Positions 1-64,000 of a stretch of DNA of 64,000 nucleotides are shown here, piece after piece (position 1 is the first letter of the stretch; each line of letters starts with the position of its first letter). The DNA comes from Sulfurovum sp. TSL6. Lineage in GTDB: Bacteria > Campylobacterota > Campylobacteria > Campylobacterales > Sulfurovaceae. A model generated the notes under the pieces. The model did not search any database. It worked only from the letters and a program-made list of their open reading frames with translations, and had not been told where the DNA came from. The position numbers were made by a program, and so were the translations under genes. Location: contig NZ_BPFJ01000003.1 of the NCBI RefSeq assembly GCF_019972115.1, positions 310,001 through 374,000 on the forward strand, read 5' to 3'.

Positions 1-434
1 TTTGAGGCACCCATCACCGACTTCATCTCGATCCAGTGGCCCAGCAGCATAATGTCAACAAGTGTCGCCAGTTCCCAGAAAAACATTTTGCCGGTCAGTC
101 CAAACACGACTGCGCTGCTGTAGAGGTAGGCAGTGGTAATGGCAACGGCAACCAATGTCATCATGCCAGGCTGCAAGGATTTGAGCTCATTGAACAAACC
201 TTTAAGGAATGGCCAGCCGCCGTACCAAAAGACTGCCGATGATAGCCCAAATAGAAGATAGAGGTCGCCGGAGAAAGAGATGGTTTCGCGCAGACCGACC
301 AGATTTTGCAGCAGTGGCGAAAGAACGAGAATCGGTAGGGTCAGGACCAGCGAGATCCAGAAACGCTTGCGGAAATCCGCCGCCATGTGGCTATGATGAT
401 CATGGTGCTCTGAATGGTCAGTATTGTGTTTCAT
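1..434 (-). CDS. Copper-translocating P1B-type ATPase, CopB-like, N-terminal part only
   Basis: The protein is cut by the window edge; about 144 N-terminal residues are visible. They start MKHNTDHSEHHDHHSH, a His-rich cytoplasmic tail typical of CopB-type ATPases, followed by four hydrophobic stretches (FWISLVLTLPILVL; YLLFGLSSAVFWYGG; MMTLVAVAITTAYLY; FFWELATLVDIMLLGHWIE) that match the first membrane helices of P1B ATPases. The actuator, CPx and phosphorylation motifs lie outside the window. A GAGAGGAGA ribosome site precedes the ATG. GC content looks clearly higher than in neighbouring AT-rich genes, suggesting separate acquisition. The family exports Cu(I), Cu(II) or Ag(I) from the cytoplasm. 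Its promoter at 619-650 carries the shared metal-box module. Confidence 0.88.
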   Translation of the reverse strand, partial: MKHNTDHSEHHDHHSHMAADFRKRFWISLVLTLPILVLSPLLQNLVGLRETISFSGDLYLLFGLSSAVFWYGGWPFLKGLFNELKSLQPGMMTLVAVAITTAYLYSSAVVFGLTGKMFFWELATLVDIMLLGHWIEMKSVMGAS

Positions 435-618
435 GATGGGTAATCTCCTCTCTTCGTTATGCTGCACTTGGTGCATATTCCCGGATGATCCTGATGTGTC
501 TCGGGATGTAAGGGACAGACGTAAAAGTCCTGGCCGATATCACACTTGTCATAATCTTGTTAAATCAAAGTCTCACACAAATTATGAGATTGTTTTCATT
601 AACCCTTTCTATTACACT

Positions 619-650
619 AGTTTAATATCAAAGTGTGCAAATAGCGTGTA
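619..650 (-). promoter_or_regulatory. Metal-box promoter P1 (for the CopB-like ATPase)
   Basis: Read on the minus strand, half-site TACACGC (650-644) is followed 11 bp later by TGCACAC (639-633), and a -10 hexamer TAAACT begins 26 bp after the first half-site (624-619). The same 0/11/26 geometry recurs at six other promoters. It lies back-to-back with P2, and together they form a 15-bp-armed inverted repeat (630-644 with 662-676). Confidence 0.7.
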
Positions 651-655
651 CGCGA

Positions 656-687
656 TGCACACTATTTGCACACTTTAGTATTATTAT
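656..687 (+). promoter_or_regulatory. Metal-box promoter P2 (YHS-ppk2 operon)
   Basis: TGCACAC at 656 and TGCACAC at 667 are direct repeats 11 bp apart, and TATTAT at 682-687 serves as the -10. The half-sites occupy the -35 region, as expected for an OmpR-type activator. The gene start at 718 has an AGAGGAG ribosome site. Confidence 0.75.
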
Positions 688-717
688 TAATCATCTCAAA
701 TACATAGAGGAGCTAAG

Positions 718-945
718 ATGGATACTATCGTAAAAGATGTGGTTTGCGGCATGGACACTTCAACGGATTCGGAATTTCACACAGCACTTTCCTCAATCAT
801 CTATTACTTTTTTTCACAAAATTGTCAACATCATTTTAATGAAAATCCTCAAGAGTATATTAAAGTGAAAAATGGGAGTACTGAAAAGCAGCAAGAGAAA
901 ACAAATGAAAATACAGTCTCTAAACACGTGACTGAGATGGGCTGA
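718..945 (+). CDS. Small YHS-domain protein (metal-binding)
   Basis: This 75-residue protein has the YHS-domain pattern: KDVVCGMD at residues 6-13 and [19 protein letters not shown] at about 29-47. YHS domains of this kind (VCGM plus a second Cys) occur fused to or beside copper ATPases and are thought to bind Cu or other soft metals. The usual YYFCS cysteine is Phe here, but the second Cys (SQNC) is kept. The C-terminal 25 residues are charged and low-complexity. It lies about 10 bp before the polyphosphate kinase gene and shares promoter P2. A remnant of a second copy appears to lie near 2540. Confidence 0.75.
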
Positions 946-955
946 AAGGATGAAG

Positions 956-1837
956 ATGAAAATCAAATCAAAAGATTTCCAAGTAAAAGAAGGCAAAAGG
1001 GTCAATCTTAAGAAGTGGCCGACAATCGTAAAGCCTGCGTACAAGTCGAAGAAGAAGTACAAAAAACACCTCAAAGAACAGGTAGAAGAGTTAAGTGAAC
1101 TGCAACATCTTCATTACGCATCCGACCACTGTGCGTTGTTGCTGATTTTTCAGGCAATGGACGCAGCCGGTAAGGACGGTGCCATACGGCACGTTATGTC
1201 TGGCGTCAATCCTCAAGGGTGCCAGGTCTTCAGCTTTAAACATCCGAGTGCCACAGAATTGGAGCACGATTTTTTGTGGCGAACCACTCGTAATCTACCC
1301 GAACGTGGCCATATCGGCATCTTTAATCGATCCTATTATGAGGAAGTATTGATCGTTCGTGTGCATCCAGAGATTTTACGCAGCCAAGGGTTTCCGGATG
1401 GGATGTTCGACGAGGAAACGATCTGGCAGAATCGATACCGATCCATCGTGGATTTTGAGAACCATCTCTACCGTAACGGCACGCGGATTATCAAGTTTTT
1501 TCTTCATCTTTCAGAGGAAGAACAGCGAAAGCGTTTTATCGATCGTATCGACGAGCCTGAAAAAAACTGGAAATTCAATTTAGCCGACATTGAAGAGCGG
1601 AAATTCTGGCAACAGTATATGCAGGCCTATGAGTCGTGCCTTAGCGCAACGAGTACAAAAAATTCGCCCTGGTATGTGGTGCCCGCTGACGACAAAAAAA
1701 ATGCCCGTCTCATTATCTCGAGAATTATTCTTGATACGTTCAAGTCCCTCCAAATGCACTACCCCGAAACTGATGCAAAAAGATTGAAGGAGTTGTTGTC
1801 GATACGCCAACGGCTGATGCAGAAAGATCAAAGTTGA
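956..1837 (+). CDS. ppk2: Polyphosphate kinase 2 (PPK2 family)
   Basis: About 293 residues, the normal size for a single-domain PPK2, which transfers phosphate between polyphosphate and nucleotides (polyP:ADP or AMP phosphotransferase). Walker A is DAAGKDG (about residues 69-75) and the Walker B/lid region is [12 protein letters not shown], followed by the conserved [10 protein letters not shown] and WYVVPADDK segments. Two in-frame ATGs are available at 950 and 956; the AAAGGA ribosome site ends at 950, so the second is preferred. It shares promoter P2 with the YHS gene. GC content looks higher than in the two-component genes downstream. Polyphosphate turnover has been linked to metal tolerance in other bacteria; a role here is inference from context. 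Confidence 0.92.
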
Positions 1838-1843
1838 TACTGG

Positions 1844-2161
1844 GTGCGATACATTCGGTCACCCTTCACGTTGATGAAAGCTGCAATACGAATTGCAAAG
1901 CATTATAGTCTTAATGTACCTAAAATAACCAACTTATTTGATGAGGAAGTTTTTACCCGGCTTAAAAAGCTTATTAAACTGCTTGAAGATTGCTTAGTTA
2001 CTATAATAAGAAACCATGATCTAAGCGTTCGTTTTCTTCATAAAGTCAGTTTTTGTATAGTTGTGATTATTAGAGAATATAAGAGTAATTTTAGGCAACG
2101 CACTCTTGAAACTTTGCTCAGGAGTACATCAGGAGATTCAATCAAATTCAGAGTTAGTTAG
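1844..2161 (+). CDS. Doubtful 105-codon ORF after ppk2
   Basis: An open frame beginning six bases after the ppk2 stop. The product (MRYIRSPFTLMKAAIRIAKH...) has no domain I recognise, no convincing ribosome site and mixed hydrophobic and basic residues throughout. It could be a short unknown gene or a decayed remnant in an AT-rich stretch. Nothing on the opposite strand competes with it. Confidence 0.2.
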   Translation: MRYIRSPFTLMKAAIRIAKHYSLNVPKITNLFDEEVFTRLKKLIKLLEDCLVTIIRNHDLSVRFLHKVSFCIVVIIREYKSNFRQRTLETLLRSTSGDSIKFRVS

Positions 2162-2199
2162 TTTGTTCAATTATAGTATTATTCTTTACTTAAAAAGAA

Positions 2200-2371
2200 C
2201 TAATTACTACCACACTTACCTTGGGATTTCATGTTTCCCATATCTTTTGTGTGCCCATTTACACTAGTGAGAAGTTTGTTGGCATGTTCCAATCTAGAGT
2301 ACCTGATTCACATACACAAATGCTGAACCCAAACCTACTACGAGAATACTCGCTAAAATTAACTTTTTCAT
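2200..2371 (-). pseudogene. Frameshifted small secreted peptide gene
   Basis: On the minus strand an AAAGGA ribosome site precedes an ATG at 2371. Translation begins MKKLILASILVVGLGSAFVY, a clean signal peptide or membrane anchor, then reaches TAG after 25 codons (near 2295). In the next frame the sequence continues as LEHANKLLTSVNGHTKDMGNM...KCGSN before a stop at 2200, giving a plausible ~57-residue His/Met/Cys-containing exported peptide. A one-base frameshift (or sequencing error) between codons 22 and 26 explains this. It has its own metal-box promoter P3. Confidence 0.55.
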
Positions 2372-2426
2372 AATGTATCCTTTGTAATAAATTTTTAAGG
2401 TGAGCAATCACCCTAATTACAAGTGA

Positions 2427-2458
2427 ATTATAATAGGATAATATGCATATAATGTTCA
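2427..2458 (-). promoter_or_regulatory. Metal-box promoter P3 (for the frameshifted peptide gene)
   Basis: Minus-strand half-sites TGAACAT (from 2458) and TGCATAT (from 2447) lie 11 bp apart, and a perfect TATAAT (2432-2427) starts 26 bp from the first. The half-sites are the weakest of the seven modules, but the spacing is identical. Confidence 0.5.
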
Positions 2459-2465
2459 GATAATT

Positions 2466-2497
2466 TGCACACTATATGCACACTTTGAGATTATGAT
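2466..2497 (+). promoter_or_regulatory. Metal-box promoter P4 (two-component operon)
   Basis: TGCACAC at 2466 and again at 2477, with -10 TATGAT at 2492-2497. It is the only recognisable promoter ahead of the response-regulator gene at 2662, which suggests autoregulation. It is followed by a ribosome site (AAAGGAGA) and a decayed YHS-like fragment, not by a short leader. Confidence 0.7.
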
Positions 2498-2511
2498 GTA
2501 TCATCATGCAA

Positions 2512-2600
2512 AGGAGACATAATAAATCCCTCAGCATAAGATGTTGTTTGCGGCAATGAGCTTTTCGTCTGTTTCTTGTTGCAGTAAACTCTTTACGACG
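2512..2600 (+). pseudogene. Decayed YHS-domain gene fragment
   Basis: After promoter P4 and an AAAGGAGA ribosome site, the bases at 2540-2560 encode DVVCGNE; 17 of 21 bases match the DVVCGMD segment of the intact YHS gene at 718. The frame has no usable start, contains a stop just before the motif and ends soon after. The identical promoter-RBS-motif order suggests a duplicated YHS gene that was largely deleted, leaving its promoter to drive the regulator genes. Confidence 0.35.
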
Positions 2601-2661
2601 TAGAAATTTAAAATTATAAGGACAATAGCGTACAATACAATACAAGACGAGGAAGCAAAAA

Positions 2662-3315
2662 ATGAAAATACTACTTATGGAAGATGACCCTGTATTGGGA
2701 GACATCTTGGCAGATTATCTGCAAGAATTTTACACAACACATAGGGTGTTTGATTCAAAAGAGGCACAAGAAATGATAGATCAAGCACACTATGATCTTT
2801 TCATCTTTGATATTAACGTTCCTGGAATAAGTGGAGTAGAATTACTTGAAGAATTACGTAGCTTCAATGATACAACACCTGCCATCATTATCACTGCATA
2901 TGGTGACACCAAGCATCTAAAAGCTAGTTTTGATGCAGGTGCACATGATTATATACGTAAGCCTTTTGAGCTGGAAGAATTAAAGTTACGGATAGAAAAA
3001 AGTAGAGTATTGTTTCATATAGAGCAAGACACTCCTGTAAAATTAAGCGAATCATTGACCTATTACCCTTCAAGGAAAATGGTTAGCGACGGAAGTAAAG
3101 AACAAGGATTACGCCCCAAAGAGATGGAGATACTGGAGTATCTTATTGCTCACCCGAAAAGACTCATCAGTCAAGATGAATTGGTACAGAATATTTGGGA
3201 ATTTGACCAATTGCCAAGTGATGCCACCTTGCGTTCCTATATTAGAAAACTACGAGAAATTATAGGCAGTGAAAAAATAGTTACACAAAGAGGGATGGGA
3301 TATCGCTATGAATGA
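2662..3315 (+). CDS. OmpR/PhoB-family response regulator of the metal island
   Basis: The 217-residue protein has a receiver domain (acidic pocket E7-D8-D9, phospho-acceptor D50 in FIFDINVPG, T78, K100 in IRKPFE) and a C-terminal winged helix (about 125-217, with LRPKEMEILEYL and the TLRSYIRKLREII recognition region). A GAGGAAG ribosome site precedes the start. Its last codons overlap the sensor kinase gene. From its position amid efflux genes and behind a metal-box promoter, I infer that it binds the TRCACAY repeats, much as CusR/CopR regulators bind boxes next to -35 regions. Confidence 0.93.
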   Translation: MKILLMEDDPVLGDILADYLQEFYTTHRVFDSKEAQEMIDQAHYDLFIFDINVPGISGVELLEELRSFNDTTPAIIITAYGDTKHLKASFDAGAHDYIRKPFELEELKLRIEKSRVLFHIEQDTPVKLSESLTYYPSRKMVSDGSKEQGLRPKEMEILEYLIAHPKRLISQDELVQNIWEFDQLPSDATLRSYIRKLREIIGSEKIVTQRGMGYRYE

Positions 3316-4456
3316 CTTGGAAAAACGCTCATTCCACTCTTTTTTGGGACTCTATATCGTATCCTCTTTTTTGTTTATCTCTTTTATTGGGTACTGGTAT
3401 TATGCGGCACAAAAAAATGCATTACAAAACGAAACGTATTATAAGTTGCAACATATAGCTGACATGAAAGCAGGTGACATTATTATGGCACATATGAAAG
3501 AGACCAAACTTAAAGAATCAATTGTACCCGATGAGATAAAATTGGCACTTATAGATACAAAAGGGAAGGTAGTAGATGGAAAGCTTATAGAGCCTTTTAC
3601 ATTGAATAGCCCAGGATATTTTGAGGTAAAAGGCTATAATGTTTTTGTATCTGATGCTCCTAAAGAACATTTAGGTATAGCCTATGTTGTTGCGCAGTCA
3701 AACTCTTTGTTGATGGAGTTAAAAACACTACAGAATACCGTATTAAAAGTGATCATAGGTTCTTCAATACTCATGGCTATAATTGCATGGATTCTCTCAA
3801 AACTCTTTATGAAACCCATTAGTCAAAAAGTAGAACAGATAGAACGTTTTATTAACGACGTAACCCATGAACTAAACACTCCTATAACTGCACTTACTAT
3901 GGCGACAAGTCAAGCACTAAAACAGGAAAGCTACACACAAAAGACTTTAAAAAATATTTCCATCAGCACCAAACAACTTTATGATATTTATCGTTCATTA
4001 ACATATTTGAATTTTTCAAGTTCAAAAGAAGAAGGTAGTGTCATAAATATTGCTGAATCCGCTCAAAAAAGTATTGTTTATTATCAGCCTTTGTGTGAAA
4101 GTAAACGTATCACCATGGATACAGAACTGGAGAAATATATTTTTACCATACCGGAGGCACAACTACAGCTTCTTTTTGGCAATCTCATAGGAAATGCTAT
4201 AAAATATTCACCTAGGGGTTCAACTATAACTTTATGGCTCAAAGAAGGTGTTTTCAGCATTAAGGATGAGGGGATAGGCATAGAGCATGAAAAACAAAAA
4301 GAGATATTTAAACGATTTAAGCGTGCAACTAAGTACTCAGGTGGATTTGGTGTAGGGCTTAGCATTGTTAAAAGTATTTGCGATGAATATGGGATTAAAA
4401 TTGAATTAGACTCTGTACCCAATAAGGGAACAGAATTTAGGCTTCAATTTCCTTAA
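3308..4456 (+). CDS. Membrane sensor histidine kinase (metal sensor, inferred)
   Basis: 382 residues: TM1 at about 13-33, a ~110-residue periplasmic region, TM2 at about 145-167, H-box FINDVTHELNTPITAL with H187, N-box GNLIGNAIKY (N296), G1 DEGIGI (D320), F-box IFKRF, G2 GGFGVGLSIV. No HAMP domain is obvious. All catalytic motifs are intact. The start overlaps the regulator by 8 bases, so the pair is translationally coupled. The periplasmic part has few Met/His residues (MAHMKE) and no known metal motif, so the Cu/Ag sensing role rests on neighbourhood only. Confidence 0.92.
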   Translation: MNDLEKRSFHSFLGLYIVSSFLFISFIGYWYYAAQKNALQNETYYKLQHIADMKAGDIIMAHMKETKLKESIVPDEIKLALIDTKGKVVDGKLIEPFTLNSPGYFEVKGYNVFVSDAPKEHLGIAYVVAQSNSLLMELKTLQNTVLKVIIGSSILMAIIAWILSKLFMKPISQKVEQIERFINDVTHELNTPITALTMATSQALKQESYTQKTLKNISISTKQLYDIYRSLTYLNFSSSKEEGSVINIAESAQKSIVYYQPLCESKRITMDTELEKYIFTIPEAQLQLLFGNLIGNAIKYSPRGSTITLWLKEGVFSIKDEGIGIEHEKQKEIFKRFKRATKYSGGFGVGLSIVKSICDEYGIKIELDSVPNKGTEFRLQFP

Positions 4457-4497
4457 GCATATATGTGATTTTATACTTCTTGAAAGCTTATAGTTTT

Positions 4498-4532
4498 AAA
4501 ACCTTATAAAATATGTTAGATTATAAGGTTTT
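4498..4532. terminator. Bidirectional AT-rich hairpin terminator
   Basis: A perfect 12-bp stem (AAAACCTTATAA at 4498-4509 with TTATAAGGTTTT at 4521-4532) around an 11-base loop, between convergent genes. A-tract and T-tract on both sides allow function on either strand. It belongs to a recurring family in this window (10713, 13652, 13693, 40844). Confidence 0.75.
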
Positions 4533-4558
4533 GATTTTAATTATGTAGAAATTTGTAT

Positions 4559-4909
4559 TTATAATTTAATACCAAATTTATCAAGAATAAAAATGACACT
4601 ATAGTAAGCAAAAATAGTCATCAAGATTGAGATACCCATACTAAGATAAAAGCTGAGACCTTTTTTTATTAAGATTGGAAAAACTATAAATAATGTTATT
4701 GATGGGGCAATTAGCCAAACAATTCTATTTGAAAAGTCTACCGCATTACTACTACTATTTGTATCTACATACATCCATGTCATAGCTAATATTGATACTA
4801 AAGGGATAGCAGCTAATAGTGCACCTACTAAACTGCTTCTTTTGGCTATTTCAGAGATTAATACAATTAAAAATGTTGTAATAATTAATTTTGTTATATA
4901 GTAAGCCAA
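4559..4909 (-). CDS. DUF3147-family small membrane protein
   Basis: 116 residues with four predicted membrane helices (ITKLIITTFLIVLI; SLVGALLAAIPLVSILAMTW; IVWLIAPSITLFIVFPIL; FYLSMGISILMTIFAYYS). Pattern and size fit DUF3147, a family often placed at the end of heavy-metal RND operons; its function is unknown. The start lies four bases after the stop of the RND pump gene, so it is the last gene of the efflux operon. Confidence 0.75.
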   Translation of the reverse strand: MAYYITKLIITTFLIVLISEIAKRSSLVGALLAAIPLVSILAMTWMYVDTNSSSNAVDFSNRIVWLIAPSITLFIVFPILIKKGLSFYLSMGISILMTIFAYYSVIFILDKFGIKL

Positions 4910-4913
4910 TTTG

Positions 4914-7900
4914 TTACTCCTTGTTAAAAAATAGAATATATAATGAAGGTAAGACCAGCAAGGTCAAGATTGTTGAAGAGATAATTCCTCCTGTGACTAC
5001 CACTGAGAGCGGATACTGTATTTCCGAGCCTACACCTGTAGCAAAAAGGAGCGGGAGAATACCAAAGAGCGTGGTGAAGGCTGTCATGAGTACAGGTCTT
5101 AGCCTTAGTAAGGTAGCACTTTTTACCATATCTATCATTTTCACTTCTGGGAACTTTTTACGTAATTCATCTATGAATGACACAAGTACTATCCCGTTGA
5201 GTATTGCTATAGCAAAGATGGCAATAAACCCTACAATGGCAGAGACACTCAAATATTCGCCTGAGATGAGTAGTCCAACAATACCTCCCATAAGCCCTAA
5301 TGGCACGCCCAGTAAAATTAGAAACGCTTTTTTAAGAGAGTTGAATGCCGTATAGAGCAACAATAGAATAAGTAAAATCGTGATAGGTATAATCATTGCA
5401 AGCGTTTGTGTAGCTTCTTGCATATTCTTGAAATCGCCTGCCCACTTAATGTAATAGCCATCAGGCAGGACAACTTGTTTACTTATCTTTATGCTTGCCT
5501 CTTCAACAAACGTAGCAATGTCACGATCTTCAACTTCCAGTGAAAGAACCATATATCGACTCAAGTCCTCACGCTTAATAAAGGCAGGCCCCTGTGCTAC
5601 ACTGATGTCACACACTTCCTCCAGGGAAACTATTTTTCCGGTACCTGAACGAAGGATCAGTTTTTTTATTGTTTCTATATCTTGTTTGGCATTTTTTAAT
5701 TTTGCCACGATACCAAAGCGTTTCACTCCTTCTATCTTTTGAGTAACAGTTTCTTCCCCAATTCCATAACGAATGACTTGCATTACATCTTCCACATTGA
5801 GGCCATATCGCGAAAGTGCTAGGTAGTTTGGCTTGATATTGATCTGTGCTTGTCCTAATTGTGTTTCAACCTCGGCATGATCAAGCCCTTCTATGCCCTG
5901 CAGGACTTTAGATATTTGCGCAGCAACATCAGACATAACCTTTTGGTCTTCTCCGTAGATTTTGACTGCAAGTTCTGCGCTTACGCCCTCAAGTAGCTCT
6001 TCTATACGCATAGCAATAGGTTGAGTAGAGATAAATTGTAAATAGTTAAACTCTTCTTTGAGTTTTTTTGTCATCTCTTTGTCAAGAGCTGGAATATCTT
6101 CAAACTCTGGATCAAGGGTCAAGAGAACCTCCATGTAGTTAGCTTGTGCCGTTTCACCTTTTTCACTTCTTCCGATCATGCTTAGTACAGAGAGTACTTC
6201 TTCAGGATAGGTTTTAAGTATAAAGTTTTCGATAGCTTGTGCATTTTCTACATTTTGAGTAAGTGAGGTTCCAGGGATAGCGATAACCCTGTACATAATG
6301 GTCTCTTCATTGAGCTCCGGCATAAACTCCCGTCCTTGCTGACTGAGTAGTCCTGCTAAGACAAAGAATATAAAGAAAGTAATGGCCACCAGCTTTTTTG
6401 CATGGCGCAAAGAAAACTCCAGCATAGGTGTATAGAATGCCTTAATGGCTGCCATAAGAGGACTGTTCGAGTGCTTCCCTTGTTTGAGCATCATATATGA
6501 GAGTACCGGAACCAGTAGAAGAGCCACCGCAAGCGAGCCAAGCATCACAAAGACAATGTCCAATGCCATAGGGGTATAAAGTTTTCCTGCAAGTCCTTCA
6601 AGGCTCAACAGCGGAATAAAGACAGCTGCAATAATAAGGAGGGCAAAAAGTACTGGCTTTGCCACATCTGCAGTAGCTTCTGCGATCACTTCTGCACGTG
6701 AGGCTTTGGGGTTATCATGCAATAACCTGAAACTGTTTTCGACAACCACAATGGTTCCATCAACTATCATCCCTATAGCTATAGCTAGTCCGCTAAGGCT
6801 CATAAGGTTTGCAGATATGCCATATTCTTTCATCATTAAAAATGCTATAAGCAAAGAGATAGGTAAAGAGATGATGACGATAAATGCAGAACGTAGTTCG
6901 AACAAAAAGAGGAATAACACGATCGCAACAAGCACTGAGCCTGTTAGAAGTGCGGAAGTCATTGTGCTGACTGCCTTATGCGTTATTTCTGTTCTATCGT
7001 AAATCACTTGGAGCTTTACACCTTTGGGGAGTGCTGATTCAACCAGTAGTATTTTGTCCTTGATAAGCTCAACAACCTTGGCTGCATTGGTACCTGAACG
7101 CTGAAGCACCATTCCAAAGACCCTTTCTTTCCCATCAACACTTACTGCTCCAAAACGGGGAGCCTTTCCTTCTTGTACTGTAGCAACATCTTTTATCGTC
7201 ACCACTTTTGCATCTTTTGTGCGTATGACAGTATTTCGAATATCATCCATTTTTTCATAGAGTCCTGCACCACGTATAAGGTACTGCTCTCTATTGAACT
7301 CTAGGTATTGTCCACCTACGGATTGATTACTCTTTTCTAGCGCTTCTATCACTTCATTATAGGTGACATCAACAGCTTGAAGACGCTTAGGGTCCACAAG
7401 AACTTCATATTGTTTCTCAAAGCCTCCCCAAGAGATGACCTCTTCTACACCATCCACAGATTTGAGTAAAGGAGTGACTGTATATTCATGCAGTTGACGG
7501 AGTTGGCTAGGTGTATATTTATTGGCCTTATCTTCAAGGGCATACCATAATACCTGCCCTAAGCCTGTTGTATTCGGACCCATGGTCGGAACACCCCATC
7601 CTTGAGGTATATCTACCGTATTGAGTCTTTCAGTAACGAGTTGACGCAATAGGTAAGTATCATAGCCGTCTTCAAAGAAAATAGAAACATACGAAAGTCC
7701 AAAAATTGAGTTCGAGAGTATCATCTTAACCCCAGGCAAACCTGACATGGCTGCCTCTATAGGGTAGGTGATGAGTTTCTCTATGTCTTCCGCAGAGTTA
7801 CCAGCACTTTCTGTATAGATGACCACCTGCTTAGGAGTAATGTCTGGAAATGCGTCTATAGGTATATTTTGATACGCCTTATAACCAAATCCTGAGATGA

Positions 7901-7964
7901 CTATAAACAGCGCGAGCATGAGAAGTTTATACTGTATAAGTATTTCAAAAAAACGTTTCACCAT
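4914..7964 (-). CDS. Heavy-metal efflux RND transporter (CusA/CzcA family)
   Basis: 1016 residues, the usual size for an HME-RND proton antiporter, which moves metal from periplasm or membrane into an outer-membrane duct. The N-terminus MVKRFFEILIQYKLLMLALF... is TM1, followed by a large porter domain, TM2-6 (about 335-500), a second porter domain and TM7-12. The TM4 segment reads GLAIAIGMIVDGTIVVVEN (D402, E409), closer to the CusA form than to the DFG form of CzcA, so monovalent Cu/Ag is somewhat favoured over Zn/Co/Cd. Methionine residues in the porter domain cannot be assigned to a site without alignment. It is the third gene of the tripartite operon, six bases after the adaptor gene. Confidence 0.95.
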   Translation of the reverse strand: MVKRFFEILIQYKLLMLALFIVISGFGYKAYQNIPIDAFPDITPKQVVIYTESAGNSAEDIEKLITYPIEAAMSGLPGVKMILSNSIFGLSYVSIFFEDGYDTYLLRQLVTERLNTVDIPQGWGVPTMGPNTTGLGQVLWYALEDKANKYTPSQLRQLHEYTVTPLLKSVDGVEEVISWGGFEKQYEVLVDPKRLQAVDVTYNEVIEALEKSNQSVGGQYLEFNREQYLIRGAGLYEKMDDIRNTVIRTKDAKVVTIKDVATVQEGKAPRFGAVSVDGKERVFGMVLQRSGTNAAKVVELIKDKILLVESALPKGVKLQVIYDRTEITHKAVSTMTSALLTGSVLVAIVLFLFLFELRSAFIVIISLPISLLIAFLMMKEYGISANLMSLSGLAIAIGMIVDGTIVVVENSFRLLHDNPKASRAEVIAEATADVAKPVLFALLIIAAVFIPLLSLEGLAGKLYTPMALDIVFVMLGSLAVALLLVPVLSYMMLKQGKHSNSPLMAAIKAFYTPMLEFSLRHAKKLVAITFFIFFVLAGLLSQQGREFMPELNEETIMYRVIAIPGTSLTQNVENAQAIENFILKTYPEEVLSVLSMIGRSEKGETAQANYMEVLLTLDPEFEDIPALDKEMTKKLKEEFNYLQFISTQPIAMRIEELLEGVSAELAVKIYGEDQKVMSDVAAQISKVLQGIEGLDHAEVETQLGQAQINIKPNYLALSRYGLNVEDVMQVIRYGIGEETVTQKIEGVKRFGIVAKLKNAKQDIETIKKLILRSGTGKIVSLEEVCDISVAQGPAFIKREDLSRYMVLSLEVEDRDIATFVEEASIKISKQVVLPDGYYIKWAGDFKNMQEATQTLAMIIPITILLILLLLYTAFNSLKKAFLILLGVPLGLMGGIVGLLISGEYLSVSAIVGFIAIFAIAILNGIVLVSFIDELRKKFPEVKMIDMVKSATLLRLRPVLMTAFTTLFGILPLLFATGVGSEIQYPLSVVVTGGIISSTILTLLVLPSLYILFFNKE

Positions 7965-7970
7965 AGACTC

Positions 7971-9110
7971 CTAGTGACCGTCTTCGCCAAGCGAAGACTT
8001 CAACATCATAGATTTCACAAAATAAACACCTTCGCTTACATACTCTTCCTCTGCACTAATGCCTTCAATAGCCACATATTCACCAGCATACGCGATGATA
8101 TTGACCACTTTTGCTATGTATGGAGCTTCTTCATCCTCGTCGTCGTGCTCATCGTGCTCATTCGCTTCTTTTTCATGGTTAAGACCTGATTTTTCCTCAT
8201 GGTGATCCGCTTCTTCGTGTTTCGCCTCTACAAATACTACCCATTCCCCTTGAAAAAGTGTCAAAGCTGATTTTTTAACCATGACAGCATCATGAAAAGG
8301 TGCAAGTGATATATCCATCTCCGCGAAGGATCCAAAGAGGAGGTTTGAAGGACTTTTCTCTATTTGAAAAAGTACTTTTGCGCGTTGCGTCTCCTCATCA
8401 ATGTTTGGCAATAATTGTAAAAAATATGAAGGATATGTTTTGTTTGCAACTTTTAACCATCCTTTGGTCTCTTTTGATATCTGCATCGCATCATCAACAG
8501 CCAGGTATGCAACAGCATAATAATCGCTTTGATTCACCAATGTCATCAAAGGTGTTTGTGCATCTACATTACTGTGCAGTGGAGCTAAAATTTCCCCAAC
8601 AACACCATCTGCATGTGCATAAAGTATAAGCTGATCAGTTGCACTTTTAAGCTCTTCCGGTTCAATGCCTAAAGACTTCAGTTGTGAAGATAAAGTGTTT
8701 TGCTTAGAACGTATCTCTTCTAGGGCTATGATAACGCTACTTAAATCATTTTGTGAAGCAAGACCTTTTTTATAAAGCTTCATAGTGTTATTTTTCTGTG
8801 CTTCTGCAGCTTTGGATTGCTCCAATAATGCAAGATGCTCGGCAGTCATTCTAGAGAGTTCTATAGACTCTATAAGTATTGTTTTGTCGCCTTCTTTTAC
8901 CTGTTGTCCAGGTGTGACAAAATAAGCTTCTAGATGCCCAGACAACCTGGAAACAATCTCTTGTTTTTGGCCAGAGAGTTGTGTGATCTGTGCATTGGTC
9001 TGGATAACTTTTCCTAAAGGTTTTAGTGAAGCATGTTCAATTTTGATTTCATTTGCCAAGCTCTGCATCGAAAAGAGTAGCGGCAGTAGTAATAATATGT
9101 ATTTAGTCAT
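7971..9110 (-). CDS. RND periplasmic adaptor (CusB/CzcB family)
   Basis: 379 residues with a signal peptide (MTKYILLLLPLLFSMQSLA). It has a barrel-sandwich/lipoyl-like half (SRLSGHLEAYFVTPGQQVKEGDKTILIES), an alpha-hairpin (about 100-150), then the second lipoyl half and beta-barrel. A low-complexity insert at about 290-330 (KHEEADHHEEK...HEKEANEHDEHDDEDEE) is rich in His, Glu and Asp, like the His-rich segments of CzcB proteins, and could bind metal in the periplasm. The start overlaps the end of the outer-membrane factor gene by 8 bases. It links pump and duct. Confidence 0.92.
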   Translation of the reverse strand: MTKYILLLLPLLFSMQSLANEIKIEHASLKPLGKVIQTNAQITQLSGQKQEIVSRLSGHLEAYFVTPGQQVKEGDKTILIESIELSRMTAEHLALLEQSKAAEAQKNNTMKLYKKGLASQNDLSSVIIALEEIRSKQNTLSSQLKSLGIEPEELKSATDQLILYAHADGVVGEILAPLHSNVDAQTPLMTLVNQSDYYAVAYLAVDDAMQISKETKGWLKVANKTYPSYFLQLLPNIDEETQRAKVLFQIEKSPSNLLFGSFAEMDISLAPFHDAVMVKKSALTLFQGEWVVFVEAKHEEADHHEEKSGLNHEKEANEHDEHDDEDEEAPYIAKVVNIIAYAGEYVAIEGISAEEEYVSEGVYFVKSMMLKSSLGEDGH

Positions 9111-10278
9111 TGTATTGTCCTTGTATAAAACGTAATTCTATTTTTTTATTGTTGATCATTGCTTGTGTTTGCAGTAGTGACTTTTGCGTCTGTATGAGTT
9201 TGTTTTTTGCATTCATCATCACAAAGATAGACCCTTGAGCTATCTTGTAGCCTTCCAAAAGTAATGTACTAAGTGCCTCCTGCTCTGTCTTAAGTGTTTT
9301 AAGTGAGCGATACTGCTGTGAAAGTTCTTTTATGGAATCTTTGAGCATTTGTTTTTTCAAACTAAGATCTATTTTAAGTTGTGCACTGTCAAGTTCTAGT
9401 TGTTTCATTTTTAATCTTGCCAGGGCTTTTTCTTCTTCTTTCTTGTGCTGTACGGTTAAGGGGATAGAGATACCAAGTCTTATGATAGACTGGTCAGGCT
9501 CCTGCTCTATACCTGTGTTTAACACATAGCTATTAAAGCTGCTTTCGTTCATGCGCATTTGACTTGCTAACATCTTTTCTTTTGCAGCAAGAATTTTCTC
9601 TTGAGGGCTGACTTTTGATGCGCTTTTTGCTTGAGACGAGACAGAATAGACAAACTTTTTATCCAAAGACACCTTATCACTAAAACCAGCGATAGCTAAG
9701 AGCTCATAGTGCAGTGAGTTCATCTGCTGTTTTGTTGTGTATATCTGTGTTTTTAGCGCCAAGGTATCTGTTTTTGCCTGCAGGTATGCTGCTTTGTTTT
9801 CCGAGCCATTCTTGTATCGTTCTTCTACAATGCCAGTCACTTCGCTTGAAAGTGCATACTCTTGCTTGAGTAATGAAAGCAGTTTGCTTTGATAGACATA
9901 TTCTGTATAAAGTCCTTCAAGTGCTTTCATGTATCCAGCTTTCCCTTCAAGCACATAGGCTTGCTGGAGGAGATTAGAAGCATTGGCTTTATCTTGGAGC
10001 CCCCCTAAATAATTCCCAGTTCTGATAGTCTGAGATGCGCTTATCGTATAGCCATATTCAGAATCGGTAAAATCAGGGTTGTATCTTGCTGCCTCTAGGC
10101 CCAATGTTGGGTTTTGTGTTCTTAAAAGTATGTTATTTTCTTGCCTGTTTGCCTCAAGTGAGAGTTGTTGACTTTTGAGTACTTTTGAGTTTTCTTCTAT
10201 ATGTTTTTTAAGCTTTGCGTAGCTCATCCCAAAGAGAGAGAGCGACAAAGTTAAAAAAATCATGATGATTTTTTTCAT
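9103..10278 (-). CDS. TolC-family outer-membrane efflux protein (CusC/CzcC-like)
   Basis: 391 residues with a signal peptide (MKKIIMIFLTLSLSLFGMSYA) and long alpha-helical stretches with heptad-like Leu/Ala/Gln patterns, typical of the TolC helical barrel; the two repeats are about 30-190 and 215-385. No lipobox is seen, unlike E. coli CusC. As first of the three structural genes it supplies the outer-membrane duct for the pump. It follows the small CzcI-like gene by about 60 bases. Confidence 0.88.
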   Translation of the reverse strand: MKKIIMIFLTLSLSLFGMSYAKLKKHIEENSKVLKSQQLSLEANRQENNILLRTQNPTLGLEAARYNPDFTDSEYGYTISASQTIRTGNYLGGLQDKANASNLLQQAYVLEGKAGYMKALEGLYTEYVYQSKLLSLLKQEYALSSEVTGIVEERYKNGSENKAAYLQAKTDTLALKTQIYTTKQQMNSLHYELLAIAGFSDKVSLDKKFVYSVSSQAKSASKVSPQEKILAAKEKMLASQMRMNESSFNSYVLNTGIEQEPDQSIIRLGISIPLTVQHKKEEEKALARLKMKQLELDSAQLKIDLSLKKQMLKDSIKELSQQYRSLKTLKTEQEALSTLLLEGYKIAQGSIFVMMNAKNKLIQTQKSLLQTQAMINNKKIELRFIQGQYND

Positions 10279-10341
10279 TGTTTATTCCTGTAAAATAATA
10301 TTTTTATATGTTTTGGATAGAACTATGGTGTAATGGTGAAG

Positions 10342-10656
10342 TTAAGCAATGGGTGGCTTGATAAAAGCTTCTTTGGATGGTGGTGAATAGAATGTACTTT
10401 TTTGTGTAGGTTGTTCACTATATGCAAAAGCATCAAAATTTATATCGGATACGTCAATAATAGCTGCAAAATGAAAGAGGTGGTGCATAGTACACAAATC
10501 ATCAGAATCGGTGATAACATTTGTTTCATGCACATAATCATAAAGTGTATTATTGTGGCACTCGGTACAGTCATCTGCTATAGCAATAACAGCGGCATGA
10601 GCAATATTAAAAGATAATGAAAGTAACAGTAAAAGTTTTATCATTTTTCTTTTCAA
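10342..10656 (-). CDS. Small exported CzcI-like protein
   Basis: 104 residues: signal peptide MKRKMIKLLLLLSLSFNIAHA, then a mature part with possible metal ligands (DDCTECHNN, DDLCTMHHLFHFAAI) and a Pro-rich tail ending KPPIA. Size, export signal, Cys/His content and place as first gene of an RND metal operon recall CzcI proteins, whose exact role is unsettled; identity is not certain. CTECH resembles a haem site (CxxCH), so a tiny cytochrome is an alternative, but CzcI-like is favoured by the rest. No metal box is found upstream; a TATAGT -10-like element is present about 35 bases before the start. Confidence 0.5.
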   Translation of the reverse strand: MKRKMIKLLLLLSLSFNIAHAAVIAIADDCTECHNNTLYDYVHETNVITDSDDLCTMHHLFHFAAIIDVSDINFDAFAYSEQPTQKSTFYSPPSKEAFIKPPIA

Positions 10657-10712
10657 TGTGTTAGCCTTGTTGTGTTTAGATTACTATATCTTAAAAATCT
10701 TTAATTCCGTTA

Positions 10713-10749
10713 GAAAACCTTATAGGGTATATTCCTCCATAAGGTTTTC
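10713..10749. terminator. Hairpin terminator, AAAACCTTAT family
   Basis: An 11-bp perfect stem (GAAAACCTTAT at 10713-10723 with ATAAGGTTTTC at 10739-10749) around a 15-base loop. It lies downstream of the cytochrome gene (minus strand) and upstream of the CzcI-like gene. Confidence 0.65.
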
Positions 10750-10813
10750 TTTGGTGAGCGATTGTGTCATTATACTTTTTTATTATTACGACATCGCACC
10801 GCAGGTAGTGTCT

Positions 10814-11353
10814 CTAGTATGAAGAGTTCTTTCCCATTCCACATTTTCCAGCAGCACACCTCATGCTGTTTTGGTCCTGCATCATTCCTTTGCCTTCCAT
10901 GCCCATGCCACCTTTCCATGGCATACATTTGTTATCGTCCCATTTTTCATCGAAGTTTTTATAGAGCCACACCGCTACCGCTACGCGTTCTTCCATGCTC
11001 ATTGAAGCACCTATCGGTGGCATCAGTCCAAATCTTCTGATGGCCATTGGCATACAGACTGCTTTATCTCGACTCGGGTTTTTGATATAGTCCATGACAA
11101 ATGCAGTAAACGCAGCTTCGTCATTGCCTACAGCGTATTTTACTTTTGCGCTTACCATGGCCATTGGTGGTGCTTTCATGCTCCTCATCATTTCCTGCAT
11201 GGTCTCCATGCGTTCAACTTTATCCATATTCATTGGAGCTTCTAGCATATGGCATTTGGCACATTTGGCATTGTAAACATTCTCGCCGGTGACGTTGGCA
11301 CTCAGACTCACTGCTGCAAAAAGCAGACCTACGATAATTTTATTCATTTTCAT
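10814..11353 (-). CDS. Met-rich exported monohaem cytochrome c
   Basis: 179 residues: signal peptide (MKMNKIIVGLLFAAVSLSA) and one haem motif CAKCH (C31, C34, H35) preceded by GENVYNAK, as in class I cytochromes. Met is very frequent (MNMDKVERMETMQEMMRSMKAPPMAMV and a C-terminal GGMGMEGKGMMQDQ tail with CAAGKCGMG), which suggests a copper-binding region in addition to the haem. A possible distal ligand is in GLMPPIGASMSMEERVAVAVWLYK, the usual cytochrome c C-helix. It probably acts in the periplasm near copper handling; the partner is unknown. Confidence 0.82.
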   Translation of the reverse strand: MKMNKIIVGLLFAAVSLSANVTGENVYNAKCAKCHMLEAPMNMDKVERMETMQEMMRSMKAPPMAMVSAKVKYAVGNDEAAFTAFVMDYIKNPSRDKAVCMPMAIRRFGLMPPIGASMSMEERVAVAVWLYKNFDEKWDDNKCMPWKGGMGMEGKGMMQDQNSMRCAAGKCGMGKNSSY

Positions 11354-11418
11354 GTTAATCCTTTTTTTTGGTTTAAAACTACTACAATGGGCAATTGCAC
11401 AAAGAGTGAGTAAAGTAT

Positions 11419-11808
11419 TTAGGCAAGAGACAGATCATGCATCAATGTCTTGATTTTCTCGAAAATTTCATTCATGTATGCCCTGAATGCATCATCGACA
11501 TTGACAGACTGCAGTATATCTTCGATCCCTATGGTGGTGAGAACTGTCAAGCCGTCTTCCCTATAGATAGAGAGACGACAAGGAAGATAGACTGAGATTT
11601 CAGGGATAGTAGAGAGTGCCTGCTGTGCTCCTCCCGGGTTACAGAGTTCATAGACAACGATATCGCGTTCAATGGGAAACCCTTTGTTTTCCAGGATTTT
11701 TTTGAACTCATAGGAACCCAATACCCCAAAACCGACCTCTTTTGCCTTGGCTTCTAGTTTTGACTTGATGTCTATAATGTCACGATGTGTTTTTAGTTTG
11801 TAAATCAT
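11419..11808 (-). CDS. DUF302-domain protein
   Basis: 129 residues with no export signal. The pattern fits DUF302: an N-terminal helix (HRDIIDIKSKLEAKAKEVGFGVLGSYEFKKILENKG), then FPIERDIVVYELCNPGGAQQALSTIPEISVYLPCRLSIYREDGLTVLTTIG. The core CNP...P...LPCRL..Y...G is the DUF302 hallmark, with two cysteines. Function is unknown; the family is common near copper and sulfur genes. It stands alone between the cytochrome and the permease, on the same strand. Confidence 0.85.
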   Translation of the reverse strand: MIYKLKTHRDIIDIKSKLEAKAKEVGFGVLGSYEFKKILENKGFPIERDIVVYELCNPGGAQQALSTIPEISVYLPCRLSIYREDGLTVLTTIGIEDILQSVNVDDAFRAYMNEIFEKIKTLMHDLSLA

Positions 11809-11884
11809 TTTTTTCCTTTTGTTTTTATTTTCATTGCTGTTTTGTTAAAACTTGCAAACTTTGTGTAAACCATTTCTGTATATC

Positions 11885-13015
11885 TTATGATGCGCAACCT
11901 CCATCTGAACAAGATGCCAAACTCCTTTTGCCAAAGTAAGGCTTGATTAGAAAATAACCTACAAATCCCCACAATACCAATGAACTAAGTATGGCTATTG
12001 CCCCGGCATCCTCCTCAATATGCACAAGTGATTTTGGATCAATAGAGTTGCTGTCAAAAACGTAGTCCAGTCCTAGTCCAAAAAGCATACTTCCTATAAT
12101 AATGCTGCCAAGGTAAATATAAAGAGATCGAGCCCCGAGCATCTTTTTGACTACACTGATTGTCACTGTGTTGGTTGCAGGTCCCGCACTAAGGAATACA
12201 AAAGCGGCTCCTGCACTGACGCCAGACAACATCAATGCAGCAGCGATAGGCAGAGAAGCTGTTGCACAAATATACATCGGTACGGCAATAGCGATAGCGA
12301 CAAGATAAGAGAGCCAAGCATGATCCATTAGCATTTCACTAAGGTTCTCAGGGATGGCTACCGCGATGGCTGCACCAATAATGAGACCCCAGAAGAGAGG
12401 TTTGGCAATGTCACCGAGCAGAGTGACAAAAGCATAGCGCAGTGCCGAACTGGTTGAAAATTTTTTCTTCTCTTCTGTGTCACAACAGGATGTGCCAGAA
12501 CTACAGGGGACTTCTTTCTCTTTTTCGGAAAAGCCGGAGGCCATAGAAAAACCTGTTGTTGGTGCTGCATTAAAAACTGGCTTGGGTTTCTCTTGCTCAT
12601 CTTTGTCAAAAATGTTGGTGAGTATTCCTGCTGCCATAGCAATGATCATTGATGTGATGACCCGATAGAGCGTAAAGATCCACCCGAAGACTCCATAGGT
12701 TGCAAGAATAGAATCCACTCCTGTAATTGGTGTTGAGATAAGAAAAGAGAGCGTTGAGCCTTTGCTTGCGCCACTCTTTTTAATGCTGGTTGCCAAAGGT
12801 ATTACTCCACAAGAACAGACAGGCAAGGGCACACCAAAGATTGTCGCTTTGACAACCGATGAAATATTTTCTTTACCTAGGTGCTTTGTAACTAACGTAT
12901 TGGGGACTAATTCGTGCAGTATGCCCGCAAATATAAGCCCAAATAGAATATAGGGAGCCATAGCATTGCTGAGTTCAAATAGTGCTATGAAAAAAGGGGT
13001 GACGTATTCCATCAT
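11885..13015 (-). CDS. SO_0444-type Cu/Zn efflux permease (DUF318/ArsP-like)
   Basis: 376 residues with about eight to ten membrane helices. The signature PVCSCGVIPLATSIKKSGASKG is typical of the ArsP/DUF318 permease superfamily; the long cytoplasmic loop with clustered cysteines (VPCSSGTSCCDTEEKKK) and the C-terminal CSDGGC tail fit the SO_0444 Cu/Zn efflux subgroup. It exports metal from the cytoplasm, though the metal is not settled by sequence. It is divergent from an ArsR-family regulator at 13121, with operator-like repeats between them. Confidence 0.85.
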   Translation of the reverse strand: MMEYVTPFFIALFELSNAMAPYILFGLIFAGILHELVPNTLVTKHLGKENISSVVKATIFGVPLPVCSCGVIPLATSIKKSGASKGSTLSFLISTPITGVDSILATYGVFGWIFTLYRVITSMIIAMAAGILTNIFDKDEQEKPKPVFNAAPTTGFSMASGFSEKEKEVPCSSGTSCCDTEEKKKFSTSSALRYAFVTLLGDIAKPLFWGLIIGAAIAVAIPENLSEMLMDHAWLSYLVAIAIAVPMYICATASLPIAAALMLSGVSAGAAFVFLSAGPATNTVTISVVKKMLGARSLYIYLGSIIIGSMLFGLGLDYVFDSNSIDPKSLVHIEEDAGAIAILSSLVLWGFVGYFLIKPYFGKRSLASCSDGGCAS

Positions 13016-13051
13016 GGCCTCCTGATAGCTATATGATTATTGCAAAAGTTA

Positions 13052-13084
13052 TGTTATAATCATATAACAAATATGTTATATAAC
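13052..13084. promoter_or_regulatory. Probable ArsR operator repeats
   Basis: The divergent permease-regulator spacer has a perfect inverted repeat TGTTATA-ATCA-TATAACA (13052-13069) and a second palindrome GTTATATAAC (13075-13084), followed by a further TTGTTATATAAG. AT-rich 7-6 type inverted repeats like these are typical ArsR/SmtB binding sites. Binding would block both directions until metal is bound. Confidence 0.6.
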
Positions 13085-13120
13085 TGCATTGTTATATAAG
13101 TTTACTTAGAAAGAAGTTAA

Positions 13121-13429
13121 ATGAAAACATTAGTTCAAATAGCAAAAATATTCAGTGACGCCAACCGGCTCGATATTTTCGCTCTTATTATTCGTAATGG
13201 AGACCTGTGTGTCTGCGAAATATGTGATACACTAAACCTTTCTCAACCACTAGTATCTCGTCATCTAAAGAATATGCGAGAGGCGGGGATACTCGAGAGC
13301 AAGCAGGAAGGCCGGTGGATGGTGTATTCATTGACACCCCAACCAAATACATTTTTGCTTTGCTGGATCGAAGAGGTTAGAAAACATATGGACTCCTTAC
13401 CCAAACTAATTGGCTGCTCAAAACGCTAA
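13121..13429 (+). CDS. ArsR/SmtB-family metal-responsive repressor
   Basis: 102 residues with the winged-helix fold (FSDANRLDIFALIIRNGDLCVCEICDTLNLSQPLVSRHLKNMREAGILESKQEGRWMVYSL). The recognition helix is SQPLVSRHLKNM. Three cysteines in DLCVCEIC (C30, C32, C35) match the alpha-3 metal-binding motif (ELCVCDL) of ArsR proteins; a further Cys sits near the C-terminus (GCSKR). It probably represses itself and the divergent permease gene, using the palindromes at 13052-13084. This is a second regulatory system of the island, separate from the two-component box. Confidence 0.9.
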   Translation: MKTLVQIAKIFSDANRLDIFALIIRNGDLCVCEICDTLNLSQPLVSRHLKNMREAGILESKQEGRWMVYSLTPQPNTFLLCWIEEVRKHMDSLPKLIGCSKR

Positions 13430-13651
13430 GCATCTTATTTGTGAACAAATGAAAATGAATACATTTTGATAAAATTTACTCCCTTTACTTCATCTTATTT
13501 TTGGCTAGTAAAAAATGTGAGTCTGAAAACCTATTTGGCCACGCTGTATTGAGGCCCAAATATGGCTTATCTGTAGATGCCTGCAAAGAAGCAAAAAAAG
13601 ATATTTGGAGTGTGACTTAATGCCAAATACGAATTGCTTTAGATAACATTC
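13430..13651. other. AT-rich spacer with an ORF-like fragment
   Basis: No complete gene. Bases 13508-13620 can be read as LASKKCESENLFGHAVLRP...DIWSVT then stop, without any start codon; it may be a remnant, but I cannot name it. The rest shows nothing except the two hairpins and promoter P5 listed separately. Confidence 0.3.
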
Positions 13652-13723
13652 AAAACCTTATAGCATATATAACATTATGAGGTTTTCTTACCCCTTATAT
13701 TCTATGTTAGATTATAAGGTTTT
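13652..13723. terminator. Two consecutive AAAACCTTAT-family hairpins
   Basis: The first hairpin pairs AAAACCTTAT (13652-13661) with ATGAGGTTTT (13677-13686) with one G-U. The second pairs CCTTATA (13693-13699) with TATAAGG (13713-13719) and then runs into TTTT; its loop and right arm are the same as those of the terminator at 4498. They separate the ArsR gene from promoter P5. Confidence 0.6.
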
Positions 13724-13772
13724 AGAATTATAGATATGATTTTTATCATAAACCAGAGAAGAATACTTTTAT

Positions 13773-13804
13773 TGCACACTCTTTGCACATTAACATTTTA
13801 TACT
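13773..13804 (+). promoter_or_regulatory. Metal-box promoter P5 (Met-rich protein operon)
   Basis: TGCACAC at 13773 and TGCACAT at 13784 lie 11 bp apart, with the -10 TATACT at 13799-13804, the common 0/11/26 geometry. The gene start is 30 bp downstream, with an AAAGGA ribosome site. Confidence 0.7.
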
Positions 13805-13833
13805 TTGAGATCAATTAATATAAAGGATTATCG

Positions 13834-14304
13834 ATGAAAAATATTAACGTTACACTGATAGCACTCTTGATCATAGGATTTACAAGTTTCTCATATGGTG
13901 AAATGGGAAAATGCAGTGGTATGCAGAATTCAAATATGAAAAACAAGTCTGGAATGATGCAGAACCAAAAAGGTATGATGGGTAATCAAGGCATGATGCA
14001 AAACTCTAATTCTCAGCAACAGGTCGACAAAGTCAAAGAGTGTGTTAATGCTGCTACTACGCTTCAAGAAATTAAAAATTGTAAAATCGGAATGATGCAA
14101 ACTAATCAAGGAATGATGGGTAACAAAGGTATGATGGATGGTCAAGGTATGATGTGCAACAAAAGTATGCATTGTTGTTGCTGTTGTTGTCGAGGTATGA
14201 TGCAAGGTAATCAAGGAATGATGGGCAACAAAGGTATGATGGGTGGTCAAGGAATGATGGGCAAGAAAGGTATGAAACAGGGTCAAGGTATGATGAACAA
14301 TTAA
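13834..14304 (+). CDS. Met-rich repeat secreted protein with six consecutive cysteines
   Basis: 156 residues with signal peptide MKNINVTLIALLIIGFTSFSYG. The mature part consists of repeats of GMMGN(K/Q) and GMM(Q/G)GQ, with about 30 Met in all (19%), and a run of six Cys (C114-C119, followed by RGMMQ). A middle piece, QQQVDKVKECVNAATTLQEIKNCKIG (C70, C83), is non-repetitive and helical-looking. Met runs bind Cu(I)/Ag(I), and a poly-Cys patch would bind it tightly, so a periplasmic copper sponge is likely. The DNA repeat unit (about 18 bases, AAAGGTATGATGGGNNN-like) suggests growth by slippage. I know no named family. It is under promoter P5 and probably shares a transcript with the next gene. 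Confidence 0.8.
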   Translation: MKNINVTLIALLIIGFTSFSYGEMGKCSGMQNSNMKNKSGMMQNQKGMMGNQGMMQNSNSQQQVDKVKECVNAATTLQEIKNCKIGMMQTNQGMMGNKGMMDGQGMMCNKSMHCCCCCCRGMMQGNQGMMGNKGMMGGQGMMGKKGMKQGQGMMNN

Positions 14305-14326
14305 GTTCAATAATTAAAGAGAGAGT

Positions 14327-15655
14327 ATGATGAAAGATCATTCCCAACACGATAGATCAACAAAATATAAAGAAGGCAGTATGACGCTTGTTGGTGCTAT
14401 ATCAATGGGTACAGGTGTGATGATTGGTGCCGGAATCCTGGCACTGACAGGGCAAATTGCTGAGCTTGCAGGTTCACTGTTTCCTCTTGTATTTCTTGTG
14501 GCTGCTGTAGTCACTGCATTCAGTGCTTATTCCTATGTAAAAATGTCTAATGCATATCCCTCTGCCGGAGGTATCGCGATGTTCCTGGAAAAGGCTTATG
14601 GAAAAGGAGTGATGACAGCAGTAGGTGCACTTTTAATGTACTTTTCCATGGTTATCAACGAAAGTCTTGTCGCACGTACTTTTGGTACATATACTGTTCA
14701 GCTATTCGATGTTGATCATGGTAGTTGGATCGTGCCTGCATTGGGTATAGGAGTACTACTTTTTGCCTTTTTGCTTAACATTTCGGGGAATCGCATGATT
14801 GGCCTGTTTTCTTTACTTATGGCTCTTATAAAAATTGGCGGTATCATTATATTTTCACTCGGTGGATTATGGGTTGCCGGTTTTTCATTTGAAAACACTT
14901 CTGTAAATATGGCAGATACATCTGCTACAGGCTTCATTGCCGCAATGGCCTTGGCTATCTTGGCGTATAAGGGTTTTACCACTATTACCAATAGCGGTTC
15001 AGAAATTGTGAACCCACATAAGAATGTTGGACGTGCCATTATCATTTCCATTGTGATATGCGTAGTGATTTATTTTTTAGTCGCTATAGCTGTGGCAGCA
15101 AATCTAACTTTGCCGGAAATCATCAATGCAAAAGATTATGCACTAGCACAGGCAGCACGACCTGCATTTGGTAATTATGGTTTATGGTTTACTGTAGCAA
15201 TAGCAATTATAGCAACCGTATCAGGAGTGATTGCAAGTGTGTATGCAGTTTCACGTATGCTTGCTATGTTGACTGAAATGAAGCTTGTACCACATAGCCA
15301 TTTTGGTATGCCCGGAGACATCCAAAAGCATACATTGGTATATACCATTGTCATTGCTATTTGTTTGACGATATTTTTTGACTTGAGTCGGATTGCATCA
15401 CTGGGGGCTATTTTTTATATTATTATGGATATTGCTGTTCACTGGGGTGTTTTCAAGCATCTTCGTAAAGAGATTCATGCTAACGCATTTATTCTAATAT
15501 CTGCGATCATATTTGATGTTATAGTGCTTGGTGCCTTTCTTATAGTGAAAGCATCAACAGACATAATGATAATTTATGCTGCATTGATAGGGTTTTTGTT
15601 TATATTTATAGGCGAGAGCATTTTTTTAAGAAAGTATAGAACTGAAGAAGTCTAA
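14327..15655 (+). CDS. APC-superfamily amino-acid/polyamine permease
   Basis: 442 residues with about 12 membrane helices. The N-terminal half has the APC motif GAISMGTGVMIGAGILALTGQIAE and the later GFTTITNSGSEIVNPHKNVGRAI (substrate-site helix 6 and following loop). A short charged tail (MMKDHSQHDRSTKYKEGS) precedes TM1. It starts 22 bases after the Met-rich gene, so it probably shares promoter P5 and the metal response. Import of an amino acid or peptide-derived ligand (such as His or Cys) would fit, but the substrate is not visible in the sequence. Its stop overlaps the 3' end of the convergent LOG gene by four bases. Confidence 0.85.
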   Translation: MMKDHSQHDRSTKYKEGSMTLVGAISMGTGVMIGAGILALTGQIAELAGSLFPLVFLVAAVVTAFSAYSYVKMSNAYPSAGGIAMFLEKAYGKGVMTAVGALLMYFSMVINESLVARTFGTYTVQLFDVDHGSWIVPALGIGVLLFAFLLNISGNRMIGLFSLLMALIKIGGIIIFSLGGLWVAGFSFENTSVNMADTSATGFIAAMALAILAYKGFTTITNSGSEIVNPHKNVGRAIIISIVICVVIYFLVAIAVAANLTLPEIINAKDYALAQAARPAFGNYGLWFTVAIAIIATVSGVIASVYAVSRMLAMLTEMKLVPHSHFGMPGDIQKHTLVYTIVIAICLTIFFDLSRIASLGAIFYIIMDIAVHWGVFKHLRKEIHANAFILISAIIFDVIVLGAFLIVKASTDIMIIYAALIGFLFIFIGESIFLRKYRTEEV

Positions 15656-16389
15656 AGGCTTTTATTATAACTCTCACAAAAACAGGAGGGGTGCTTGTAG
15701 TGTTCTGTACTGTACATGTGGGACAATTTGTCCATCAAATCATCAGGGTCGGTACTATAGATGAGTCTTGCACCAGTATCTTTGTCAAACTGGTTTACGA
15801 TTTTGGGGATTTCTTCAACAATCCCCCCGCTTCCCTTCAGAATCCCAATCAGTTTACCTTCGTCATAAGCGATGGCAAACTCCCCAAGTGTCCCGGAGCT
15901 ACCTCCTGCGATGATGACCATGTCACTGGAGCGGATGTTGGTCACCTCTCGTCCCATGAGTCCGCTACCCGTATAGATGATGGCATCGTAGGTATCCGAG
16001 GGGGATTGGTATTTGTGTACATGCTCATCCAGACTGAGTGCCGGGGAGATACCAATGGATAGCCCGCCCAAACTCCGGGCACCTTTGGCGCATTCGTAAG
16101 GGAGTCCCGGGCACGCCCCTGTAATCAGTATGAAACCCCGCTTTGCAATTGCCTGACCAAGAGAAAAGACCAATTTTTCCACTTTTGGGTCCTGTTTATG
16201 GCTTGATGAACCCATGACACCCACTGTCAGACGCATATCGGGAGCTTTATTTACGTACACCGTCGGCTGCGCAAGAAACTTATCCTTGCATTTATCTGAA
16301 CAGAAATAGTAAAGCCTCCCTTCGTACTCAGCTGTTGCGGTGGCTCTACGCGGATCCAGTTCCATCATGCATACGGGGTCACGAACCAT
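15652..16389 (-). CDS. YHS domain fused to LOG-family (TIGR00725-like) protein
   Basis: 245 residues in two parts. Residues 1-48 are a YHS domain (DPVCMMELDPRRATATAEYEG then LYYFCSDKCKDKFLAQP). About 54-225 is a Rossmann-like LOG/TIGR00725 domain with VGVMGSSS, ITGACPGLPYECAKGA and the AGGSSGTLGEFAIA loop, which matches the nucleotide-binding GGxxGTxxE signature. LOG proteins hydrolyse nucleoside monophosphates; the TIGR00725 branch is uncharacterised. The fusion suggests a metal-linked nucleotide enzyme. GC content looks higher than in the flanking genes. It starts three bases after the preceding gene, so the two form an operon. Confidence 0.82.
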   Translation of the reverse strand: MVRDPVCMMELDPRRATATAEYEGRLYYFCSDKCKDKFLAQPTVYVNKAPDMRLTVGVMGSSSHKQDPKVEKLVFSLGQAIAKRGFILITGACPGLPYECAKGARSLGGLSIGISPALSLDEHVHKYQSPSDTYDAIIYTGSGLMGREVTNIRSSDMVIIAGGSSGTLGEFAIAYDEGKLIGILKGSGGIVEEIPKIVNQFDKDTGARLIYSTDPDDLMDKLSHMYSTEHYKHPSCFCESYNKSL

Positions 16390-16392
16390 AAA

Positions 16393-17013
16393 TCACCTCT
16401 CATACCCAATTTTTCCATCATACAGAGCTTTCTCCAAAGTGACTAAAAAACCGAATGCCGGATGTTTGAATTGGCCATGACGAAGAATATCCCAATGCTC
16501 CTTTAAGTACTCCTGCAAGAACCGGACAACATGCTTCAGTAAAATGATCTTATACCCTTTTGTTTTTTTTTCGGGCATTATCGAACCGAAGGCCATCAGA
16601 CGTATCCGATGCCCTGCCTGTGTAGTTGTCTCACCTGTTCGCAGCAAACTTCTTACCACCTGATCCACATCTGAAGCAGGACAACAGCCAAATCGAGTCA
16701 ACATTGTTCGAAGCACGATAGGATCTTTAGCATTTTGGTTGATCTCCGCACGGCCTTCTTTTACCTCTGCAACGATCATCTCCGTATGATCGGTTGAACA
16801 TGCCAGTTTCTGATCTGTCGCAAATATTGTTTCCAGGCCTCTCTTGCCCGGGATCAATCTCCCGGCTCCAGGGAAGCGCAATGCAAGAACATCAAGATCG
16901 GTAACCATCCGATAGCCCCCTTCCTCGACAGCCTCGATGACCGGATATTCGGTCACTGTAAAATATCCGTTGATGTAGAGATAGGCCTCCACTATGGCAA
17001 CTGCATTATCCAT
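16393..17013 (-). CDS. Unknown protein with a possible PD-(D/E)XK nuclease core
   Basis: 206 residues, no signal and no membrane helix. MVTDLDVLALRFPG (about 36-49) and, after a loop, EMIVAEVKEGRAEIN (about 79-93) give the D...ExK spacing of PD-(D/E)XK endonuclease-like folds. The C-terminal half is basic and helical (KIILLKHVVRFLQEYLKEHWDIL). I do not recognise a named family. It is the first gene of a two-gene operon with the YHS-LOG fusion. GC-rich codon use sets the pair apart from the AT-rich genes around it. A 8-bp inverted repeat (ATCAACAA at 17043, TTGTTGAT at 17074) lies in its promoter region. Confidence 0.5.
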   Translation of the reverse strand: MDNAVAIVEAYLYINGYFTVTEYPVIEAVEEGGYRMVTDLDVLALRFPGAGRLIPGKRGLETIFATDQKLACSTDHTEMIVAEVKEGRAEINQNAKDPIVLRTMLTRFGCCPASDVDQVVRSLLRTGETTTQAGHRIRLMAFGSIMPEKKTKGYKIILLKHVVRFLQEYLKEHWDILRHGQFKHPAFGFLVTLEKALYDGKIGYER

Positions 17014-17127
17014 TCTTCCCTCCCTCTACCCATTGATAGAGCATCAACAAGTGTCTTGCTGTTATCTTTATATTTGTTGATCTACGGTGTTGTGTGTGAT
17101 CTTCCATCGGTAACCTCTCTAAATTTG

Positions 17128-17568
17128 CTAATCTTTTGGACGCTTAAATATAAAGTGTGCGACTGATTTAGCTTTTCCCCCCGCTCTCTGGATTTCAATA
17201 CTGATAGTATAATGTGCAGCTTGATGCATAGTAAAATAATTACCATAACTTAATAATACATCATGCATTGGCTCAAGATCTTTAGTAGTTCCTTTCATGC
17301 CTAATAATGCTACAGTAGTCTTGAGCTTGGCATTAGTGATACGCTTTCCTGATTTGGTGTCAAATATCGCAATTACTATATGATAGCTATGCTCTTCATC
17401 TGTAGCCCCTCCGTGCATAATGCCATACTTCTGTGTGAGTTGCGCAGGAATAACACCAAGATAAATACTCATATCATCAATTATTTGATGGCGCTGTGCA
17501 TGATCAGCCAAAACTAAATTTGTACCAAACATTAAAAATAAGAAAATAAATAATTTTTTATATAACAT
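17128..17568 (-). CDS. Secreted Ig-like/YtkA-like protein of the metal regulon
   Basis: 146 residues from the ATG at 17568 (MLYKKLFIFLFLMFGTNLVLA is the signal peptide). A GTG 15 bases further upstream is also open, but it lies inside the AAAGGATGG ribosome site, so the ATG is preferred. The mature protein starts DHAQRHQIIDD and shows a beta-rich pattern (YHIVIAIFDTKSGKRITNAKLKTTVALLG; HYTISIEIQRAG) like small YtkA/FixH-type domains. His and Met are scattered (MHGGATDEEHSYH, MHDVLLSYGNYFTMHQAAH) and could bind copper. The function is unknown. It is driven by metal-box promoter P6. Confidence 0.65.
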   Translation of the reverse strand: MLYKKLFIFLFLMFGTNLVLADHAQRHQIIDDMSIYLGVIPAQLTQKYGIMHGGATDEEHSYHIVIAIFDTKSGKRITNAKLKTTVALLGMKGTTKDLEPMHDVLLSYGNYFTMHQAAHYTISIEIQRAGGKAKSVAHFIFKRPKD

Positions 17569-17596
17569 TATCCATCCTTTCACTAAAGTTATATCT

Positions 17597-17628
17597 AGTC
17601 TACTACCAAAGTGTGTATTTGGTGTGCA
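17597..17628 (-). promoter_or_regulatory. Metal-box promoter P6 (secreted Ig-like protein)
   Basis: Minus-strand half-sites TGCACAC (from 17628) and TACACAC (from 17617) lie 11 bp apart, with -10 TAGACT (17602-17597). It faces away from P7, and both lie in the same 130-base divergent spacer. Confidence 0.65.
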
Positions 17629-17642
17629 TTACGTATATAAAT

Positions 17643-17674
17643 TACACGTAGACTGCACATGAAATATTTATAAT
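17643..17674 (+). promoter_or_regulatory. Metal-box promoter P7 (porin-cytochrome operon)
   Basis: TACACGT at 17643 and TGCACAT at 17654 lie 11 bp apart, with a consensus -10 TATAAT at 17669-17674. The porin start is at 17702 with an AAGGAG ribosome site. Confidence 0.6.
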
Positions 17675-17701
17675 GAAATATGAAGCAGTAAGGAGTATTG
17701 T

Positions 17702-18832
17702 ATGAAAAAGTTAATGGCTAGTATTGCACTAACTTCGATGATGACATCAACACTTTTAGTAGCAGAAATACAGAATGTTGATATAAAACAGTTACGTGAA
17801 GATGTAGACGCCTTGAAAGCAAGAGATAAACAAATTGAATATCATTCAATGTCTGCTTTTCAATTGGCAGGCTACGCTTCTCTTGACTATATAAATGAAG
17901 AGAATGAAGATGGATCCTTCTCTGAGCTTAAGTTCTCCCCTTTATTACTTTACACATATGGTGATATCTTTCTGTTTGAAGCTGAAGTAGAATTTGAGAT
18001 CAATGATGAAGGTGAAACTGAAACTAACCTTGAATATGCTGCAGGTACATTCTTTATCAATGATTATATGGGGTTACAAGTAGGGAAGTTTTTGTCACCT
18101 ATAGGACAGTTTGTACAAAACTTACATCCTTCCTGGATCAATAAACTTCCAAGTGCCCCAGTCGGCTTTGGTCATGATGGGGCAGCACCTTCTTCCAATA
18201 TTGGTATTGCACTTCGGGGAGGTTTGCCGAAAATGGGAGACATACGAAGTAACTATACTATTTTTGTGGCAAATGCACCGAGCTTTGGTGTAGCAGATGA
18301 TGGTGACGTGATAATTGATACCGAGGCTAAAACAGACGTTAGTGATGCAACTATGACAATTGGTGGACGTTATGCTATTAATCCTTTGGGAAATATGGAA
18401 ATTGGCGTTTCTTTGGCAACTGGAGAAGTTGAAGAGGAATTACCCTCAGAAGAAACTGTTGTACGTGATTACGATGTATTTGGAACAGATATAATGTATA
18501 ACATTAATGCTCTCAATTTAAAAGCTGAGTATATCCAACAAAAAATTGGTGAAAATACTTTGAGTACATTAGAGGGTGGCACATGGAGAGCATGGTATGC
18601 TCAGGCAGCCTATCAATTTTCATCGGTGAACCTTGAACCCGTAGTTCGTTACAGTGATTATCATAATCCTGAGACCGACCGCAACCAATGGGCACTTGGA
18701 TTGAACTATCTTTTTGCTAATAATCTGATCGCCAAAGTTGCATATGAGTTCAATGAGGATGAAGATGATACAGCAATTGATTCACATGCGAATAACGATC
18801 GTTTCCTTGTACAGTTTGCAATTGGTTTTTAG
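17702..18832 (+). CDS. Outer-membrane porin (OprO/P-like or similar beta-barrel)
   Basis: 376 residues with signal peptide MKKLMASIALTSMMTSTLLVA. A short coiled-coil segment (DIKQLREDVDALKARDKQIEY) precedes a barrel of alternating polar and hydrophobic strands rich in Asp/Glu, ending in RFLVQFAIGF with the C-terminal Phe needed for BAM insertion. Segments such as FLSPIGQFVQNLHPSWINKLPSAP resemble the phosphate-selective porin O/P family. Under promoter P7 it may change metal or ion permeability of the outer membrane. The following cytochrome gene starts 9 bases after its stop. Confidence 0.75.
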   Translation: MKKLMASIALTSMMTSTLLVAEIQNVDIKQLREDVDALKARDKQIEYHSMSAFQLAGYASLDYINEENEDGSFSELKFSPLLLYTYGDIFLFEAEVEFEINDEGETETNLEYAAGTFFINDYMGLQVGKFLSPIGQFVQNLHPSWINKLPSAPVGFGHDGAAPSSNIGIALRGGLPKMGDIRSNYTIFVANAPSFGVADDGDVIIDTEAKTDVSDATMTIGGRYAINPLGNMEIGVSLATGEVEEELPSEETVVRDYDVFGTDIMYNINALNLKAEYIQQKIGENTLSTLEGGTWRAWYAQAAYQFSSVNLEPVVRYSDYHNPETDRNQWALGLNYLFANNLIAKVAYEFNEDEDDTAIDSHANNDRFLVQFAIGF

Positions 18833-18841
18833 GAGAAAAAG

Positions 18842-19126
18842 ATGAAAAATATATTAAAAATAACAACAATTACTACGCTATTGCTTGCGGCAATGGGAAC
18901 AACTTCTGTAGCAAATGAAAATACTGATAATACTGAAAATGGTGCACAACTTTGGGCTGATACTTGTATGCGTTGTCATAATTTACGAACCATATCGGAT
19001 CGTAGTAAAAGTAATTGGTCAATTTCTATGAGCCATATGCGTGTTCGTGCTGGACTTACAGGGCAAGAGACAAAAGACATTTTGGCTTTTATTTTGGCGT
19101 CTAAAGTAGCAGAGGATACAAAGTAA
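18842..19126 (+). CDS. Small exported monohaem cytochrome c
   Basis: 94 residues: signal peptide (MKNILKITTITTLLLAAMGTTSVA) and a haem motif CMRCH (C42, C45, H46) after GAQLWADT. The rest (SIRMSHMRVRAGLTGQE-like helix and DILAFILASKV tail, approximate) fits a minimal class I cytochrome fold; MSHMRVR offers Met ligands. It sits directly behind the porin gene under P7, so it is expected to rise with copper. It may carry electrons for periplasmic Cu(I) oxidation; no oxidase gene is nearby, so this is speculation. Confidence 0.78.
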   Translation: MKNILKITTITTLLLAAMGTTSVANENTDNTENGAQLWADTCMRCHNLRTISDRSKSNWSISMSHMRVRAGLTGQETKDILAFILASKVAEDTK

Positions 19127-19316
19127 ATCACTCAACTCTTTAGTTTAGTGTCAGTTTCAGGTGAAAGAGTATGTCCATTTTTCACCGTTTGATAATTGTC
19201 TTGAGAATTAGGTGTTGTATACAAAAATACATTCAAGGATATTTATTTTTTAAAACGTTATTATCTAAAAGCTAGCCAAGGGAGGATTGGTCTCCTTTGG
19301 TTTGTTAGACATCTAG

Positions 19317-19937
19317 TTACTCTGTTTCATCTTTACTTGCCAAAGAAGAGGCAATTAGCCCTAATTTGTTGTCGATAGACTCTAGATTTCTGTTTACTTT
19401 TAAAAAAATGGTGTTGTTTCTGCCTTTTAGAGCATCCGATAAATCATGGGCTGCACTATTCTTAGTATTCATGTATTTCATGTAACGTAAATCAAGTATA
19501 GATACATCCTCACCATTTTTTTTATTCCTGAGTGGAGTTCGGTATGTATATTTAGCCCTAATGGAGAAGTTGTTATTTATTTGTGAGATAAGTCCTTTAT
19601 ATTGACCGGCTTGAAATCTCAATTCTTTTCCAGGTGCTAGTACAGGGATTTTTGAATTCATGAATTTTGAAGAATCAACAGGTTCAGGCGAATCAAGCCC
19701 CCAACAGTTAATTGGTATTGGATTCGAAAACTCAATGTCCCTAGCTGCACCTGAGCCATGATTACATATTACCAAATCAATTACAGTTTGAACATCAGGA
19801 CTGGGTTCATAATAGATTACAATGCTAGGTTTGGACTGTCTATAAATTGCGAGATAAGCAGTACCTACAGCAAGAAATGTTGCAATAGGGCTGACTATGT
19901 AAAATGCAATTTGAAAAGTTGCCGCATCATCGATCAT
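19317..19937 (-). CDS. Unknown membrane-anchored protein
   Basis: 206 residues. One N-terminal membrane helix (FQIAFYIVSPIATFLAVGTAYLAIY) is followed by a beta-rich soluble part (SIVIYYEPSPDVQTVIDLVICNHGSGAARDIEFS) that looks like an Ig-like domain often seen after a single TM in orphan proteins, and a coiled C-terminal region (NLESIDNKLGLIASSLASKDE). I know no named family. It stands alone on the minus strand between the metal island and the integrative element, so it may belong to either. Confidence 0.5.
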   Translation of the reverse strand: MIDDAATFQIAFYIVSPIATFLAVGTAYLAIYRQSKPSIVIYYEPSPDVQTVIDLVICNHGSGAARDIEFSNPIPINCWGLDSPEPVDSSKFMNSKIPVLAPGKELRFQAGQYKGLISQINNNFSIRAKYTYRTPLRNKKNGEDVSILDLRYMKYMNTKNSAAHDLSDALKGRNNTIFLKVNRNLESIDNKLGLIASSLASKDETE

Positions 19938-20450
19938 TTTTTGCTACCTTATTCCTGAATTTGTCTAACGATCTAATCGCCGAACAATTTGTCCTGTTAT
20001 TACTATATTTCCATATTAAGAGTATAGCAAAAATGTTCTATCTGTAAGGTCTTATAAAATATATGACTTTATGAGGTTTATCTTTTGCTTCACTATGGAA
20101 GCTCTTCATCTATTAATTTATTACATCCCAATCACACCAAAACTCCCCTAGGCTACAACAAATGATCCAATAGGTAGATATGTTCTTTTTTGTACTTCAT
20201 AATACCTAGCTCCATGTTTCCCGGTATCTATTGTATTGAAGACTTTTTAATAACAGAAGTGCGACTCTGTCAACAATTTACCAAATTATGACAGGCTAGA
20301 ATTTAGGACTTGAAATAATCTTCAATTTTTAACAAGAAATTATGACAAAAGGCAGTTGAAACCTTTTAAGATGCTCGTGTTTTGTGTAAAATAAACTATG
20401 TCTAATCAAAATTTATGATTATGACATAGTCCAAGGAAAGGAATATTGCT
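19938..20450. other. 513-base non-coding region with repeated TTATGACA elements
   Basis: No gene is seen. The hairpin-like CTTATAAA/TTTATGAG near 20051-20074 is a weak relative of the AAAACCTTAT terminators. An inverted repeat CTGTCA/TGACAG (20267-20272, 20289-20294) and three direct copies of (A/G)ATTATGACA occur at 20283, 20337 and 20416. The last sits in a second inverted repeat (ACTATGTC at 20397-20404 with GACATAGT at 20423-20430) just before the gene at 20451. Confidence 0.5.
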
Positions 20451-20846
20451 ATGCCAGACAAAAATATATTAGAACAAATATTGAGTAATACTGAAGAGGT
20501 TAAAGAGGTAGTTGTTACGAGGGAAAATGAAAGGCAACAGCGCATTGATGTTAAAAAAGAGAAGCGAAAAGAGCAGCTCAAAGAAGCACAAAAAAACTTT
20601 AAACAAATCAAAGCAAATGTGAAGCCTGAGTTGTATGATAAGATTAAAAACAGATGTGCAGATGGGAATATATCGGGATATCTGCTAAAGCTTATTGAAA
20701 ACGATTTAAGCAATACTCCATCATTATTTGAACCTTATACAGAGGATTGCAAGGAAAATCGTCAAGAGATAGAGAGCTTAAGAACCGAAATTAAAAAATT
20801 AAACAATATGAATTTTATTCAAAAGCTTCGTTGGCTATTTTTATGA
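20451..20846 (+). CDS. Unknown small coiled-coil protein
   Basis: 131 residues, highly charged, Lys/Glu-rich. Residues 1-55 and 95-118 have heptad-like helical character (NTEEVKEVVVTRENERQQRIDVKKEK; EIESLRTEIKKLNN). The middle part PELYDKIKNRCADGNISGYLLKLIENDL resembles small ribbon-helix-helix or plasmid-type accessory proteins but is too weak to assign. A hydrophobic tail (FIQKLRWLFL) ends it. An AAGGAAAGG ribosome site supports the start. It lies in the probable integrative element; the repeated TTATGACA elements upstream could be its operator. Confidence 0.5.
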   Translation: MPDKNILEQILSNTEEVKEVVVTRENERQQRIDVKKEKRKEQLKEAQKNFKQIKANVKPELYDKIKNRCADGNISGYLLKLIENDLSNTPSLFEPYTEDCKENRQEIESLRTEIKKLNNMNFIQKLRWLFL

Positions 20847-20890
20847 AGGATGACTCGTTAAAGCATTTACTGTACTTTGATGAGCTTGAT

Positions 20891-21154
20891 CTATTTTTCT
20901 GGTGACTCCACTAGAAGATTACAGATATCAATGTCTAAAACAAAAGCGATTTTCGCAAGGTGTTCTATATTGAAATGCTGACCTTTGTAAAAGATTTCAG
21001 CTCTAGAAACTATAGTAACAGATTTGTGTCCAATCAACTGAGACAACTGTAATTGAGATAAGCCTTTTTTTTCTCTTTCTTTTTTTACATTCAGTCCTAT
21101 ATCCCTATATAAACTGTCAACAAAATTCTCTGGTAGTGATTCTACATCTCGCAT
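20891..21154 (-). CDS. XRE-family HTH regulator
   Basis: 87 residues. The helix-turn-helix is IGLNVKKEREKKGLSQLQLSQLIGHKSVTIVSRAE (about 19-53), typical of Cro/CI-type repressors (here with SQLQLSQLIG as helix 2). No other domain is present. AAGGTG precedes the start. It is divergent from the large zinc-finger gene at 21241, and the spacer holds two copies of CTTG(T/C)TATAA, a likely operator shared by both. Confidence 0.85.
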   Translation of the reverse strand: MRDVESLPENFVDSLYRDIGLNVKKEREKKGLSQLQLSQLIGHKSVTIVSRAEIFYKGQHFNIEHLAKIAFVLDIDICNLLVESPEK

Positions 21155-21240
21155 GTTTCACCTTGTTATAAGAAGTTATTGAAGCTTAATGTTATATAGG
21201 TTATTATTCAACTTGCTATAACACATTAAGGGTGCAGGAT

Positions 21241-22383
21241 ATGCGAATAAAAACTAAAAATAGAAGCAAAACAAGCCATTTATCTACAGAAGAAATAGAA
21301 AATCTAAAATCAGAGTATTATGCGGGAGAAAATGTTAATGGACTTGTGAAAAAATATAACATAGATATATCAGCAAACAATCTGTGCTCTACTTTTCCAT
21401 TTGTATATTCCCTGAAGAAAATTTGCAAATATTGCAACTCTTTTATGTATTTGGTACCACCTCCAAAAAATGCTCAAAAAAGAGAAGAATATTTTTGCAC
21501 TACATGCCAGCATACTGAAAGTATTTTTGGCTGTGAATGTATACAGTGCATGAAGCTAAAACATGAGTTAAAACAGCAATCTGAGACAACAAGACTCCTA
21601 CAAAGAAAAAAGAAAAAAGATAGTACATTGAAAATACGTGAATATCCTAACTCACCATCTTTAGATATGCTATCAATAAAAGAAAAAGCCTATCTAGGAG
21701 CACTGTTGAGGGCGGGATTAGATAAGAAATATTTACTGATTGGAATGGATTATGGTATCCCCCAAGAACTTGCTCCAACACATGAGTATAGAGAATTGAT
21801 TGTTGCAGAGCTATTGGAAAGAAAAATAATCAGTTCCTATATTTCAAGTAATCAAATTTCTAGTGATATTATTGGGAAAATACTTTACGATATATGTATT
21901 AGTGATGTAAATAGAAATAAAGAAGACTTAATCACGTATTTAATGTATCCTGACAAAATATCTTTAAATGAGTATGGTAATACGATTATTTTATTGAGGG
22001 AAGTTCAGCTAAATGAGACAATTGAATATATGAAACTTACACTTCAGCAATTTGAATTGCCTACGTTTGAATCGGAGCGACGATATGAGCTATTATTTAT
22101 GCAAATACTCAATAGTTATTCACAGGCACAATTGTTTAATTTTATTTACAGTGCAATTAGAAATCAAGCAGCATATAGTAAAACTAGTAAGCAGAGGTAT
22201 ATACCTATTTCAAACTATATATACAAAAAAATTTCAGACCGATATGAACAGGCACGAACAAATAATTGGAAGATTACTAACTTTAGACGTGCTTGGGAAG
22301 GAAAGCAGACTGAGTTATCCAAGCTCGTCAGTAATAGGCTGCTTGATATAGGAGAATCTTCTTTCTATCAAGTGATTACATAG
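21241..22383 (+). CDS. Unknown protein with cysteine pairs (zinc-ribbon-like), element cargo
   Basis: 380 residues. A GTG nine bases upstream is in frame, but AAGGG sits at the right spacing for the ATG at 21241. The N-terminal part holds KICKYCNSF, FCTTCQHTESIFGCECIQCMK: cysteine pairs as in zinc ribbons (about residues 60-105). The remainder (about 130-380) is helical and has no motif I recognise (IKEKAYLGALLRAGLDKKYLLIGMD; QLFNFIYSAIRNQAAYSKTSKQRYIPISNYIYKKI). It is not a known transposase or nuclease from what I can see. Its place beside the recombinase operon, with a divergent XRE regulator, suggests cargo, possibly a defence or element-control gene. Confidence 0.5.
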   Translation: MRIKTKNRSKTSHLSTEEIENLKSEYYAGENVNGLVKKYNIDISANNLCSTFPFVYSLKKICKYCNSFMYLVPPPKNAQKREEYFCTTCQHTESIFGCECIQCMKLKHELKQQSETTRLLQRKKKKDSTLKIREYPNSPSLDMLSIKEKAYLGALLRAGLDKKYLLIGMDYGIPQELAPTHEYRELIVAELLERKIISSYISSNQISSDIIGKILYDICISDVNRNKEDLITYLMYPDKISLNEYGNTIILLREVQLNETIEYMKLTLQQFELPTFESERRYELLFMQILNSYSQAQLFNFIYSAIRNQAAYSKTSKQRYIPISNYIYKKISDRYEQARTNNWKITNFRRAWEGKQTELSKLVSNRLLDIGESSFYQVIT

Positions 22384-22473
22384 CGTTTAAGATATTGGTA
22401 AATTGAGAACAAGCATCAAAAGTATTAAATGTCCTTTCTGTGTAAAAGTTACAGGAAATAATATATTTACAAC

Positions 22474-22908
22474 CTAATTTTTCGTTTGTCTTCTGTCGAC
22501 CGTTGGTAACGGCTTGTCAAGCTCATCTTCTGTCACGCCTTTCGCATAAGAATTGTACGACCATCGAGAGAACTGAGCAAGTAAATCCTGGTTCTCACGT
22601 ATTAGTCTTGCATTCTGTGCTTCTACTCGCTCATATCTTTGTTGAAGTACATCATATTCTATTTTATTTTTTTTCTTAGTATCTCCTGAATCTTTAAATC
22701 TATCTTGGACTGATTTATAAGCAGATTTTATTCTAGGGTGTTTCGCAAGTGTTTGACGTGTGTAATGCTCTTTTAGACGTAATTCAACCTCAGATATTAG
22801 ATCATTCCATGTTAATTTTCCAGACCATCCATCGGTAATATCAGCTATGATATCTATATCATCATCAGTTAAGTTTTTTGAGCGTTCTCGTTTTTCTTTT
22901 TGTATCAT
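22474..22908 (-). CDS. Small partner of the recombinase trio
   Basis: 144 residues, soluble. Residues 14-50 read DDDIDIIADITDGWSGKLTWNDLISEVELRL and then YTRQTLAKHPRIKSAYKSVQDRF, a putative DNA-binding helical segment, followed by a coiled coil (YDVLQQRYERVEAQNARLIRENQDLL). Small proteins of this sort are the last gene of three-recombinase cassettes (TnpC in Tn554; GmtX in gamma-mobile-trio elements is a possible analogue). The start overlaps the upstream recombinase by 4 bases. A function in recombination control is inferred from position. Confidence 0.55.
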   Translation of the reverse strand: MIQKEKRERSKNLTDDDIDIIADITDGWSGKLTWNDLISEVELRLKEHYTRQTLAKHPRIKSAYKSVQDRFKDSGDTKKKNKIEYDVLQQRYERVEAQNARLIRENQDLLAQFSRWSYNSYAKGVTEDELDKPLPTVDRRQTKN

Positions 22909-25028
22909 TTTTTGTCTCCCATATCTTCTAATAGTTTTTTCATTTCATCTAAATTGACGGATCCAGAGTCAGTATCATCGTGTTCAATTGTATTCATTTC
23001 GTTTCTTCTTATGCAGGCTTGTTCAATCGGTGATGCCATTTGAATATTAGAAAGCTGTATCAGTGAACCATCTGGTACAGTTGGATCATCCAAAATATCA
23101 CAAGTACTTTTCAGGATTTCCAGAAACCTAGTGTGAGATTCTACCCATCTGTTTGCTCCAAAATAAGATTCTTTTTGCGCATTTTTAGCAGTTATCAGAA
23201 AGCCTTCAGTATCCTTTTTCATTTCTTTGATTCTTTCAGTTCTGGCCTGGTCGCCTTTCATGCATAAATGTTCAATGCATCCCATACAATTTCTGTGATG
23301 TTCGCACGGAGTCATGGTAAAGTCGTGTATACATACACCTACTTCTGTTACATGGGCTGTTCTCACTTTTAGTCTAGCGAATTCATCACGTGAAATAACG
23401 ACTTTCTTTTTAATATCCTCGATATTGGAGAGAGGGCCTTTCATCGCATTTTCATCTCCTACTGCTTCACGTACCATTTCTAACATCTCATCTGCACTAA
23501 TGTGGTCATATGCCTGGTTTTGATGAATGTCGATTCGTCCTGACCATTTGGCAATGTCTAGCTGACTCAGTCCACCTTTTTGTGCGAGCGTATTTAAGTA
23601 GTGTCTGAATTGATGTGATGTCATTTTGATAGGACTACCGTCTAGTTCTGTATATCCAAATCGCTCAAAGAGCGAAGATAGATTTTCTCTAGATTTTAAA
23701 GCATCTGCAATAAGTTCCATTCTGATAGCACCTACTGTCGGTATCAAAGTACCTTTTTTATCATGGTATTCATTAGTCATTTGTAAAACTAATGCATCTG
23801 AAAATTTCAATTCTATCTCGTTATTTAAGTATGGAAACCTGTCAGGTAGAAATGCTAATAGGGCTTTTTCTAGATCTGAAAAGTGTATTATAAGTTTTTG
23901 AGAAACTTTTGTATATAAAACAGAATGGTTTTTCATCCATGCTATGGCAAGTTGTTTCCGTTGTTTTAAATTTTTGTGTGTAATATTTTTACCATATATG
24001 ATATAAGCAACTTCTGTAGTGCCAAGTTTTTTATTTCTTAAATATTTAAGCTCTTCAGGTAAGTAAAGTTTAGTGGGGTTATTTTCATACCATTTAGCAA
24101 CTTTTCTAGCCTGTTTGGTTACTTTCTTTATTTTACTAATGGCCTCTTTTGCAATATCCACCATTGAAGGAATGATCCATTTAATCATAGGGGAAGCACC
24201 TTTTGCAGGAAACCATCTTAATCCGTATTGCTCTATGCCTTCTGTATCTTTTTGTATTACTTCACAATCGTAAGGTAATAAAAATACTTCATTGATACGG
24301 TTGGGTGCACAGATAAGTAGGGCTATAATAGAGCTTGTCAGTTGCTCATATGGTGTTATAGCTTTATTGAAAATTTCTGGCAAGGCTTCTAGTCCTGCTT
24401 CAGAAGGCATTTTTTTATTTCTACGATCATCTGCCTCCTTTCCCACACGAGAACTATCTGATGGACGTTTGATGGGATTTTTCCAATCAGGTGCAATTTT
24501 AGTTAAACGCTTGTCTGCTAGAAACTTGCCTATATTTTGCAGTGTTGCACCGATCCTGTATCCACGCCCTTGAGAGTAGTTTGCTTTAGTAATGATGATT
24601 GCCTCATCTAGCACATAATTATCGATAGTGTTTGGGTCAGCTTTCTTATTGATATTGATAAGTGCCTGTTCAAGAATTCTTAGAGGCTCTAAGAGTTGTC
24701 CTGGTTGCTTGAAAGATTTAAGTCCAAATCGATACCGGAAGTAAGATTTTGAGAAACTTAAGAAAGGCTCAGACATTGCCTCAGTATTGTCGTCAGTAGC
24801 CTTACCAGTTTGCTTCTTAGAAGTAAAATCGTTGGTTGAAAAAATAGCTACTATACGTTTTTTTGTTCCTTTTTGTTCGATATATGAGGTAATATCCCAA
24901 ATATTATTATCAAATGATAATTCAGCACCAAAAACTGTTAATTCATCTCTACACATTGTAATAAATTTATCTAGGTTTTGATTCGAACTAAGTCTTTCCT
25001 CTGGTTCAAATATTATTGCTTCACTCAT
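22905..25028 (-). CDS. Large tyrosine-recombinase (third of the trio)
   Basis: 707 residues. The catalytic half has CAPNRINEVFLLPYD (first Arg), TSHQFRHYLNTLAQ (HxxR) and then WSGRIDIHQNQAYDH with the Tyr nucleophile expected in AYDH. Long N-terminal and C-terminal extensions are unusual for an integrase. The tail has a cysteine/His cluster (VCIHDFTMTPCEHHRNCMGCIEHLC), probably a zinc finger. Size and order recall TnpB of Tn554-like elements. Overlapping ATGA junctions link it to the genes before and after. It should act together with the other two in DNA cutting and joining. Confidence 0.75.
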   Translation of the reverse strand: MSEAIIFEPEERLSSNQNLDKFITMCRDELTVFGAELSFDNNIWDITSYIEQKGTKKRIVAIFSTNDFTSKKQTGKATDDNTEAMSEPFLSFSKSYFRYRFGLKSFKQPGQLLEPLRILEQALININKKADPNTIDNYVLDEAIIITKANYSQGRGYRIGATLQNIGKFLADKRLTKIAPDWKNPIKRPSDSSRVGKEADDRRNKKMPSEAGLEALPEIFNKAITPYEQLTSSIIALLICAPNRINEVFLLPYDCEVIQKDTEGIEQYGLRWFPAKGASPMIKWIIPSMVDIAKEAISKIKKVTKQARKVAKWYENNPTKLYLPEELKYLRNKKLGTTEVAYIIYGKNITHKNLKQRKQLAIAWMKNHSVLYTKVSQKLIIHFSDLEKALLAFLPDRFPYLNNEIELKFSDALVLQMTNEYHDKKGTLIPTVGAIRMELIADALKSRENLSSLFERFGYTELDGSPIKMTSHQFRHYLNTLAQKGGLSQLDIAKWSGRIDIHQNQAYDHISADEMLEMVREAVGDENAMKGPLSNIEDIKKKVVISRDEFARLKVRTAHVTEVGVCIHDFTMTPCEHHRNCMGCIEHLCMKGDQARTERIKEMKKDTEGFLITAKNAQKESYFGANRWVESHTRFLEILKSTCDILDDPTVPDGSLIQLSNIQMASPIEQACIRRNEMNTIEHDDTDSGSVNLDEMKKLLEDMGDKK

Positions 25029-26554
25029 GATGATGACCCCAGTATATTTTGTGATTTTATTTGCTCACATTCTACTACCACTTGTGCAACTGCGAAGATG
25101 GTTTTGTCATTGACACTGGCAATTCGGTAGTCAGTCGTCTCCATTAATCTTTCACGATCCTGTAAGAGTTTAAGAAGTATTTGTTCATGTGGACCATCAT
25201 CCCATGCTTGAAAGCTACTACAAGTGTAGCAGGCCAACGGTGCGAATAATCCACAAAATCCGAAACTACCACATTTCCCCATCGCTCTGCCTGTACTATC
25301 AATACTTGGATCAATAATGTCGCTTGTTGGATCATCGGCACGTGTTGCTTTTGATTTGTCAAAAAGCAAAAGACCTGCAAATGCTTGTGCTATGGGGGCC
25401 ATGTGTAATGCCATGGCTTTGTCGATACGTTTAATTATCTCAGGAGTCGATGCAGTGTATACTCCTGCATTTTGGATATCTTCATGGTCAAGTATCTCAG
25501 CGATGATCAGTTCACCATGTCCTTCAGATGCGGCCCTTGTACCTATGGTATACCGAAATCGTGTTGAAGTGATATGAAGCTTTTCACCAGTTCTTTCCGA
25601 TGTTAGTTCTAAGCTTCCTATGATTTTTTGAATCCTGCTCGTTATTTCTTTAGAGCTTGGATGATATGCAAGTTCTCCTGAACGATTTTCTTCTTTGGAA
25701 GGAAAAAGTGGAGCCTGGTTCGGATCATCTAAAATCCCGATAAAATCATTTTTAACTTGTTTGCCATAGCCAAAGAGCACTTTCCCCAATGATGGCGGAA
25801 CGATACGATCTTTAAATTCTGAACGTGCCTTTTTTCTTTTTTTTGCTCTTGGGATACGGATGATGTATTCCTCCGAAGCATCTTTTCGTTTGGCTTTAAT
25901 CAAATCACAGACCTTTAATTCTGCAAACTGTATAGGTCTGGAACCGTAGATCATGAAAAGCCAGACAAGAAGAAAATCCGCTTTCGGAATATCCCCATCG
26001 GCATAAGCATTATTGATGGCAGTTTGAATTCCTTCAAGTTCCAGATCTGTAAAGGGACCTTTATACGGGTCCATAGTTAAAACGGCTTTTCCTTTTTCAT
26101 TCCCTTTAAATTTAGCCTCGTTTAAATAGTCATAAGCATCATTGGAAAGCCCTGGAAAGCCCATTTCGTACCATTTCTTCAAAAAGCCTGACAAGGCACC
26201 TAAATAGTACTGATGTTTAGAATCTAGTGTACTATTGTAATTAATGAGGTGTATCGATGTGATTGTGGTCATATTATTTTCTGATTGTTCATATGAAAAC
26301 TTCAAGAATTCTTTGAATCGGAAATACATATTGACTGCATGTTTTAATGCATGGTTTTCCAGATACCAGATGAACACTCGCTTCAGTCCATACTTGTGAC
26401 TATCTGAAATATGTAGATTTGTAATGTTCATTTGATGTTTACCAACGATATCGCTAAATATCCAAACATCATCATTAGGATCAAATATCAGGCCATTTTT
26501 TGTTTTGGCTTTGGAGAGAAAGTGTCCGGTTTGATGGTGAGGTGTATTTTTCAT
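25025..26554 (-). CDS. Tyrosine-type recombinase (second of the trio)
   Basis: 509 residues. First Arg region YGSRPIQFAELKV; the HxxR box reads TSTRFRYTIGTRAA, so the usual His of box II is Thr; then EILDHEDIQNAGVYTAS gives His and the Tyr nucleophile. The C-terminal stretch carries four cysteines (GKCGSFGFCGLFAPLACYTC). The weak box II raises the possibility of reduced or partner-dependent catalysis. The start overlaps the end of the first recombinase by 4 bases, and the end overlaps the third. Confidence 0.75.
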   Translation of the reverse strand: MKNTPHHQTGHFLSKAKTKNGLIFDPNDDVWIFSDIVGKHQMNITNLHISDSHKYGLKRVFIWYLENHALKHAVNMYFRFKEFLKFSYEQSENNMTTITSIHLINYNSTLDSKHQYYLGALSGFLKKWYEMGFPGLSNDAYDYLNEAKFKGNEKGKAVLTMDPYKGPFTDLELEGIQTAINNAYADGDIPKADFLLVWLFMIYGSRPIQFAELKVCDLIKAKRKDASEEYIIRIPRAKKRKKARSEFKDRIVPPSLGKVLFGYGKQVKNDFIGILDDPNQAPLFPSKEENRSGELAYHPSSKEITSRIQKIIGSLELTSERTGEKLHITSTRFRYTIGTRAASEGHGELIIAEILDHEDIQNAGVYTASTPEIIKRIDKAMALHMAPIAQAFAGLLLFDKSKATRADDPTSDIIDPSIDSTGRAMGKCGSFGFCGLFAPLACYTCSSFQAWDDGPHEQILLKLLQDRERLMETTDYRIASVNDKTIFAVAQVVVECEQIKSQNILGSSS

Positions 26555-27867
26555 TCTTTAGCCCAGTCAGGTAGATCTTCCTCTTGAGGAAACTTATTAT
26601 CCATCTGTAAAATAGACTCGTTGGCTTTACGCTGAACATGACGCTTTGTATATGTTTCCGCACTGCCTGATGTTTCCTCCCACCCCATCAGGTATGCACG
26701 CATCTTCTGCTCTTCCTCTTCGGATACATTTCTTTCATCCATTAAAGCAGAAAAATTGTCATTCCATGTATGTCTGAGTATATGAGGTGTTAAGTTTTTA
26801 AATACATCAGGGTAGCACTTTTTCAGTTTGGAAAAGACCTTATTTACAGAGTCCAGACTCATGGGTGAACCTGTCTTGGATGCGACAAATAAAAATTCAT
26901 GTCTTCCTGCTTTCGGTAGAGCAGTTCGATGTTTGGTGATATAATCAAGTGTGAGTCTGACTATTTTCTTTGGCATGAAAATTTTACGTCCGTATGTTTT
27001 TTGGGTAGGCTGATTAAGCCTAGGGTCTTCCGGGTCATCGGGACGACGTACAATATTAAATGTCTCAGATCTGAAATCAAGATCTGAGATCTTGAGACCT
27101 AGAAGTTCACTTCTTCTGAGCCCGAATTGATACAGCCATAAAATGAGCAACTCATTTCGGATCTTTGTAAAATTATTTTTCCATGGATTATAAGGTGAAC
27201 CTCGATCAACCACTTCAAAGAGTTTGTCAATGGCTTCTTCAGATAAGCCCATAGGTGCATTTTCAGATGAATTATGTGAAGTCCCTGGGATTCTTGAATT
27301 CAGGGTGGATTCAACAAAGTCTTTTGCATCTTTAAGTAACATGAATGTCATATCTCGTTCAGGAAGTTTTGCCATATGAATATTGGCCATCCATACTAAA
27401 AAATTCTTGATCACTCTCATGCGATTTCCCGTGGCATCAGAACTTATTGTAATGATTTGTTTCTTGGAAGTGTTGGAACGGAATTTTTCTAAAGAGTGAG
27501 TATTGATAGACTGCTTTGACTTCTGGGGTACAGTGATATCCGCACAAATCTCTTTGAGCGGCAGTTTGCATGTATCGCAGAGACTTTCAATCTCATGCAG
27601 ATGAAGAAGCTTTCCTTGCTGGAGTCTTTTCTTCAGGTCTATCCCTTCAAGACTGTAATTCTTCAAAAAAATCTTTAACAGCATTAATGAGCGTAAGACC
27701 TGTTCAATTGTGTTTACGGCATCACCTTTTGATCTATGTTGTGAAATTGAAAAAACAGTGCTCCAATAATCAGGCATACCAGTTTCTTTCTCAATCAACA
27801 TTGGGAATCTTTCTCCACTAGAAAACAATACTTTTTTAATGTAATAGGGTGTCATATTTATTTCCAT
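26551..27867 (-). CDS. Tyrosine-type recombinase (first of the trio)
   Basis: 438 residues. It has the clearest integrase signature: FGLRRSELLGLKISDLDF (box I Arg), HILRHTWND (HxxR) and GSAETYTKRH with the Tyr nucleophile. The N-terminal 200 residues are a helical arm-binding/core-binding region. It is the first gene of the four-gene overlapping operon, with its start 121 bases from the ssb stop. The inverted repeat at 27916-27969 lies just upstream and may be an attachment site or its promoter/operator. Confidence 0.85.
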   Translation of the reverse strand: MEINMTPYYIKKVLFSSGERFPMLIEKETGMPDYWSTVFSISQHRSKGDAVNTIEQVLRSLMLLKIFLKNYSLEGIDLKKRLQQGKLLHLHEIESLCDTCKLPLKEICADITVPQKSKQSINTHSLEKFRSNTSKKQIITISSDATGNRMRVIKNFLVWMANIHMAKLPERDMTFMLLKDAKDFVESTLNSRIPGTSHNSSENAPMGLSEEAIDKLFEVVDRGSPYNPWKNNFTKIRNELLILWLYQFGLRRSELLGLKISDLDFRSETFNIVRRPDDPEDPRLNQPTQKTYGRKIFMPKKIVRLTLDYITKHRTALPKAGRHEFLFVASKTGSPMSLDSVNKVFSKLKKCYPDVFKNLTPHILRHTWNDNFSALMDERNVSEEEEQKMRAYLMGWEETSGSAETYTKRHVQRKANESILQMDNKFPQEEDLPDWAKE

Positions 27868-27915
27868 TTTTCTTGTTACACATTATAGCATAAAATGGAA
27901 AGGAGTTAAAAAAAG

Positions 27916-27969
27916 TGTAAATAACGTATACTCTCCTTAATATAGGGGATATGGTATGAGTTATTTACA
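27916..27969. repeat. Inverted repeat at the element-ssb junction (candidate att site)
   Basis: TGTAAATAAC (27916-27925) and GTTATTTACA (27960-27969) are perfect 10-bp arms; extending them to 19 bases keeps 16 matches. The 34-base spacer is AT-rich. Opposed arms around a short core are the form of tyrosine-recombinase core sites. It could instead be an operator for the integrase promoter. Confidence 0.4.
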
Positions 27970-27987
27970 TTTGTATTTTGTTATAGG

Positions 27988-28485
27988 TTAAAACGGTATT
28001 TCATCTTCATTGATGTCAATTTCTGGAATGTTTGACGTAGGTTGTGGTGCAGCTTTCGGAGCAGACGGTGCAGGTTGGCTATAGTTGTCATGTGATGGAG
28101 CATTATAATCTGATGATCCACTTTGACTATATCCGTTACCACCCATAGGTGCTGCTTCGTCTTTACTTCCTAGCATTTGAAGGTTTTCCACTGTTACTGA
28201 GTGTCTACTTCTTTTGCTACCATCTTGTGCTGTCCACTGATCTAGCTTCAATCTTCCATCTACTAAAACTTTGCTACCTTTACGTAAGTACTGATTCGCA
28301 ATTTCAGCAGTTCTACCAAAAAAAGTAAGGTCTATAAAGAGTACTTCTTCTTTTTGTTCACCAGTTGCAGATTTGAATTTACGTGAAGTTGCGATGGCAG
28401 TATTACCAATCGCACTTCCACTTTGTGTATATTTAATCTCAATATCTCTAGTGAGGTTTCCGGCTAAAATTATCTTGTTGTACAT
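27988..28485 (-). CDS. ssb: Single-stranded DNA-binding protein
   Basis: 165 residues: an OB-fold (MYNKIILAGNLTRDIEIKYTQSGSAIGNTAIATSRKF to about 110), a Gly/Ser/Pro-rich linker and the acidic C-terminal tip DINEDEIPF that binds partner proteins. It coats ssDNA in replication and repair. It starts 25 bases after rpsF on the minus strand, as in other Campylobacterota. The rpsR gene that normally follows is not here; the integrative element begins instead. Confidence 0.95.
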   Translation of the reverse strand: MYNKIILAGNLTRDIEIKYTQSGSAIGNTAIATSRKFKSATGEQKEEVLFIDLTFFGRTAEIANQYLRKGSKVLVDGRLKLDQWTAQDGSKRSRHSVTVENLQMLGSKDEAAPMGGNGYSQSGSSDYNAPSHDNYSQPAPSAPKAAPQPTSNIPEIDINEDEIPF

Positions 28486-28510
28486 AAGGTGGCTCCTAAT
28501 CTATGGTTGA

Positions 28511-28894
28511 TTATGCTTCTGTCGCTTCTGCTTCAGGTGCTTTTGTCTCTGCTGCAGCGCTTTTGTTCGCTTCTGCCACAAGTTTATCAAATTGTGCGAT
28601 CTCTTTTTGTTTAGTATATTTCACAGTTAAAAACTTAATGATATCTTCGCTGATCTTAAGATTTCTCTCGAGTTCTTCGATAGTGCTACCTGCTGCTTTA
28701 TAGAAAAGAACAGTGTAGTAACCTCTGTTATGTTTTTCTACTTGGTATGCAAGTTTTCTCATACCCATATCATTCGTACCAACTAGCTCGGCACCTTCTT
28801 TAGCAAGAATATCTTTTACTTTCGTAATTTGTGCTGCAATCTCTTCTTCTGTAAGTGTAGGTTTAACTACAAACAGTGTTTCATAACAAGTCAT
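28511..28894 (-). CDS. rpsF: 30S ribosomal protein S6
   Basis: 127 residues: MTCYETLFVVKPTLTEEEIAAQITKVKDIL, then MGMRKLAYQVEKHNRGYYTVLFYKA, the standard S6 fold, with an acidic Ala/Glu-rich tail (SAAAETKAPEAEATEA). It forms the S6-S18 contact in the small subunit. In most relatives the order is rpsF-ssb-rpsR; here the S18 gene is missing from the window. Confidence 0.95.
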   Translation of the reverse strand: MTCYETLFVVKPTLTEEEIAAQITKVKDILAKEGAELVGTNDMGMRKLAYQVEKHNRGYYTVLFYKAAGSTIEELERNLKISEDIIKFLTVKYTKQKEIAQFDKLVAEANKSAAAETKAPEAEATEA

Positions 28895-29122
28895 ATTGTT
28901 TCCTTTTGGTTTAATAGCCCATGTATACAGCTGTATCTTTCACTAATGTGAATATAGCTGTCCAAAAATGAGCAAGAATTTTGGAAGCGATATTTTACTA
29001 TATTATCCCTTAGCTGCACATTAGACAGTAATTTACCCTATAAAGAAAATGAAGAAACATTGAATATTAATAAGTATTTTTGTATCATTTAGTAAAGTTA
29101 ATTTATGATCAAGGTGTTTATT

Positions 29123-29851
29123 ATGGAAAGAAGAAATTTTTTACGTGTATCTGCAACATCAGCAATGGCAGTCGCTATTGCACCTTCACTTGTGACTCAA
29201 AGGCTTTATGCAGAAGATGGTAGTCTGTTTCAAACGTTTGAAAAAGTACAACTTAAAGATACTGATGGTAACCCTCTTAAGTCTGCTTCCTTGGCAGTAG
29301 AAGAAAACTATGTATTTCATTATCCGCATGTATCCACCCCGGCCATTATGGTCAATCTTGCAACACCGGCCCAAAAGGACATTAAGCTCAAAGCAGAAGA
29401 TGGAACGGAATATATCTATAGAGGCGGTTTAGGAGTCAATGGAACCATTGTTGCCTATTCTGCTATCTGCCCCCACCAATTAACACACCCGCAGCCTGAG
29501 ATGAGTATGTTCCAGTATGTGGAAGAAAAAGGTAAAACACTTGCGTATGACAAAGGCGGGGTTTTTGTCTGTAGTTCACATCTTTCGGCATTTGACGCTA
29601 AAGAAGGTGGAAAAGTAGTAGGCGGACCGGCCAACGAAGGTTTGGCATCTATCATTCTTGAGATTGATGCAGAGGATAACATGTGGGCGGTTGCAGTGTT
29701 GGGTCCAGTGAAGTTCCAGGATTATTTTGATGCTTTCAAAGATGAGTTTAAAAAATTCTATGGGAATAGAAGGAAAGCGAAAAAACTTACAAAGGAAGAG
29801 GCAAAAGTGCAACCCCTTAAAAACTTTTCAGCAGAACTTATCCAAGCCTAA
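29123..29851 (+). CDS. Tat-exported Rieske 2Fe-2S protein
   Basis: 242 residues from the ATG at 29123 (AAGGTG six bases upstream; an upstream ATG at 29105 lacks a ribosome site). MERRNFLRVSATSAMAVAIAPSLV is a Tat-like twin-Arg signal. The cluster ligands are C116-P-H118 in AICPHQLTHP and C150-x-x-H153 in VCSSHLSAFD, with a gap of about 30 residues, longer than in the usual CTH/CPCHGS pair. The iron-sulfur centre would carry electrons in the periplasm. It lies directly before the FccB-like flavoprotein on the same strand, and a joint redox role in sulfide oxidation is likely but not shown. A hairpin follows. Confidence 0.82.
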   Translation: MERRNFLRVSATSAMAVAIAPSLVTQRLYAEDGSLFQTFEKVQLKDTDGNPLKSASLAVEENYVFHYPHVSTPAIMVNLATPAQKDIKLKAEDGTEYIYRGGLGVNGTIVAYSAICPHQLTHPQPEMSMFQYVEEKGKTLAYDKGGVFVCSSHLSAFDAKEGGKVVGGPANEGLASIILEIDAEDNMWAVAVLGPVKFQDYFDAFKDEFKKFYGNRRKAKKLTKEEAKVQPLKNFSAELIQA

Positions 29852-29860
29852 AAGAGCACA

Positions 29861-29893
29861 CATAAGGTATGATAGTCTTTCTCATACCTTATG
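29861..29893 (+). terminator. Hairpin after the Rieske gene
   Basis: CATAAGGTATGA (29861-29872) pairs perfectly with TCATACCTTATG (29882-29893) around a 9-base loop, then ATTATTTCTTC. It would end or attenuate transcription before the flavoprotein gene. Confidence 0.6.
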
Positions 29894-30048
29894 ATTATTT
29901 CTTCAAAATTTCATGTGCTTTTTTGTTACCTCATCAAATTAATTCATATATTACTTCAAAGTAATTTACTTTATATATAATTTTTGTCATAATTAATTAC
30001 TTTATGTTATGTAAAGAGTTTAACAAACCAATTCTAATAGGAGACATT

Positions 30049-31413
30049 ATGGCAATGAATAGAAGAGATACGTTTAAACTGGCAGGTGCTGCTGCAGCCG
30101 CTGTAGCAATGCCAAGCATCGCAATAGCAAGCGAGAAAAAAGCAGATGTGAAAAAAACCAATGGTAGATCAGTAGTGATCGTAGGTGGTGGTTTTGGTGG
30201 TCTTACCATGGCGAAAGCACTTCGGAAAAAAGATAAAAGTATTGAAGTAACAGTCATTGAAAAGAACAATATCTTCATGGCATGCCCTTTCTCTAATACA
30301 CTGCTTGGTGGTCTTGACGGTGTCAGTTTGGACACTTTTGTCGGGGACTACTATCAGCCGGCTGCAAAGTATGGCTACAGTTTTGTACAGGCAACAGTGA
30401 CTGCTATCGACAGAAAAGCGAAAACTGTTACAACGACCAATGGTGATTTCGCCTATGATATTCTTGTGCTTTCTCCGGGTATTGCATATGATTATGAAGG
30501 ACAATTCCCTGCATGGTCAAAAGAGAAGATCGCTGAAGTTTCGCAAGCCTGTCCTTCTGCATTAATGCCTGGTAATGAACATATTGCACTAAAGCGGCAA
30601 CTTGAAGATATGGATGATGGTAATGTGATCATTGTACCGCCTGCAATGGGAAAATACAGATGTCCTCCAGCACCCTATGAGAGAACTGCCATGGTAGCAA
30701 ATTACATGAAAAATGAAGGGATCAACGGAAAAGTGATCGTGCTTGATACGAGAAATGGTAAATTTGCCAAAGGGGCAGCCTTTAAGGAATCTTGGGATGA
30801 ACTATTCCCAGATATTATTGAGTATAAAGGGCTTACAGAAGTGACAGATATTGATGTTTCAGCTAAAACAATTACCTATACAGAGTTTGCTGATGCAGAT
30901 GATGAAAAAGGTGTCAGTAAAACTGAGAAATATGAAGTTTGTAACCTTATACCTATCAACAAATGTTCACCGGTAATCGCTATGGCGGGGATAGAAGTCA
31001 ATGGTGCAGGGTACGCAATGATGGATGGGTATAGCTTCAAATCTAAAACAGATTCAAACATCTATGTTGTCGGTGATGCGGTCACACATGCGATACCGCC
31101 AAGCGGACAGACGGCTATTTGGGCAGCAAACAGAGCAGCAGGACAAATTGTAGCCCAGATCAACAAGCAAGTTTCAGATCCTAAAGAAGGCCTTCCTGCC
31201 AGGGCAGCAAATGTATGTTATTCCATGGTAGGGAGTAAACCAGAAGAAGCGATCATGGTGACACATACATTCTCTGCAGATCCAAGCGGTAAGCTGAAAG
31301 GTAAAGGACATGTACCTAAGCCAAAAGATGGTGGCGGTAAATTCAGATCTAAAGGTACTGCAAAAGCTACTAGAGAGTGGTTTGGTGGTGTGATGAGAGA
31401 ACTCTTCTCTTAA
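30049..31413 (+). CDS. Tat-exported FAD-dependent sulfide dehydrogenase (FccB-like)
   Basis: 454 residues from ATG at 30049 (AATAGGAGACATT ribosome site; an in-frame ATG at 30004 is poorly placed). Tat signal NRRDTFKLAGAAAAAVAMP with MAMNRR. FAD-binding: VVIVGGGFGGLTMAKALRKKD. The FccB/SQR family cysteines are in FMACPFSNTLLGG and MGKYRCPPAPYERTAM, the latter a clear FccB signature. C-terminal: SNIYVVGDAVTHAIPPSGQTAIWAANRAA. It oxidises sulfide (or a related thiol) in the periplasm and probably passes electrons to a cytochrome; the usual FccA cytochrome partner is not adjacent. The Rieske protein upstream may substitute. Confidence 0.88.
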   Translation: MAMNRRDTFKLAGAAAAAVAMPSIAIASEKKADVKKTNGRSVVIVGGGFGGLTMAKALRKKDKSIEVTVIEKNNIFMACPFSNTLLGGLDGVSLDTFVGDYYQPAAKYGYSFVQATVTAIDRKAKTVTTTNGDFAYDILVLSPGIAYDYEGQFPAWSKEKIAEVSQACPSALMPGNEHIALKRQLEDMDDGNVIIVPPAMGKYRCPPAPYERTAMVANYMKNEGINGKVIVLDTRNGKFAKGAAFKESWDELFPDIIEYKGLTEVTDIDVSAKTITYTEFADADDEKGVSKTEKYEVCNLIPINKCSPVIAMAGIEVNGAGYAMMDGYSFKSKTDSNIYVVGDAVTHAIPPSGQTAIWAANRAAGQIVAQINKQVSDPKEGLPARAANVCYSMVGSKPEEAIMVTHTFSADPSGKLKGKGHVPKPKDGGGKFRSKGTAKATREWFGGVMRELFS

Positions 31414-31433
31414 TAGGTCATCTTTTTAATGAT

Positions 31434-31515
31434 TTGCACTCATCTTTGAAAGGTGAGTGCAGTTACATACTGACGTATGCTCCTTTACTCAAACTTTCAA
31501 ATCTAAGCATAACTC
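31434..31515 (+). repeat. 3' repeat element R1 (downstream of the flavoprotein gene)
   Basis: About 80 bases with two hairpins: GCACTCATCTTT pairing with AAAGGTGAGTGC, and CATAC-TGAC-GTATG. The middle 25 bases (starting TGCAGTTACATACTGACG) are identical to those in R2 at 43398, while the first hairpin differs but stays paired. It lies 20 bases after the stop codon and may be a terminator, 3'UTR regulatory element or short mobile repeat. Confidence 0.7.
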
Positions 31516-31564
31516 ATTAAAAACCTTAACCTATTAAACTTTTCAAAATAAAATAAAAATAATT

Positions 31565-32542
31565 TTATAGATATCCCTGCAATTTGATCAGCATACTGTA
31601 AACCAATACCTCTTTTTGTGTAGCTGGTGCCTTTTTGATGAGTATCTCACTCTCCAGTAAATGTTCAAATATCTTCAGCAAGGCAGCTGATTTTACACGT
31701 AAGGCCAACTGTGCTTTTTGTTCTTCTATCTGCTTAGGCAGTTTATAGCCCAGTATTGCTGCTGAATCTACATGTCCATGGAGTTTGATATAGGCATGAA
31801 AGAGGAAGATCTGATTGACAAAATATTGTGTGGAACGAAGCAGTGAAGCTTCATCTTCCCCCAGTTCAAGTAGTTTGGTAATGGTTGCCGTGATGGGCTT
31901 TTTGTTAAAAAGGTCTATGAGTAACTGTTCTGTTGCCAGAGGTGCAGTAGAGTAGACCAGTCTATCGATATCTTTACTTGTGACTTTCATGCCCAGAATG
32001 GCAAGCTTATCCAGCTCATTGGCACAAAGTGCCAGGTTGTTATTGAGTATGAGCATAAGATGCTGCAGGGCATAGTGGTCAATGTCAAGCTGTATCTGCT
32101 GTGCTTTTTGTTGCAGCATAGCGATACCGTCACGTATGTTGGGCTCGAAGAATCGTACCCATGCCCCGCCTTTTTTCTCACTGAAGGCTGCTTGCATACT
32201 CTTTGCATCTTTGGGGGCACCTGCATAAGCATAAAGGAAGTAGTTATCTTCACTTTTATTGGCCAGTTCTATGAGAATATCGAGTTCTTTTTTGGGTATT
32301 TTTTTATCGTGTTTGACCACTACAAGATTGGTACCGCCAAACAGAGACGTCTGGGAAAGAAAATTCTTAGCCTGTTCAAAGTCCCATTCATCGTGATAGA
32401 GATTGAGCATACTCTCTTTTGCATCTGTTTTTTTGATATAGGTATCGATATAATGGTCTACCAGGTAGTCATTTTCACCATAAAACAATACAGCTTTGGG
32501 AAAAGCCTGTTTCAGTTTCTGGTCAAATTCTCTTTGGTACAT
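31565..32542 (-). CDS. holA: DNA polymerase III subunit delta
   Basis: 325 residues with the Campylobacterota HolA layout: MYQREFDQKLKQAFPKAVLFYGENDYLVDHYIDTYIKKT at the start, a Rossmann-like domain with VVVKHDKKIPKKELD, and a C-terminal helical clamp-loader domain (LGYKLPKQIEEQKAQLALRVKSAALLKIFEHLLESEI). It opens the sliding clamp as part of the tau/gamma complex. Its start overlaps the end of the ribonuclease R gene by a base, as in H. pylori order rnr-holA. Confidence 0.85.
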   Translation of the reverse strand: MYQREFDQKLKQAFPKAVLFYGENDYLVDHYIDTYIKKTDAKESMLNLYHDEWDFEQAKNFLSQTSLFGGTNLVVVKHDKKIPKKELDILIELANKSEDNYFLYAYAGAPKDAKSMQAAFSEKKGGAWVRFFEPNIRDGIAMLQQKAQQIQLDIDHYALQHLMLILNNNLALCANELDKLAILGMKVTSKDIDRLVYSTAPLATEQLLIDLFNKKPITATITKLLELGEDEASLLRSTQYFVNQIFLFHAYIKLHGHVDSAAILGYKLPKQIEEQKAQLALRVKSAALLKIFEHLLESEILIKKAPATQKEVLVYSMLIKLQGYL

Positions 32543-34512
32543 TAGACTAGCTCCATTTCATCTTTACTCAATTTTTCAACGAATTCAACCATGATGATAG
32601 CCTGTGGGATATTGACTTCATTGATCTTTACTTTGACTCTATCAAAAAGCATCACATTGTCACCTTTAAGATGCACGGTAACTCCTTTGATCTCGCCTAA
32701 GAGCACTGCTTTAGCGCTCTCTTCTACTTCGATGATCTCTGCTTCGAAGATCTCACCTAAGTGTGTAACTGCCCAACGTGCAAATTTACGGTCTCTAAAG
32801 TCCCATTCTGCTTTGGTCGCATCTCTTTCAAGTTCACTGACCCTTGCACAGAGGGGCTCGATATTTCTTAACAGATAGCTTGCTTCTTCCAGTTCCTCTC
32901 GCAGTTGTGTTTTGATAAGGCGATGCAGTATGAGGTCGGCATATCTACGTATGGGTGAGGTAAAGTGGCTGTAGTGACTAAAGCCAAGGCCAAAGTGTCC
33001 TACATTTTGTGCTGAGTAGCTTGCTCGCCGTAAAGATTTAATGACCATAGCATCCACTTCTGAAGAAAGGTTCATTCTTGCTGCTTCTTTTTGTATAGCA
33101 CGTATAAGAGAAGGCGCATCTTCATACTCTTCAACATAGAGACCGATGGCTGCAAGTTCAGCCAGTAAAGCTTCTATCTTCGCAAGTTGCGGTGGTTCAT
33201 GGATACGAAAGATACTGTCACCTTCACCCGTAAAACGTTTCGCTGAGGCTTGGTTGGCCAGGAGCATACACTCTTCTATGAGCGAGTGTGACGGCGTTCC
33301 TGTTTCTATCTCTGTATTAACCAGTAGATGTGCTGCATCGATCGTGAGCTTGGTCTCTTCAGATCTAAAGTCAAAACCATGTCTGAGCCGTTCATTACGT
33401 AATCTGACCGTTATTTTTTGTAAGGGAAGCAACCATGTGAGGATTTGGGCTACCGTATCCGTGACACCTCCCGTTCCATTTTCCAATATTTCATCGATAT
33501 TGTCATAATTAAAACGGTGCTTTGAGTGTATGATCGCTTCAAAGAATTCTTCTTTTAACGGTTTCAGGGTAGTCTTGTCCAACTCTATCTTCGATACAAA
33601 GGCAAGTCTGTCTACTTTAGGTTTGAGTGAACAGATGTTTTCACTGAGTTCACGAGGGAGCATAGGAAAAGATTTGTGTGGCAGGTATGTGGTGAAACCT
33701 CTTTTTTTTGCCTCTTTGTCAATGTTGGTAAAGAAAGGCACATAGTGACTGACATCTGCGATAGCAACATAAAGGGTATACGTGTCCATATCAAAATAGA
33801 TAGCATCATCAAAATCTTTTGCAGTCACCGGGTCAATGGTACAGAAATCAAGATGCGTGAGATCCACACGGTCAGGATGTTCTTCTTTGGTGACTTCTAC
33901 TTCAACATCCAGTGCATCTGTGACACACTCTGGCGGGAATTCATCTTCACGCTCATAGAGTGCAAGAGAGATCTTTTCATCAACCTTAGGGTCATCCAGT
34001 GTTCCCATGACTTCAAGAACTTTATCTGTATCAACATCTACTTTTAACACGGTTCCCAGTTTAAAAGCTTTGAGGTCCATACCTTCCATCACGGCATGCG
34101 TAGGTTCTCCTGTACGGATGTTAAGGATAAGGAAATTACCCGATTCATCCCTATGGGTGTAAGCGATAGTGAAAAGAAAGGCTTTTTCTATGACCAGCTG
34201 TACTTTACCGCTGGCACGTCCACGTCTGGCGATGATACGCTTGGCGACGACCACATCTCCATGTTTTGCACCCCGAAGATCATCAGGTTCTACCAGCAGG
34301 TCTCTTTGTTCTTTGAACTCTGCTTCTATATACCCTTTGCCATCTTTACCTATGTAGAGTCTACCCACACGATAGATAGATTTCAGTTTCCAAAGCCCAT
34401 CGACTTCTTCAAGGGCACCCAGTTGCTGGAGCGCCTGAAAACTGTTCTGGTCTTCTTGTTCGATGTCTGAAATAAGGCATCCGTGGGTAAGTTGTATGGC
34501 AAATGGGGACAT
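32542..34512 (-). CDS. rnr: Ribonuclease R (RNB-family exoribonuclease)
   Basis: 656 residues, the short Campylobacterota form. It has a cold-shock/OB part (about 20-160), the RNB domain with FCTIDPVTAKDFDDAIYFDM (metal-binding Asp residues) and the HYVPFFTNIDKEAKKRGFTTYLPHKSFPMLPREL region, and a C-terminal S1 domain. The enzyme degrades structured RNA 3' to 5'. It starts the rnr-holA pair, expected also to precede rpsF and ssb in relatives, but two opposite-strand genes now lie between holA and rpsF. Confidence 0.92.
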   Translation of the reverse strand: MSPFAIQLTHGCLISDIEQEDQNSFQALQQLGALEEVDGLWKLKSIYRVGRLYIGKDGKGYIEAEFKEQRDLLVEPDDLRGAKHGDVVVAKRIIARRGRASGKVQLVIEKAFLFTIAYTHRDESGNFLILNIRTGEPTHAVMEGMDLKAFKLGTVLKVDVDTDKVLEVMGTLDDPKVDEKISLALYEREDEFPPECVTDALDVEVEVTKEEHPDRVDLTHLDFCTIDPVTAKDFDDAIYFDMDTYTLYVAIADVSHYVPFFTNIDKEAKKRGFTTYLPHKSFPMLPRELSENICSLKPKVDRLAFVSKIELDKTTLKPLKEEFFEAIIHSKHRFNYDNIDEILENGTGGVTDTVAQILTWLLPLQKITVRLRNERLRHGFDFRSEETKLTIDAAHLLVNTEIETGTPSHSLIEECMLLANQASAKRFTGEGDSIFRIHEPPQLAKIEALLAELAAIGLYVEEYEDAPSLIRAIQKEAARMNLSSEVDAMVIKSLRRASYSAQNVGHFGLGFSHYSHFTSPIRRYADLILHRLIKTQLREELEEASYLLRNIEPLCARVSELERDATKAEWDFRDRKFARWAVTHLGEIFEAEIIEVEESAKAVLLGEIKGVTVHLKGDNVMLFDRVKVKINEVNIPQAIIMVEFVEKLSKDEMELV

Positions 34513-34579
34513 AGTTAAAGGCTCTCTTAATATGGTATATAAAATAAACAGTTTGTTTGTTTAATCAAGGGTAATTATA

Positions 34580-35410
34580 TTACTTTAACGCTTCAAGTCT
34601 CTCTATTCTTTGTTCCGTACTTGGGTGTGTACTAAAGAGTTGTTTGAGTGACATATCTTTCCCCGTAAAAGGGTTGATGATGAACATATGTGCTGTTTGA
34701 GGGTCTGCGTCATGCAAAACAGTTTTTCGAGCATAATTGTCCAGTTTAGCCAAGGCACTCTGCAGCCATTCAGGATGCCCTGTCATTCTTGCTGCACCGG
34801 CATCTGCCATAAATTCACGGTTTCTGCTCACAGTCATTTGTATGAGACTCGCGGCCAAAGGCATAATGAGCATCAGTGCAAGTGTCACAAAAAGGTTAGG
34901 TCTGTCCCTGTCTCCTCCACCAAAGAACATACCAAACTGTGCTAACATAGCTATAGCTCCGGCAATAGTCGCAGTCACAGTACCGATGAGCATATCGTAG
35001 TGTTTGATGTGGCTGAGTTCATGTGCGATAACGGCTTCCACCTCTTCCTCGGTCATCATATGTAAAAGCCCTTCGGTAACAGCCACTGCAGCATGCTCAT
35101 AGTCTCTACCTGTGGCAAAGGCATTGGGCTGTTCTTCAGGAATGATGTAGAGTGCAGGCATCGGTAGATTGGCACGATGTGTGAGTCTTTCTACGATCTC
35201 ATAGAGTCCTGTAGCATTGTTATGGTCTACAGGTATGGCATGGTAATGTTTTAACACTTGTGTGTCACTATAGTAATAGGCATAAAAGTTCATCCCGGCT
35301 GCGGCAAGGAAAGCGATGATCATCCCTGTCTGGCCGGCTATCATTCCTCCAAACCAGATAAACAGAAGGGTAAGCCCTGTCATTAGGGCATAGGTTTTAA
35401 ATTGTTCCAT
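34580..35410 (-). CDS. htpX: Zinc metalloprotease HtpX
   Basis: 276 residues: two N-terminal membrane helices ([36 protein letters not shown]), zinc site [11 protein letters not shown] (H130, E131, H134) and a third ligand region [16 protein letters not shown]. Two more helices separate these. Membrane-bound quality-control protease of the M48 family, degrading misfolded inner-membrane proteins. Confidence 0.93.
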
Positions 35411-35501
35411 TGTGTTCTATCCTTAAAATAGTTATTTTTATTTTAATATACCATACTGGTACAAACCGAAGGTAAATCACAGGCTGTGTTATAATAATAT
35501 C

Positions 35502-36137
35502 ATGATTAAAATAATAACTCTCATCTTTGTATTGACTTCAGCTGTATGGGCTGAATATCGTTCAAGTATCTCACCTATTACGCCTGACATAAAAAAGCGT
35601 ATGATAAAAGGAAACTCCTGGAAAGAAGGTTGTCCTGTAGGCCTACAGGATCTGCGTTATTTACGCATCAAACATATCAATTTCAATGGTGAAGAGAAGA
35701 TGGGTGAGATCATCGTGCATAAAGAGGTATCTGTTGAGGTGACAGAGATCTTTCAAGCACTGTATAAGATGGAGTATCCTATCAAGAAAATGAGGTTGGT
35801 AAGTGACTATAAAGGCAATGACTGGGACTCTATAGAGTCAGACAACACCTCCGCTTTTAATTGCCGTACTGCAACCGGCAGTAAAACATGGTCCAAACAC
35901 TCTTACGGGAAAGCCATAGATATCAACCCCATAGAAAATCCGTATATTTCAAGAAAAGGATATATCTCCCATAAAGCATCGGCACCCTATAGAAAGAGAG
36001 TCCATAAAAAGTCTACCTATGCAGATAGAGCGGTTTTGTTGAAAGGTGATAAAGCCGTTCAGCTATTTAAAAAATATGGTTGGAAGTGGGGTGGAGACTG
36101 GTCGGGTGTGAAAGACTATCAGCACTTTTCAAAGTAA
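35502..36137 (+). CDS. Exported M15-type D,D-/L,D-peptidase-like protein
   Basis: 211 residues with signal peptide MIKIITLIFVLTSAVWA. The zinc-peptidase core is TWSKHSYGKAIDINPIENPYI (H, D ligands) and the end WSGVKDYQHFSK with the third His. NCRTATGS, with its Asn-Cys-Arg, precedes it. This fits M15_4 (VanY-like/endolysin-type) carboxypeptidases acting on peptidoglycan cross-bridges in the periplasm. It is a single-gene unit divergent from htpX. Confidence 0.85.
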   Translation: MIKIITLIFVLTSAVWAEYRSSISPITPDIKKRMIKGNSWKEGCPVGLQDLRYLRIKHINFNGEEKMGEIIVHKEVSVEVTEIFQALYKMEYPIKKMRLVSDYKGNDWDSIESDNTSAFNCRTATGSKTWSKHSYGKAIDINPIENPYISRKGYISHKASAPYRKRVHKKSTYADRAVLLKGDKAVQLFKKYGWKWGGDWSGVKDYQHFSK

Positions 36138-36211
36138 GATATTTTCATTATAAAGCCTCCTATATAGAACCTTTTATAAGGATTATAATCAGCATTAAAA
36201 ATTTTTTTAAC

Positions 36212-36238
36212 GCGTCCCCATCGTGATGATAGGGACGC
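36212..36238 (-). terminator. Hairpin between convergent genes
   Basis: GCGTCCC (36212-36218) pairs with GGGACGC (36232-36238); on the minus strand the stem is followed by TTAAAAAAATTTTT. It probably ends the transcript of the gene at 36331. Confidence 0.5.
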
Positions 36239-36330
36239 ATACATCAATACGACAAATAAGCAATTGATAATTGAAGTTACTACTACAGGTGTACATTCCA
36301 ATCGGTGGCGATGGAAGCAAGGAACATTAT

Positions 36331-36678
36331 TTAGTCGTCATTATGCAGTTGTCCACTAAACTCAAAGCCAAACTTCATTTTGTTGGCTATTTCTTCTTCG
36401 ACCTCGTCTATGAGTTCTTCAGTTTGACCTTCTATCCGTTCAATGAAAAATTTTTGTTCTCTTTCGCGTTTAAAAGTATGTACCTTGTAAGGTTTATCGA
36501 TACCATGTTCTTCTATAAACTTTTCAATCGTATCTTCCCAAATGAAGGTAAGTTCATGTTCTATGGTTTGTGGTTCTTCATTGTCGGGGAGGGTGTAGTT
36601 AAATGCTACCATATCTGTGAAGGATATGACTTCATACGCTTTATTTTCTTTTTGAGACGTTACTTCATTGTTTGTCAT
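36331..36678 (-). CDS. Unknown small acidic protein
   Basis: 115 residues from the Met at 36678, preceded by AAAGGA in CTAAAGGACACGATC. An open frame extends 51 codons further upstream, but its extra part is basic, has no ribosome site and looks unlike the rest. The protein is acidic (TEELIDEVEEEIANKMKFGFEFSG) with no motif I know. It may be a stand-alone cytosolic protein. No neighbour gives a function. Confidence 0.55.
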   Translation of the reverse strand: MTNNEVTSQKENKAYEVISFTDMVAFNYTLPDNEEPQTIEHELTFIWEDTIEKFIEEHGIDKPYKVHTFKREREQKFFIERIEGQTEELIDEVEEEIANKMKFGFEFSGQLHNDD

Positions 36679-37142
36679 GATCGTGTCCTTTAGTTTATGT
36701 TGTTTATTCACTGTTATAGCAAAGATAGCTTTAAATAGGATAAAATTTGTCCGATTTATTTTTTTTATGCGAATATAGTAATCTTTTGTATCTTTTTTTA
36801 GACCTAACAACGCTAAAAGATCATCAAACATTTCATCTGATCTTTAACTTTTTTCATACTCTCAAGGCAGTTAGAATAAACTGAATGGATATATAGGGTG
36901 ATTTTGAGGAAAGTAACTTTTTAAGCTTTGGACAAGACTATAGGAAGTATACAGACAAGATTGAATGATACAATCTAAAAAAAGTTACTAGAAAACCAGA
37001 AGTATAAAAAAAGGATGATAAGGTTCCTTCATAGTTTTCATGTCACTAGTATAGTCTTAATATAAACACTTTTATTTAGGAGACTGTATAAAAAATAATC
37101 ATTTTTAATCTAACCGGTTTTAGCTTGCAAATGATCTGAGTA
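36679..37142. other. Non-coding region with an inverted repeat
   Basis: No gene is visible. AGTAACTTTTT (36912-36922) is complementary to AAAAAGTTACT (36979-36989), with an inner AGATTG/CAATCT hairpin (36958-36963 with 36971-36976). It could form a structured RNA or be an operator. One copy of the 23-bp direct repeat lies at 37085-37107. Confidence 0.45.
37085..37107. repeat. 23-bp direct repeat, left copy (flanks the cyanase cluster)
   Basis: Begins TGTATAAAAAATAATC and ends ATTTTTA; identical to 40576-40598 on the other side of the FNT-cynS-kinase cluster. It contains AAAAAT-AATC-ATTTTT, a perfect 6-bp inverted repeat with a four-base centre, so it may be an operator instead of an insertion scar. 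Confidence 0.7.
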
Positions 37143-38864
37143 TCATTGATTTAACAATACTACAATGATGACGGATAAGCCTAAAGAGATCATCTTCCAC
37201 AAAAGTACCGGGTTGCGTTCTAACAATGGTGGTCTGGACTTATTTAAAAAGGCTTTATTGGGGTGCCGTAAGTCATACAAAAACTCCGACAATTCTCCAT
37301 AACGTTTATAGGGGTTTGGTTCCAATGCTTTTTTCAGTACCTCATCGACCCACAGTGGCACTTCATGGATATCAGGATTCAAGTGTTTATATTTCAATTT
37401 TCTTTGGGCTGCTTTTGTTGTAGATTTAGCGACCTGTGTGCCGTAAGGAAGCTCACCGGTAATCATCTGATAGACGATCACTGCCAAGGAGAAAAGATCG
37501 GACCTTGATGATCCAATGTATCCAAGAAAATATTCTGGTGCAGTGTAGGGTGCCGTTCCAAGTATATTCTCCTGTTTTATATAGGCATTGCTTTCCACGA
37601 TCCCTTCAACCCTGGTTGAACCAAAATCAATGATCTTTACCGTTCCTGTAGTGTCGATCATGATATTTTCAGGCCTCAGATCCTGATGTATCATTTCTTG
37701 ACGATGCAGTGCGAGCAAGCCTTTGGCTATCTGTTCTGCAATTTCACGGACAGTTTCTATGTCTGGGTTTGGGTTATCGATCATCCACTGCGTCAAGGTC
37801 TGACCATCGATAAATTCTGTCACATTATAAATATAGTTACGTTCACGCGTCTGCAGATAGGATTTGACCAAATGTGCATTATTCATACGTATGGCGATCC
37901 ATTCTTCAAGTAAAAATCGTTCGAGATAAGCCTGGTCTTCACTGAGGTCAATGGAAGGTGTTTTGAGAACAACTTGCGTATCCGTTTGGGTATCAACCGC
38001 CAGGTAGACATGACTTCTACTGCTGGCACTCAACTCACGAATGATCTTGTACCCATCAAAGTCCATTCGTGCTTCAAGCAGTGGCGGCAAGGGTTTTTCA
38101 CTCAATTGTTTTTGGATCTCGTTGGCATCTTTATCGGGCAGTGTATTTACTTTTACAAGCTGAATGGTCAAATTGTCATCACTGCCTTTTTCATAGGCTG
38201 TCTCTACTATGTGTTTTGCTGCAGCATTCAGATCACCATTGCTTTGCTCTATGATACTTATCATAAGGTCAGCGCTGACATATTCATAGACGCCATCTGT
38301 CATAAATAAAAAAATGTCATCTATTTCTACTGGTACAGTATCGTAATCAATTTTCAGATCTGAATCAACACCCAAGGCACGACCAAGATAACTTTTTTCT
38401 TGTGAGATCCACATGCGATGATCTTCAGTCAACTGCTCCATTTCATTATTTCTCAATTGATAGATACGTGCATCACCTACATGAAAAATATGGGCTGTCG
38501 TTGACCTGATCACCATAGCACTAAAGGTACAGACATAGCCTTTATTGGCATCATAATAGTATTGGCTTTGTTTTGTTTGTGCATAGAGCCATGAGTTGGT
38601 CGCAGTAATCACACGTTGTGCAGATTTTTGCACAGACCAGGATTCAGGTGTACTAAAATAATCCATTAAAAATGAGGTAACGGATGTTTTACTGGCCGTT
38701 TGACTTACTTTACTGCTGCTGATTCCATCAGCTAAAGCAATGGCAATCCCTTTATAGGTCAATTGGGGTTCTTGAGGTATACAAATATCATGAAAATCTT
38801 GATTTACCTCTTTACGTCCTTTAGTGGAATGTTCGCCAATAGATATTGTTAATTGCTTTTCCAT
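37143..38864 (-). CDS. Fused PP2C phosphatase and Ser/Thr protein kinase
   Basis: 573 residues in three parts. The PP2C phosphatase (about 5-245) shows N21-Q-D, ALADGISSS (D46), HVGDARIYQL, FMTDGVYEYV and DDNLTIQLV. The protein kinase (about 270-540) has VVLKTP, IHQDLRPENIMID (catalytic D395; HQD instead of HRD), IDFGSTRV (D413) and TAPEYFLG. A C-terminal membrane helix (LLWKMISLGLSVIIVVLL) anchors it. One protein thus both adds and removes phosphate, presumably at the membrane. It is last of the cluster with cynS and an FNT channel; in some pseudomonads a similar fusion sits beside nitrate/nitrite transport genes, so transport control is a reasonable guess. Confidence 0.9.
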   Translation of the reverse strand: MEKQLTISIGEHSTKGRKEVNQDFHDICIPQEPQLTYKGIAIALADGISSSKVSQTASKTSVTSFLMDYFSTPESWSVQKSAQRVITATNSWLYAQTKQSQYYYDANKGYVCTFSAMVIRSTTAHIFHVGDARIYQLRNNEMEQLTEDHRMWISQEKSYLGRALGVDSDLKIDYDTVPVEIDDIFLFMTDGVYEYVSADLMISIIEQSNGDLNAAAKHIVETAYEKGSDDNLTIQLVKVNTLPDKDANEIQKQLSEKPLPPLLEARMDFDGYKIIRELSASSRSHVYLAVDTQTDTQVVLKTPSIDLSEDQAYLERFLLEEWIAIRMNNAHLVKSYLQTRERNYIYNVTEFIDGQTLTQWMIDNPNPDIETVREIAEQIAKGLLALHRQEMIHQDLRPENIMIDTTGTVKIIDFGSTRVEGIVESNAYIKQENILGTAPYTAPEYFLGYIGSSRSDLFSLAVIVYQMITGELPYGTQVAKSTTKAAQRKLKYKHLNPDIHEVPLWVDEVLKKALEPNPYKRYGELSEFLYDLRHPNKAFLNKSRPPLLERNPVLLWKMISLGLSVIIVVLLNQ

Positions 38865-38996
38865 GTTGTTAAGTAACCTTATTGAGCCTAAACTTTATAT
38901 AGAGTCAGATTCAGTTTTATAAGTATTTAATTAAAATCTTTTCAATGTGAAAAAGCCCTTAATTCAAAACTTTTCGATCTTATTTTTTATTGTAGC

Positions 38997-39028
38997 AAAA
39001 GATTAAGACCTGTCGGAATTAATCTTTT
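38997..39028 (-). terminator. Hairpin after cynS
   Basis: AAAAGATTAA (38997-39006) pairs with TTAATCTTTT (39019-39028) around a 12-base loop. It lies just after the cynS stop and may limit read-through into the kinase gene. Confidence 0.5.
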
Positions 39029-39037
39029 ATCACTACA

Positions 39038-39478
39038 TTACCATGATTTATAAGGTAAAAATTTACCATTCATGGTGATCACAACCCTGTCACCCAATGG
39101 GTTTTCTTCTTTGTCTATGTCCAAAGAGAAATCAATGGCACTCATAATACCATCTCCGAACTTTTCACCAACGATCTCTTTGATCGTTTCACCATAAACT
39201 CCGACCACTTCATACAGACGATAGACTAGAGGATCCTGAGGTATCGTAAAGTCCCAGGTTTTGTTAGGATATTCCTGTAAAGTGATCGCCACTTCTTCAT
39301 CTAAACCAAGTGCTTCACACAGTTTTTCTGCAGGTTCCTTTTTTAGGCTGTTCATCCCCAAACAAGCTGAAGTAACGAAAGTGGTCGATAGACCAACTTT
39401 CTCAGCTAACGCTTCCCAGCTCATCTTGGCACTTTTTCTTGCCAGGACTATTGCTTCAGTCATCTCTATTTTTTTCAT
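39038..39478 (-). CDS. cynS: Cyanate hydratase (cyanase)
   Basis: 146 residues. The N-terminal helical part (EAIVLARKSAKMSWEALAEKVGLS) is the POU-like domain. The catalytic residues align with E. coli Arg96, Glu99 and Ser122 at a constant offset of nine: R87 and E90 in YRLYE, S113 in MSAID. It converts cyanate and bicarbonate to ammonia and CO2. It lies 39 bases after the FNT channel gene, so both are likely made together. Confidence 0.96.
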   Translation of the reverse strand: MKKIEMTEAIVLARKSAKMSWEALAEKVGLSTTFVTSACLGMNSLKKEPAEKLCEALGLDEEVAITLQEYPNKTWDFTIPQDPLVYRLYEVVGVYGETIKEIVGEKFGDGIMSAIDFSLDIDKEENPLGDRVVITMNGKFLPYKSW

Positions 39479-39517
39479 ATAATATATCCTTTTTAATAGT
39501 GTTTTATAGACTTCAGC

Positions 39518-40357
39518 TTACGCAGCTGAAGCGTCTTTTGCTTTGATGCTCAATTCACGTTTTGCTCCAGTTCTTACGTGTGTTGCATAAAGAGTCAATC
39601 CAGTAAAGAGAAGACCACCCGTTAGGTTACCCAATGCAACCGGTAGTTCATTCCAAAGCAGGTAATCTACTACTGTAAAGTCACCACCCATGATCAAAGA
39701 GAATGGGAAAAGGAACATGTTAACGATCGAGTGTTCAAAGCCCATAAAGAAGAACAGCATGATCGGCATCCACATAGCGATAGCTTTACCGCTCACAGTT
39801 GTTGAGATCATCGCACCTACAACACCCATTGCTACCATCCAGTTACAAAGCATTCCACGGATGAATACCGTAAACCAACCAGAAATACCGTGCGCTTGAT
39901 AACCCAGTGTTCTTGCTTCACCGATACCTGCAACTTTTTGAGCAATAGCACCACCATCCGTATCAAAACCGTATGTAAATATGAAAGCACTCATAAACGC
40001 AACCGTTAACGCACCTAGAAGGTTACCAAGTCCCACTAGACCCCAGTTTCTAAGTATCTGACCTATAGTCACCCCTGGTCGTTTATCGATCCATGCCAAC
40101 GGCACCAATACAAATACACCTGTCAATAAATCAAAGCTCATTAAATAAAGCATAATAAACCCAACAGGGAAGAACGCTGCACCAACAAGACCTGAACCAG
40201 TTTTCATCGCAACAGTAATTGCAAATACAGCAGCTAGTGCTAAAATTGCTCCCGCCATGTAAGCTCGTATCAGTGTATCTTTCGTAGACATATATACTTT
40301 TGACTCACCAGAGTCAACCATTTTCTTCACAAATTCCGTAGGCATTAAATAAGACAT
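39518..40357 (-). CDS. FNT-family formate/nitrite-type channel (possible cyanate or nitrite)
   Basis: 279 residues with six membrane helices. The fold shows the FNT pattern: FAITVAMKTGSGLVGAAFFPVGFIMLYLMSFDLLTG (the MSFDLLTG resembles the ELFTG of FocA), the broken helix region NLLGALTVAFMSAF, GMLCNWMVAMGVVGAM and GFEHSIVNMFLFPF (GxEHxxxN, a FNT hallmark). GGAGTG lies at good spacing before the ATG. It is the first gene of the unit with cynS, so the substrate may be cyanate or nitrite. An inverted repeat TTATAGG/CCTATAA at 40423-40447 sits upstream. Confidence 0.9.
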   Translation of the reverse strand: MSYLMPTEFVKKMVDSGESKVYMSTKDTLIRAYMAGAILALAAVFAITVAMKTGSGLVGAAFFPVGFIMLYLMSFDLLTGVFVLVPLAWIDKRPGVTIGQILRNWGLVGLGNLLGALTVAFMSAFIFTYGFDTDGGAIAQKVAGIGEARTLGYQAHGISGWFTVFIRGMLCNWMVAMGVVGAMISTTVSGKAIAMWMPIMLFFFMGFEHSIVNMFLFPFSLIMGGDFTVVDYLLWNELPVALGNLTGGLLFTGLTLYATHVRTGAKRELSIKAKDASAA

Positions 40358-40575
40358 TGATCACTCCATGTTTTGATTAGTAGTTTTGACATTTTCATTC
40401 CTTTTTTTAATTCATAATATTCTTATAGGTAAAAAATTATCCTATAACCTGATTGCCTCTTGATGATAGACATAATCATCACTCCGTTGTCCCGCAGTAT
40501 ATAACGTTTATTTCAGCTATATAATTTGCTTATGAAAAGTATAATAAGTTTTTGTCTTAATAGTGTTCATATAAT

Positions 40576-40598
40576 TGTATAAAAAATAATCATTTTTA
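40576..40598. repeat. 23-bp direct repeat, right copy (flanks the cyanase cluster)
   Basis: Identical to 37085-37107 over 23 bases, same orientation. Together the two bracket a 3.5-kb segment with kinase, cynS and FNT genes. Confidence 0.7.
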
Positions 40599-40843
40599 TT
40601 TTAAGAAGAATTTTTGTGTAGAGAAAACTGTATAAAAGATATCATTGAATAAGGTTCTTAAAATGATATTCTGAACTAGTAACTTGTAAAATATTGTGTA
40701 TGGTCTTTGTGGGAAGATGTGTGGTAGTAAAGATGTAAGCAGCACTAGCACTATAATGACCACTCGAGTGGAATCATATGCAGTATCAGTTTCAGGGTGT
40801 TCAACTTTGGAATAAAGTAAAAACCGAGCAATACTTTATATGT

Positions 40844-40877
40844 AAAACCTCATAAATAGAGTATTTTATAAGGTTTT
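40844..40877 (-). terminator. AAAACCTTAT-family hairpin after the SPFH gene
   Basis: AAAACCTCATAAA (40844-40856) pairs with TTTATAAGGTTTT (40865-40877) over 13 positions with one G-U; on the minus strand it directly follows the SPFH stop. Confidence 0.7.
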
Positions 40878-40896
40878 ATGCTTTCTGGAAAATCAG

Positions 40897-41754
40897 TTAC
40901 TTTTTAAATACATTCCCCAGCATACCTTTAATCGCACCCTGTAGATCCGCAGGGTAGATAACAAATTTCGAATTCTCACTTTTACTGATCTGTTCTAAAG
41001 AATTAATATATCTGTCTCCCAGTAAAAACATGGCAGGAAGTTCTTTGTCTTGTATGTTGTCAGAGATGAGTCTAATAGCTTCTGCAGAAGCATTTGCCAG
41101 GGCTATCTGTGCCTTTGCTTCCCTTTTTGCTGCTTCAAGTTTACCGTCTGCTTCGAGGATCGCAGCATTTTTGTTACCTTCTGCTGTCGTCTCTATAGCA
41201 CGTCTTTCTCTCTCTGCCGCTGCTTGTCTCTCCATAGAGTCTTGCATCGATTCACTTGGATTGATATCTTGTATCTCGACAGACTTCACTGTCACACCCC
41301 AGTCTGCAACATCATCGATAATAGAGTCTTTCAGTTTACTTTTGATGTGTTCACGGTTGGAAAGTGCTTCATCCAAGTCCATTTCACCTAAAATAGAACG
41401 TAGTGTGGTCATGACCAGCTGCTGTATGGCAACTCTAAAATCCTCGATACCATAGATGGCATCTCTAGGGTTGGTCACACGTGCAAAAGTGACTGCATTG
41501 GTGTGGATAACAGCATTGTCTTTCGTAATGACCTCTTGTTCAGGAATGTCCAAAATAAGGTCTCTTGTAGATACACGCTCTCTTACGGATTCAAGATAAG
41601 GGATGATAAGATTGAGTCCGGGTGTAAGTGTTCGCGTAAATTTACCCAGTCTCTCTACTACCCACTCTTCTCCCTGAGGAACGATATTGATCCCTTTGTA
41701 AAGTGTAACAATGACCGCAATGACCAGTATAGCAACGATATTTAACATTTCCAT
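40897..41754 (-). CDS. SPFH/stomatin-family membrane protein (QmcA-like)
   Basis: 285 residues: an N-terminal membrane helix (LNIVAILVIAVIVTLYKGINIV), the SPFH domain with IVPQGEEWVVERLGKFTRTLTPGLNLIIPYLE, and a coiled-coil region (SMERQAAAERERRAIETTAEGNKNAAILEADG). Members form large ring-like assemblies in the membrane and regulate proteases such as FtsH. It is the second gene of a unit with the NfeD gene, 14 bases apart, the usual pairing. Confidence 0.92.
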   Translation of the reverse strand: MEMLNIVAILVIAVIVTLYKGINIVPQGEEWVVERLGKFTRTLTPGLNLIIPYLESVRERVSTRDLILDIPEQEVITKDNAVIHTNAVTFARVTNPRDAIYGIEDFRVAIQQLVMTTLRSILGEMDLDEALSNREHIKSKLKDSIIDDVADWGVTVKSVEIQDINPSESMQDSMERQAAAERERRAIETTAEGNKNAAILEADGKLEAAKREAKAQIALANASAEAIRLISDNIQDKELPAMFLLGDRYINSLEQISKSENSKFVIYPADLQGAIKGMLGNVFKK

Positions 41755-41768
41755 TTTTTTTCCTTGAG

Positions 41769-42236
41769 TTAGTTTGTAGTGAGAGGTTCAACTTCTATCA
41801 GTTGTCCATTGATCTGTACGATCTTCACACGCGTGCCTTTGTCTATATCAACTTTAGAGATCGCATGCCAAGAAGTGTTCCCCAGCACAGGTGTGTCAAA
41901 AGTGACTTTGCCTCTGCTATGCGGCTGTATATCTTCCATAACCACACCTAAGGTATCGAGTCTATAGTTTGACTGTCCGCTTTCAGTGACAGGCGCTTCT
42001 CTAAACCACTTGAACCATACAGCAATAACCAGTATTGAGAGTATCATCCAAATGGTAAGTTCCATTGTAAAAGAAGTGTCAAAAAAGGTATCAAGTATAC
42101 CTACTATGATTGCAGCGACACCCAGTCCAAGGACAAAAAATGTCCCCATGCTCATATCCCAAATAAGCAATGCTATACCAAAAACGATCCAGTGCCACCA
42201 TAAAACAGTTTCGTTGAGAAATTCGATCAAATTCAC
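41769..42236 (-). CDS. NfeD-family membrane protein
   Basis: 155 residues: two to three N-terminal membrane helices (VLWWHWIVFGIALLIWDMSMGTFFVLGLGVAAIIVGIL; MELTIWMILSILVIAVWFKWF) and a C-terminal OB-fold (GVVMEDIQPHSRGKVTFDTPVLGNTSWHAISKVDIDKGTRVKIVQINGQLIEV). It pairs with the SPFH protein, as in YbbJ-QmcA. The promoter lies in the spacer shared with divergent ilvC. Confidence 0.9.
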   Translation of the reverse strand: MNLIEFLNETVLWWHWIVFGIALLIWDMSMGTFFVLGLGVAAIIVGILDTFFDTSFTMELTIWMILSILVIAVWFKWFREAPVTESGQSNYRLDTLGVVMEDIQPHSRGKVTFDTPVLGNTSWHAISKVDIDKGTRVKIVQINGQLIEVEPLTTN

Positions 42237-42357
42237 TCCTTTTCCATATAAAGATTTATTATATCATAAAAGATAATTGTAGATAAAATTTACGATAATA
42301 AGTTATATTTGGATATAATCGCGAAAATTTTCGTACTTCGTACATCAAGGATAATAA

Positions 42358-43383
<1,026 letters not shown>

Positions 43384-43397
43384 TCTTTTTGGTTCTT

Positions 43398-43477
43398 TGC
43401 ACTCATCTTTATGTGATGGGTGCAGTTACATACTGACGTATGCTCTTTTACCCAAGCACACAAATCTAAGCACAACT
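43398..43477 (+). repeat. 3' repeat element R2 (downstream of ilvC)
   Basis: About 80 bases, paralogous to R1. Hairpin 1 pairs GCACTCATC with GATGGGTGC (one G-U) in a 25-base unit of the same length as in R1, and hairpin 2 is CATAC-TGAC-GTATG. The core beginning TGCAGTTACATACTGACG is identical to R1 over 25 bases, and AAATCTAAGCA near the end is also shared. Confidence 0.7.
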
Positions 43478-43595
43478 AACCAAAAATCTTCAGTTCGTTT
43501 TATTTCTTTAGCTTTTTTTAACCACGTAAAATTTTATATCTCATTCTTAATGCTACTTTGTTACAATAGGCGAAATTTAAACACTAGTGAACTTT

Positions 43596-44666
43596 ATGGC
43601 AAATCAATCCAAAAAAACAAAGACAAAATCTTCTCCCAGAAAAAAGCCAGTACAAAAGAGAAGAGGCAGAAAGAGTACAAAAGGTTCTACTTTAAAAAAA
43701 AGTATTTTTATCGTTCTAGGTGTATTTTTGATGATAGCTATGGTGGTTTTTGGATATTTTTTAGGGCAGCAAGATAGGCTCAATAGTTATACCCCGAAAG
43801 TACAGATCTCTAAAACAAATGAAAAAGAAAGCAAAAGAAAACTTTTAGAAGATCTCTCAAAGATCAAAACACAAAAACCTCAAGAACAAAATAAAGATAG
43901 ACAAATACCTACTAAACCTTTGATCGATAAAAAGGTAAAAGTAGAAAGGATAATCACTAAAGAAGATGTACCGCAGAGGAAGCAGTACAACAGAGTGCTA
44001 TTGTCCTCTGAGTGTGAAAAGCCGAAACTCGCGATCATTATAGATGATGTGTCAAACAGAAGACAACTTAGTAAGATACAGGCAACAGGGCTAAAGATCA
44101 CTCCATCCATATTTCCACCATCAGAGCGCTCCATGACATCACATCACTTAGCCAAAGGATTGGAACATTATATGATTCATTTGCCAATGGAATCTGGAAG
44201 GGCACAGTTCAATAAACAGACTAAAACACTCATAACGACCTTCGGCAAAGAGCAGATAGAAGCCAGAGTGAAAGAGCTTAGAGTACTTTTCCCTACGGCA
44301 CGTTATATTAACAACCATACAGGTTCTGTGTTTACTGACAATTATACTGCGATGCAGACACTGTATACAGCACTTCGTAAAGAGGGTTTTGTCTTTGTGG
44401 ATAGTCGGACGATCGCTTCGACCAAAGTACCTAGGATCACAGAAGATTTTGGTGATGCCTATGTGGCAAGAGATGTCTTTATAGACAATGAACATCATGT
44501 GCTTTATATTCACAGACAGCTTCAAAAGGCAGTGAAGATAGCAAAGAAAAGAGGTTATGCTATTGCTATAGGGCATCCGCATAAAATGACCCTGAAAGCG
44601 CTCTCAGGTGCAGCAGATATTTTCAATGAGGTAGAATTGGTTTATATAGATGAACTTTATCAATAA
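43596..44666 (+). CDS. Divergent polysaccharide deacetylase (YibQ-like)
   Basis: 356 residues from the ATG at 43596; a GTG three codons upstream is also open. It has a basic N-tail (KKTKTKSSPRKKPVQKRRGRK), a membrane helix (IFIVLGVFLMIAMVVFGYFLG), a linker and the YibQ-type barrel: KPKLAIIIDDVSNRRQ, GLKITPSIFPPSERS, EHYMIHLPMESG, NNHTGSVFT and AIAIGHPHKMTLKAL. The family is exported and predicted to act on cell-wall polysaccharide; activity is unproven. It was not co-transcribed with ilvC, as a hairpin element lies between. Confidence 0.82.
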   Translation: MANQSKKTKTKSSPRKKPVQKRRGRKSTKGSTLKKSIFIVLGVFLMIAMVVFGYFLGQQDRLNSYTPKVQISKTNEKESKRKLLEDLSKIKTQKPQEQNKDRQIPTKPLIDKKVKVERIITKEDVPQRKQYNRVLLSSECEKPKLAIIIDDVSNRRQLSKIQATGLKITPSIFPPSERSMTSHHLAKGLEHYMIHLPMESGRAQFNKQTKTLITTFGKEQIEARVKELRVLFPTARYINNHTGSVFTDNYTAMQTLYTALRKEGFVFVDSRTIASTKVPRITEDFGDAYVARDVFIDNEHHVLYIHRQLQKAVKIAKKRGYAIAIGHPHKMTLKALSGAADIFNEVELVYIDELYQ

Positions 44667-44802
44667 TATACACTCCAAGAGTATTCTCTCCTTTTAGTTG
44701 GGCACAATATGAATTGCCATACTCTTTTCAAAAGTATGACAATATGAAATATTTTTAATTCTGGATATGCCTCTATGATATCATAGGTAAAAAAGGCATC
44801 GT

Positions 44803-45582
44803 ATGAGTCAAATACTCACTCAATATATACCCACTTTGGAGGAAATGAAGAAGTATCCTTCTACTCTTTTTTATAAGGGTAACCTGGATCTACTGCAACG
44901 GCCTAAAGTCTCTATAGTGGGAACAAGGCGACCCTCAAACTACACACGACAGTGTACCTACACGCTTGCCAATGCTTTAGCCAAACGAGGGGTGTGCGTA
45001 GTCAGTGGAGCAGCCATGGGTGTAGATACTATAGCCCACGCTGGAGCAGGAGAGGAAAATACCATTGCAGTGGTAGCAAGCGGCTTGGATATACGCTACC
45101 CTGCAGTCAATCAAAATCTTATAGAAAGTATAGAGAATAAGGGACTTGTACTTAGCCAGTTTAATGATGGCTTCAGAGCAACAGGATGGAGTTTTGTGGT
45201 ACGGAATGAGCTCGTCGTTGCACTTGGGGATACTCTTATTGTTACAGAAGCAGATCTAAATAGTGGTTCAATGCGTTCAGTTGAGTATGCGTTAAAGATG
45301 GGCAAAAAGATATTTGTACTTCCTCAAAGACTTGACGAAAGTCTGGGTACGAATCACTTGTTACATACTATGAAGGCTACAGCCATACACGATATAGAAG
45401 CATTTGCTTCTACTTTTGGACAGATCGCAGATGATGGGCTGGAAAAAGATGATTTTTTTTATTTTTGCCAAAAGACACCTACTTTTGAAGAGAGTCTCAA
45501 AAAATTTGGTGACAGGGTGTATGAAGCAGAACTTGAGGGGATCATCACTATACAAAATGGTATCGTAAGATTATCTCGGTAA
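44803..45582 (+). CDS. dprA: DNA-processing protein DprA (Smf)
   Basis: 259 residues: Rossmann fold with VSIVGTRRPSNYTRQCTY, VVSGAAMGVDTIAHAGA, AVVASGLDIRYPAVNQ, DTLIVTEADLNSGSMRSVEYALKMGKKIFVLP. The C-terminal domain is short, as in other Campylobacterota. It loads RecA on incoming ssDNA in natural transformation. A perfect 10-bp hairpin (45585-45612) ends the gene. Confidence 0.92.
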   Translation: MSQILTQYIPTLEEMKKYPSTLFYKGNLDLLQRPKVSIVGTRRPSNYTRQCTYTLANALAKRGVCVVSGAAMGVDTIAHAGAGEENTIAVVASGLDIRYPAVNQNLIESIENKGLVLSQFNDGFRATGWSFVVRNELVVALGDTLIVTEADLNSGSMRSVEYALKMGKKIFVLPQRLDESLGTNHLLHTMKATAIHDIEAFASTFGQIADDGLEKDDFFYFCQKTPTFEESLKKFGDRVYEAELEGIITIQNGIVRLSR

Positions 45583-45584
45583 AA

Positions 45585-45612
45585 CTATCTCCCTGTGTGA
45601 AGAGGGAGATAG
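45585..45612. terminator. Hairpin between convergent dprA and thioredoxin-like gene
   Basis: CTATCTCCCT (45585-45594) and AGGGAGATAG (45603-45612) form a 10-bp perfect stem with an 8-base loop; T-tract on the minus side (TTTT after the stem) suits the thioredoxin-like gene. Confidence 0.75.
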
Positions 45613-45620
45613 AAGATAGA

Positions 45621-46154
45621 CTATTTGGTTGTTTTGGAAAGTTGTGAAATGAGTTCTTCGAGTGATGATTCCGGAAGCATACCTGCTTGTACAAATTGTA
45701 CATCACCTTTAGTGTCCAGGGCTACTAAGAAAGGAATACTTCCTCTCCATTGTGCTCTTTGCTGGATATAATTTACAAATTCGGATGCTTTCTCCTCAGA
45801 GACTACAATGTAGTTCATCCCTTTCTCTTTAGCAAACCCTTTGACTTCTTCGTGAGTATAGCCTTGTACTTCTATAGAGACAATGGCTAAATTGTCTTTA
45901 TGTTTTTTTTGAAGCTTAATTAAATGTGGAATTGAAGCCAGGCAAGGAGGACATTTATGTCCAAAAAACTCTAAAAAGATCACTTTCCCTTCAAGACCTT
46001 TTATGTTGAATCCTTGTTCAGTACCTGTGATATCATAGGTTTTTCCCGTAATGTCTGTCATCGTCATTTCTGCTAGTGGTGTTTGGCTCCCTGCTGCTTG
46101 CGTATAGGTGAAGAGTGACAGGAGTAGAAGGAATGTTGAGAATAATTTTTTCAT
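45621..46154 (-). CDS. TlpA-like periplasmic thioredoxin
   Basis: 177 residues: signal peptide MKKLFSTFLLLLSLFTYTQA and a thioredoxin fold with active site GHKCPPCLASIPHL (C68, C71). The cis-Pro loop is RGSIPFLVALD. It is a reductase or disulfide-handling protein of the periplasm, perhaps for cytochrome maturation. A TATAAT box lies just upstream at about 46182. The tandem structured elements (46248-46539) lie further upstream on the same strand. Confidence 0.85.
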   Translation of the reverse strand: MKKLFSTFLLLLSLFTYTQAAGSQTPLAEMTMTDITGKTYDITGTEQGFNIKGLEGKVIFLEFFGHKCPPCLASIPHLIKLQKKHKDNLAIVSIEVQGYTHEEVKGFAKEKGMNYIVVSEEKASEFVNYIQQRAQWRGSIPFLVALDTKGDVQFVQAGMLPESSLEELISQLSKTTK

Positions 46155-46247
46155 AAAATGAGCCTTTATAGATGATTTTATAGATTATACACTATGAAGA
46201 TGTAAAAATTGTGTAATTGGTTCGATTTTATGTAAAAGTTTTTTTCA

Positions 46248-46360
46248 AAGAGCATCATAGAATCTAAAAGGGGAGGGAAAAATGATATTAAAATAGACCT
46301 TACAAATAATAGGGGGGAGAGAGGTCTATTTCTATATGATGCTCTTGTAAAAATATTATA
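46248..46360 (-). ncRNA. Candidate sRNA gene srA, copy 1 of tandem structured pair
   Basis: Base helix AAGAGCATC (46248-46256) with GATGCTCTT (46338-46346); inner perfect 10-bp stem AAATAGACCT (46291-46300) with AGGTCTATTT (46322-46331); a 21-base loop that is G-rich on the plus strand and C-rich (CTCTCCCCCC) on the minus; and a one-sided purine/pyrimidine bulge of about 29 bases. A minus-strand TATAAT lies at 46355-46360, about 9 bases before the helix, so transcription is more likely on the minus strand. The direction is inferred. Confidence 0.5.
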
Positions 46361-46439
46361 ATAGTATAAGGTTAACTGAACACTAATAGAAGATTGTATT
46401 ATAAATAAAAGCGGTAAAAAATGGATCAAGTACTTTTCT

Positions 46440-46558
46440 AAGAGCATCTTTGGGACAAAGGAGAAAATGTTTTTAAAAGGAGTCCTAAAATACTTTATAA
46501 AAGGGAGGGGGAAGATTTTAGGTGTCCCTCGATGCTCTTGTAAGTGTAGTGTATTATA
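46440..46558 (-). ncRNA. Candidate sRNA gene, copy 2 of tandem structured pair
   Basis: The base helix sequence is the same as in copy 1 (AAGAGCATC 46440-46448 with GATGCTCTT 46531-46539). The other stems differ in sequence but keep the fold: GGGACA (46452-46457) with TGTCCC (46523-46528), then CCTAAAAT (46484-46491) with ATTTTAGG (46515-46522) around a 23-base loop. The minus-strand loop is C-rich (CTTCCCCCTCCC), and the bulge has CTCCTT twice, complementary to Shine-Dalgarno sequences. A minus-strand TATAAT lies at 46553-46558. Both copies share upstream GTTAACCTT. Confidence 0.5.
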
Positions 46559-46595
46559 TGAAGGTTAACCGTATGCAAATAAAGAGTAGTTACAC

Positions 46596-46601
46596 TATAA
46601 T
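46596..46601 (+). promoter_or_regulatory. -10 box for nagZ
   Basis: TATAAT at 46596-46601 lies 28 bases before the nagZ start, so the nagZ leader is short and the tandem elements are outside its transcript. Confidence 0.5.
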
Positions 46602-46628
46602 AGTGGGACTATATGAAGGAAGTTTTTT

Positions 46629-47717
46629 ATGATAAAAAAAGTTTTATTATCGGTTATGCTTGCATTAATGTCACTATCGGCGCAGGAATTTGCACTGGAA
46701 AAAAGAATAGGCCAAATGCTTATGGTCGGTTTTCATGGTACACATGCATCAAAAGAGAGTCAAATATGTAAAGATATACAACAATATAATCTTGGTGCGG
46801 TCATTTTATTTGACTATAACCCTGTGGATAAAAATAAGCCAAAGAATATTGCCACAAAAAAACAATTAGCAAGTCTGACCAAAGAACTGCAGGCATGCAG
46901 CAGTGATGGAAAATTACTCATTGCTGTAGATCAAGAAGGTGGAAAGGTGCAGAGACTGAAAAGCAAATACGGTTTTTACGGTAATTTTCCTAAAGCTTCT
47001 GATGTGATCAGAATGGATCAAAGTACAATAAAAGAAACCTATACAAAAATGAGTGAGGAACTTAGCAGTGTAGGGATCAATTACGATCTTGCACCTGTAG
47101 TGGATCTGGATATCAACAGGAAAAACCATGTCATTCATGGCTTAGGACGTTCCTTTGGTAAGGATCCCAAAGTGGTAGCAGCGTATGCCTCTACATTTAT
47201 CGATGCCATGCACAGCAATGGGGTCCTTACCTCAATCAAGCATTTTCCCGGACATGGTTCTTCGGTGGGTGATACACATAAAGGTTTTGTGGATATTACG
47301 AACCTTTGGCAAGAACTTGAATTAGAACCTTATAGACTTTTAAAAGACAAGGCAGACACCGTCATGGTTGCCCATGTCTTTAACCAAAAAATAGATCCCA
47401 AATACCCCGCAAGTCTCTCTTACGAGACGATCACAAAGCTGTTACGTTGGAAACTGGGCTATCATGGTGTGGTGATCACGGATGACCTTCAAATGGGTGC
47501 GATCAGCCAAAAGTATGGGTTAAGAAATACACTAAAGTTAGCGATCAATGCAGGAGATGACATCTTGCTGATAGGGAACCAGCTTGATCCTAAAAAAACG
47601 GTCAGTACAAAAAAACTGGTAGACACTATCATGTTATTGATTCAAAGCGGAGAGGTGACAGAGGAGAGTATCAACAAAGCATACAAGAGAATTCAGGGAT
47701 TAAAGAAGAAACTCTGA
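46629..47717 (+). CDS. nagZ: Glycoside hydrolase family 3, beta-N-acetylglucosaminidase (NagZ-like)
   Basis: 362 residues with a signal-like N-terminus (MIKKVLLSVMLALMSLSA), which suggests periplasmic location, unlike cytoplasmic E. coli NagZ. GH3 motifs: LLIAVDQEGGKVQRLK, SIKHFPGHGSSVGDTHKGF (the NagZ-type His dyad) and HGVVITDDLQMGAIS with the nucleophile Asp. It removes GlcNAc from muropeptides. It stands alone. Confidence 0.88.
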   Translation: MIKKVLLSVMLALMSLSAQEFALEKRIGQMLMVGFHGTHASKESQICKDIQQYNLGAVILFDYNPVDKNKPKNIATKKQLASLTKELQACSSDGKLLIAVDQEGGKVQRLKSKYGFYGNFPKASDVIRMDQSTIKETYTKMSEELSSVGINYDLAPVVDLDINRKNHVIHGLGRSFGKDPKVVAAYASTFIDAMHSNGVLTSIKHFPGHGSSVGDTHKGFVDITNLWQELELEPYRLLKDKADTVMVAHVFNQKIDPKYPASLSYETITKLLRWKLGYHGVVITDDLQMGAISQKYGLRNTLKLAINAGDDILLIGNQLDPKKTVSTKKLVDTIMLLIQSGEVTEESINKAYKRIQGLKKKL

Positions 47718-47720
47718 TTT

Positions 47721-48107
47721 TTACGCTCCAAGCCATCGTTCCAAGATGATCTTTGCAGCAATGGAGTCAAGTTTACCATCTTTTTTGTGTTTAAACTGGC
47801 CCATCGTAAGTTCTTTGGCTTCAATACTTGAACTCTGTTCATCCTGATAGGCTACTTCGATGTCCAGGTCAAGCAGTGAAACAAAATGCTTGATACGCCT
47901 TTCCATCTCTTCAGAACTCTCAGCATCTTTTGGCAGACCTACAATCAGTTTGTCTATCTCCCACTCCTCCAAAAAAGTCTTGACATCTCTTGCAGCCTGG
48001 TTACGGTTTTTTCGCAGGATAGCATTTTGAGGTATGACGATACTGCCATCGAGACAGATCGCTACACCTATACGTTTAAGTCCTACATCTATACTGGCTA
48101 ATTTCAT
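47721..48107 (-). CDS. ruvX: Putative pre-16S rRNA nuclease / Holliday junction resolvase-like (YqgF/RuvX)
   Basis: 128 residues from the ATG at 48107 (a TTG two codons upstream is weaker). KLASIDVGLKRIGVAIC at the start, then KLIVGLPKDAESSEEMERRI, VAYQDEQSSSIEAKE and KDGKLDSIAAKIILERWL: the RNase H-like YqgF fold with acidic residues D6 and D/E in EQSS and KDSIAA. It processes pre-16S rRNA. Confidence 0.9.
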   Translation of the reverse strand: MKLASIDVGLKRIGVAICLDGSIVIPQNAILRKNRNQAARDVKTFLEEWEIDKLIVGLPKDAESSEEMERRIKHFVSLLDLDIEVAYQDEQSSSIEAKELTMGQFKHKKDGKLDSIAAKIILERWLGA

Positions 48108-48312
48108 AGTCAAATTGTACCCAAACTTTCATCATCTTTCATTATCTGTTTGGTATGGCGCATGTAGGAAAACAATGATATATTGTTTAGGGTAGACCTA
48201 AAATAAAATATTATACTTCTAAATAAGTGAAAAAATAAAATCCTTCGATAAAATTATAGTAGGGAAATGTCAGCATGAAGAATATTCAATTATGAAAATA
48301 AGGTAATATCGT

Positions 48313-50460
48313 ATGCATTTGAATAAAATAAGTATGGCCATTGTAGGCTTAAGCAGTATGGGGTATGCACAGATAGACCAAGGTGCAGGATTGGAAAGTT
48401 TCTGGCTATGGGTTGCTCTCTTCGCTTTGGGAATAGTGGGTATAGCTATATTATTTGTTACATCTTATCAAACACAGAAGTTGAAACAGTTACACAAGTC
48501 TATGTTCGAGAAACAGTTAGAGATGGAAAGAAATCAAAATCTCTTACTTGCCAATATGAGTGAAAATATTCATAATGTCGCGAAAGAAACACTTGAAGAA
48601 AGCTATCAACTCTCTAAAATATCCGAAAATAAAGATACCGTCTTAGGCAACGCTGAAAATAGACTTTTAGATGTTACCCATGATCTTTTGGATTTTCTTA
48701 GGTTAAAATCAAAACAAATTGAGATCGTTAATGAAGAGTTTAATATTAATAACGTATTGAATGAAGTGTCAGGATCTATATGCTCACAATTTTTGGGGGC
48801 TAAGGTCGAACTTATTTTTGATATACATAAAAATGTTCCACGGCACTTAGTGGGAGACTCTTTGCATCTAGGACAAACACTCAAAAGTCTACTTGAATAC
48901 CTCATGGGACAAATGGATCTAGATGAAGTGAAATTAGAAGTTTCTATGTTTGATTCATTTGAAGAACAAGTGGAGTTACAGTTCCAATTCTCTGATAAAG
49001 GAAGAGGGATTGATCCTAAAATATTGGAAAATCTATTTGTACCTTATTATGATGTCGATACAGGCAAATATGTAGGTTTAGGTCTTTTTGTCGCCCATGC
49101 ATTGGTTGATATGATGAAGGGAAAACTCACAGTAGAGAGTATAGAAGAAAAAGGGAGTACATTTACGCTGACCCTGCCTTTTGATATTGTAAATAAGTCG
49201 GATCAGAGAAGGTACCGATTGCCTGAGAAAACATTGATAGAGAAAAAGGTATTTATAGTTGACAGTAATTATAATTCAGCTCTGGCTGTCAAAAGAATGT
49301 TTGCCTATTTCAGACATGATGTGACGGTGCTTTCTGAAAAAGAATTCATGAAAACTATGCCAAACTTAACCTCTTTTGATATCGTTATTTTAGATGAACG
49401 TTTCTTCGATATTAGATTGATCGAGTACCTCAATAACATCAAGATGGACAAAGAGCTGAAAGTGATCGCCCTCAATTCATTGCTAGAGTCCAATCAAAAC
49501 AGTGTTGAGGATGAAGTGATCGATGCCCATCTCTTTAAGCCGCTCAATCAAGAACGTGTCTTTGAAATGATTGTGAACATGTATGATATCAAAGTACCTG
49601 TATATGAAGAAGAACAGAAAGATGAAACGAAACAGGCACAAACCTACAGAAAAGATTTGATTGAAACAAAAGGTGTCACACAACACTCTTTTAAAGATTT
49701 TTCCGGGAAAAATATTCTGATAGTAGAAGACAATCTCATTAACCAAAAAGTACTGCTTAACTTGTTGCATCTTTCTGAAATGAATATCAGTGTTGCAAAT
49801 AATGGACAAGAGGCTGTTGATATGGTGAAACAGAGCGAGATTCCATTTGACCTGGTACTTATGGATATCAATATGCCGATCATGGATGGCTTTGCAGCCA
49901 CACAAACGATACGTCTTGACAGTCAGTATGATGCTATGCCTATCGTTGCATTTACGGCATTGGTCTTGGACAGCGAAATAGAAAAGATGTTCAACTGTGG
50001 TATCAATGCATTTTTATCAAAACCGCTCAATATAGGTAAACTCTATACAGCATTTTCTCTATACTTTGAGGATATGGTATCTGAGAAGAAAGAAGTTGAA
50101 CCCCAAGAGAAAATCAGCTATCAAGGGATCAATATTAATGAGGGTATCACGCATGCCAATAACAGTGAAGCACTCTATCGTGAAATATTAAAAGAGTTTA
50201 TTACCGCCTATGGTACAAGTGATGAGATCTTTGCTAAACTGATAAAAGAACACCGATATGAACAGGTAAAGATGTTATGTGTAGATATGAGAGGATTAAC
50301 AGGCGCTATTGGTGCAGAGGATATGCATGCTTTGATCAATGATATACTGCATCAGATCCTCTACAAGAAATATGAATTACTTCCTAATTATGATGAGAAG
50401 TATAAATCCGGGATACAAACATTAAATCGTTCCATCGAGAAGTATATTGCAGCAGCATGA
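48313..50460 (+). CDS. Degenerate hybrid sensor-kinase with one intact receiver
   Basis: 715 residues. TM near 28-50, a coiled region, then a histidine-kinase-like half in which key sites are lost: the usual FLANMSHEIR reads LLANMSENIHN (residues 78-88; His replaced by Glu84), the N-box Asn is missing (HLGQTLKSLLEYLM), while G boxes DKGRGID and VGLGLFVAHAL survive. REC1 (about 311-430) lacks the usual phospho-acid pocket. REC2 (467-585) is intact (NILIVEDNLINQ, LMDINMPIMDG, D518, FLSKPL). The C-terminal HPt-like part has Val657 where His is expected (CVDMRGLTGAIGA). It is probably a receiver-controlled adaptor without kinase activity. Confidence 0.88.
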   Translation: MHLNKISMAIVGLSSMGYAQIDQGAGLESFWLWVALFALGIVGIAILFVTSYQTQKLKQLHKSMFEKQLEMERNQNLLLANMSENIHNVAKETLEESYQLSKISENKDTVLGNAENRLLDVTHDLLDFLRLKSKQIEIVNEEFNINNVLNEVSGSICSQFLGAKVELIFDIHKNVPRHLVGDSLHLGQTLKSLLEYLMGQMDLDEVKLEVSMFDSFEEQVELQFQFSDKGRGIDPKILENLFVPYYDVDTGKYVGLGLFVAHALVDMMKGKLTVESIEEKGSTFTLTLPFDIVNKSDQRRYRLPEKTLIEKKVFIVDSNYNSALAVKRMFAYFRHDVTVLSEKEFMKTMPNLTSFDIVILDERFFDIRLIEYLNNIKMDKELKVIALNSLLESNQNSVEDEVIDAHLFKPLNQERVFEMIVNMYDIKVPVYEEEQKDETKQAQTYRKDLIETKGVTQHSFKDFSGKNILIVEDNLINQKVLLNLLHLSEMNISVANNGQEAVDMVKQSEIPFDLVLMDINMPIMDGFAATQTIRLDSQYDAMPIVAFTALVLDSEIEKMFNCGINAFLSKPLNIGKLYTAFSLYFEDMVSEKKEVEPQEKISYQGININEGITHANNSEALYREILKEFITAYGTSDEIFAKLIKEHRYEQVKMLCVDMRGLTGAIGAEDMHALINDILHQILYKKYELLPNYDEKYKSGIQTLNRSIEKYIAAA

Positions 50461-50474
50461 TCGCTGCTTTTCCA

Positions 50475-51326
50475 TTAACGGACCTCTGCAATAAAAGCAT
50501 TTTTTTGGATCTGTTTTTTGATATTTCCTAAAAGTGCGACCGCATCAGATCTTTTTCTGTAGGGTCCTATAAGGAGTTTCGAGATCTGTTTGCCATTGAT
50601 AGGAAATTCAATGAGTTTATAGTGATACCCGGCTCTTGTAATTTGATCAAGCAAAGCATCCTGTGGTTTTCCACTAAAGGAACCTACCTGTACATAAAAG
50701 TTCCCTAAGCCATGTTTTTTCGTTACTTTAGGCAAAGTAGTGATAGGGGAGACTTTGGCTTTTACCGCTTTTTTTGTTTTCCATGGTTTTGCCTCATCCA
50801 TAGCAATTCTTTCTTTTTCTTCAGGTAAATATCTACGACAGATACGCAGTCTTTTTTTATAATAGGGAGAAGTGTTCAGGTTAGAATAGACGATCTCATA
50901 TTCGGTGGCACTTGCATGGGTAAACCAACCGTTTCCCAGATACATACCTACATGGGTGATCTTACCTTTGGGGTTTTTGTCCGTGTCAAAGAAGATGAGA
51001 TCACCATAGACCAACTCATCCATCTTGATCACCTTTCCTTTTTTAGCCTGTTCTCTGGCAACACGAGGTATCTCTATACCCATACTTCCGTACAGATAGT
51101 AGGTAAACCCGGAGCAGTCAAACTGATTGGGTCCTTCCTCCGCCCACACATAAGGCCTTCCCTGGAGTTGTTTCACCATTTTGGCAAGACTCTTTTTACT
51201 GGGTTCGTACTTTATCATAGGTTTGTTAATCGCATAATTGGGGTTTTTAGGATGAGGATCAGGTTTACAAGCATTAAGCAGCAATAAGAGTGTAAATGTG
51301 AGGGAGAGAGGGGTGATTTTTTTCAT
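50475..51326 (-). CDS. NlpC/P60 lipoprotein with SPOR domain
   Basis: 283 residues from ATG at 51326 (a GTG 33 bases upstream is also open). A lipoprotein signal (LTFTLLLLLNACKPDPH with LNAC lipobox), an NlpC/P60 domain (PYVWAEEGPNQFDCSGFTYYLYG, Cys; THVGMYLGNGWFTHAS, His), and a C-terminal SPOR-type repeat (NFYVQVGSFSGKPQDALLDQI; KLLIGPYRKRSDAVALLGNI) that binds denuded peptidoglycan. It is a cell-wall hydrolase, probably at the septum. Its neighbour 51373 is a paralogue without the SPOR tail. Confidence 0.88.
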   Translation of the reverse strand: MKKITPLSLTFTLLLLLNACKPDPHPKNPNYAINKPMIKYEPSKKSLAKMVKQLQGRPYVWAEEGPNQFDCSGFTYYLYGSMGIEIPRVAREQAKKGKVIKMDELVYGDLIFFDTDKNPKGKITHVGMYLGNGWFTHASATEYEIVYSNLNTSPYYKKRLRICRRYLPEEKERIAMDEAKPWKTKKAVKAKVSPITTLPKVTKKHGLGNFYVQVGSFSGKPQDALLDQITRAGYHYKLIEFPINGKQISKLLIGPYRKRSDAVALLGNIKKQIQKNAFIAEVR

Positions 51327-51372
51327 AGTTTTATTATAGATGAATGTATTTAAATCCACTTGAATGAATTCT

Positions 51373-52005
51373 TTAGCTTGGCACAGCTTTTTTAGGCAGC
51401 TTCATGCCTGGCTGCCATGGTGTCGTATAGCGTGAACTTGTAATTTCCATCTTTTTCAAAGGGAGATCACAATTCATATATTTTGCACGTTCATCTTCAC
51501 TCAAATACCGTTTACACACTTTCATACGTTTGACGTAGATGGGTTCTTTTTCAAAGTGACTGACTGTGACCTTTCTCTCTTTGCTGCTGGCATGTGCGAA
51601 CCATCCATCACCAAGATAGATACCTACATGATTGATCGTTTTACTTCTTTTGTTTGGAGGACCAAAGAAGATGAGATCGCCGTAATGTAAGTTTTGAAAC
51701 TTCACATGTTTACCCATTTTTGCCTGTTCCCTTGCTACACGAGGGATATCTATCCCCATTGAGCCATAGATATTATAGGTGAGCCCGGAACAATCAAAGG
51801 CATAAGGCCCTTCTTCTGCCCAGACGTAAGGTTTACCAAGATAAGCGTAGAGCAGCTCTTGAATGTTATTCCTGTTGGGACTACAGGTTTTTTCAGGTTT
51901 GATGATTTCATAATTTGGGTAGATGTAGGGTTTTTTCTGTGCACACCCGCTGAAAAGAAATAGAGTTGAAATGAAGAGTAAAATATATTTCCATCTAACT
52001 TTCAT
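51373..52005 (-). CDS. NlpC/P60 lipoprotein
   Basis: 210 residues: MKVRWKYILLFISTLFLFSGCAQKKPY is a lipoprotein signal (FSGC). The NlpC/P60 core (PYVWAEEGPYAFDCSGLTYNIYG, Cys; NHVGIYLGDGWFAHASS, His) is nearly the same as in the next gene downstream, so these are tandem paralogues. It lacks SPOR. It cleaves peptide stems or cross-links in peptidoglycan. Confidence 0.9.
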   Translation of the reverse strand: MKVRWKYILLFISTLFLFSGCAQKKPYIYPNYEIIKPEKTCSPNRNNIQELLYAYLGKPYVWAEEGPYAFDCSGLTYNIYGSMGIDIPRVAREQAKMGKHVKFQNLHYGDLIFFGPPNKRSKTINHVGIYLGDGWFAHASSKERKVTVSHFEKEPIYVKRMKVCKRYLSEDERAKYMNCDLPLKKMEITSSRYTTPWQPGMKLPKKAVPS

Positions 52006-52017
52006 AGGCGCACCTTT

Positions 52018-53055
52018 CTATAGTATTAACATCGCATCCCCATAGGAGAAAAATCTATACTTTTTCTCTATGGCCTCTTTATACAAGTCTAACGTTTTTT
52101 TTCTTCCGATAAAAGAAGAGACAAGCATGATCAGTGTGCTTTTGGGTAAATGAAAATTGGTGAGTAGATATGTGACTCTTTGGGGTGGATTGGAAGGATT
52201 TAAGAAGAGGTCACACTCTCCGTGTGTTTTTTTGGTTCGAGCATAATACTCTATCGTTCTAGTTACTGTTGTTCCTATGGCTAATACGGGGGTGTCACTG
52301 TCTAACACTTTAGCAGATGCGTCAGGGATCTCAAAATATTCAGAGTGCATAGGATGGTCCAGTATCTCTTCAGCTTCGACAGGTTTAAAGGTTCCCGCTC
52401 CCACATGGAGTGTGATTTTATGTGTCTTGTGTCTCTTTTCTAAGGCTGCGAAAAGTTCAGGGGTAAAATGAAGCGAGGCTGTAGGGGCAGCAACAGCACC
52501 TGCATTTTTGGCAAAGAGTGTTTGATAGTCTGTCTCATCTTCTTGATTATCTTCTCTTTGCATATACGGCGGCAAAGGGATGTGTCCTATCTTGTCTAAA
52601 ATCAAGACGAGTTCTTCAAAGCGAATCTCTTTGCCATGATGTGAAAAGGTCACGATACGTGAACCGTCATCATTAAATCCGGTCACGGTAGCCACAAGTG
52701 CATCATCAAATAGTAGTTCCGTGCCTATCTTGACCTTACCTCTTATGAGTACAAGATAATGGTGTGCATCAAGGGGTTTGTTAAAGAGAAGCTCTACTTT
52801 GCCTCCACCCTGATTGTTGACAGACTTTTTATGACCAAAGATTCGTGCTTTGATGACACGTGTATCATTGAGAAAGACATCACACGCTTGAGGTAGAAAC
52901 TCTAGTAAATGTTTAAAAGTGGTATGGGTTACTGTATCTGTCTTTCTGTCATAGACCAGAAGTTTTGCATGGTCCCTGGGCTGAACTGGTGTTGTAGCTA
53001 TGAACCCTTCGGGGAGTTCATAGTCATAATTTTTTGTTAGCAGTTCTTCATTCAT
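52018..53055 (-). CDS. queA: tRNA preQ1(34) S-adenosylmethionine ribosyltransferase-isomerase
   Basis: 345 residues, the standard size. Segments: YDYELPEGFIATTPVQPRDHAKLLV, DVFLNDTRVIKARIFG, EDETDYQTLFAKNAGAVAAPTASLHFTPEL, ITLHVGAGTFKPVEAEEI, LTNFHLPKSTLIMLVSSFIG and RFFSYGDAMLIL. It adds the epoxycyclopentane ring in queuosine synthesis. Order tatB-tatC-queA is typical of Campylobacterota. Confidence 0.96.
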   Translation of the reverse strand: MNEELLTKNYDYELPEGFIATTPVQPRDHAKLLVYDRKTDTVTHTTFKHLLEFLPQACDVFLNDTRVIKARIFGHKKSVNNQGGGKVELLFNKPLDAHHYLVLIRGKVKIGTELLFDDALVATVTGFNDDGSRIVTFSHHGKEIRFEELVLILDKIGHIPLPPYMQREDNQEDETDYQTLFAKNAGAVAAPTASLHFTPELFAALEKRHKTHKITLHVGAGTFKPVEAEEILDHPMHSEYFEIPDASAKVLDSDTPVLAIGTTVTRTIEYYARTKKTHGECDLFLNPSNPPQRVTYLLTNFHLPKSTLIMLVSSFIGRKKTLDLYKEAIEKKYRFFSYGDAMLIL

Positions 53056-53063
53056 AGAAAGGA

Positions 53064-53861
53064 TTATGTATGACTTTGAACAGTTTCTTCATCTGCTTCG
53101 TCTGTCTCTTCTTCATCCTCATCTTCAATGTGCGGATTTACCACACGCACGATGAGTATAGAGACACCATAGAGGAGTACAAGCGGTGCAGCCATAAGAA
53201 GTTGAGTCAGTACATCAGGCGGGGTAAGCAGTGCAGCTACGACAAAGATGATCAGTACAGCATATTTAAAAAAGTCTTTGAGTGTTTTGTCTGTGACAAG
53301 GCCAAGAAGGGCTAAAAAATAGGCAAATACCGGTAGTTCAAATGCGATACCAAATCCCATCATGATCTTTGTAAAAAAACCGACATAGTCTTCGATATTG
53401 ATCAACGGTGTATAAAGGAATGAACCAAAGGTAATGAGGAACTGAAACCCAAATGGCGTCACGACATAGTAGGCAAACAGTACACCTACCAAGAACATGA
53501 TCGAACCGCCTATGACAAAAGGAAGTACCATTTTTTTCTCATTACTGTAGAGACCAGGTGCGACAAAAAGCCAGATCTGATAAAGCATGAACGGCAGTGC
53601 ACCTAGTAGTCCTGCAAAAAAGGAAACTTTCAGTGCTACAAAAAATGCACCACCCACCTGGTGGGTTGTAACCATACCGTCAGCAGCCTTTTTTGAAAGG
53701 TGTGCCACTTGTTCCAAAGCTTCATTCAAAGGTGCTGTTATCCACGCCAATATCGCTTCATGAAATACAAATGCAATGATAAATGCAATAAATACCGAGA
53801 GTACAGAGAGTCCGAGTCTTTTTCGTAGTTCAACAAGGTGGGGTCTTAGTTCACTAAACAT
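53064..53861 (-). CDS. tatC: Sec-independent translocase subunit TatC
   Basis: 265 residues, six membrane helices. HLVELRKRLGLSVLSVFIAFIIAF at the start and the conserved FGIAFELPVFAYFLALLGLV helix. The C-terminal tail is acidic (EDEDEEETDEADEE). It recognises twin-Arg signals; the Rieske and FccB proteins at 29123 and 30049 are likely clients. Its ATG overlaps the tatB stop. Confidence 0.95.
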   Translation of the reverse strand: MFSELRPHLVELRKRLGLSVLSVFIAFIIAFVFHEAILAWITAPLNEALEQVAHLSKKAADGMVTTHQVGGAFFVALKVSFFAGLLGALPFMLYQIWLFVAPGLYSNEKKMVLPFVIGGSIMFLVGVLFAYYVVTPFGFQFLITFGSFLYTPLINIEDYVGFFTKIMMGFGIAFELPVFAYFLALLGLVTDKTLKDFFKYAVLIIFVVAALLTPPDVLTQLLMAAPLVLLYGVSILIVRVVNPHIEDEDEEETDEADEETVQSHT

Positions 53862-54334
53862 TATGCGTCACCTTCAGATTTGTCTGTTGTTTCATCGGTC
53901 GCTTCTTTTTTCTTTTGTTTTTTTGGCTTTTTAAATGTTACCGTGTCATTTTTTGCCTCAACCTGTGTGGCAACGGTTTTGTCTTCTGATGACTCTTTCT
54001 CTGACTCAGACCCATTTTCATGATCATCTTTCGCGATCGCTTTAGGAGACGCTGTTGAGATCTCCTCATCAAACTCATCAAAATCTATGTTTTTAAAATT
54101 CTTAAGTTCGCTTGTTGCCTCATCAAGTTGTTTTCTATAACTCAGTGCTTCTTCTTTAAGGTCTGCGATTTTCATCTCTTCTTCAAGAGAACTTTTTGCT
54201 TCACCCACAGTCTTTTTTACACCTTTGATAAATTTAGCGATCTCTATCATCGCTTGAGGCAGTTTATCTGGCCCCAAAAAGAGTATCGCAACAATAGAAA
54301 TGAGAAGTAACTCGGTAAAGCCGATGCCAAACAT
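53861..54334 (-). CDS. tatB: Sec-independent translocase subunit TatB
   Basis: 157 residues: one N-terminal membrane helix and hinge (MFGIGFTELLLISIVAILFLGPDKLPQAMIEIAKFIKGVKK), then an amphipathic helix and a long acidic/basic low-complexity tail (KKPKKQKKKEATDETTDKSEGDA). It binds Tat substrates with TatC. TatA is not in the window. Confidence 0.93.
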   Translation of the reverse strand: MFGIGFTELLLISIVAILFLGPDKLPQAMIEIAKFIKGVKKTVGEAKSSLEEEMKIADLKEEALSYRKQLDEATSELKNFKNIDFDEFDEEISTASPKAIAKDDHENGSESEKESSEDKTVATQVEAKNDTVTFKKPKKQKKKEATDETTDKSEGDA

Positions 54335-54371
54335 AATATACCTTGTAATTTAATTGCTGTATTTTATCAAA

Positions 54372-55427
54372 TTATCCTAAAATGTAGAGTGCGAGTTCAT
54401 CACTCAGGAAGAAATTCTTATTATAGTAATGCGTAGCATCGCAAAGTAGTTTCTTTTTTTCACAAAGGATATTCGCTTTTTTGATCATTGCTTCTGAAAG
54501 AAGAGATTTTTCTACACCTATATTGCTACGTAAGCCTAAAAAGATCTTTTCTGTCAGCAGTTCATCCGGTGTAAGTGCTTCTTCTGTGATATTAAGCGGA
54601 TCTGCAACATAGGATTCGATATCAGTTTGAGGGTAGTAACGTCTGTTTTTTAAAAATCCTACGGCACCGGCTCCTGCACCTATATAGTTCTTAAGTTCCC
54701 AATACCCTTTATTGTGTTTGCTTTGATAGGTACCGAAGTTTGAGATCTCATAGGCCTTGAAGCCTCGTTTTTCTATCTCATCAGTGACAAAAAAAGCAAG
54801 ATCTTCATCTTCTTGCCTCACCTCGGGAGTAGCCGAAAATTTTGTACCGACCTCTATGGTGAGTTCATAGGCAGATATATGGTCAATAGGTAGAGAGAAG
54901 GCTTCACTTATGTCATGTAAAAGCAGTTCTTTTGTGTCACCTTGGTAGTTGTATATCAAATCTAACGAAAGATGCGCAAATCCCAATTCTTTGGCAGTGT
55001 GTATGGCTTCTTTGGCTTGTTGTGGATTATGTGCCCGGTTCAGTGCTTTGAGTTTTTGTGCATTAAAGCTTTGTACCCCAAAACTGACACGGTTCACACC
55101 AAGCTTTTTCATACCCTCAAGCCACGCTTTGCTGGCAGAATTCGGGTTTGCTTCTGTGGTGATCTCCGCATTCTTTTTCAGGTAGGGATGAAGCAGCTCA
55201 AAAATGGGAGCATAGAGTTCAGGGTCTACCGTTGACGGTGTACCTCCACCTATAAAAAGTGTTTCTATACTTTGGGGTGTAACATCAAAACGTTGTAGTT
55301 CAAAAGCGAGTTGCCGATAGAGGGCTTTCATATATTTAGATTGGGTTTCAAACTTGTCGACATAGGTGTTAAAGCTACAGTAGTGACACTTTGAATCACA
55401 GTAGGGGATATGAAGATAAATTAGCAA
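54372..55427 (-). CDS. hemW: Radical SAM protein HemW (haem chaperone)
   Basis: 351 residues. Radical-SAM cluster HIPYCDSKCHYCSFN (C10, C14, C17). LFIGGGTPSTVDPEL, TEANPNSASKAWLEGMKKLGVNRVSFGVQSF, LDLIYNYQGDTKELL and HISAYELTIEVGT follow the HemN/HemW layout, with the CSFN form typical of HemW. It is a haem-binding chaperone rather than a coproporphyrinogen oxidase in tested members. It is single and faces rppH. Confidence 0.92.
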   Translation of the reverse strand: MLIYLHIPYCDSKCHYCSFNTYVDKFETQSKYMKALYRQLAFELQRFDVTPQSIETLFIGGGTPSTVDPELYAPIFELLHPYLKKNAEITTEANPNSASKAWLEGMKKLGVNRVSFGVQSFNAQKLKALNRAHNPQQAKEAIHTAKELGFAHLSLDLIYNYQGDTKELLLHDISEAFSLPIDHISAYELTIEVGTKFSATPEVRQEDEDLAFFVTDEIEKRGFKAYEISNFGTYQSKHNKGYWELKNYIGAGAGAVGFLKNRRYYPQTDIESYVADPLNITEEALTPDELLTEKIFLGLRSNIGVEKSLLSEAMIKKANILCEKKKLLCDATHYYNKNFFLSDELALYILG

Positions 55428-55652
55428 ATAGTTTTCTCACTTTTCAAATGTTTGTAACCGCAGTTTAGATAAAATCATATCAGAAAATTAGGAATGTATC
55501 GATAAACTTTAGCAGATTTAGAGTAAAAATACAGTTTGGTGCTGATTATCAAAAGAGATAAGTCTCTTTAGCTTTCTTTGAATGAAGAAAGTACAGTACT
55601 AACGTGATAAAGAATATTAGCTTTGTTGCGTCCTATTTAATTAGACAATGAA
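55428..55652. other. Divergent spacer with two small hairpins
   Basis: No gene is seen in this 225-base spacer between hemW and rppH. Two short stems occur, AGAGA/TCTCT near 55555 and CTTTCTT/AAGAAAG near 55575-55592. They may be leader structures of the rppH operon. Confidence 0.4.
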
Positions 55653-56138
55653 ATGAGTAAAAGTATGCAAAAGAAAAAGAGCTATAGGCCCAATGTTGCA
55701 GCTGTAATACTCTCTTCAAAATATCCGGACAAGTGTGAGTTTTTTGTAGCACATCGAAGTGATATCAAGAATGCATGGCAATTTCCTCAAGGAGGTATCG
55801 ATGAAGGTGAAACACCTCGAGATGCATTAAAAAGGGAATTGTTGGAAGAGATAGGCTGTGATCATGTAGAAGTACTGGGAGAGTTCCCGGAATGGATCAC
55901 GTATGATTTTCCCAAAACATCACGAGGGAAAACATACCCTTTTGACGGGCAGACACAAAAATATTTTTTGGTACGCCTTAAAGAGAGTGCAACCATCAAT
56001 CTGCAGGCATATGATATTCCTGAGTTTGAAGAGTATGAGTTTGTAGAGTATGAACAGTTATTTAAAAAGGTGACCTACTTTAAACGTAAAGTCTATCGTA
56101 GAGTGATCGATTATTTTATAGAAGAGGGTTTGATATAG
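55653..56138 (+). CDS. rppH: RNA pyrophosphohydrolase (RppH)
   Basis: 161 residues. Nudix box GGIDEGETPRDALKRELLEEIG (47-68), with W42 in NAWQFPQ and the YDIPEFEEYEF segment of RppH. It removes pyrophosphate from mRNA 5' ends and begins decay. First gene of the run rppH-lysC-hobA-holB-folP; an in-frame ATG at 55665 is an alternative start. Order matches H. pylori HP1228-HP1232. Confidence 0.94.
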   Translation: MSKSMQKKKSYRPNVAAVILSSKYPDKCEFFVAHRSDIKNAWQFPQGGIDEGETPRDALKRELLEEIGCDHVEVLGEFPEWITYDFPKTSRGKTYPFDGQTQKYFLVRLKESATINLQAYDIPEFEEYEFVEYEQLFKKVTYFKRKVYRRVIDYFIEEGLI

Positions 56139-57344
56139 ATGTTAGTTGTACATAAATATGGTGGTACAAGCGTTGGAGATTTGGATCGTATTGAAAATGT
56201 GGCCAACCGTGTAGCAAAAGCAAAAGAAGCTGGTAATGACATTGTAGTCGTTGTCTCAGCAATGAGCGGAGAAACCAATAAACTCATAGGCTATGCAGAG
56301 CATTTTACGAAGAATCCTGCAAAAAAAGAGATGGATATGCTGCTTAGTTCTGGAGAACGCGTGACGGCTGCACTTCTTTCTATCGCTTTGCAGTCAAAAG
56401 GCTATGATGCAGTAGCCATGACCGGACGTCAAGCGGGTATCGTAACAGATAATACACATACTTATGCACGTATCGAGTCCATAGACCCAACTGCTATGCA
56501 CGATGCGATAGGTGAGGGTAAGATCGTTATCGTCGCAGGTTTTCAGGGGATCAACAAAGACGGGTCAGTCACGACACTGGGACGTGGTGGTTCGGACCTT
56601 TCTGCTGTTGCTTTAGCAGGGGCATTGAAAGCAGACCAGTGTGAGATCTATTCAGATGTGGATGGTATCTACACGACAGATCCACGCATCGAACCCAATG
56701 CAAAGAAGCTTGACACGATCTCTTATGATGAGATGTTGGAGCTTTCGTCACTGGGTGCGAAGGTCTTACAGAACCGTTCAGTAGAATTGGCAAAAAAACT
56801 TAATGTAAAACTATACGCTAAAAGTAGTTTTAGCGACAATGAAGGTACGCTTATCACAAAGGAGAGCAATAGTATGGAAGAAGTATTAGTAAGTGGTGTT
56901 GTCCTTGACAGAAACCAAGCAAGAGTGACACTTAGAGGTGTTGCAGACAGACCGGGGATCGCAGCAGAGATATTTACAATGCTGGCAGAGGCGAACATTA
57001 ATGTAGATATGATCATTCAGAATATGGGTACTGACGGTTCAACAAATCTTGGATTTACCGTACCGCAGAGTGAACATGAAAATGCCAAAAAACTGATGGA
57101 AAGTTTTGATCATGATATCCAGGGTATGGATTTTGATGAGCATGTATGTAAAGTTTCTGTTGTAGGAGTAGGTATGAAATCTCACTCAGGTGTGGCGGCT
57201 ACAGCATTTACAGTACTTGCCCAAAGTAATATCAACATACAGATGATATCTACATCAGAGATAAAGGTCTCTATGGTGATAGATGAGAAGTATGGTGAGC
57301 TTGCCATACGTGCACTTCACGAAGCGTATGAGTTAGATAAGTAG
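56139..57344 (+). CDS. lysC: Aspartate kinase (monofunctional)
   Basis: 401 residues. VHKYGGTSVGDLDRI at the start, SGERVTAALLSIALQ, TLGRGGSDLSAVALAGAL in the kinase half, and two ACT domains (about 265-330, VADRPGIAAEIFTMLAEANINVDMI; 345-400, VGMKSHSGVAATAFTVLAQSNINIQMIST) for lysine/threonine feedback. The first step towards lysine, methionine and threonine. Its start directly follows the rppH stop. Confidence 0.96.
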   Translation: MLVVHKYGGTSVGDLDRIENVANRVAKAKEAGNDIVVVVSAMSGETNKLIGYAEHFTKNPAKKEMDMLLSSGERVTAALLSIALQSKGYDAVAMTGRQAGIVTDNTHTYARIESIDPTAMHDAIGEGKIVIVAGFQGINKDGSVTTLGRGGSDLSAVALAGALKADQCEIYSDVDGIYTTDPRIEPNAKKLDTISYDEMLELSSLGAKVLQNRSVELAKKLNVKLYAKSSFSDNEGTLITKESNSMEEVLVSGVVLDRNQARVTLRGVADRPGIAAEIFTMLAEANINVDMIIQNMGTDGSTNLGFTVPQSEHENAKKLMESFDHDIQGMDFDEHVCKVSVVGVGMKSHSGVAATAFTVLAQSNINIQMISTSEIKVSMVIDEKYGELAIRALHEAYELDK

Positions 57345-57348
57345 CGCA

Positions 57349-57897
57349 ATGCAGCAGCTTTTAAAGTGGACACTGGAGACCATTCGTGAAGAAGAGTCCT
57401 CTTTTTCATGGATGGAAGAGTACCGTTATGAGTGGGCACCTTTAGCTAAAAGTGCTGTCTCTCAAAGTATTGAAGGGAAAACAGCTCTGATACTCACGGA
57501 TGAATCCCATGAGTGGTTTTCTCAATATATTTTAAACCATATCAATGATCTGAAAAAAAACAGACCACTGCTTCCTTTTTATGCTTTGTCAGACTGTTTC
57601 CCGCATCTTCACTCTATGAAATCCACACAAGATCTGCAACTTCTTGAAGATATGCTGGATATCTCTTATCCCAACGGTTATTATATTTGGTATATCGGTA
57701 AGGGAGATCACCCTTACACAAAACTCGCCTATAGAAATGAAAACAGCTTTTTATGGGTGATGGATGAAGAGGTCCAGGACAGTTTTGCCTTCCGCAGTTC
57801 GGATGCCTTACTGGATATTAAACTTTTACAGCTCTTCAAGCTGTTTGACAACACGCTCTCAGCAGCACTTTTCGGGGACTTAGACTTAGAGTCATGA
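57349..57897 (+). CDS. hobA: DnaA-initiator-associating protein HobA
   Basis: 182 residues. It has the HobA pattern: LKWTLETIREEESSFSWMEEYRYEWAPLAKSAVSQSI, a middle YFWYIGKGDHPYTKLAYR-like segment (NGYYIWYIGKGDHPYTKLAYR) and the acid-rich end. HobA is a Campylobacterota-specific partner of DnaA domain I and needed for orisome assembly, so it supports the taxonomic call. It starts 4 bases after lysC and overlaps holB. Confidence 0.9.
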   Translation: MQQLLKWTLETIREEESSFSWMEEYRYEWAPLAKSAVSQSIEGKTALILTDESHEWFSQYILNHINDLKKNRPLLPFYALSDCFPHLHSMKSTQDLQLLEDMLDISYPNGYYIWYIGKGDHPYTKLAYRNENSFLWVMDEEVQDSFAFRSSDALLDIKLLQLFKLFDNTLSAALFGDLDLES

Positions 57898-58508
57898 GAT
57901 TAGTTAGCCAAGTGATCATCAGCAGCGATATCGATGACACAGTGATCCAGCTTGAAGGGTTACAACAAAGTGAACGTCTTGTAAAGATCATCAAAGAAGA
58001 TACTTTTTTAGTGGAAGATGCAAAACTGGCGATAGAAAAAGCTCACATGGCCAGTGAAGAGACCACCGTCATCATCATTGCAGCGAAAACATTCTCTCCT
58101 GTGGTACAAAATAAACTTTTAAAAGTGATAGAAGAACCACCGCCCAAAAAAGAGTTTATTCTGATCACACCCAGTAAAGCAACGATCCTAGATACGATTC
58201 GTTCACGTTTGCCTATCATGGTACTGTCACAGGATAAAGAAGAAGAAAAACTGGCGTTGGACTTAGGTCAACTCTCTTTGGCTACAGTCTATGATTTTGT
58301 TCAAACCCATAAACGTACGGATGCCAAAGCGATGAAAGTGCTTGTTGAGCAGATCAGCAAAGAAGCTATATACTCACAAGGTTATAATTTAGATGAGAAG
58401 ACCCTCACACTCTTTTCCAATGCTTTTATTGCTTTGGATGTAGGGTCACCACCACCGTTTGTACTCAATACCCTTCTTTTGAAACTTCTGGCTAGAAAAA
58501 AACGGTAA
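57894..58508 (+). CDS. holB: DNA polymerase III subunit delta prime
   Basis: 204 residues, the short Campylobacterota form, without the N-terminal Walker region found in E. coli. The clamp-loader core includes TTVIIIAAKTFSPVVQNKLLKVIEEPPPKKEFILITPSKATILDTIRSRLP, which matches delta prime. Its ATG overlaps the hobA stop by four bases, indicating translational coupling. Confidence 0.88.
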   Translation: MRLVSQVIISSDIDDTVIQLEGLQQSERLVKIIKEDTFLVEDAKLAIEKAHMASEETTVIIIAAKTFSPVVQNKLLKVIEEPPPKKEFILITPSKATILDTIRSRLPIMVLSQDKEEEKLALDLGQLSLATVYDFVQTHKRTDAKAMKVLVEQISKEAIYSQGYNLDEKTLTLFSNAFIALDVGSPPPFVLNTLLLKLLARKKR

Positions 58509-58536
58509 AATATACGTATAGACTATAGGGGACGCT

Positions 58537-59676
58537 ATGAAAATCTATCAACTTGGACATATCACAGATAAAAAAGCGGCCCTTAAAGCACTGGATGTAG
58601 AGAGTGGCGGTGTGGGTATCATGGCAAAGAAGATGGAACTTCTCTACTTCTTCATCAAAGATCTTAAAACACCCGCAGCAAACATACTTAAACAAGATGC
58701 TCTCAGTATAGGTGCTGAACTTGCTGTACCCAGTGGCGTGATACTTTGTGAAAGACCTACCTATGACTGTATTCTTATGGGAACGAGAAAACACATGGAA
58801 CTCCTCTCTAAAAAAGAGTTGGCACAGCCTTTTGGACTCAAAACAGTCGCTACTGAACTGAAGAAATTTCTCTCTATCAAAAACTATCCTACTCAGATCA
58901 TGGGTGTGATCAATGCGAACGATGACAGTTTTTTTTCCGGAAGCAGATTTAAGGATGAGGATGCCATCACCCAGATCAACACCATGATAGAGAGTGGTGC
59001 AAGTATCATAGATATTGGTGCGGTGTCATCCCGTCCGGGTGCAGATGAGGTAAGTGTAGAAGAGGAGTTGGCACGTATCAAACCTATTTGTGACATCATA
59101 CAGTCTGAAAAACTGTATGAAAAAGCTGTTTTTTCTGTAGATACTTATACCCCGGATGTTGCAGAGTATGCACTTAAGAGCGGATTTACCCTCATCAATG
59201 ACATTACAGGGGCAAGTCATGAAGCAATCATAAAACTTGCAGTGAAGTATGAAGCCAAGCTCTGTATTATGCATATGAAGGGTACACCCAAAACCATGCA
59301 AAAAGACCCAACCTACGAGGATGTGATGGTGGAGGTCAGCGACTTTTTTGAAGCGCGCATCGCCAAATGTGAAGCTTTGGGATTGCGTAGAGAAAATATT
59401 ATTTTAGATGTAGGGATAGGTTTTGGTAAAACCTTGGAACATAATCTGACCCTGATCAGGAACATGGCACATTTTAAAGTCTTTGGCTGTGAACTGCTGG
59501 TGGGTGCAAGCAGAAAATCGATGATACATAAGATCATTCCTGCTACAACAGAAGAACGTTTACCTGGAACATTGGCCATCCATCTTAAAGCTGTTGAGAA
59601 CGGGGCTTCGATCGTACGTTGTCATGATGTCGCTGAGCATCAACAGGCTTTAACAGTTTTGAGAGCGGTGCTGTAA
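58537..59676 (+). CDS. folP: Dihydropteroate synthase
   Basis: 379 residues: about 115 longer at the N-terminus than the E. coli enzyme (282), the usual Campylobacterota form, with a extra domain of unknown role. The TIM barrel has QIMGVINANDDSFFSGSRF, SIIDIGAVSSRPGADEVSVEEEL, LINDITGASHEAI, LCIMHMKGTPKTMQKDPTY, DVGIGFGKTLEHNL and GASRKSMI. Folate pathway, target of sulfonamides. It ends the rppH run. Confidence 0.94.
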   Translation: MKIYQLGHITDKKAALKALDVESGGVGIMAKKMELLYFFIKDLKTPAANILKQDALSIGAELAVPSGVILCERPTYDCILMGTRKHMELLSKKELAQPFGLKTVATELKKFLSIKNYPTQIMGVINANDDSFFSGSRFKDEDAITQINTMIESGASIIDIGAVSSRPGADEVSVEEELARIKPICDIIQSEKLYEKAVFSVDTYTPDVAEYALKSGFTLINDITGASHEAIIKLAVKYEAKLCIMHMKGTPKTMQKDPTYEDVMVEVSDFFEARIAKCEALGLRRENIILDVGIGFGKTLEHNLTLIRNMAHFKVFGCELLVGASRKSMIHKIIPATTEERLPGTLAIHLKAVENGASIVRCHDVAEHQQALTVLRAVL

Positions 59677-59680
59677 GATT

Positions 59681-62987
<3,307 letters not shown>

Positions 62988-62989
62988 CC

Positions 62990-63796
62990 TTGTCATTTCG
63001 TAATCAGATCAAGCGGATCGCCATAGGTTCATTTGACGGTATACATCTTGGACATCAGGCGCTTATAGATAAAGTGGATGCATTGGTGATCATAGAAAGA
63101 AATAGCGGCTATTTGACACCTGGGTATAAACGTTCTCTCTTTACCTCTAAAGTCTGCTGCTTTTACCATTTTGATAAAATAAAATCGCTGACACCTGAAG
63201 CGTTTGTACATAAACTTGAAGTTGATTTTCCTGCACTTGAAACGATCGTTGTGGGGTATGATTTCCATTTTGGTAAAAATAAAGCAGGGAATGCGATGAT
63301 GATGAAAACCCTATCTAATAAACACATAGACATCGTTGATCAGGTAACGCTTGGGGAGACACCCGTCCACTCTCGTATCATTAAAACGTATTTGCGTGAG
63401 GGGAAAATCGAACCGGTAAATAGATTACTGGGTAGAACGTATTACATTCAAGGTACGGTGGTACAAGGACAGGGATTGGGTAAAAAAGAGTTGGTTCCAA
63501 CGATCAATTTAAATGTAAAAGAGTATCAACTCCCATTGGAAGGTGTGTATACGACACGTACACGCATTGATGGTCAATGGTTAGGCTCTGTGAGCTTTTT
63601 AGGACACCGCGGCACAACAGATGACTCTTATGCGGTAGAGACACATATTTTAGATCAAGAGATCGGTGAAGTCAGTGGAGAAATCATGTTGGAATTTGTA
63701 GACTTCATTCGTATCAACCAAAAGTTTGATAGTTTAGATACCCTAAGAGAACAAATTCACGCTGATATAGCTATAGCAAAAAAGAGATTATCATAA
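62990..63796 (+). CDS. ribF: Bifunctional riboflavin kinase / FAD synthetase
   Basis: 268 residues with a probable TTG start (GGGAGAAG is well placed), two bases after tlyA. FAD-synthetase half: RIAIGSFDGIHLGHQALI and VGYDFHFGKNKAGN; riboflavin-kinase half: LVPTINLNVKEYQLPLEGVYTTRTRI and LGHRGTTDDSYAVETHILD. Makes FMN then FAD. Shorter than E. coli RibF (313), as in other Campylobacterota. Confidence 0.93.
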   Translation: MSFRNQIKRIAIGSFDGIHLGHQALIDKVDALVIIERNSGYLTPGYKRSLFTSKVCCFYHFDKIKSLTPEAFVHKLEVDFPALETIVVGYDFHFGKNKAGNAMMMKTLSNKHIDIVDQVTLGETPVHSRIIKTYLREGKIEPVNRLLGRTYYIQGTVVQGQGLGKKELVPTINLNVKEYQLPLEGVYTTRTRIDGQWLGSVSFLGHRGTTDDSYAVETHILDQEIGEVSGEIMLEFVDFIRINQKFDSLDTLREQIHADIAIAKKRLS

Positions 63797-63822
63797 AGAG
63801 GATATTCCTCGTTTAAACTATG

Positions 63823-64000
63823 TTACGTAGAATATTGTATGTCTGCCTCACCTATCTCTTTGTATTTTTTTAGACAATATAAATCAGGATTAGACTGAGA
63901 ATACTCTATACGATTTTTACCACCATTTTTTGCTCTGTACATGGCTGTATCTGCAGATTTGATCAAGGCTTCTGATGTTACACCGTCATCGGGATAGATC
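63823..64000 (-). CDS. GGDEF-domain protein, C-terminal end only
   Basis: On the minus strand the window edge opens into a reading frame ending IYPDDGVTSEALIKSADTAMYRAKNGGKNRIEYS, the C-terminal end of a diguanylate cyclase (motif ADTAMYRAK), followed by 25 residues and a stop at 63823. The catalytic GG(D/E)EF and the rest lie outside the window. It converges with ribF. Confidence 0.9.
   Translation of the reverse strand, partial: IYPDDGVTSEALIKSADTAMYRAKNGGKNRIEYSQSNPDLYCLKKYKEIGEADIQYST

Follow-up and report, generated by a model that had tools for sequence, protein, structure and literature searches.

GInts present three large integrase-like genes together with a small fourth one at one end, a large cargo, and a short AT-rich far end; they are bounded by imperfect direct repeats of ~10 to 17 nt, and the main text of their description gives the end of ssb as the preferred target, the product being left unchanged (Bardaji et al. 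2017, PMC5385486). The island reported here is alike in its gin gene set, cargo, AT-rich end, repeats, and ssb target, but it bears a full S18 gene preceded by a leader of the operon type, which is not described in that main text, where the words rpsR, S18, ribosomal, and Campylobacter are absent (PMC5385486). The Tn554-type element Tn552-II carries a homolog of its target gene, tgl, which in the available text its authors suggest may rescue the disrupted target (PMC12486829). In that element the target, a YolD-like gene, is itself interrupted, whereas our island leaves ssb intact, and what it carries is the ribosomal gene downstream of the target, equipped with a promoter block and leader of its own. 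The rpsR region is likewise an integration hub for the SaPI4-type islands of staphylococci, which have one integrase, insert at the 3' end of rpsR, and are flanked by 15-bp repeats, an extra S18 gene not being mentioned in the available text of that report (PMC8407400). Virus-encoded ribosomal proteins are likewise cases of mobile DNA with a ribosomal protein gene, but they concern viruses and 14 different proteins, and the available text draws no link to the repair of an insertion site (PMC6375957). Finally, the S6:S18-responsive rpsF leader encloses the Shine-Dalgarno sequence in its structure and, in E. coli, mediates repression upon joint overexpression of S6 and S18 (PMC4647458); the leader described below likewise belongs to the rpsF operon, but it is predicted only, lacks an Rfam match, and also precedes a lone rpsR. 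Within the open-licence literature, we found no report of rpsR or S18 on such an island.

The window, i.e., the whole stretch of 64,000 nucleotides that was analyzed, corresponds to C3:310001-374000 of Sulfurovum sp. TSL6. On its minus strand lie the RNase R gene rnr (32542-34512, Pfam), an open reading frame of 325 amino acids in the holA position (31565-32542), rpsF for S6 (28511-28894, PF01250) with its leader (28892..28986, covariance model R1), and ssb (27988..28485, PF00436). Since this open reading frame has no Pfam match at 1e-4, we assign it to holA by its position and because relatives conserve it between rnr and rpsF. The order rnr-holA-rpsF-ssb-rpsR is present in relatives, e.g., in locus L027 of genome G064, and we take it to be that of H. 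pylori as well (HP1248-HP1244, in a row on one strand), with rpsF-ssb-rpsR in C. jejuni. A sequence-only reading of the window had this order broken twice and rpsR absent after ssb. Both breaks are real, and the gene next to ssb is indeed that of a tyrosine recombinase (26551-27867, minus strand); the single story joining the two breaks did not hold. The Rieske (29105-29851) and FCSD/FccB (30004-31413) genes, both assigned by Pfam and both on the plus strand, lie between holA and rpsF (29105..31413); Rieske is found upstream of rpsF also in the empty genome G137, and it is missing in G131 and G081, both of which have a detached rpsR. Judging from these genomes, this gap is a separate, older rearrangement, unrelated to the island.

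The same reading had proposed that rpsR lies elsewhere, displaced by the insertion and possibly flanking the far end of the island, and the gene was located exactly there, on the same contig and ~54 kb away, in two copies (C3:283599-283751 and C3:284384-284536). Thus, rpsR is missing behind ssb because a 54-kb island sits between them, and element-free relatives do not share the absence, the empty G137 having a contiguous rpsF-ssb-rpsR. That one of the copies is borne by the element had not been foreseen. We refer to the host copy beyond the distal att site as rpsR-A and to the copy just inside the far end of the island as rpsR-B.

The island spans C3:283817-337988. At its ssb side, the att repeat ATACCGTTTTA covers the 3' end of ssb (27989..27999, minus strand), in agreement with the 11-nt overlap of the G137 and G138 flanks; the base after ATACCGTTTTA comes from the element, so that the stop codon of ssb is TAA instead of TAG and the product is unaltered. 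The ssb-proximal end of the element (27868..27988, minus strand) contains the terminal repeat TATAACAAAATAC..TGTAAATAAC, recognized by its aligned inverted match to the distal end. Four consecutive minus-strand genes follow, which correspond to the ginABCD set, in which a small HLH/coiled-coil gene accompanies three integrase-like ones. In particular, they encode a GinA-like tyrosine recombinase of 438 amino acids (26551..27867, PF00589 at 5e-18), with homologs adjoining ssb in G068, G090, G135, G138, and G227; a GinB-like tyrosine recombinase of 509 amino acids (25025..26554, NF041502 at 1.3e-168, PF00589 at 2e-5, below the Pfam cutoff); a GinC-like protein of 707 amino acids (22905..25028), with no match in Pfam or NCBIfam and with homologs in the same position in G090, G138, and G227; and a GinD-like small coiled-coil protein of 144 amino acids (22474..22908), assigned by its conserved position and by sub-cutoff coiled-coil-like Pfam matches. 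In GInts, excision is circular and requires all four genes. The cargo, which in GInts extends from ginD onward over 2.5 to ~70 kb, occupies positions 1..22473 of the window (open reading frames read by eye) and, together with the far end containing rpsR-B, C3:283817-310000 to the left of it (locus L003, with the distal att site and both rpsR copies), for an island of ~54 kb. The 521 bp after rpsR-B are 75% AT, compared with 61% for the window, as in the short, poorly conserved 3' end of GInts, and the ends carry imperfect direct repeats of ~11 nt (ATACCGTTTTA versus ATAACCTTTTTA), within the 10 to 17 nt of GInts. In all five loci with both rpsR copies, the insertion is at the ssb stop, and the stop codon is always kept. 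By its gene layout, repeats, AT-rich end, and ssb target, the island looks like a GInt. A RIT element was also considered and rejected, since the available text on RIT elements gives three recombinases of ~315 to 410 amino acids and no fourth gene (PMC10214605), compared with proteins of 438, 509, and 707 amino acids and a fourth of 144 here.

A GinB-like homolog with 31% identity was found in Achromobacter kerstersii, within a four-gene cluster of matching sizes located after an ssb-like gene, while the gin queries from the window gave no tblastn match to that cluster at 1e-3. The GTDB contig scan returned three loci, namely, the Achromobacter GInt-like cluster, a Sulfurovum MAG contig resembling contig C58 of G135, and a short Pseudovibrio match, and a scan of IMG/VR with the GinB pattern found no island relatives. 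A full GinC-like gene was found in only 3 of the 78 genomes of the genus.

The rpsR-B gene is preceded by a promoter-like block of its own and by a leader of the rpsF type, and it is followed by a hairpin (folding z = -4.0); the AT-rich segment downstream of the gene is alignable across five islands. Of the upstream signals, only the Shine-Dalgarno sequence is left in front of rpsR-A beyond the att site. The covariance model of the leader, for which only rpsF leaders were used (26 of the 30 extracted), gave a second match in 14 genomes out of the 175 of the family. Two of these, G111 and G162, have two rpsF loci each; in the other 12, the match lies directly before rpsR. Furthermore, for each of the 12 promoter blocks of these rpsR genes, the best score against the other rpsR units exceeds the best one against 28 rpsF promoters, the smallest margin being 21.5 versus 18.0 in G116. 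A sigma-70 scan detected promoter-like sites around the two rpsR genes no more often than in shuffled sequences and none at the proposed promoter of rpsR-B; promoter scans of G227 gave no clear excess over shuffles either. The leader had no Rfam match at E <= 5, and for the two leaders of G000 the gain in folding over shuffles is only modest (z = -1.3 and -2.0). Before rpsF, the predicted pairing near the Shine-Dalgarno sequence comprises 12 pairs, with 95.0% of the cells paired versus 92.8% in shuffled alignments (0 of 500 as high), and compensatory changes occur at three pairs, a count which shuffles reach in 83 of 500 cases.

An intact ssb-rpsR site was found in 55 of the 78 genus genomes, in none of which the leader precedes rpsR, while 12 genomes have a detached rpsR, with the leader before it in 12 of 12 and an intact site in 0 of 12. 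Five of these contain both copies, and seven a single detached rpsR with leader; the distal att site is present in 5/5 of the former and 0/7 of the latter, and four detached loci out of the 12 (G081, G106, G116, and G119) lack a recognizable GInt end. We set aside the second rpsR of G098, a 57-codon piece at a contig start, and the extra rpsR of G111 and G162, where rpsF is present at two loci as well; in G071, N letters mask the site.

On this basis we consider it likely that the locus is occupied by a GInt-type island with a self-contained S18 unit, which would supply S18 and later be locked by recombination between A and B. One could instead regard rpsR-B as a functionless passenger, captured through imprecise events and left to drift, with the host copy driven from a promoter in the island end. 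Outward transcription has been reported for GInts, albeit at their ginA end (PMC5385486). In G227, a member of a different family, gin genes lie behind ssb, and rpsR is present once, at a distance of 26 kb and with no leader match; therefore, not every GInt at the ssb site needs an extra copy. Against a passenger, the comparison of A with B yields a dN far smaller than dS in 5/5 genomes (e.g., 0.076/1.10 and 0.017/0.44), which indicates that the rpsR copies are under purifying selection, and the leader and promoter block are kept before rpsR in all 12 detached loci, including the seven single-copy ones; we regard this explanation as unlikely.

The origin of the two copies is clarified by the empty and occupied sites of G137 and G138, whose flanks are 99.28% identical over 2,632 bp and 99.34% over 2,430 bp and overlap over 11 nt at the stop codon of ssb. 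The rpsR-A of G138 is identical to the rpsR of G137 at 264 of 264 positions, while its rpsR-B is 97.3% identical; hence, A is the host gene and B arrived with the island. We counted two copies in G138 because a third sits in a segment (5' part of rpsR, 3' end, and B) that repeats identically around an N run, i.e., an assembly duplicate. The pair largely refutes a local tandem duplication of the host gene that arose during the insertion or later and outside the mobile element, which would account for A and B lying side by side in 5/5 genomes and for their differing at just 5 of 264 bases in G000. In G068, the two copies are only 82.6% identical (dS of 1.1), and the promoter block, leader, and 3' segment of B are common to islands of different genomes, so that we hold such a duplication to be very improbable. 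As for an adaptive S18 paralog, for instance a zinc-independent one for metal stress on an island with metal efflux genes (cargo read by eye, in G000 and partly in G090), it can hardly be maintained, the same three cysteines being present in 33 of 33 S18 proteins compared, A and B alike, the two G000 proteins being one residue apart, and the cargo near rpsR in G138 and G097 reading as hydrogenase genes.

Returning to an island that supplies S18, we propose that it enters at the ssb stop by site-specific recombination and thereby splits the rpsF-ssb-rpsR operon, while bringing near its far end an S18 gene of its own with promoter-like block, rpsF-type leader, and 3' hairpin. The host rpsR would be cut off from the operon transcript, and S18 would then be expressed from the island copy, which may rescue the function of an essential gene; since rpsR-A is intact in all five genomes with both copies, it may still be expressed. 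Through the leader, the island S18 may be subject to control of the kind that acts on S6, presumably autoregulatory. Later, recombination between A and B could remove the distal att site and fix the cargo, and the single-copy, att-less loci are consistent with an island locked in this way; in the chimera test of the G097 rpsR, one diagnostic site only was available, too weak to prove recombination. The end state would be a permanently split S6/S18 operon, with the promoter and leader of the island before rpsR. It is possible to hypothesize, with the chances evenly balanced in our judgment, a whole island family in which a leader-controlled S18 serves as a built-in rescue and stabilization module, permitting entry into an essential operon: the host would draw its S18 from the island, with S6 control exerted in trans over 54 kb, and A/B recombination would lock in metal resistance or hydrogenase cargo and move a core ribosomal gene horizontally.

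If the rescue holds, it would illustrate a way for a site-specific island to settle in an essential ribosomal operon with the host surviving. It would also offer a concrete route by which a core ribosomal gene can be replaced horizontally, and it would explain the permanent splitting of conserved operons such as rpsF-ssb-rpsR; an rpsF-type leader before rpsR may then serve as a sequence signature for current and former islands and for fixed cargo.

In Sulfurovum sp. TSL6, gene reading and Pfam searches placed rnr, a gene in the position of holA, rpsF and ssb on the minus strand of the window, with plus-strand Rieske and FccB genes (Pfam) between holA and rpsF and three recombinase-like genes in the place of rpsR after ssb. 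S18 is essential, and a search for its family identified two rpsR copies on the same contig, at 283599 to 284536, the window covering 310001 to 374000 in this numbering. The uninterrupted order rnr-holA-rpsF-ssb-rpsR-methyltransferase-hisG is present in relatives (e.g., locus L027 of genome G064), and in TSL6 the outer copy, rpsR-A, is bordered on its far side by the methyltransferase gene and hisG. The sequence-only reading, which noted the absence of rpsR after ssb and predicted that it would flank the far end of an island, was right but understated: the island not only interrupts an essential ribosomal operon but also carries its own S18 unit (rpsR-B) with an operon-type leader. As for the other break in gene order, the Rieske gene precedes rpsF in occupied genomes and also in the empty G137, and holA adjoins rpsF in G131 and G081, both with a detached rpsR; thus, the Rieske/FccB rearrangement is independent of the island. 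Outside the latter, at window positions 37143 to 40357, open reading frames for a phosphatase-kinase fusion, a cyanase and a formate/nitrite-type transporter were recognized by eye in a row.

The displacement proposed from the sequence was borne out by the comparison with relatives, as 55 of the 78 genus genomes have an intact ssb-rpsR site. In particular, rpsF-ssb-rpsR is contiguous in G137, while G138 carries the island; the two genomes are 99.28% identical over 2632 bp of one flank and 99.34% identical over 2430 bp of the other, and these two alignments share an 11-nt overlap at the ssb stop. Since rpsR-A of G138 is identical to the G137 gene across 264 bases and rpsR-B shows 97.3% identity with it, these sequences indicate that rpsR-A is the host gene and that rpsR-B arrived with the island. 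At L005:7371-7666 (G138), a run of N between identical segments gives three apparent rpsR copies; the third was rejected, as it looks like an unmerged scaffold overlap.

The distance from ssb to rpsR-A in TSL6 is about 54 kb. The ssb end of the island encodes products of 438, 509, 707 and 144 amino acids, the first two tyrosine recombinase-like (PF00589, 5e-18, and NF041502, 1.3e-168, respectively); in Pfam and NCBIfam searches, the third had no match and the fourth only weak coiled-coil matches. Related inverted sequences occur at both island ends, together with the imperfect direct repeats ATACCGTTTTA and ATAACCTTTTTA, and insertion changes the ssb stop from TAG to TAA, so that the SSB product is unchanged. 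For GInts, genomic islands with four gin genes (ginA to ginD), PMC5385486 reports the end of ssb as the preferred insertion site, and its description agrees with the TSL6 island in the recombinase-like genes, end repeats, ssb-end insertion and unaltered SSB. A comparable four-gene cluster lies behind an ssb-like gene in Achromobacter kerstersii. The island thus appears to be an element of a known, GInt-like kind. Among metal-efflux genes, small Met- and Gly-rich low-complexity proteins with GMMG-type repeats (window 13834-14304; L004 13312-13722) could, judged by eye, be copper binders.

The leader of rpsF (window 28892-28986) and all the rpsF leaders aligned with it are conserved, and two helices would form a pseudoknot. 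The helices are paired in 95.0% of alignment cells versus 92.8% in shuffles (0 of 500 as high); compensatory changes occur at three pairs, a count reached by 83 of 500 shuffles, and all 42 distinct rows show pairing at the long-range helix (GCUCR/YGGGC), in an alignment fitted to this helix and hence favoring it. Rfam contains no family matching the leader, which we therefore call rpsF-type; its control by S6:S18 is inferred by analogy with the E. coli work (PMC4647458), and it is possible to hypothesize an uncatalogued ribosomal leader in this family.

A covariance model built from rpsF leaders only (26 of 30 extracted; G106, G119, G135 and G140 were left out for length or divergence) was searched against 50 loci and 175 family genomes. 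The leader was matched in 140 of the 175, twice in 14; a second rpsF locus is present in G111 and in G162, and in the other 12 (TSL6, G068, G070, G081, G090, G097, G106, G116, G119, G131, G135 and G138) the second match lies directly 5' of rpsR. None of these 12 has the intact site, which is also lacking in 11 further genus genomes: eight with neither rpsR nor rpsF found, G088 with rpsF only, G071, where the site is masked, and G133, where rpsR and rpsF are about 1 kb apart and the site differs.

Both rpsR copies occur together in five genomes (TSL6, G068, G090, G135 and G138). There, rpsR-A lies directly past the distal att, the repeat at the island end, and keeps its Shine-Dalgarno sequence. 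Just within that end lies rpsR-B, with a promoter-like block and an rpsF-like leader on its 5' side and, on its 3' side, an AT-rich segment alignable across the five islands; in TSL6, a hairpin also follows the gene. The two copies differ mainly at silent positions (dS 0.08-1.10, dN 0.005-0.076). Promoter-like sites around the two rpsR genes and in G227 did not clearly outnumber those in shuffled sequence. The promoter blocks of all 12 leader-bearing rpsR units score nearer another such unit than any of 28 rpsF promoters, a resemblance that suggests a single origin for the unit.

The extra rpsR is not needed by every island at this site, because G227, from another family, has gin genes behind ssb and its sole rpsR 26 kb off, with neither a leader match nor a second rpsR; two copies were found in none of 61 genomes of that family. 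The cargo of the G227 island (L045/L050) includes repeated transposase-like frames and genes reading as type I restriction-modification. At L047:11598-14111 of G469, the only gin genes matched after ssb were ginA-like and ginD-like, with ginB and ginC unmatched, and rpsR lies on a different contig; this locus, again outside the family of TSL6, may be a GInt that has decayed. Complete GinC-like genes were identified in 3 of the 78 genus genomes. Among sampled genomes, 4 of 398 from the order gave GinA-like matches and 2 of 397 from the phylum gave GinB matches above the cut-off.

In 7 of the 12 genomes (G097, G131, G106, G070, G081, G116 and G119), a single leader-bearing rpsR remains without a distal att. 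It lies 30 kb from ssb in G097, 2 kb in G131 and 0.5 kb in G106, and on a separate contig in the other four; the ssb-side island end is retained in G097, G070 and G131, and the host methyltransferase gene immediately follows rpsR in G131, G106, G116, G081 and G119. Recombination between rpsR-B and rpsR-A would join the island promoter and leader to the host downstream side and would remove the distal att; the single-rpsR loci fit such an origin, direct proof of which is thin, with just one diagnostic base scorable in a chimera test of the G097 gene. The open-licence literature searched contained no description of an island-carried leader-rpsR unit or of such a locked, permanently split operon.

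As to cargo, an ArsR-like regulator and a permease in G131 resemble, by eye, the genes at window positions 11885 to 13429, and hydrogenase genes were recognized by eye in G097 and G070. Hydrogenase structural or maturation genes also adjoin, by eye, the detached rpsR or ssb at L009, L005, L024 and L034 (G097, G138, G070 and G119, respectively), and those of G138 are still accompanied by the gin operon. Hydrogen metabolism may therefore have been delivered by islands.

Follow-up and report, generated by a model that had tools for sequence, protein, structure and literature searches.

A candidate family of anti-Shine-Dalgarno small RNA genes in the genus Sulfurovum

For NfeR1, an alpha-r14 RNA of Sinorhizobium, anti-Shine-Dalgarno (anti-SD) occlusion of ribosome binding sites has been proven (PMC10746234). 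Among alpha-r14/cuckoo RNAs, CCUCC-type motifs are conserved and unpaired, the stems are strongly divergent, and each RNA holds several redundant motifs (PMC10746234). LhrC1-5 of Listeria monocytogenes form a multicopy group with three redundant CU-rich motifs, located in loops and a single-stranded stretch, that pair to the SD; they are activated by a two-component regulator, and Hfq is dispensable for their action on lapB (PMC4132741). Helicobacter RepG acts without Hfq by pairing with a G-rich leader sequence, and AapA/IsoA of the same genus consists of a toxin mRNA, whose full-length fold stays untranslated until 3' processing, and a partner antisense RNA (PMC8322730).

We analyzed a stretch of 64,000 nucleotides from Sulfurovum sp. 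TSL6 (contig NZ_BPFJ01000003.1; hereafter the window) that holds two elements comparable to these systems. Like the alpha-r14/cuckoo RNAs, their family carries CCTCC in 91/91 copies, keeps its anti-SD CTCC/CUCC words unpaired (0.93 on average, against 0.76 for all C) and diverges in the inner stems. A cuckoo RNA folds into three hairpins that each carry CCUCCUCCC, whereas the Sulfurovum RNA has one inner hairpin inside a near-invariant sealing helix; its motif is usually CCUCC or CUCCUU rather than the threefold CCUCCUCCC, and one motif set lies in the 3' bulge. The cuckoo RNAs also belong to Alphaproteobacteria and Sulfurovum to another phylum, and there was no Rfam match to the cuckoo model. 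Like LhrC, the Sulfurovum RNAs are multicopy, here in tandem, and distribute several CU-rich motifs over loops and single-stranded parts; LhrC, however, ends in a terminator loop with a motif, whereas the Sulfurovum RNA has no U-run terminator, and the two show no sequence relation. By analogy, the Sulfurovum family appears convergent with both groups.

RepG, NikS and other sRNAs of Helicobacter and Campylobacter come from the same class (Campylobacterota) and are Hfq-free like the Sulfurovum RNAs, but RepG targets a G-repeat with one loop, differs in locus and structure, and had no Rfam family match in the window. In contrast to AapA/IsoA, neither strand of the Sulfurovum element has a conserved small ORF, and its promoter is conserved on one strand only. 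CsrB/RsmZ-type sponges need a host CsrA, which Sulfurovum lacks (19/19), and the class of Hfq-dependent trans-acting sRNAs presupposes a host Hfq, found in 0/31 genomes. The preliminary description, made from the letters alone, knew no named RNA of this form and proposed an Rfam scan as a check. Nothing in the window reached the gathering threshold, and permissive mode returned two snoRNA chance matches (E about 7.5-7.8), yet alpha-r14/cuckoo RNAs and LhrC share the working principle. The RNA family itself thus appears new and its sealed architecture distinctive, and the functional kind to which we would assign it by analogy, an anti-SD sRNA, is already known.

Tandem elements between the hexosaminidase and TlpA-like genes

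The main site is the intergenic region between a glycoside hydrolase family 3 gene (nagZ-like hexosaminidase, 46629, plus strand) and a TlpA/redoxin-like gene (46154, minus strand). Both sRNA gene copies point toward the TlpA-like gene, and the hexosaminidase gene is divergent. Copy 1 spans 46248..46346 (99 nt) and copy 2 spans 46440..46539 (100 nt), both on the minus strand and measured from closing helix to closing helix, with predicted +1 positions at A 46348 and A 46541. Both match the family covariance model at full length, with scores of 78.9 and 69.2 bits. The two copies have a common closing helix, P1 (AAGAGCATC/GATGCTCTT), whose 5' arm AAGAGCATC at 46338..46346 faces the 3' arm at 46248-46256 in copy 1; in copy 2 the 5' arm lies at 46531..46539 and the 3' arm at 46440-46448.

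Inside this helix, the predicted fold of copy 1 forms an inner hairpin at 46291..46331 (minus strand), in which 46291-46300 pairs with 46322-46331 in plus-strand numbering around a C-rich apical loop of 21 nt (46301-46321). The inner helices of copy 2 (46452..46528, minus strand) are GGGACA/TGTCCC, which joins 46452-46457 with 46523-46528, and CCTAAAAT/ATTTTAGG, which joins 46484-46491 with 46515-46522; the 23-nt loop at 46492-46514 carries CCCCCUCCC. An unpaired 3' bulge follows on the minus strand at 46260..46290 in copy 1 (CAUUUUUCCCUCCCCUUUU, the complement of an SD plus AUG) and at 46458..46483 in copy 2 (ACUCCUUUUAAAAACAUUUUCUCCUU). The layout is therefore common to both copies, with an inner hairpin near the 5' arm, a loop of 21 or 23 nt and a one-sided 3' bulge, and the inner helix sequences differ. 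The preliminary description had recognized most of this, namely two tandem elements at this place with the same 9-bp closing helix (at about 97 nt each, slightly short), inner stems of different sequence in the same position, and loops of 21-23 nt; its bulge length of 26-29 nt suits copy 2 (about 26) and falls short for copy 1 (about 31).

Compared with dinucleotide shuffles, the minus strand folds with z-scores of -6.0 (copy 1) and -5.5 (copy 2), and the plus strand with -4.0 and -2.8. The flanks of the two copies are also alike (51 nt at 71%), so the shared promoter flanks indicate a tandem duplication of the whole gene including its promoter. An 89-aa minus-strand ORF that runs across copy 1 (46178-46447) was taken as chance, because the longest complete ORF on the sRNA strand inside the elements has a median of 2 codons.

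Distribution, covariation and promoter of the family

Trained on 34 copies, a covariance model matched 98 places in 72/78 genomes of the genus Sulfurovum, and the family total reaches 73/78 when a shortened copy in genome G097 is counted. The six genomes that the model did not match comprise G097, four that lack the hexosaminidase locus (three of them incomplete assemblies) and one in which the hexosaminidase gene is present and its neighbourhood absent. Outside the genus, the same model gave zero matches across 288 genomes of the order, about 19 of them from the same family. When the host and 59 relatives were searched at the DNA level, 26 genomes gave matches; all but one belong to the host's genus, and the remaining one, from another family, contributed a single short match. 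Scanning 84,980 named species genomes with a pattern returned 31 stretches, all from Sulfurovum (including Sulfurovum sp. AR, which has both copies) or other Campylobacterota, and the viral contigs searched held no match.

Most genomes carry one or two copies, and across the genus the site is almost always the hexosaminidase/TlpA intergenic region. In five genomes (L126-L130), further copies occupy a second site of the same neighbourhood, flanked by ilvC and a divergent polysaccharide deacetylase gene, and run opposite to the main copy. In a sister genus the nagZ and tlpA genes also adjoin and the intergenic regions lack the element, which was therefore either acquired within the Sulfurovum lineage or lost elsewhere. 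The short form in G097 measures 66 nt (L190 2670-2735, plus strand) and keeps the box, the -10, the closing helix and the CU-rich motifs, with the inner hairpin gone; the hexosaminidase gene beside it has a frame break or stop.

Conservation and covariation statistics rest on 91 distinct copies, collected partly via a loose GTTAACC match; the covariance-model matches, made without this criterion, fall at the same genes. The outer pairs of the family closing helix (AAGAGCAUC/GAUGCUCUU) barely vary and the inner pairs covary. More specifically, pairs 1-7 are invariant in the pattern-selected set and show rare, compensated variation in the model-selected set, whereas pairs 8-11 undergo frequent two-sided changes. 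Pairs 8-11 and 13 covary over the 91 copies. Pairs 10, 11 and 13, which lie outside the search criteria, are paired in 74, 71 and 71 of the 91 copies against maxima of 53, 64 and 63 in 500 shuffles, although the copies are phylogenetically related and such shuffle tests therefore overstate significance; for pair 12, pairing does not exceed the shuffles. The covariance-model alignment of P1 is 96.3% paired and has 7 pairs with double changes, a level that 0/500 shuffles attained. Thus the covariance search proposed in the preliminary description recovered homologues with compensatory changes across the genus, and its argument from two-sided stem changes, which the two copies alone could not carry, holds for the closing helix across homologues. 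The outer helix is more constant than base pairing requires, which suggests a further role as start-site sequence, protein site or in 3'-end formation. As a family trait, the inner hairpin gives a moderate signal (mean z -1.6, with 37% below -2), and it is real in many copies, with stems as different as CCUAAAAU/AUUUUAGG compared with UCUAAAAU/AUUUUAGA and CCUAAAUU/AAUUUAGG.

Upstream of the elements, a box (TATTAGTATTCGGTTAACCTT) is common to the 91 copies, at a fixed distance in 77/91, and lies at about -40 to -20, covering the -35 place, where no TTGACA -35 element was seen. It is followed by a -10 hexamer (TAtAaT by column conservation) and a predicted +1 A two bases ahead of AAGAGC. In the window, the boxes stand on the minus strand at 46369..46388 for copy 1 (TATTAGTGTTCAGTTAACCT, -40 to -20 region) and 46562..46581 for copy 2 (TATTTGCATACGGTTAACCT), and in the host genome these two sRNA genes are the only places that match with fewer than 2 mismatches. 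The -10 of copy 1 is TATAAT at 46355..46360 (minus strand), as previously proposed; the TATAAT suggested for copy 2 lies about 5 bp too far upstream, and the conserved place holds TACACT (46548..46553, minus strand). Direct repeats one helical turn apart are the site layout of OmpR-type response regulators. By this analogy, the direct-repeat-like box TTAGT-N6-TTAAC is probably an activator site. The copy 2 box immediately precedes the -10 of the divergent hexosaminidase gene (TATAAT 46596-46601), and one regulator could serve both genes.

The opposite flank of the element is not conserved to a similar degree, and the minus (sRNA) strand folds better than the plus strand in 82/91 copies. No intrinsic terminator was seen, as no U-run or terminator-like site follows the closing helix. 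We consider it very probable that these elements form a Sulfurovum-specific, previously uncatalogued RNA family read from the minus strand.

Anti-Shine-Dalgarno content and target searches

The host 16S rRNA ends in GGATCACCTCCTTT, and CCUCC is the host's own anti-SD core. CCTCC, found in every copy, occurs 168 times against 37.7 in shuffled sequences (4.5x), CTCCTT 109 times against 18, and CCTCCTTT 54 times against 4.9; at least 2 CTCC are found in 88/91 copies. The element interior is C-rich and G-poor (C 25%, G 8%). In 66/91 copies, an anti-SD word has a CAT on its 5' side at 2-9 nt, compared with 25.5 +/- 4.1 after shuffling, and the bulge is complementary to SD and AUG jointly, at a spacing about right to mirror SD...AUG. 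One large subgroup preserves the 3' strand UCAUAGAUUUUUUCCUCCUCCUUUU almost without change amid divergence all around; its complement is a textbook SD-spacer-AUG. The unpaired CCUCC in all copies, the promoter conserved on the minus strand only and the better minus-strand fold all favor the minus-strand anti-SD reading of the preliminary description.

Pairing of the two bulges with the start regions of the 59 window genes was no better than that of shuffled bulges (-7.5 vs -7.5 and -8.6 vs -8.3 kcal/mol), so generic SD pairing follows from composition alone. A search for a long specific target with at most 3 mismatches (a 19-mer in the own genome, a 27-mer in eight relatives) returned only the sRNA genes themselves. 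The best match in the window, a 206-aa gene with no Pfam family (16396-17013), reached -26.0 kcal/mol and is not claimed as a target, as 7/1000 shuffled bulges equal this value.

Searches for RNA-binding proteins found Hfq (PF17209) absent in 31/31 genomes, with positive controls, and CsrA (PF02599) absent in 19/19 Sulfurovum genomes. The same CsrA search was positive in 9/12 other families of the order and in 3 controls; the absence of CsrA is a genus-level loss.

Alternative readings and proposed mechanism

The C-rich, G-poor interior would also suit KH or cold-shock proteins or Rho loading, and P1 is held to a much tighter sequence than pairing alone needs, its outer 7 pairs being nearly invariant; the RNA could thus be a decoy for an RNA-binding protein, with the C/U-rich segments and the helix as protein sites. 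We regard this as unlikely, because conservation falls on CCTCC and CCTCCTTT in particular, the words of the host anti-SD, at counts far above composition, and because CAT often lies at start-codon spacing. The main-site element is always co-oriented with the tlpA-like gene and just upstream of it, as a cis-acting leader or attenuator of this same-strand gene would be. Each tandem copy, however, has its own box and -10, the ilvC/polysaccharide deacetylase site in five genomes lies away from tlpA, and tlpA appears to have its own promoter after the element, which together make a leader very unlikely.

Function might instead reside on the plus strand, where GGAGG repeats occur and an SD plus ATG is found in 48/91 copies, either as a GGA-rich sponge for CsrA or ribosomes or as a small peptide with the minus-strand RNA as type I antitoxin. 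Because Sulfurovum lacks CsrA, a sponge for this protein on the plus strand is untenable, and the promoter is conserved on the minus strand only. The putative peptides span 1-26 codons without sharing a length, and many copies have lost the ATG, so that we hold a plus-strand function to be highly improbable; a type I toxin-antitoxin or other peptide-coding system was rejected, since neither strand carries a conserved small ORF. The terminal inverted repeats AAGAGCATC/GATGCTCTT and the tandem copies recall a short non-autonomous mobile or REP-like element. IS, REP and MITE sequences are dispersed copies with target-site duplication, whereas the one or two copies of most genomes sit at one or two fixed syntenic intergenic sites genus-wide, and the element is therefore no IS or REP element, contrary to the family match that the preliminary description had named as its refutation. 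Shared promoter flanks, which denote tandem duplication, and the lack of a viral match further render a mobile element barely credible.

The reading we consider likely, largely by analogy with the described systems, is that of trans-acting, Hfq-independent anti-SD sRNAs that would occlude ribosome binding sites. Each element would be a stand-alone minus-strand sRNA gene transcribed from its own promoter, with a presumed activator at the box over the -35 region driving synthesis of an RNA about 100 nt long. The near-invariant 9-bp helix would seal the ends of the RNA, protect it and leave two or three CU-rich segments exposed and unpaired, in the apical loop and the long one-sided bulge. These exposed segments, which carry CCUCC(UUU) as does the 16S rRNA 3' end, often with CAU at start-codon spacing, may pair with the SD...AUG of several mRNAs and so block 30S binding. 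Any such mechanism would have to run without Hfq, which none of the 31 genomes examined encodes. The tandem copies, diverged inside, may adjust dose or target range. A bolder extension, which we put forward as doubtful, is that throughout the genus the family imitates the 3' tail of 16S rRNA, with several anti-SD/anti-start-codon segments under one dedicated regulator, gating translation initiation broadly by titrating ribosome binding sites.

Sulfurovum is a dominant deep-sea vent genus of sulfur bacteria. If the proposed mechanism is correct, the family would be the first conserved post-transcriptional regulator for this genus, whose tested genomes lack Hfq and CsrA. It would also represent an independent origin of the anti-SD sRNA design, in a third lineage besides Alphaproteobacteria and Listeria. 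With 91 copies in 73 genomes and a 66-nt minimal form, the rules of this design would become testable, the helix and the anti-SD words being fixed and the inner hairpin free or missing.
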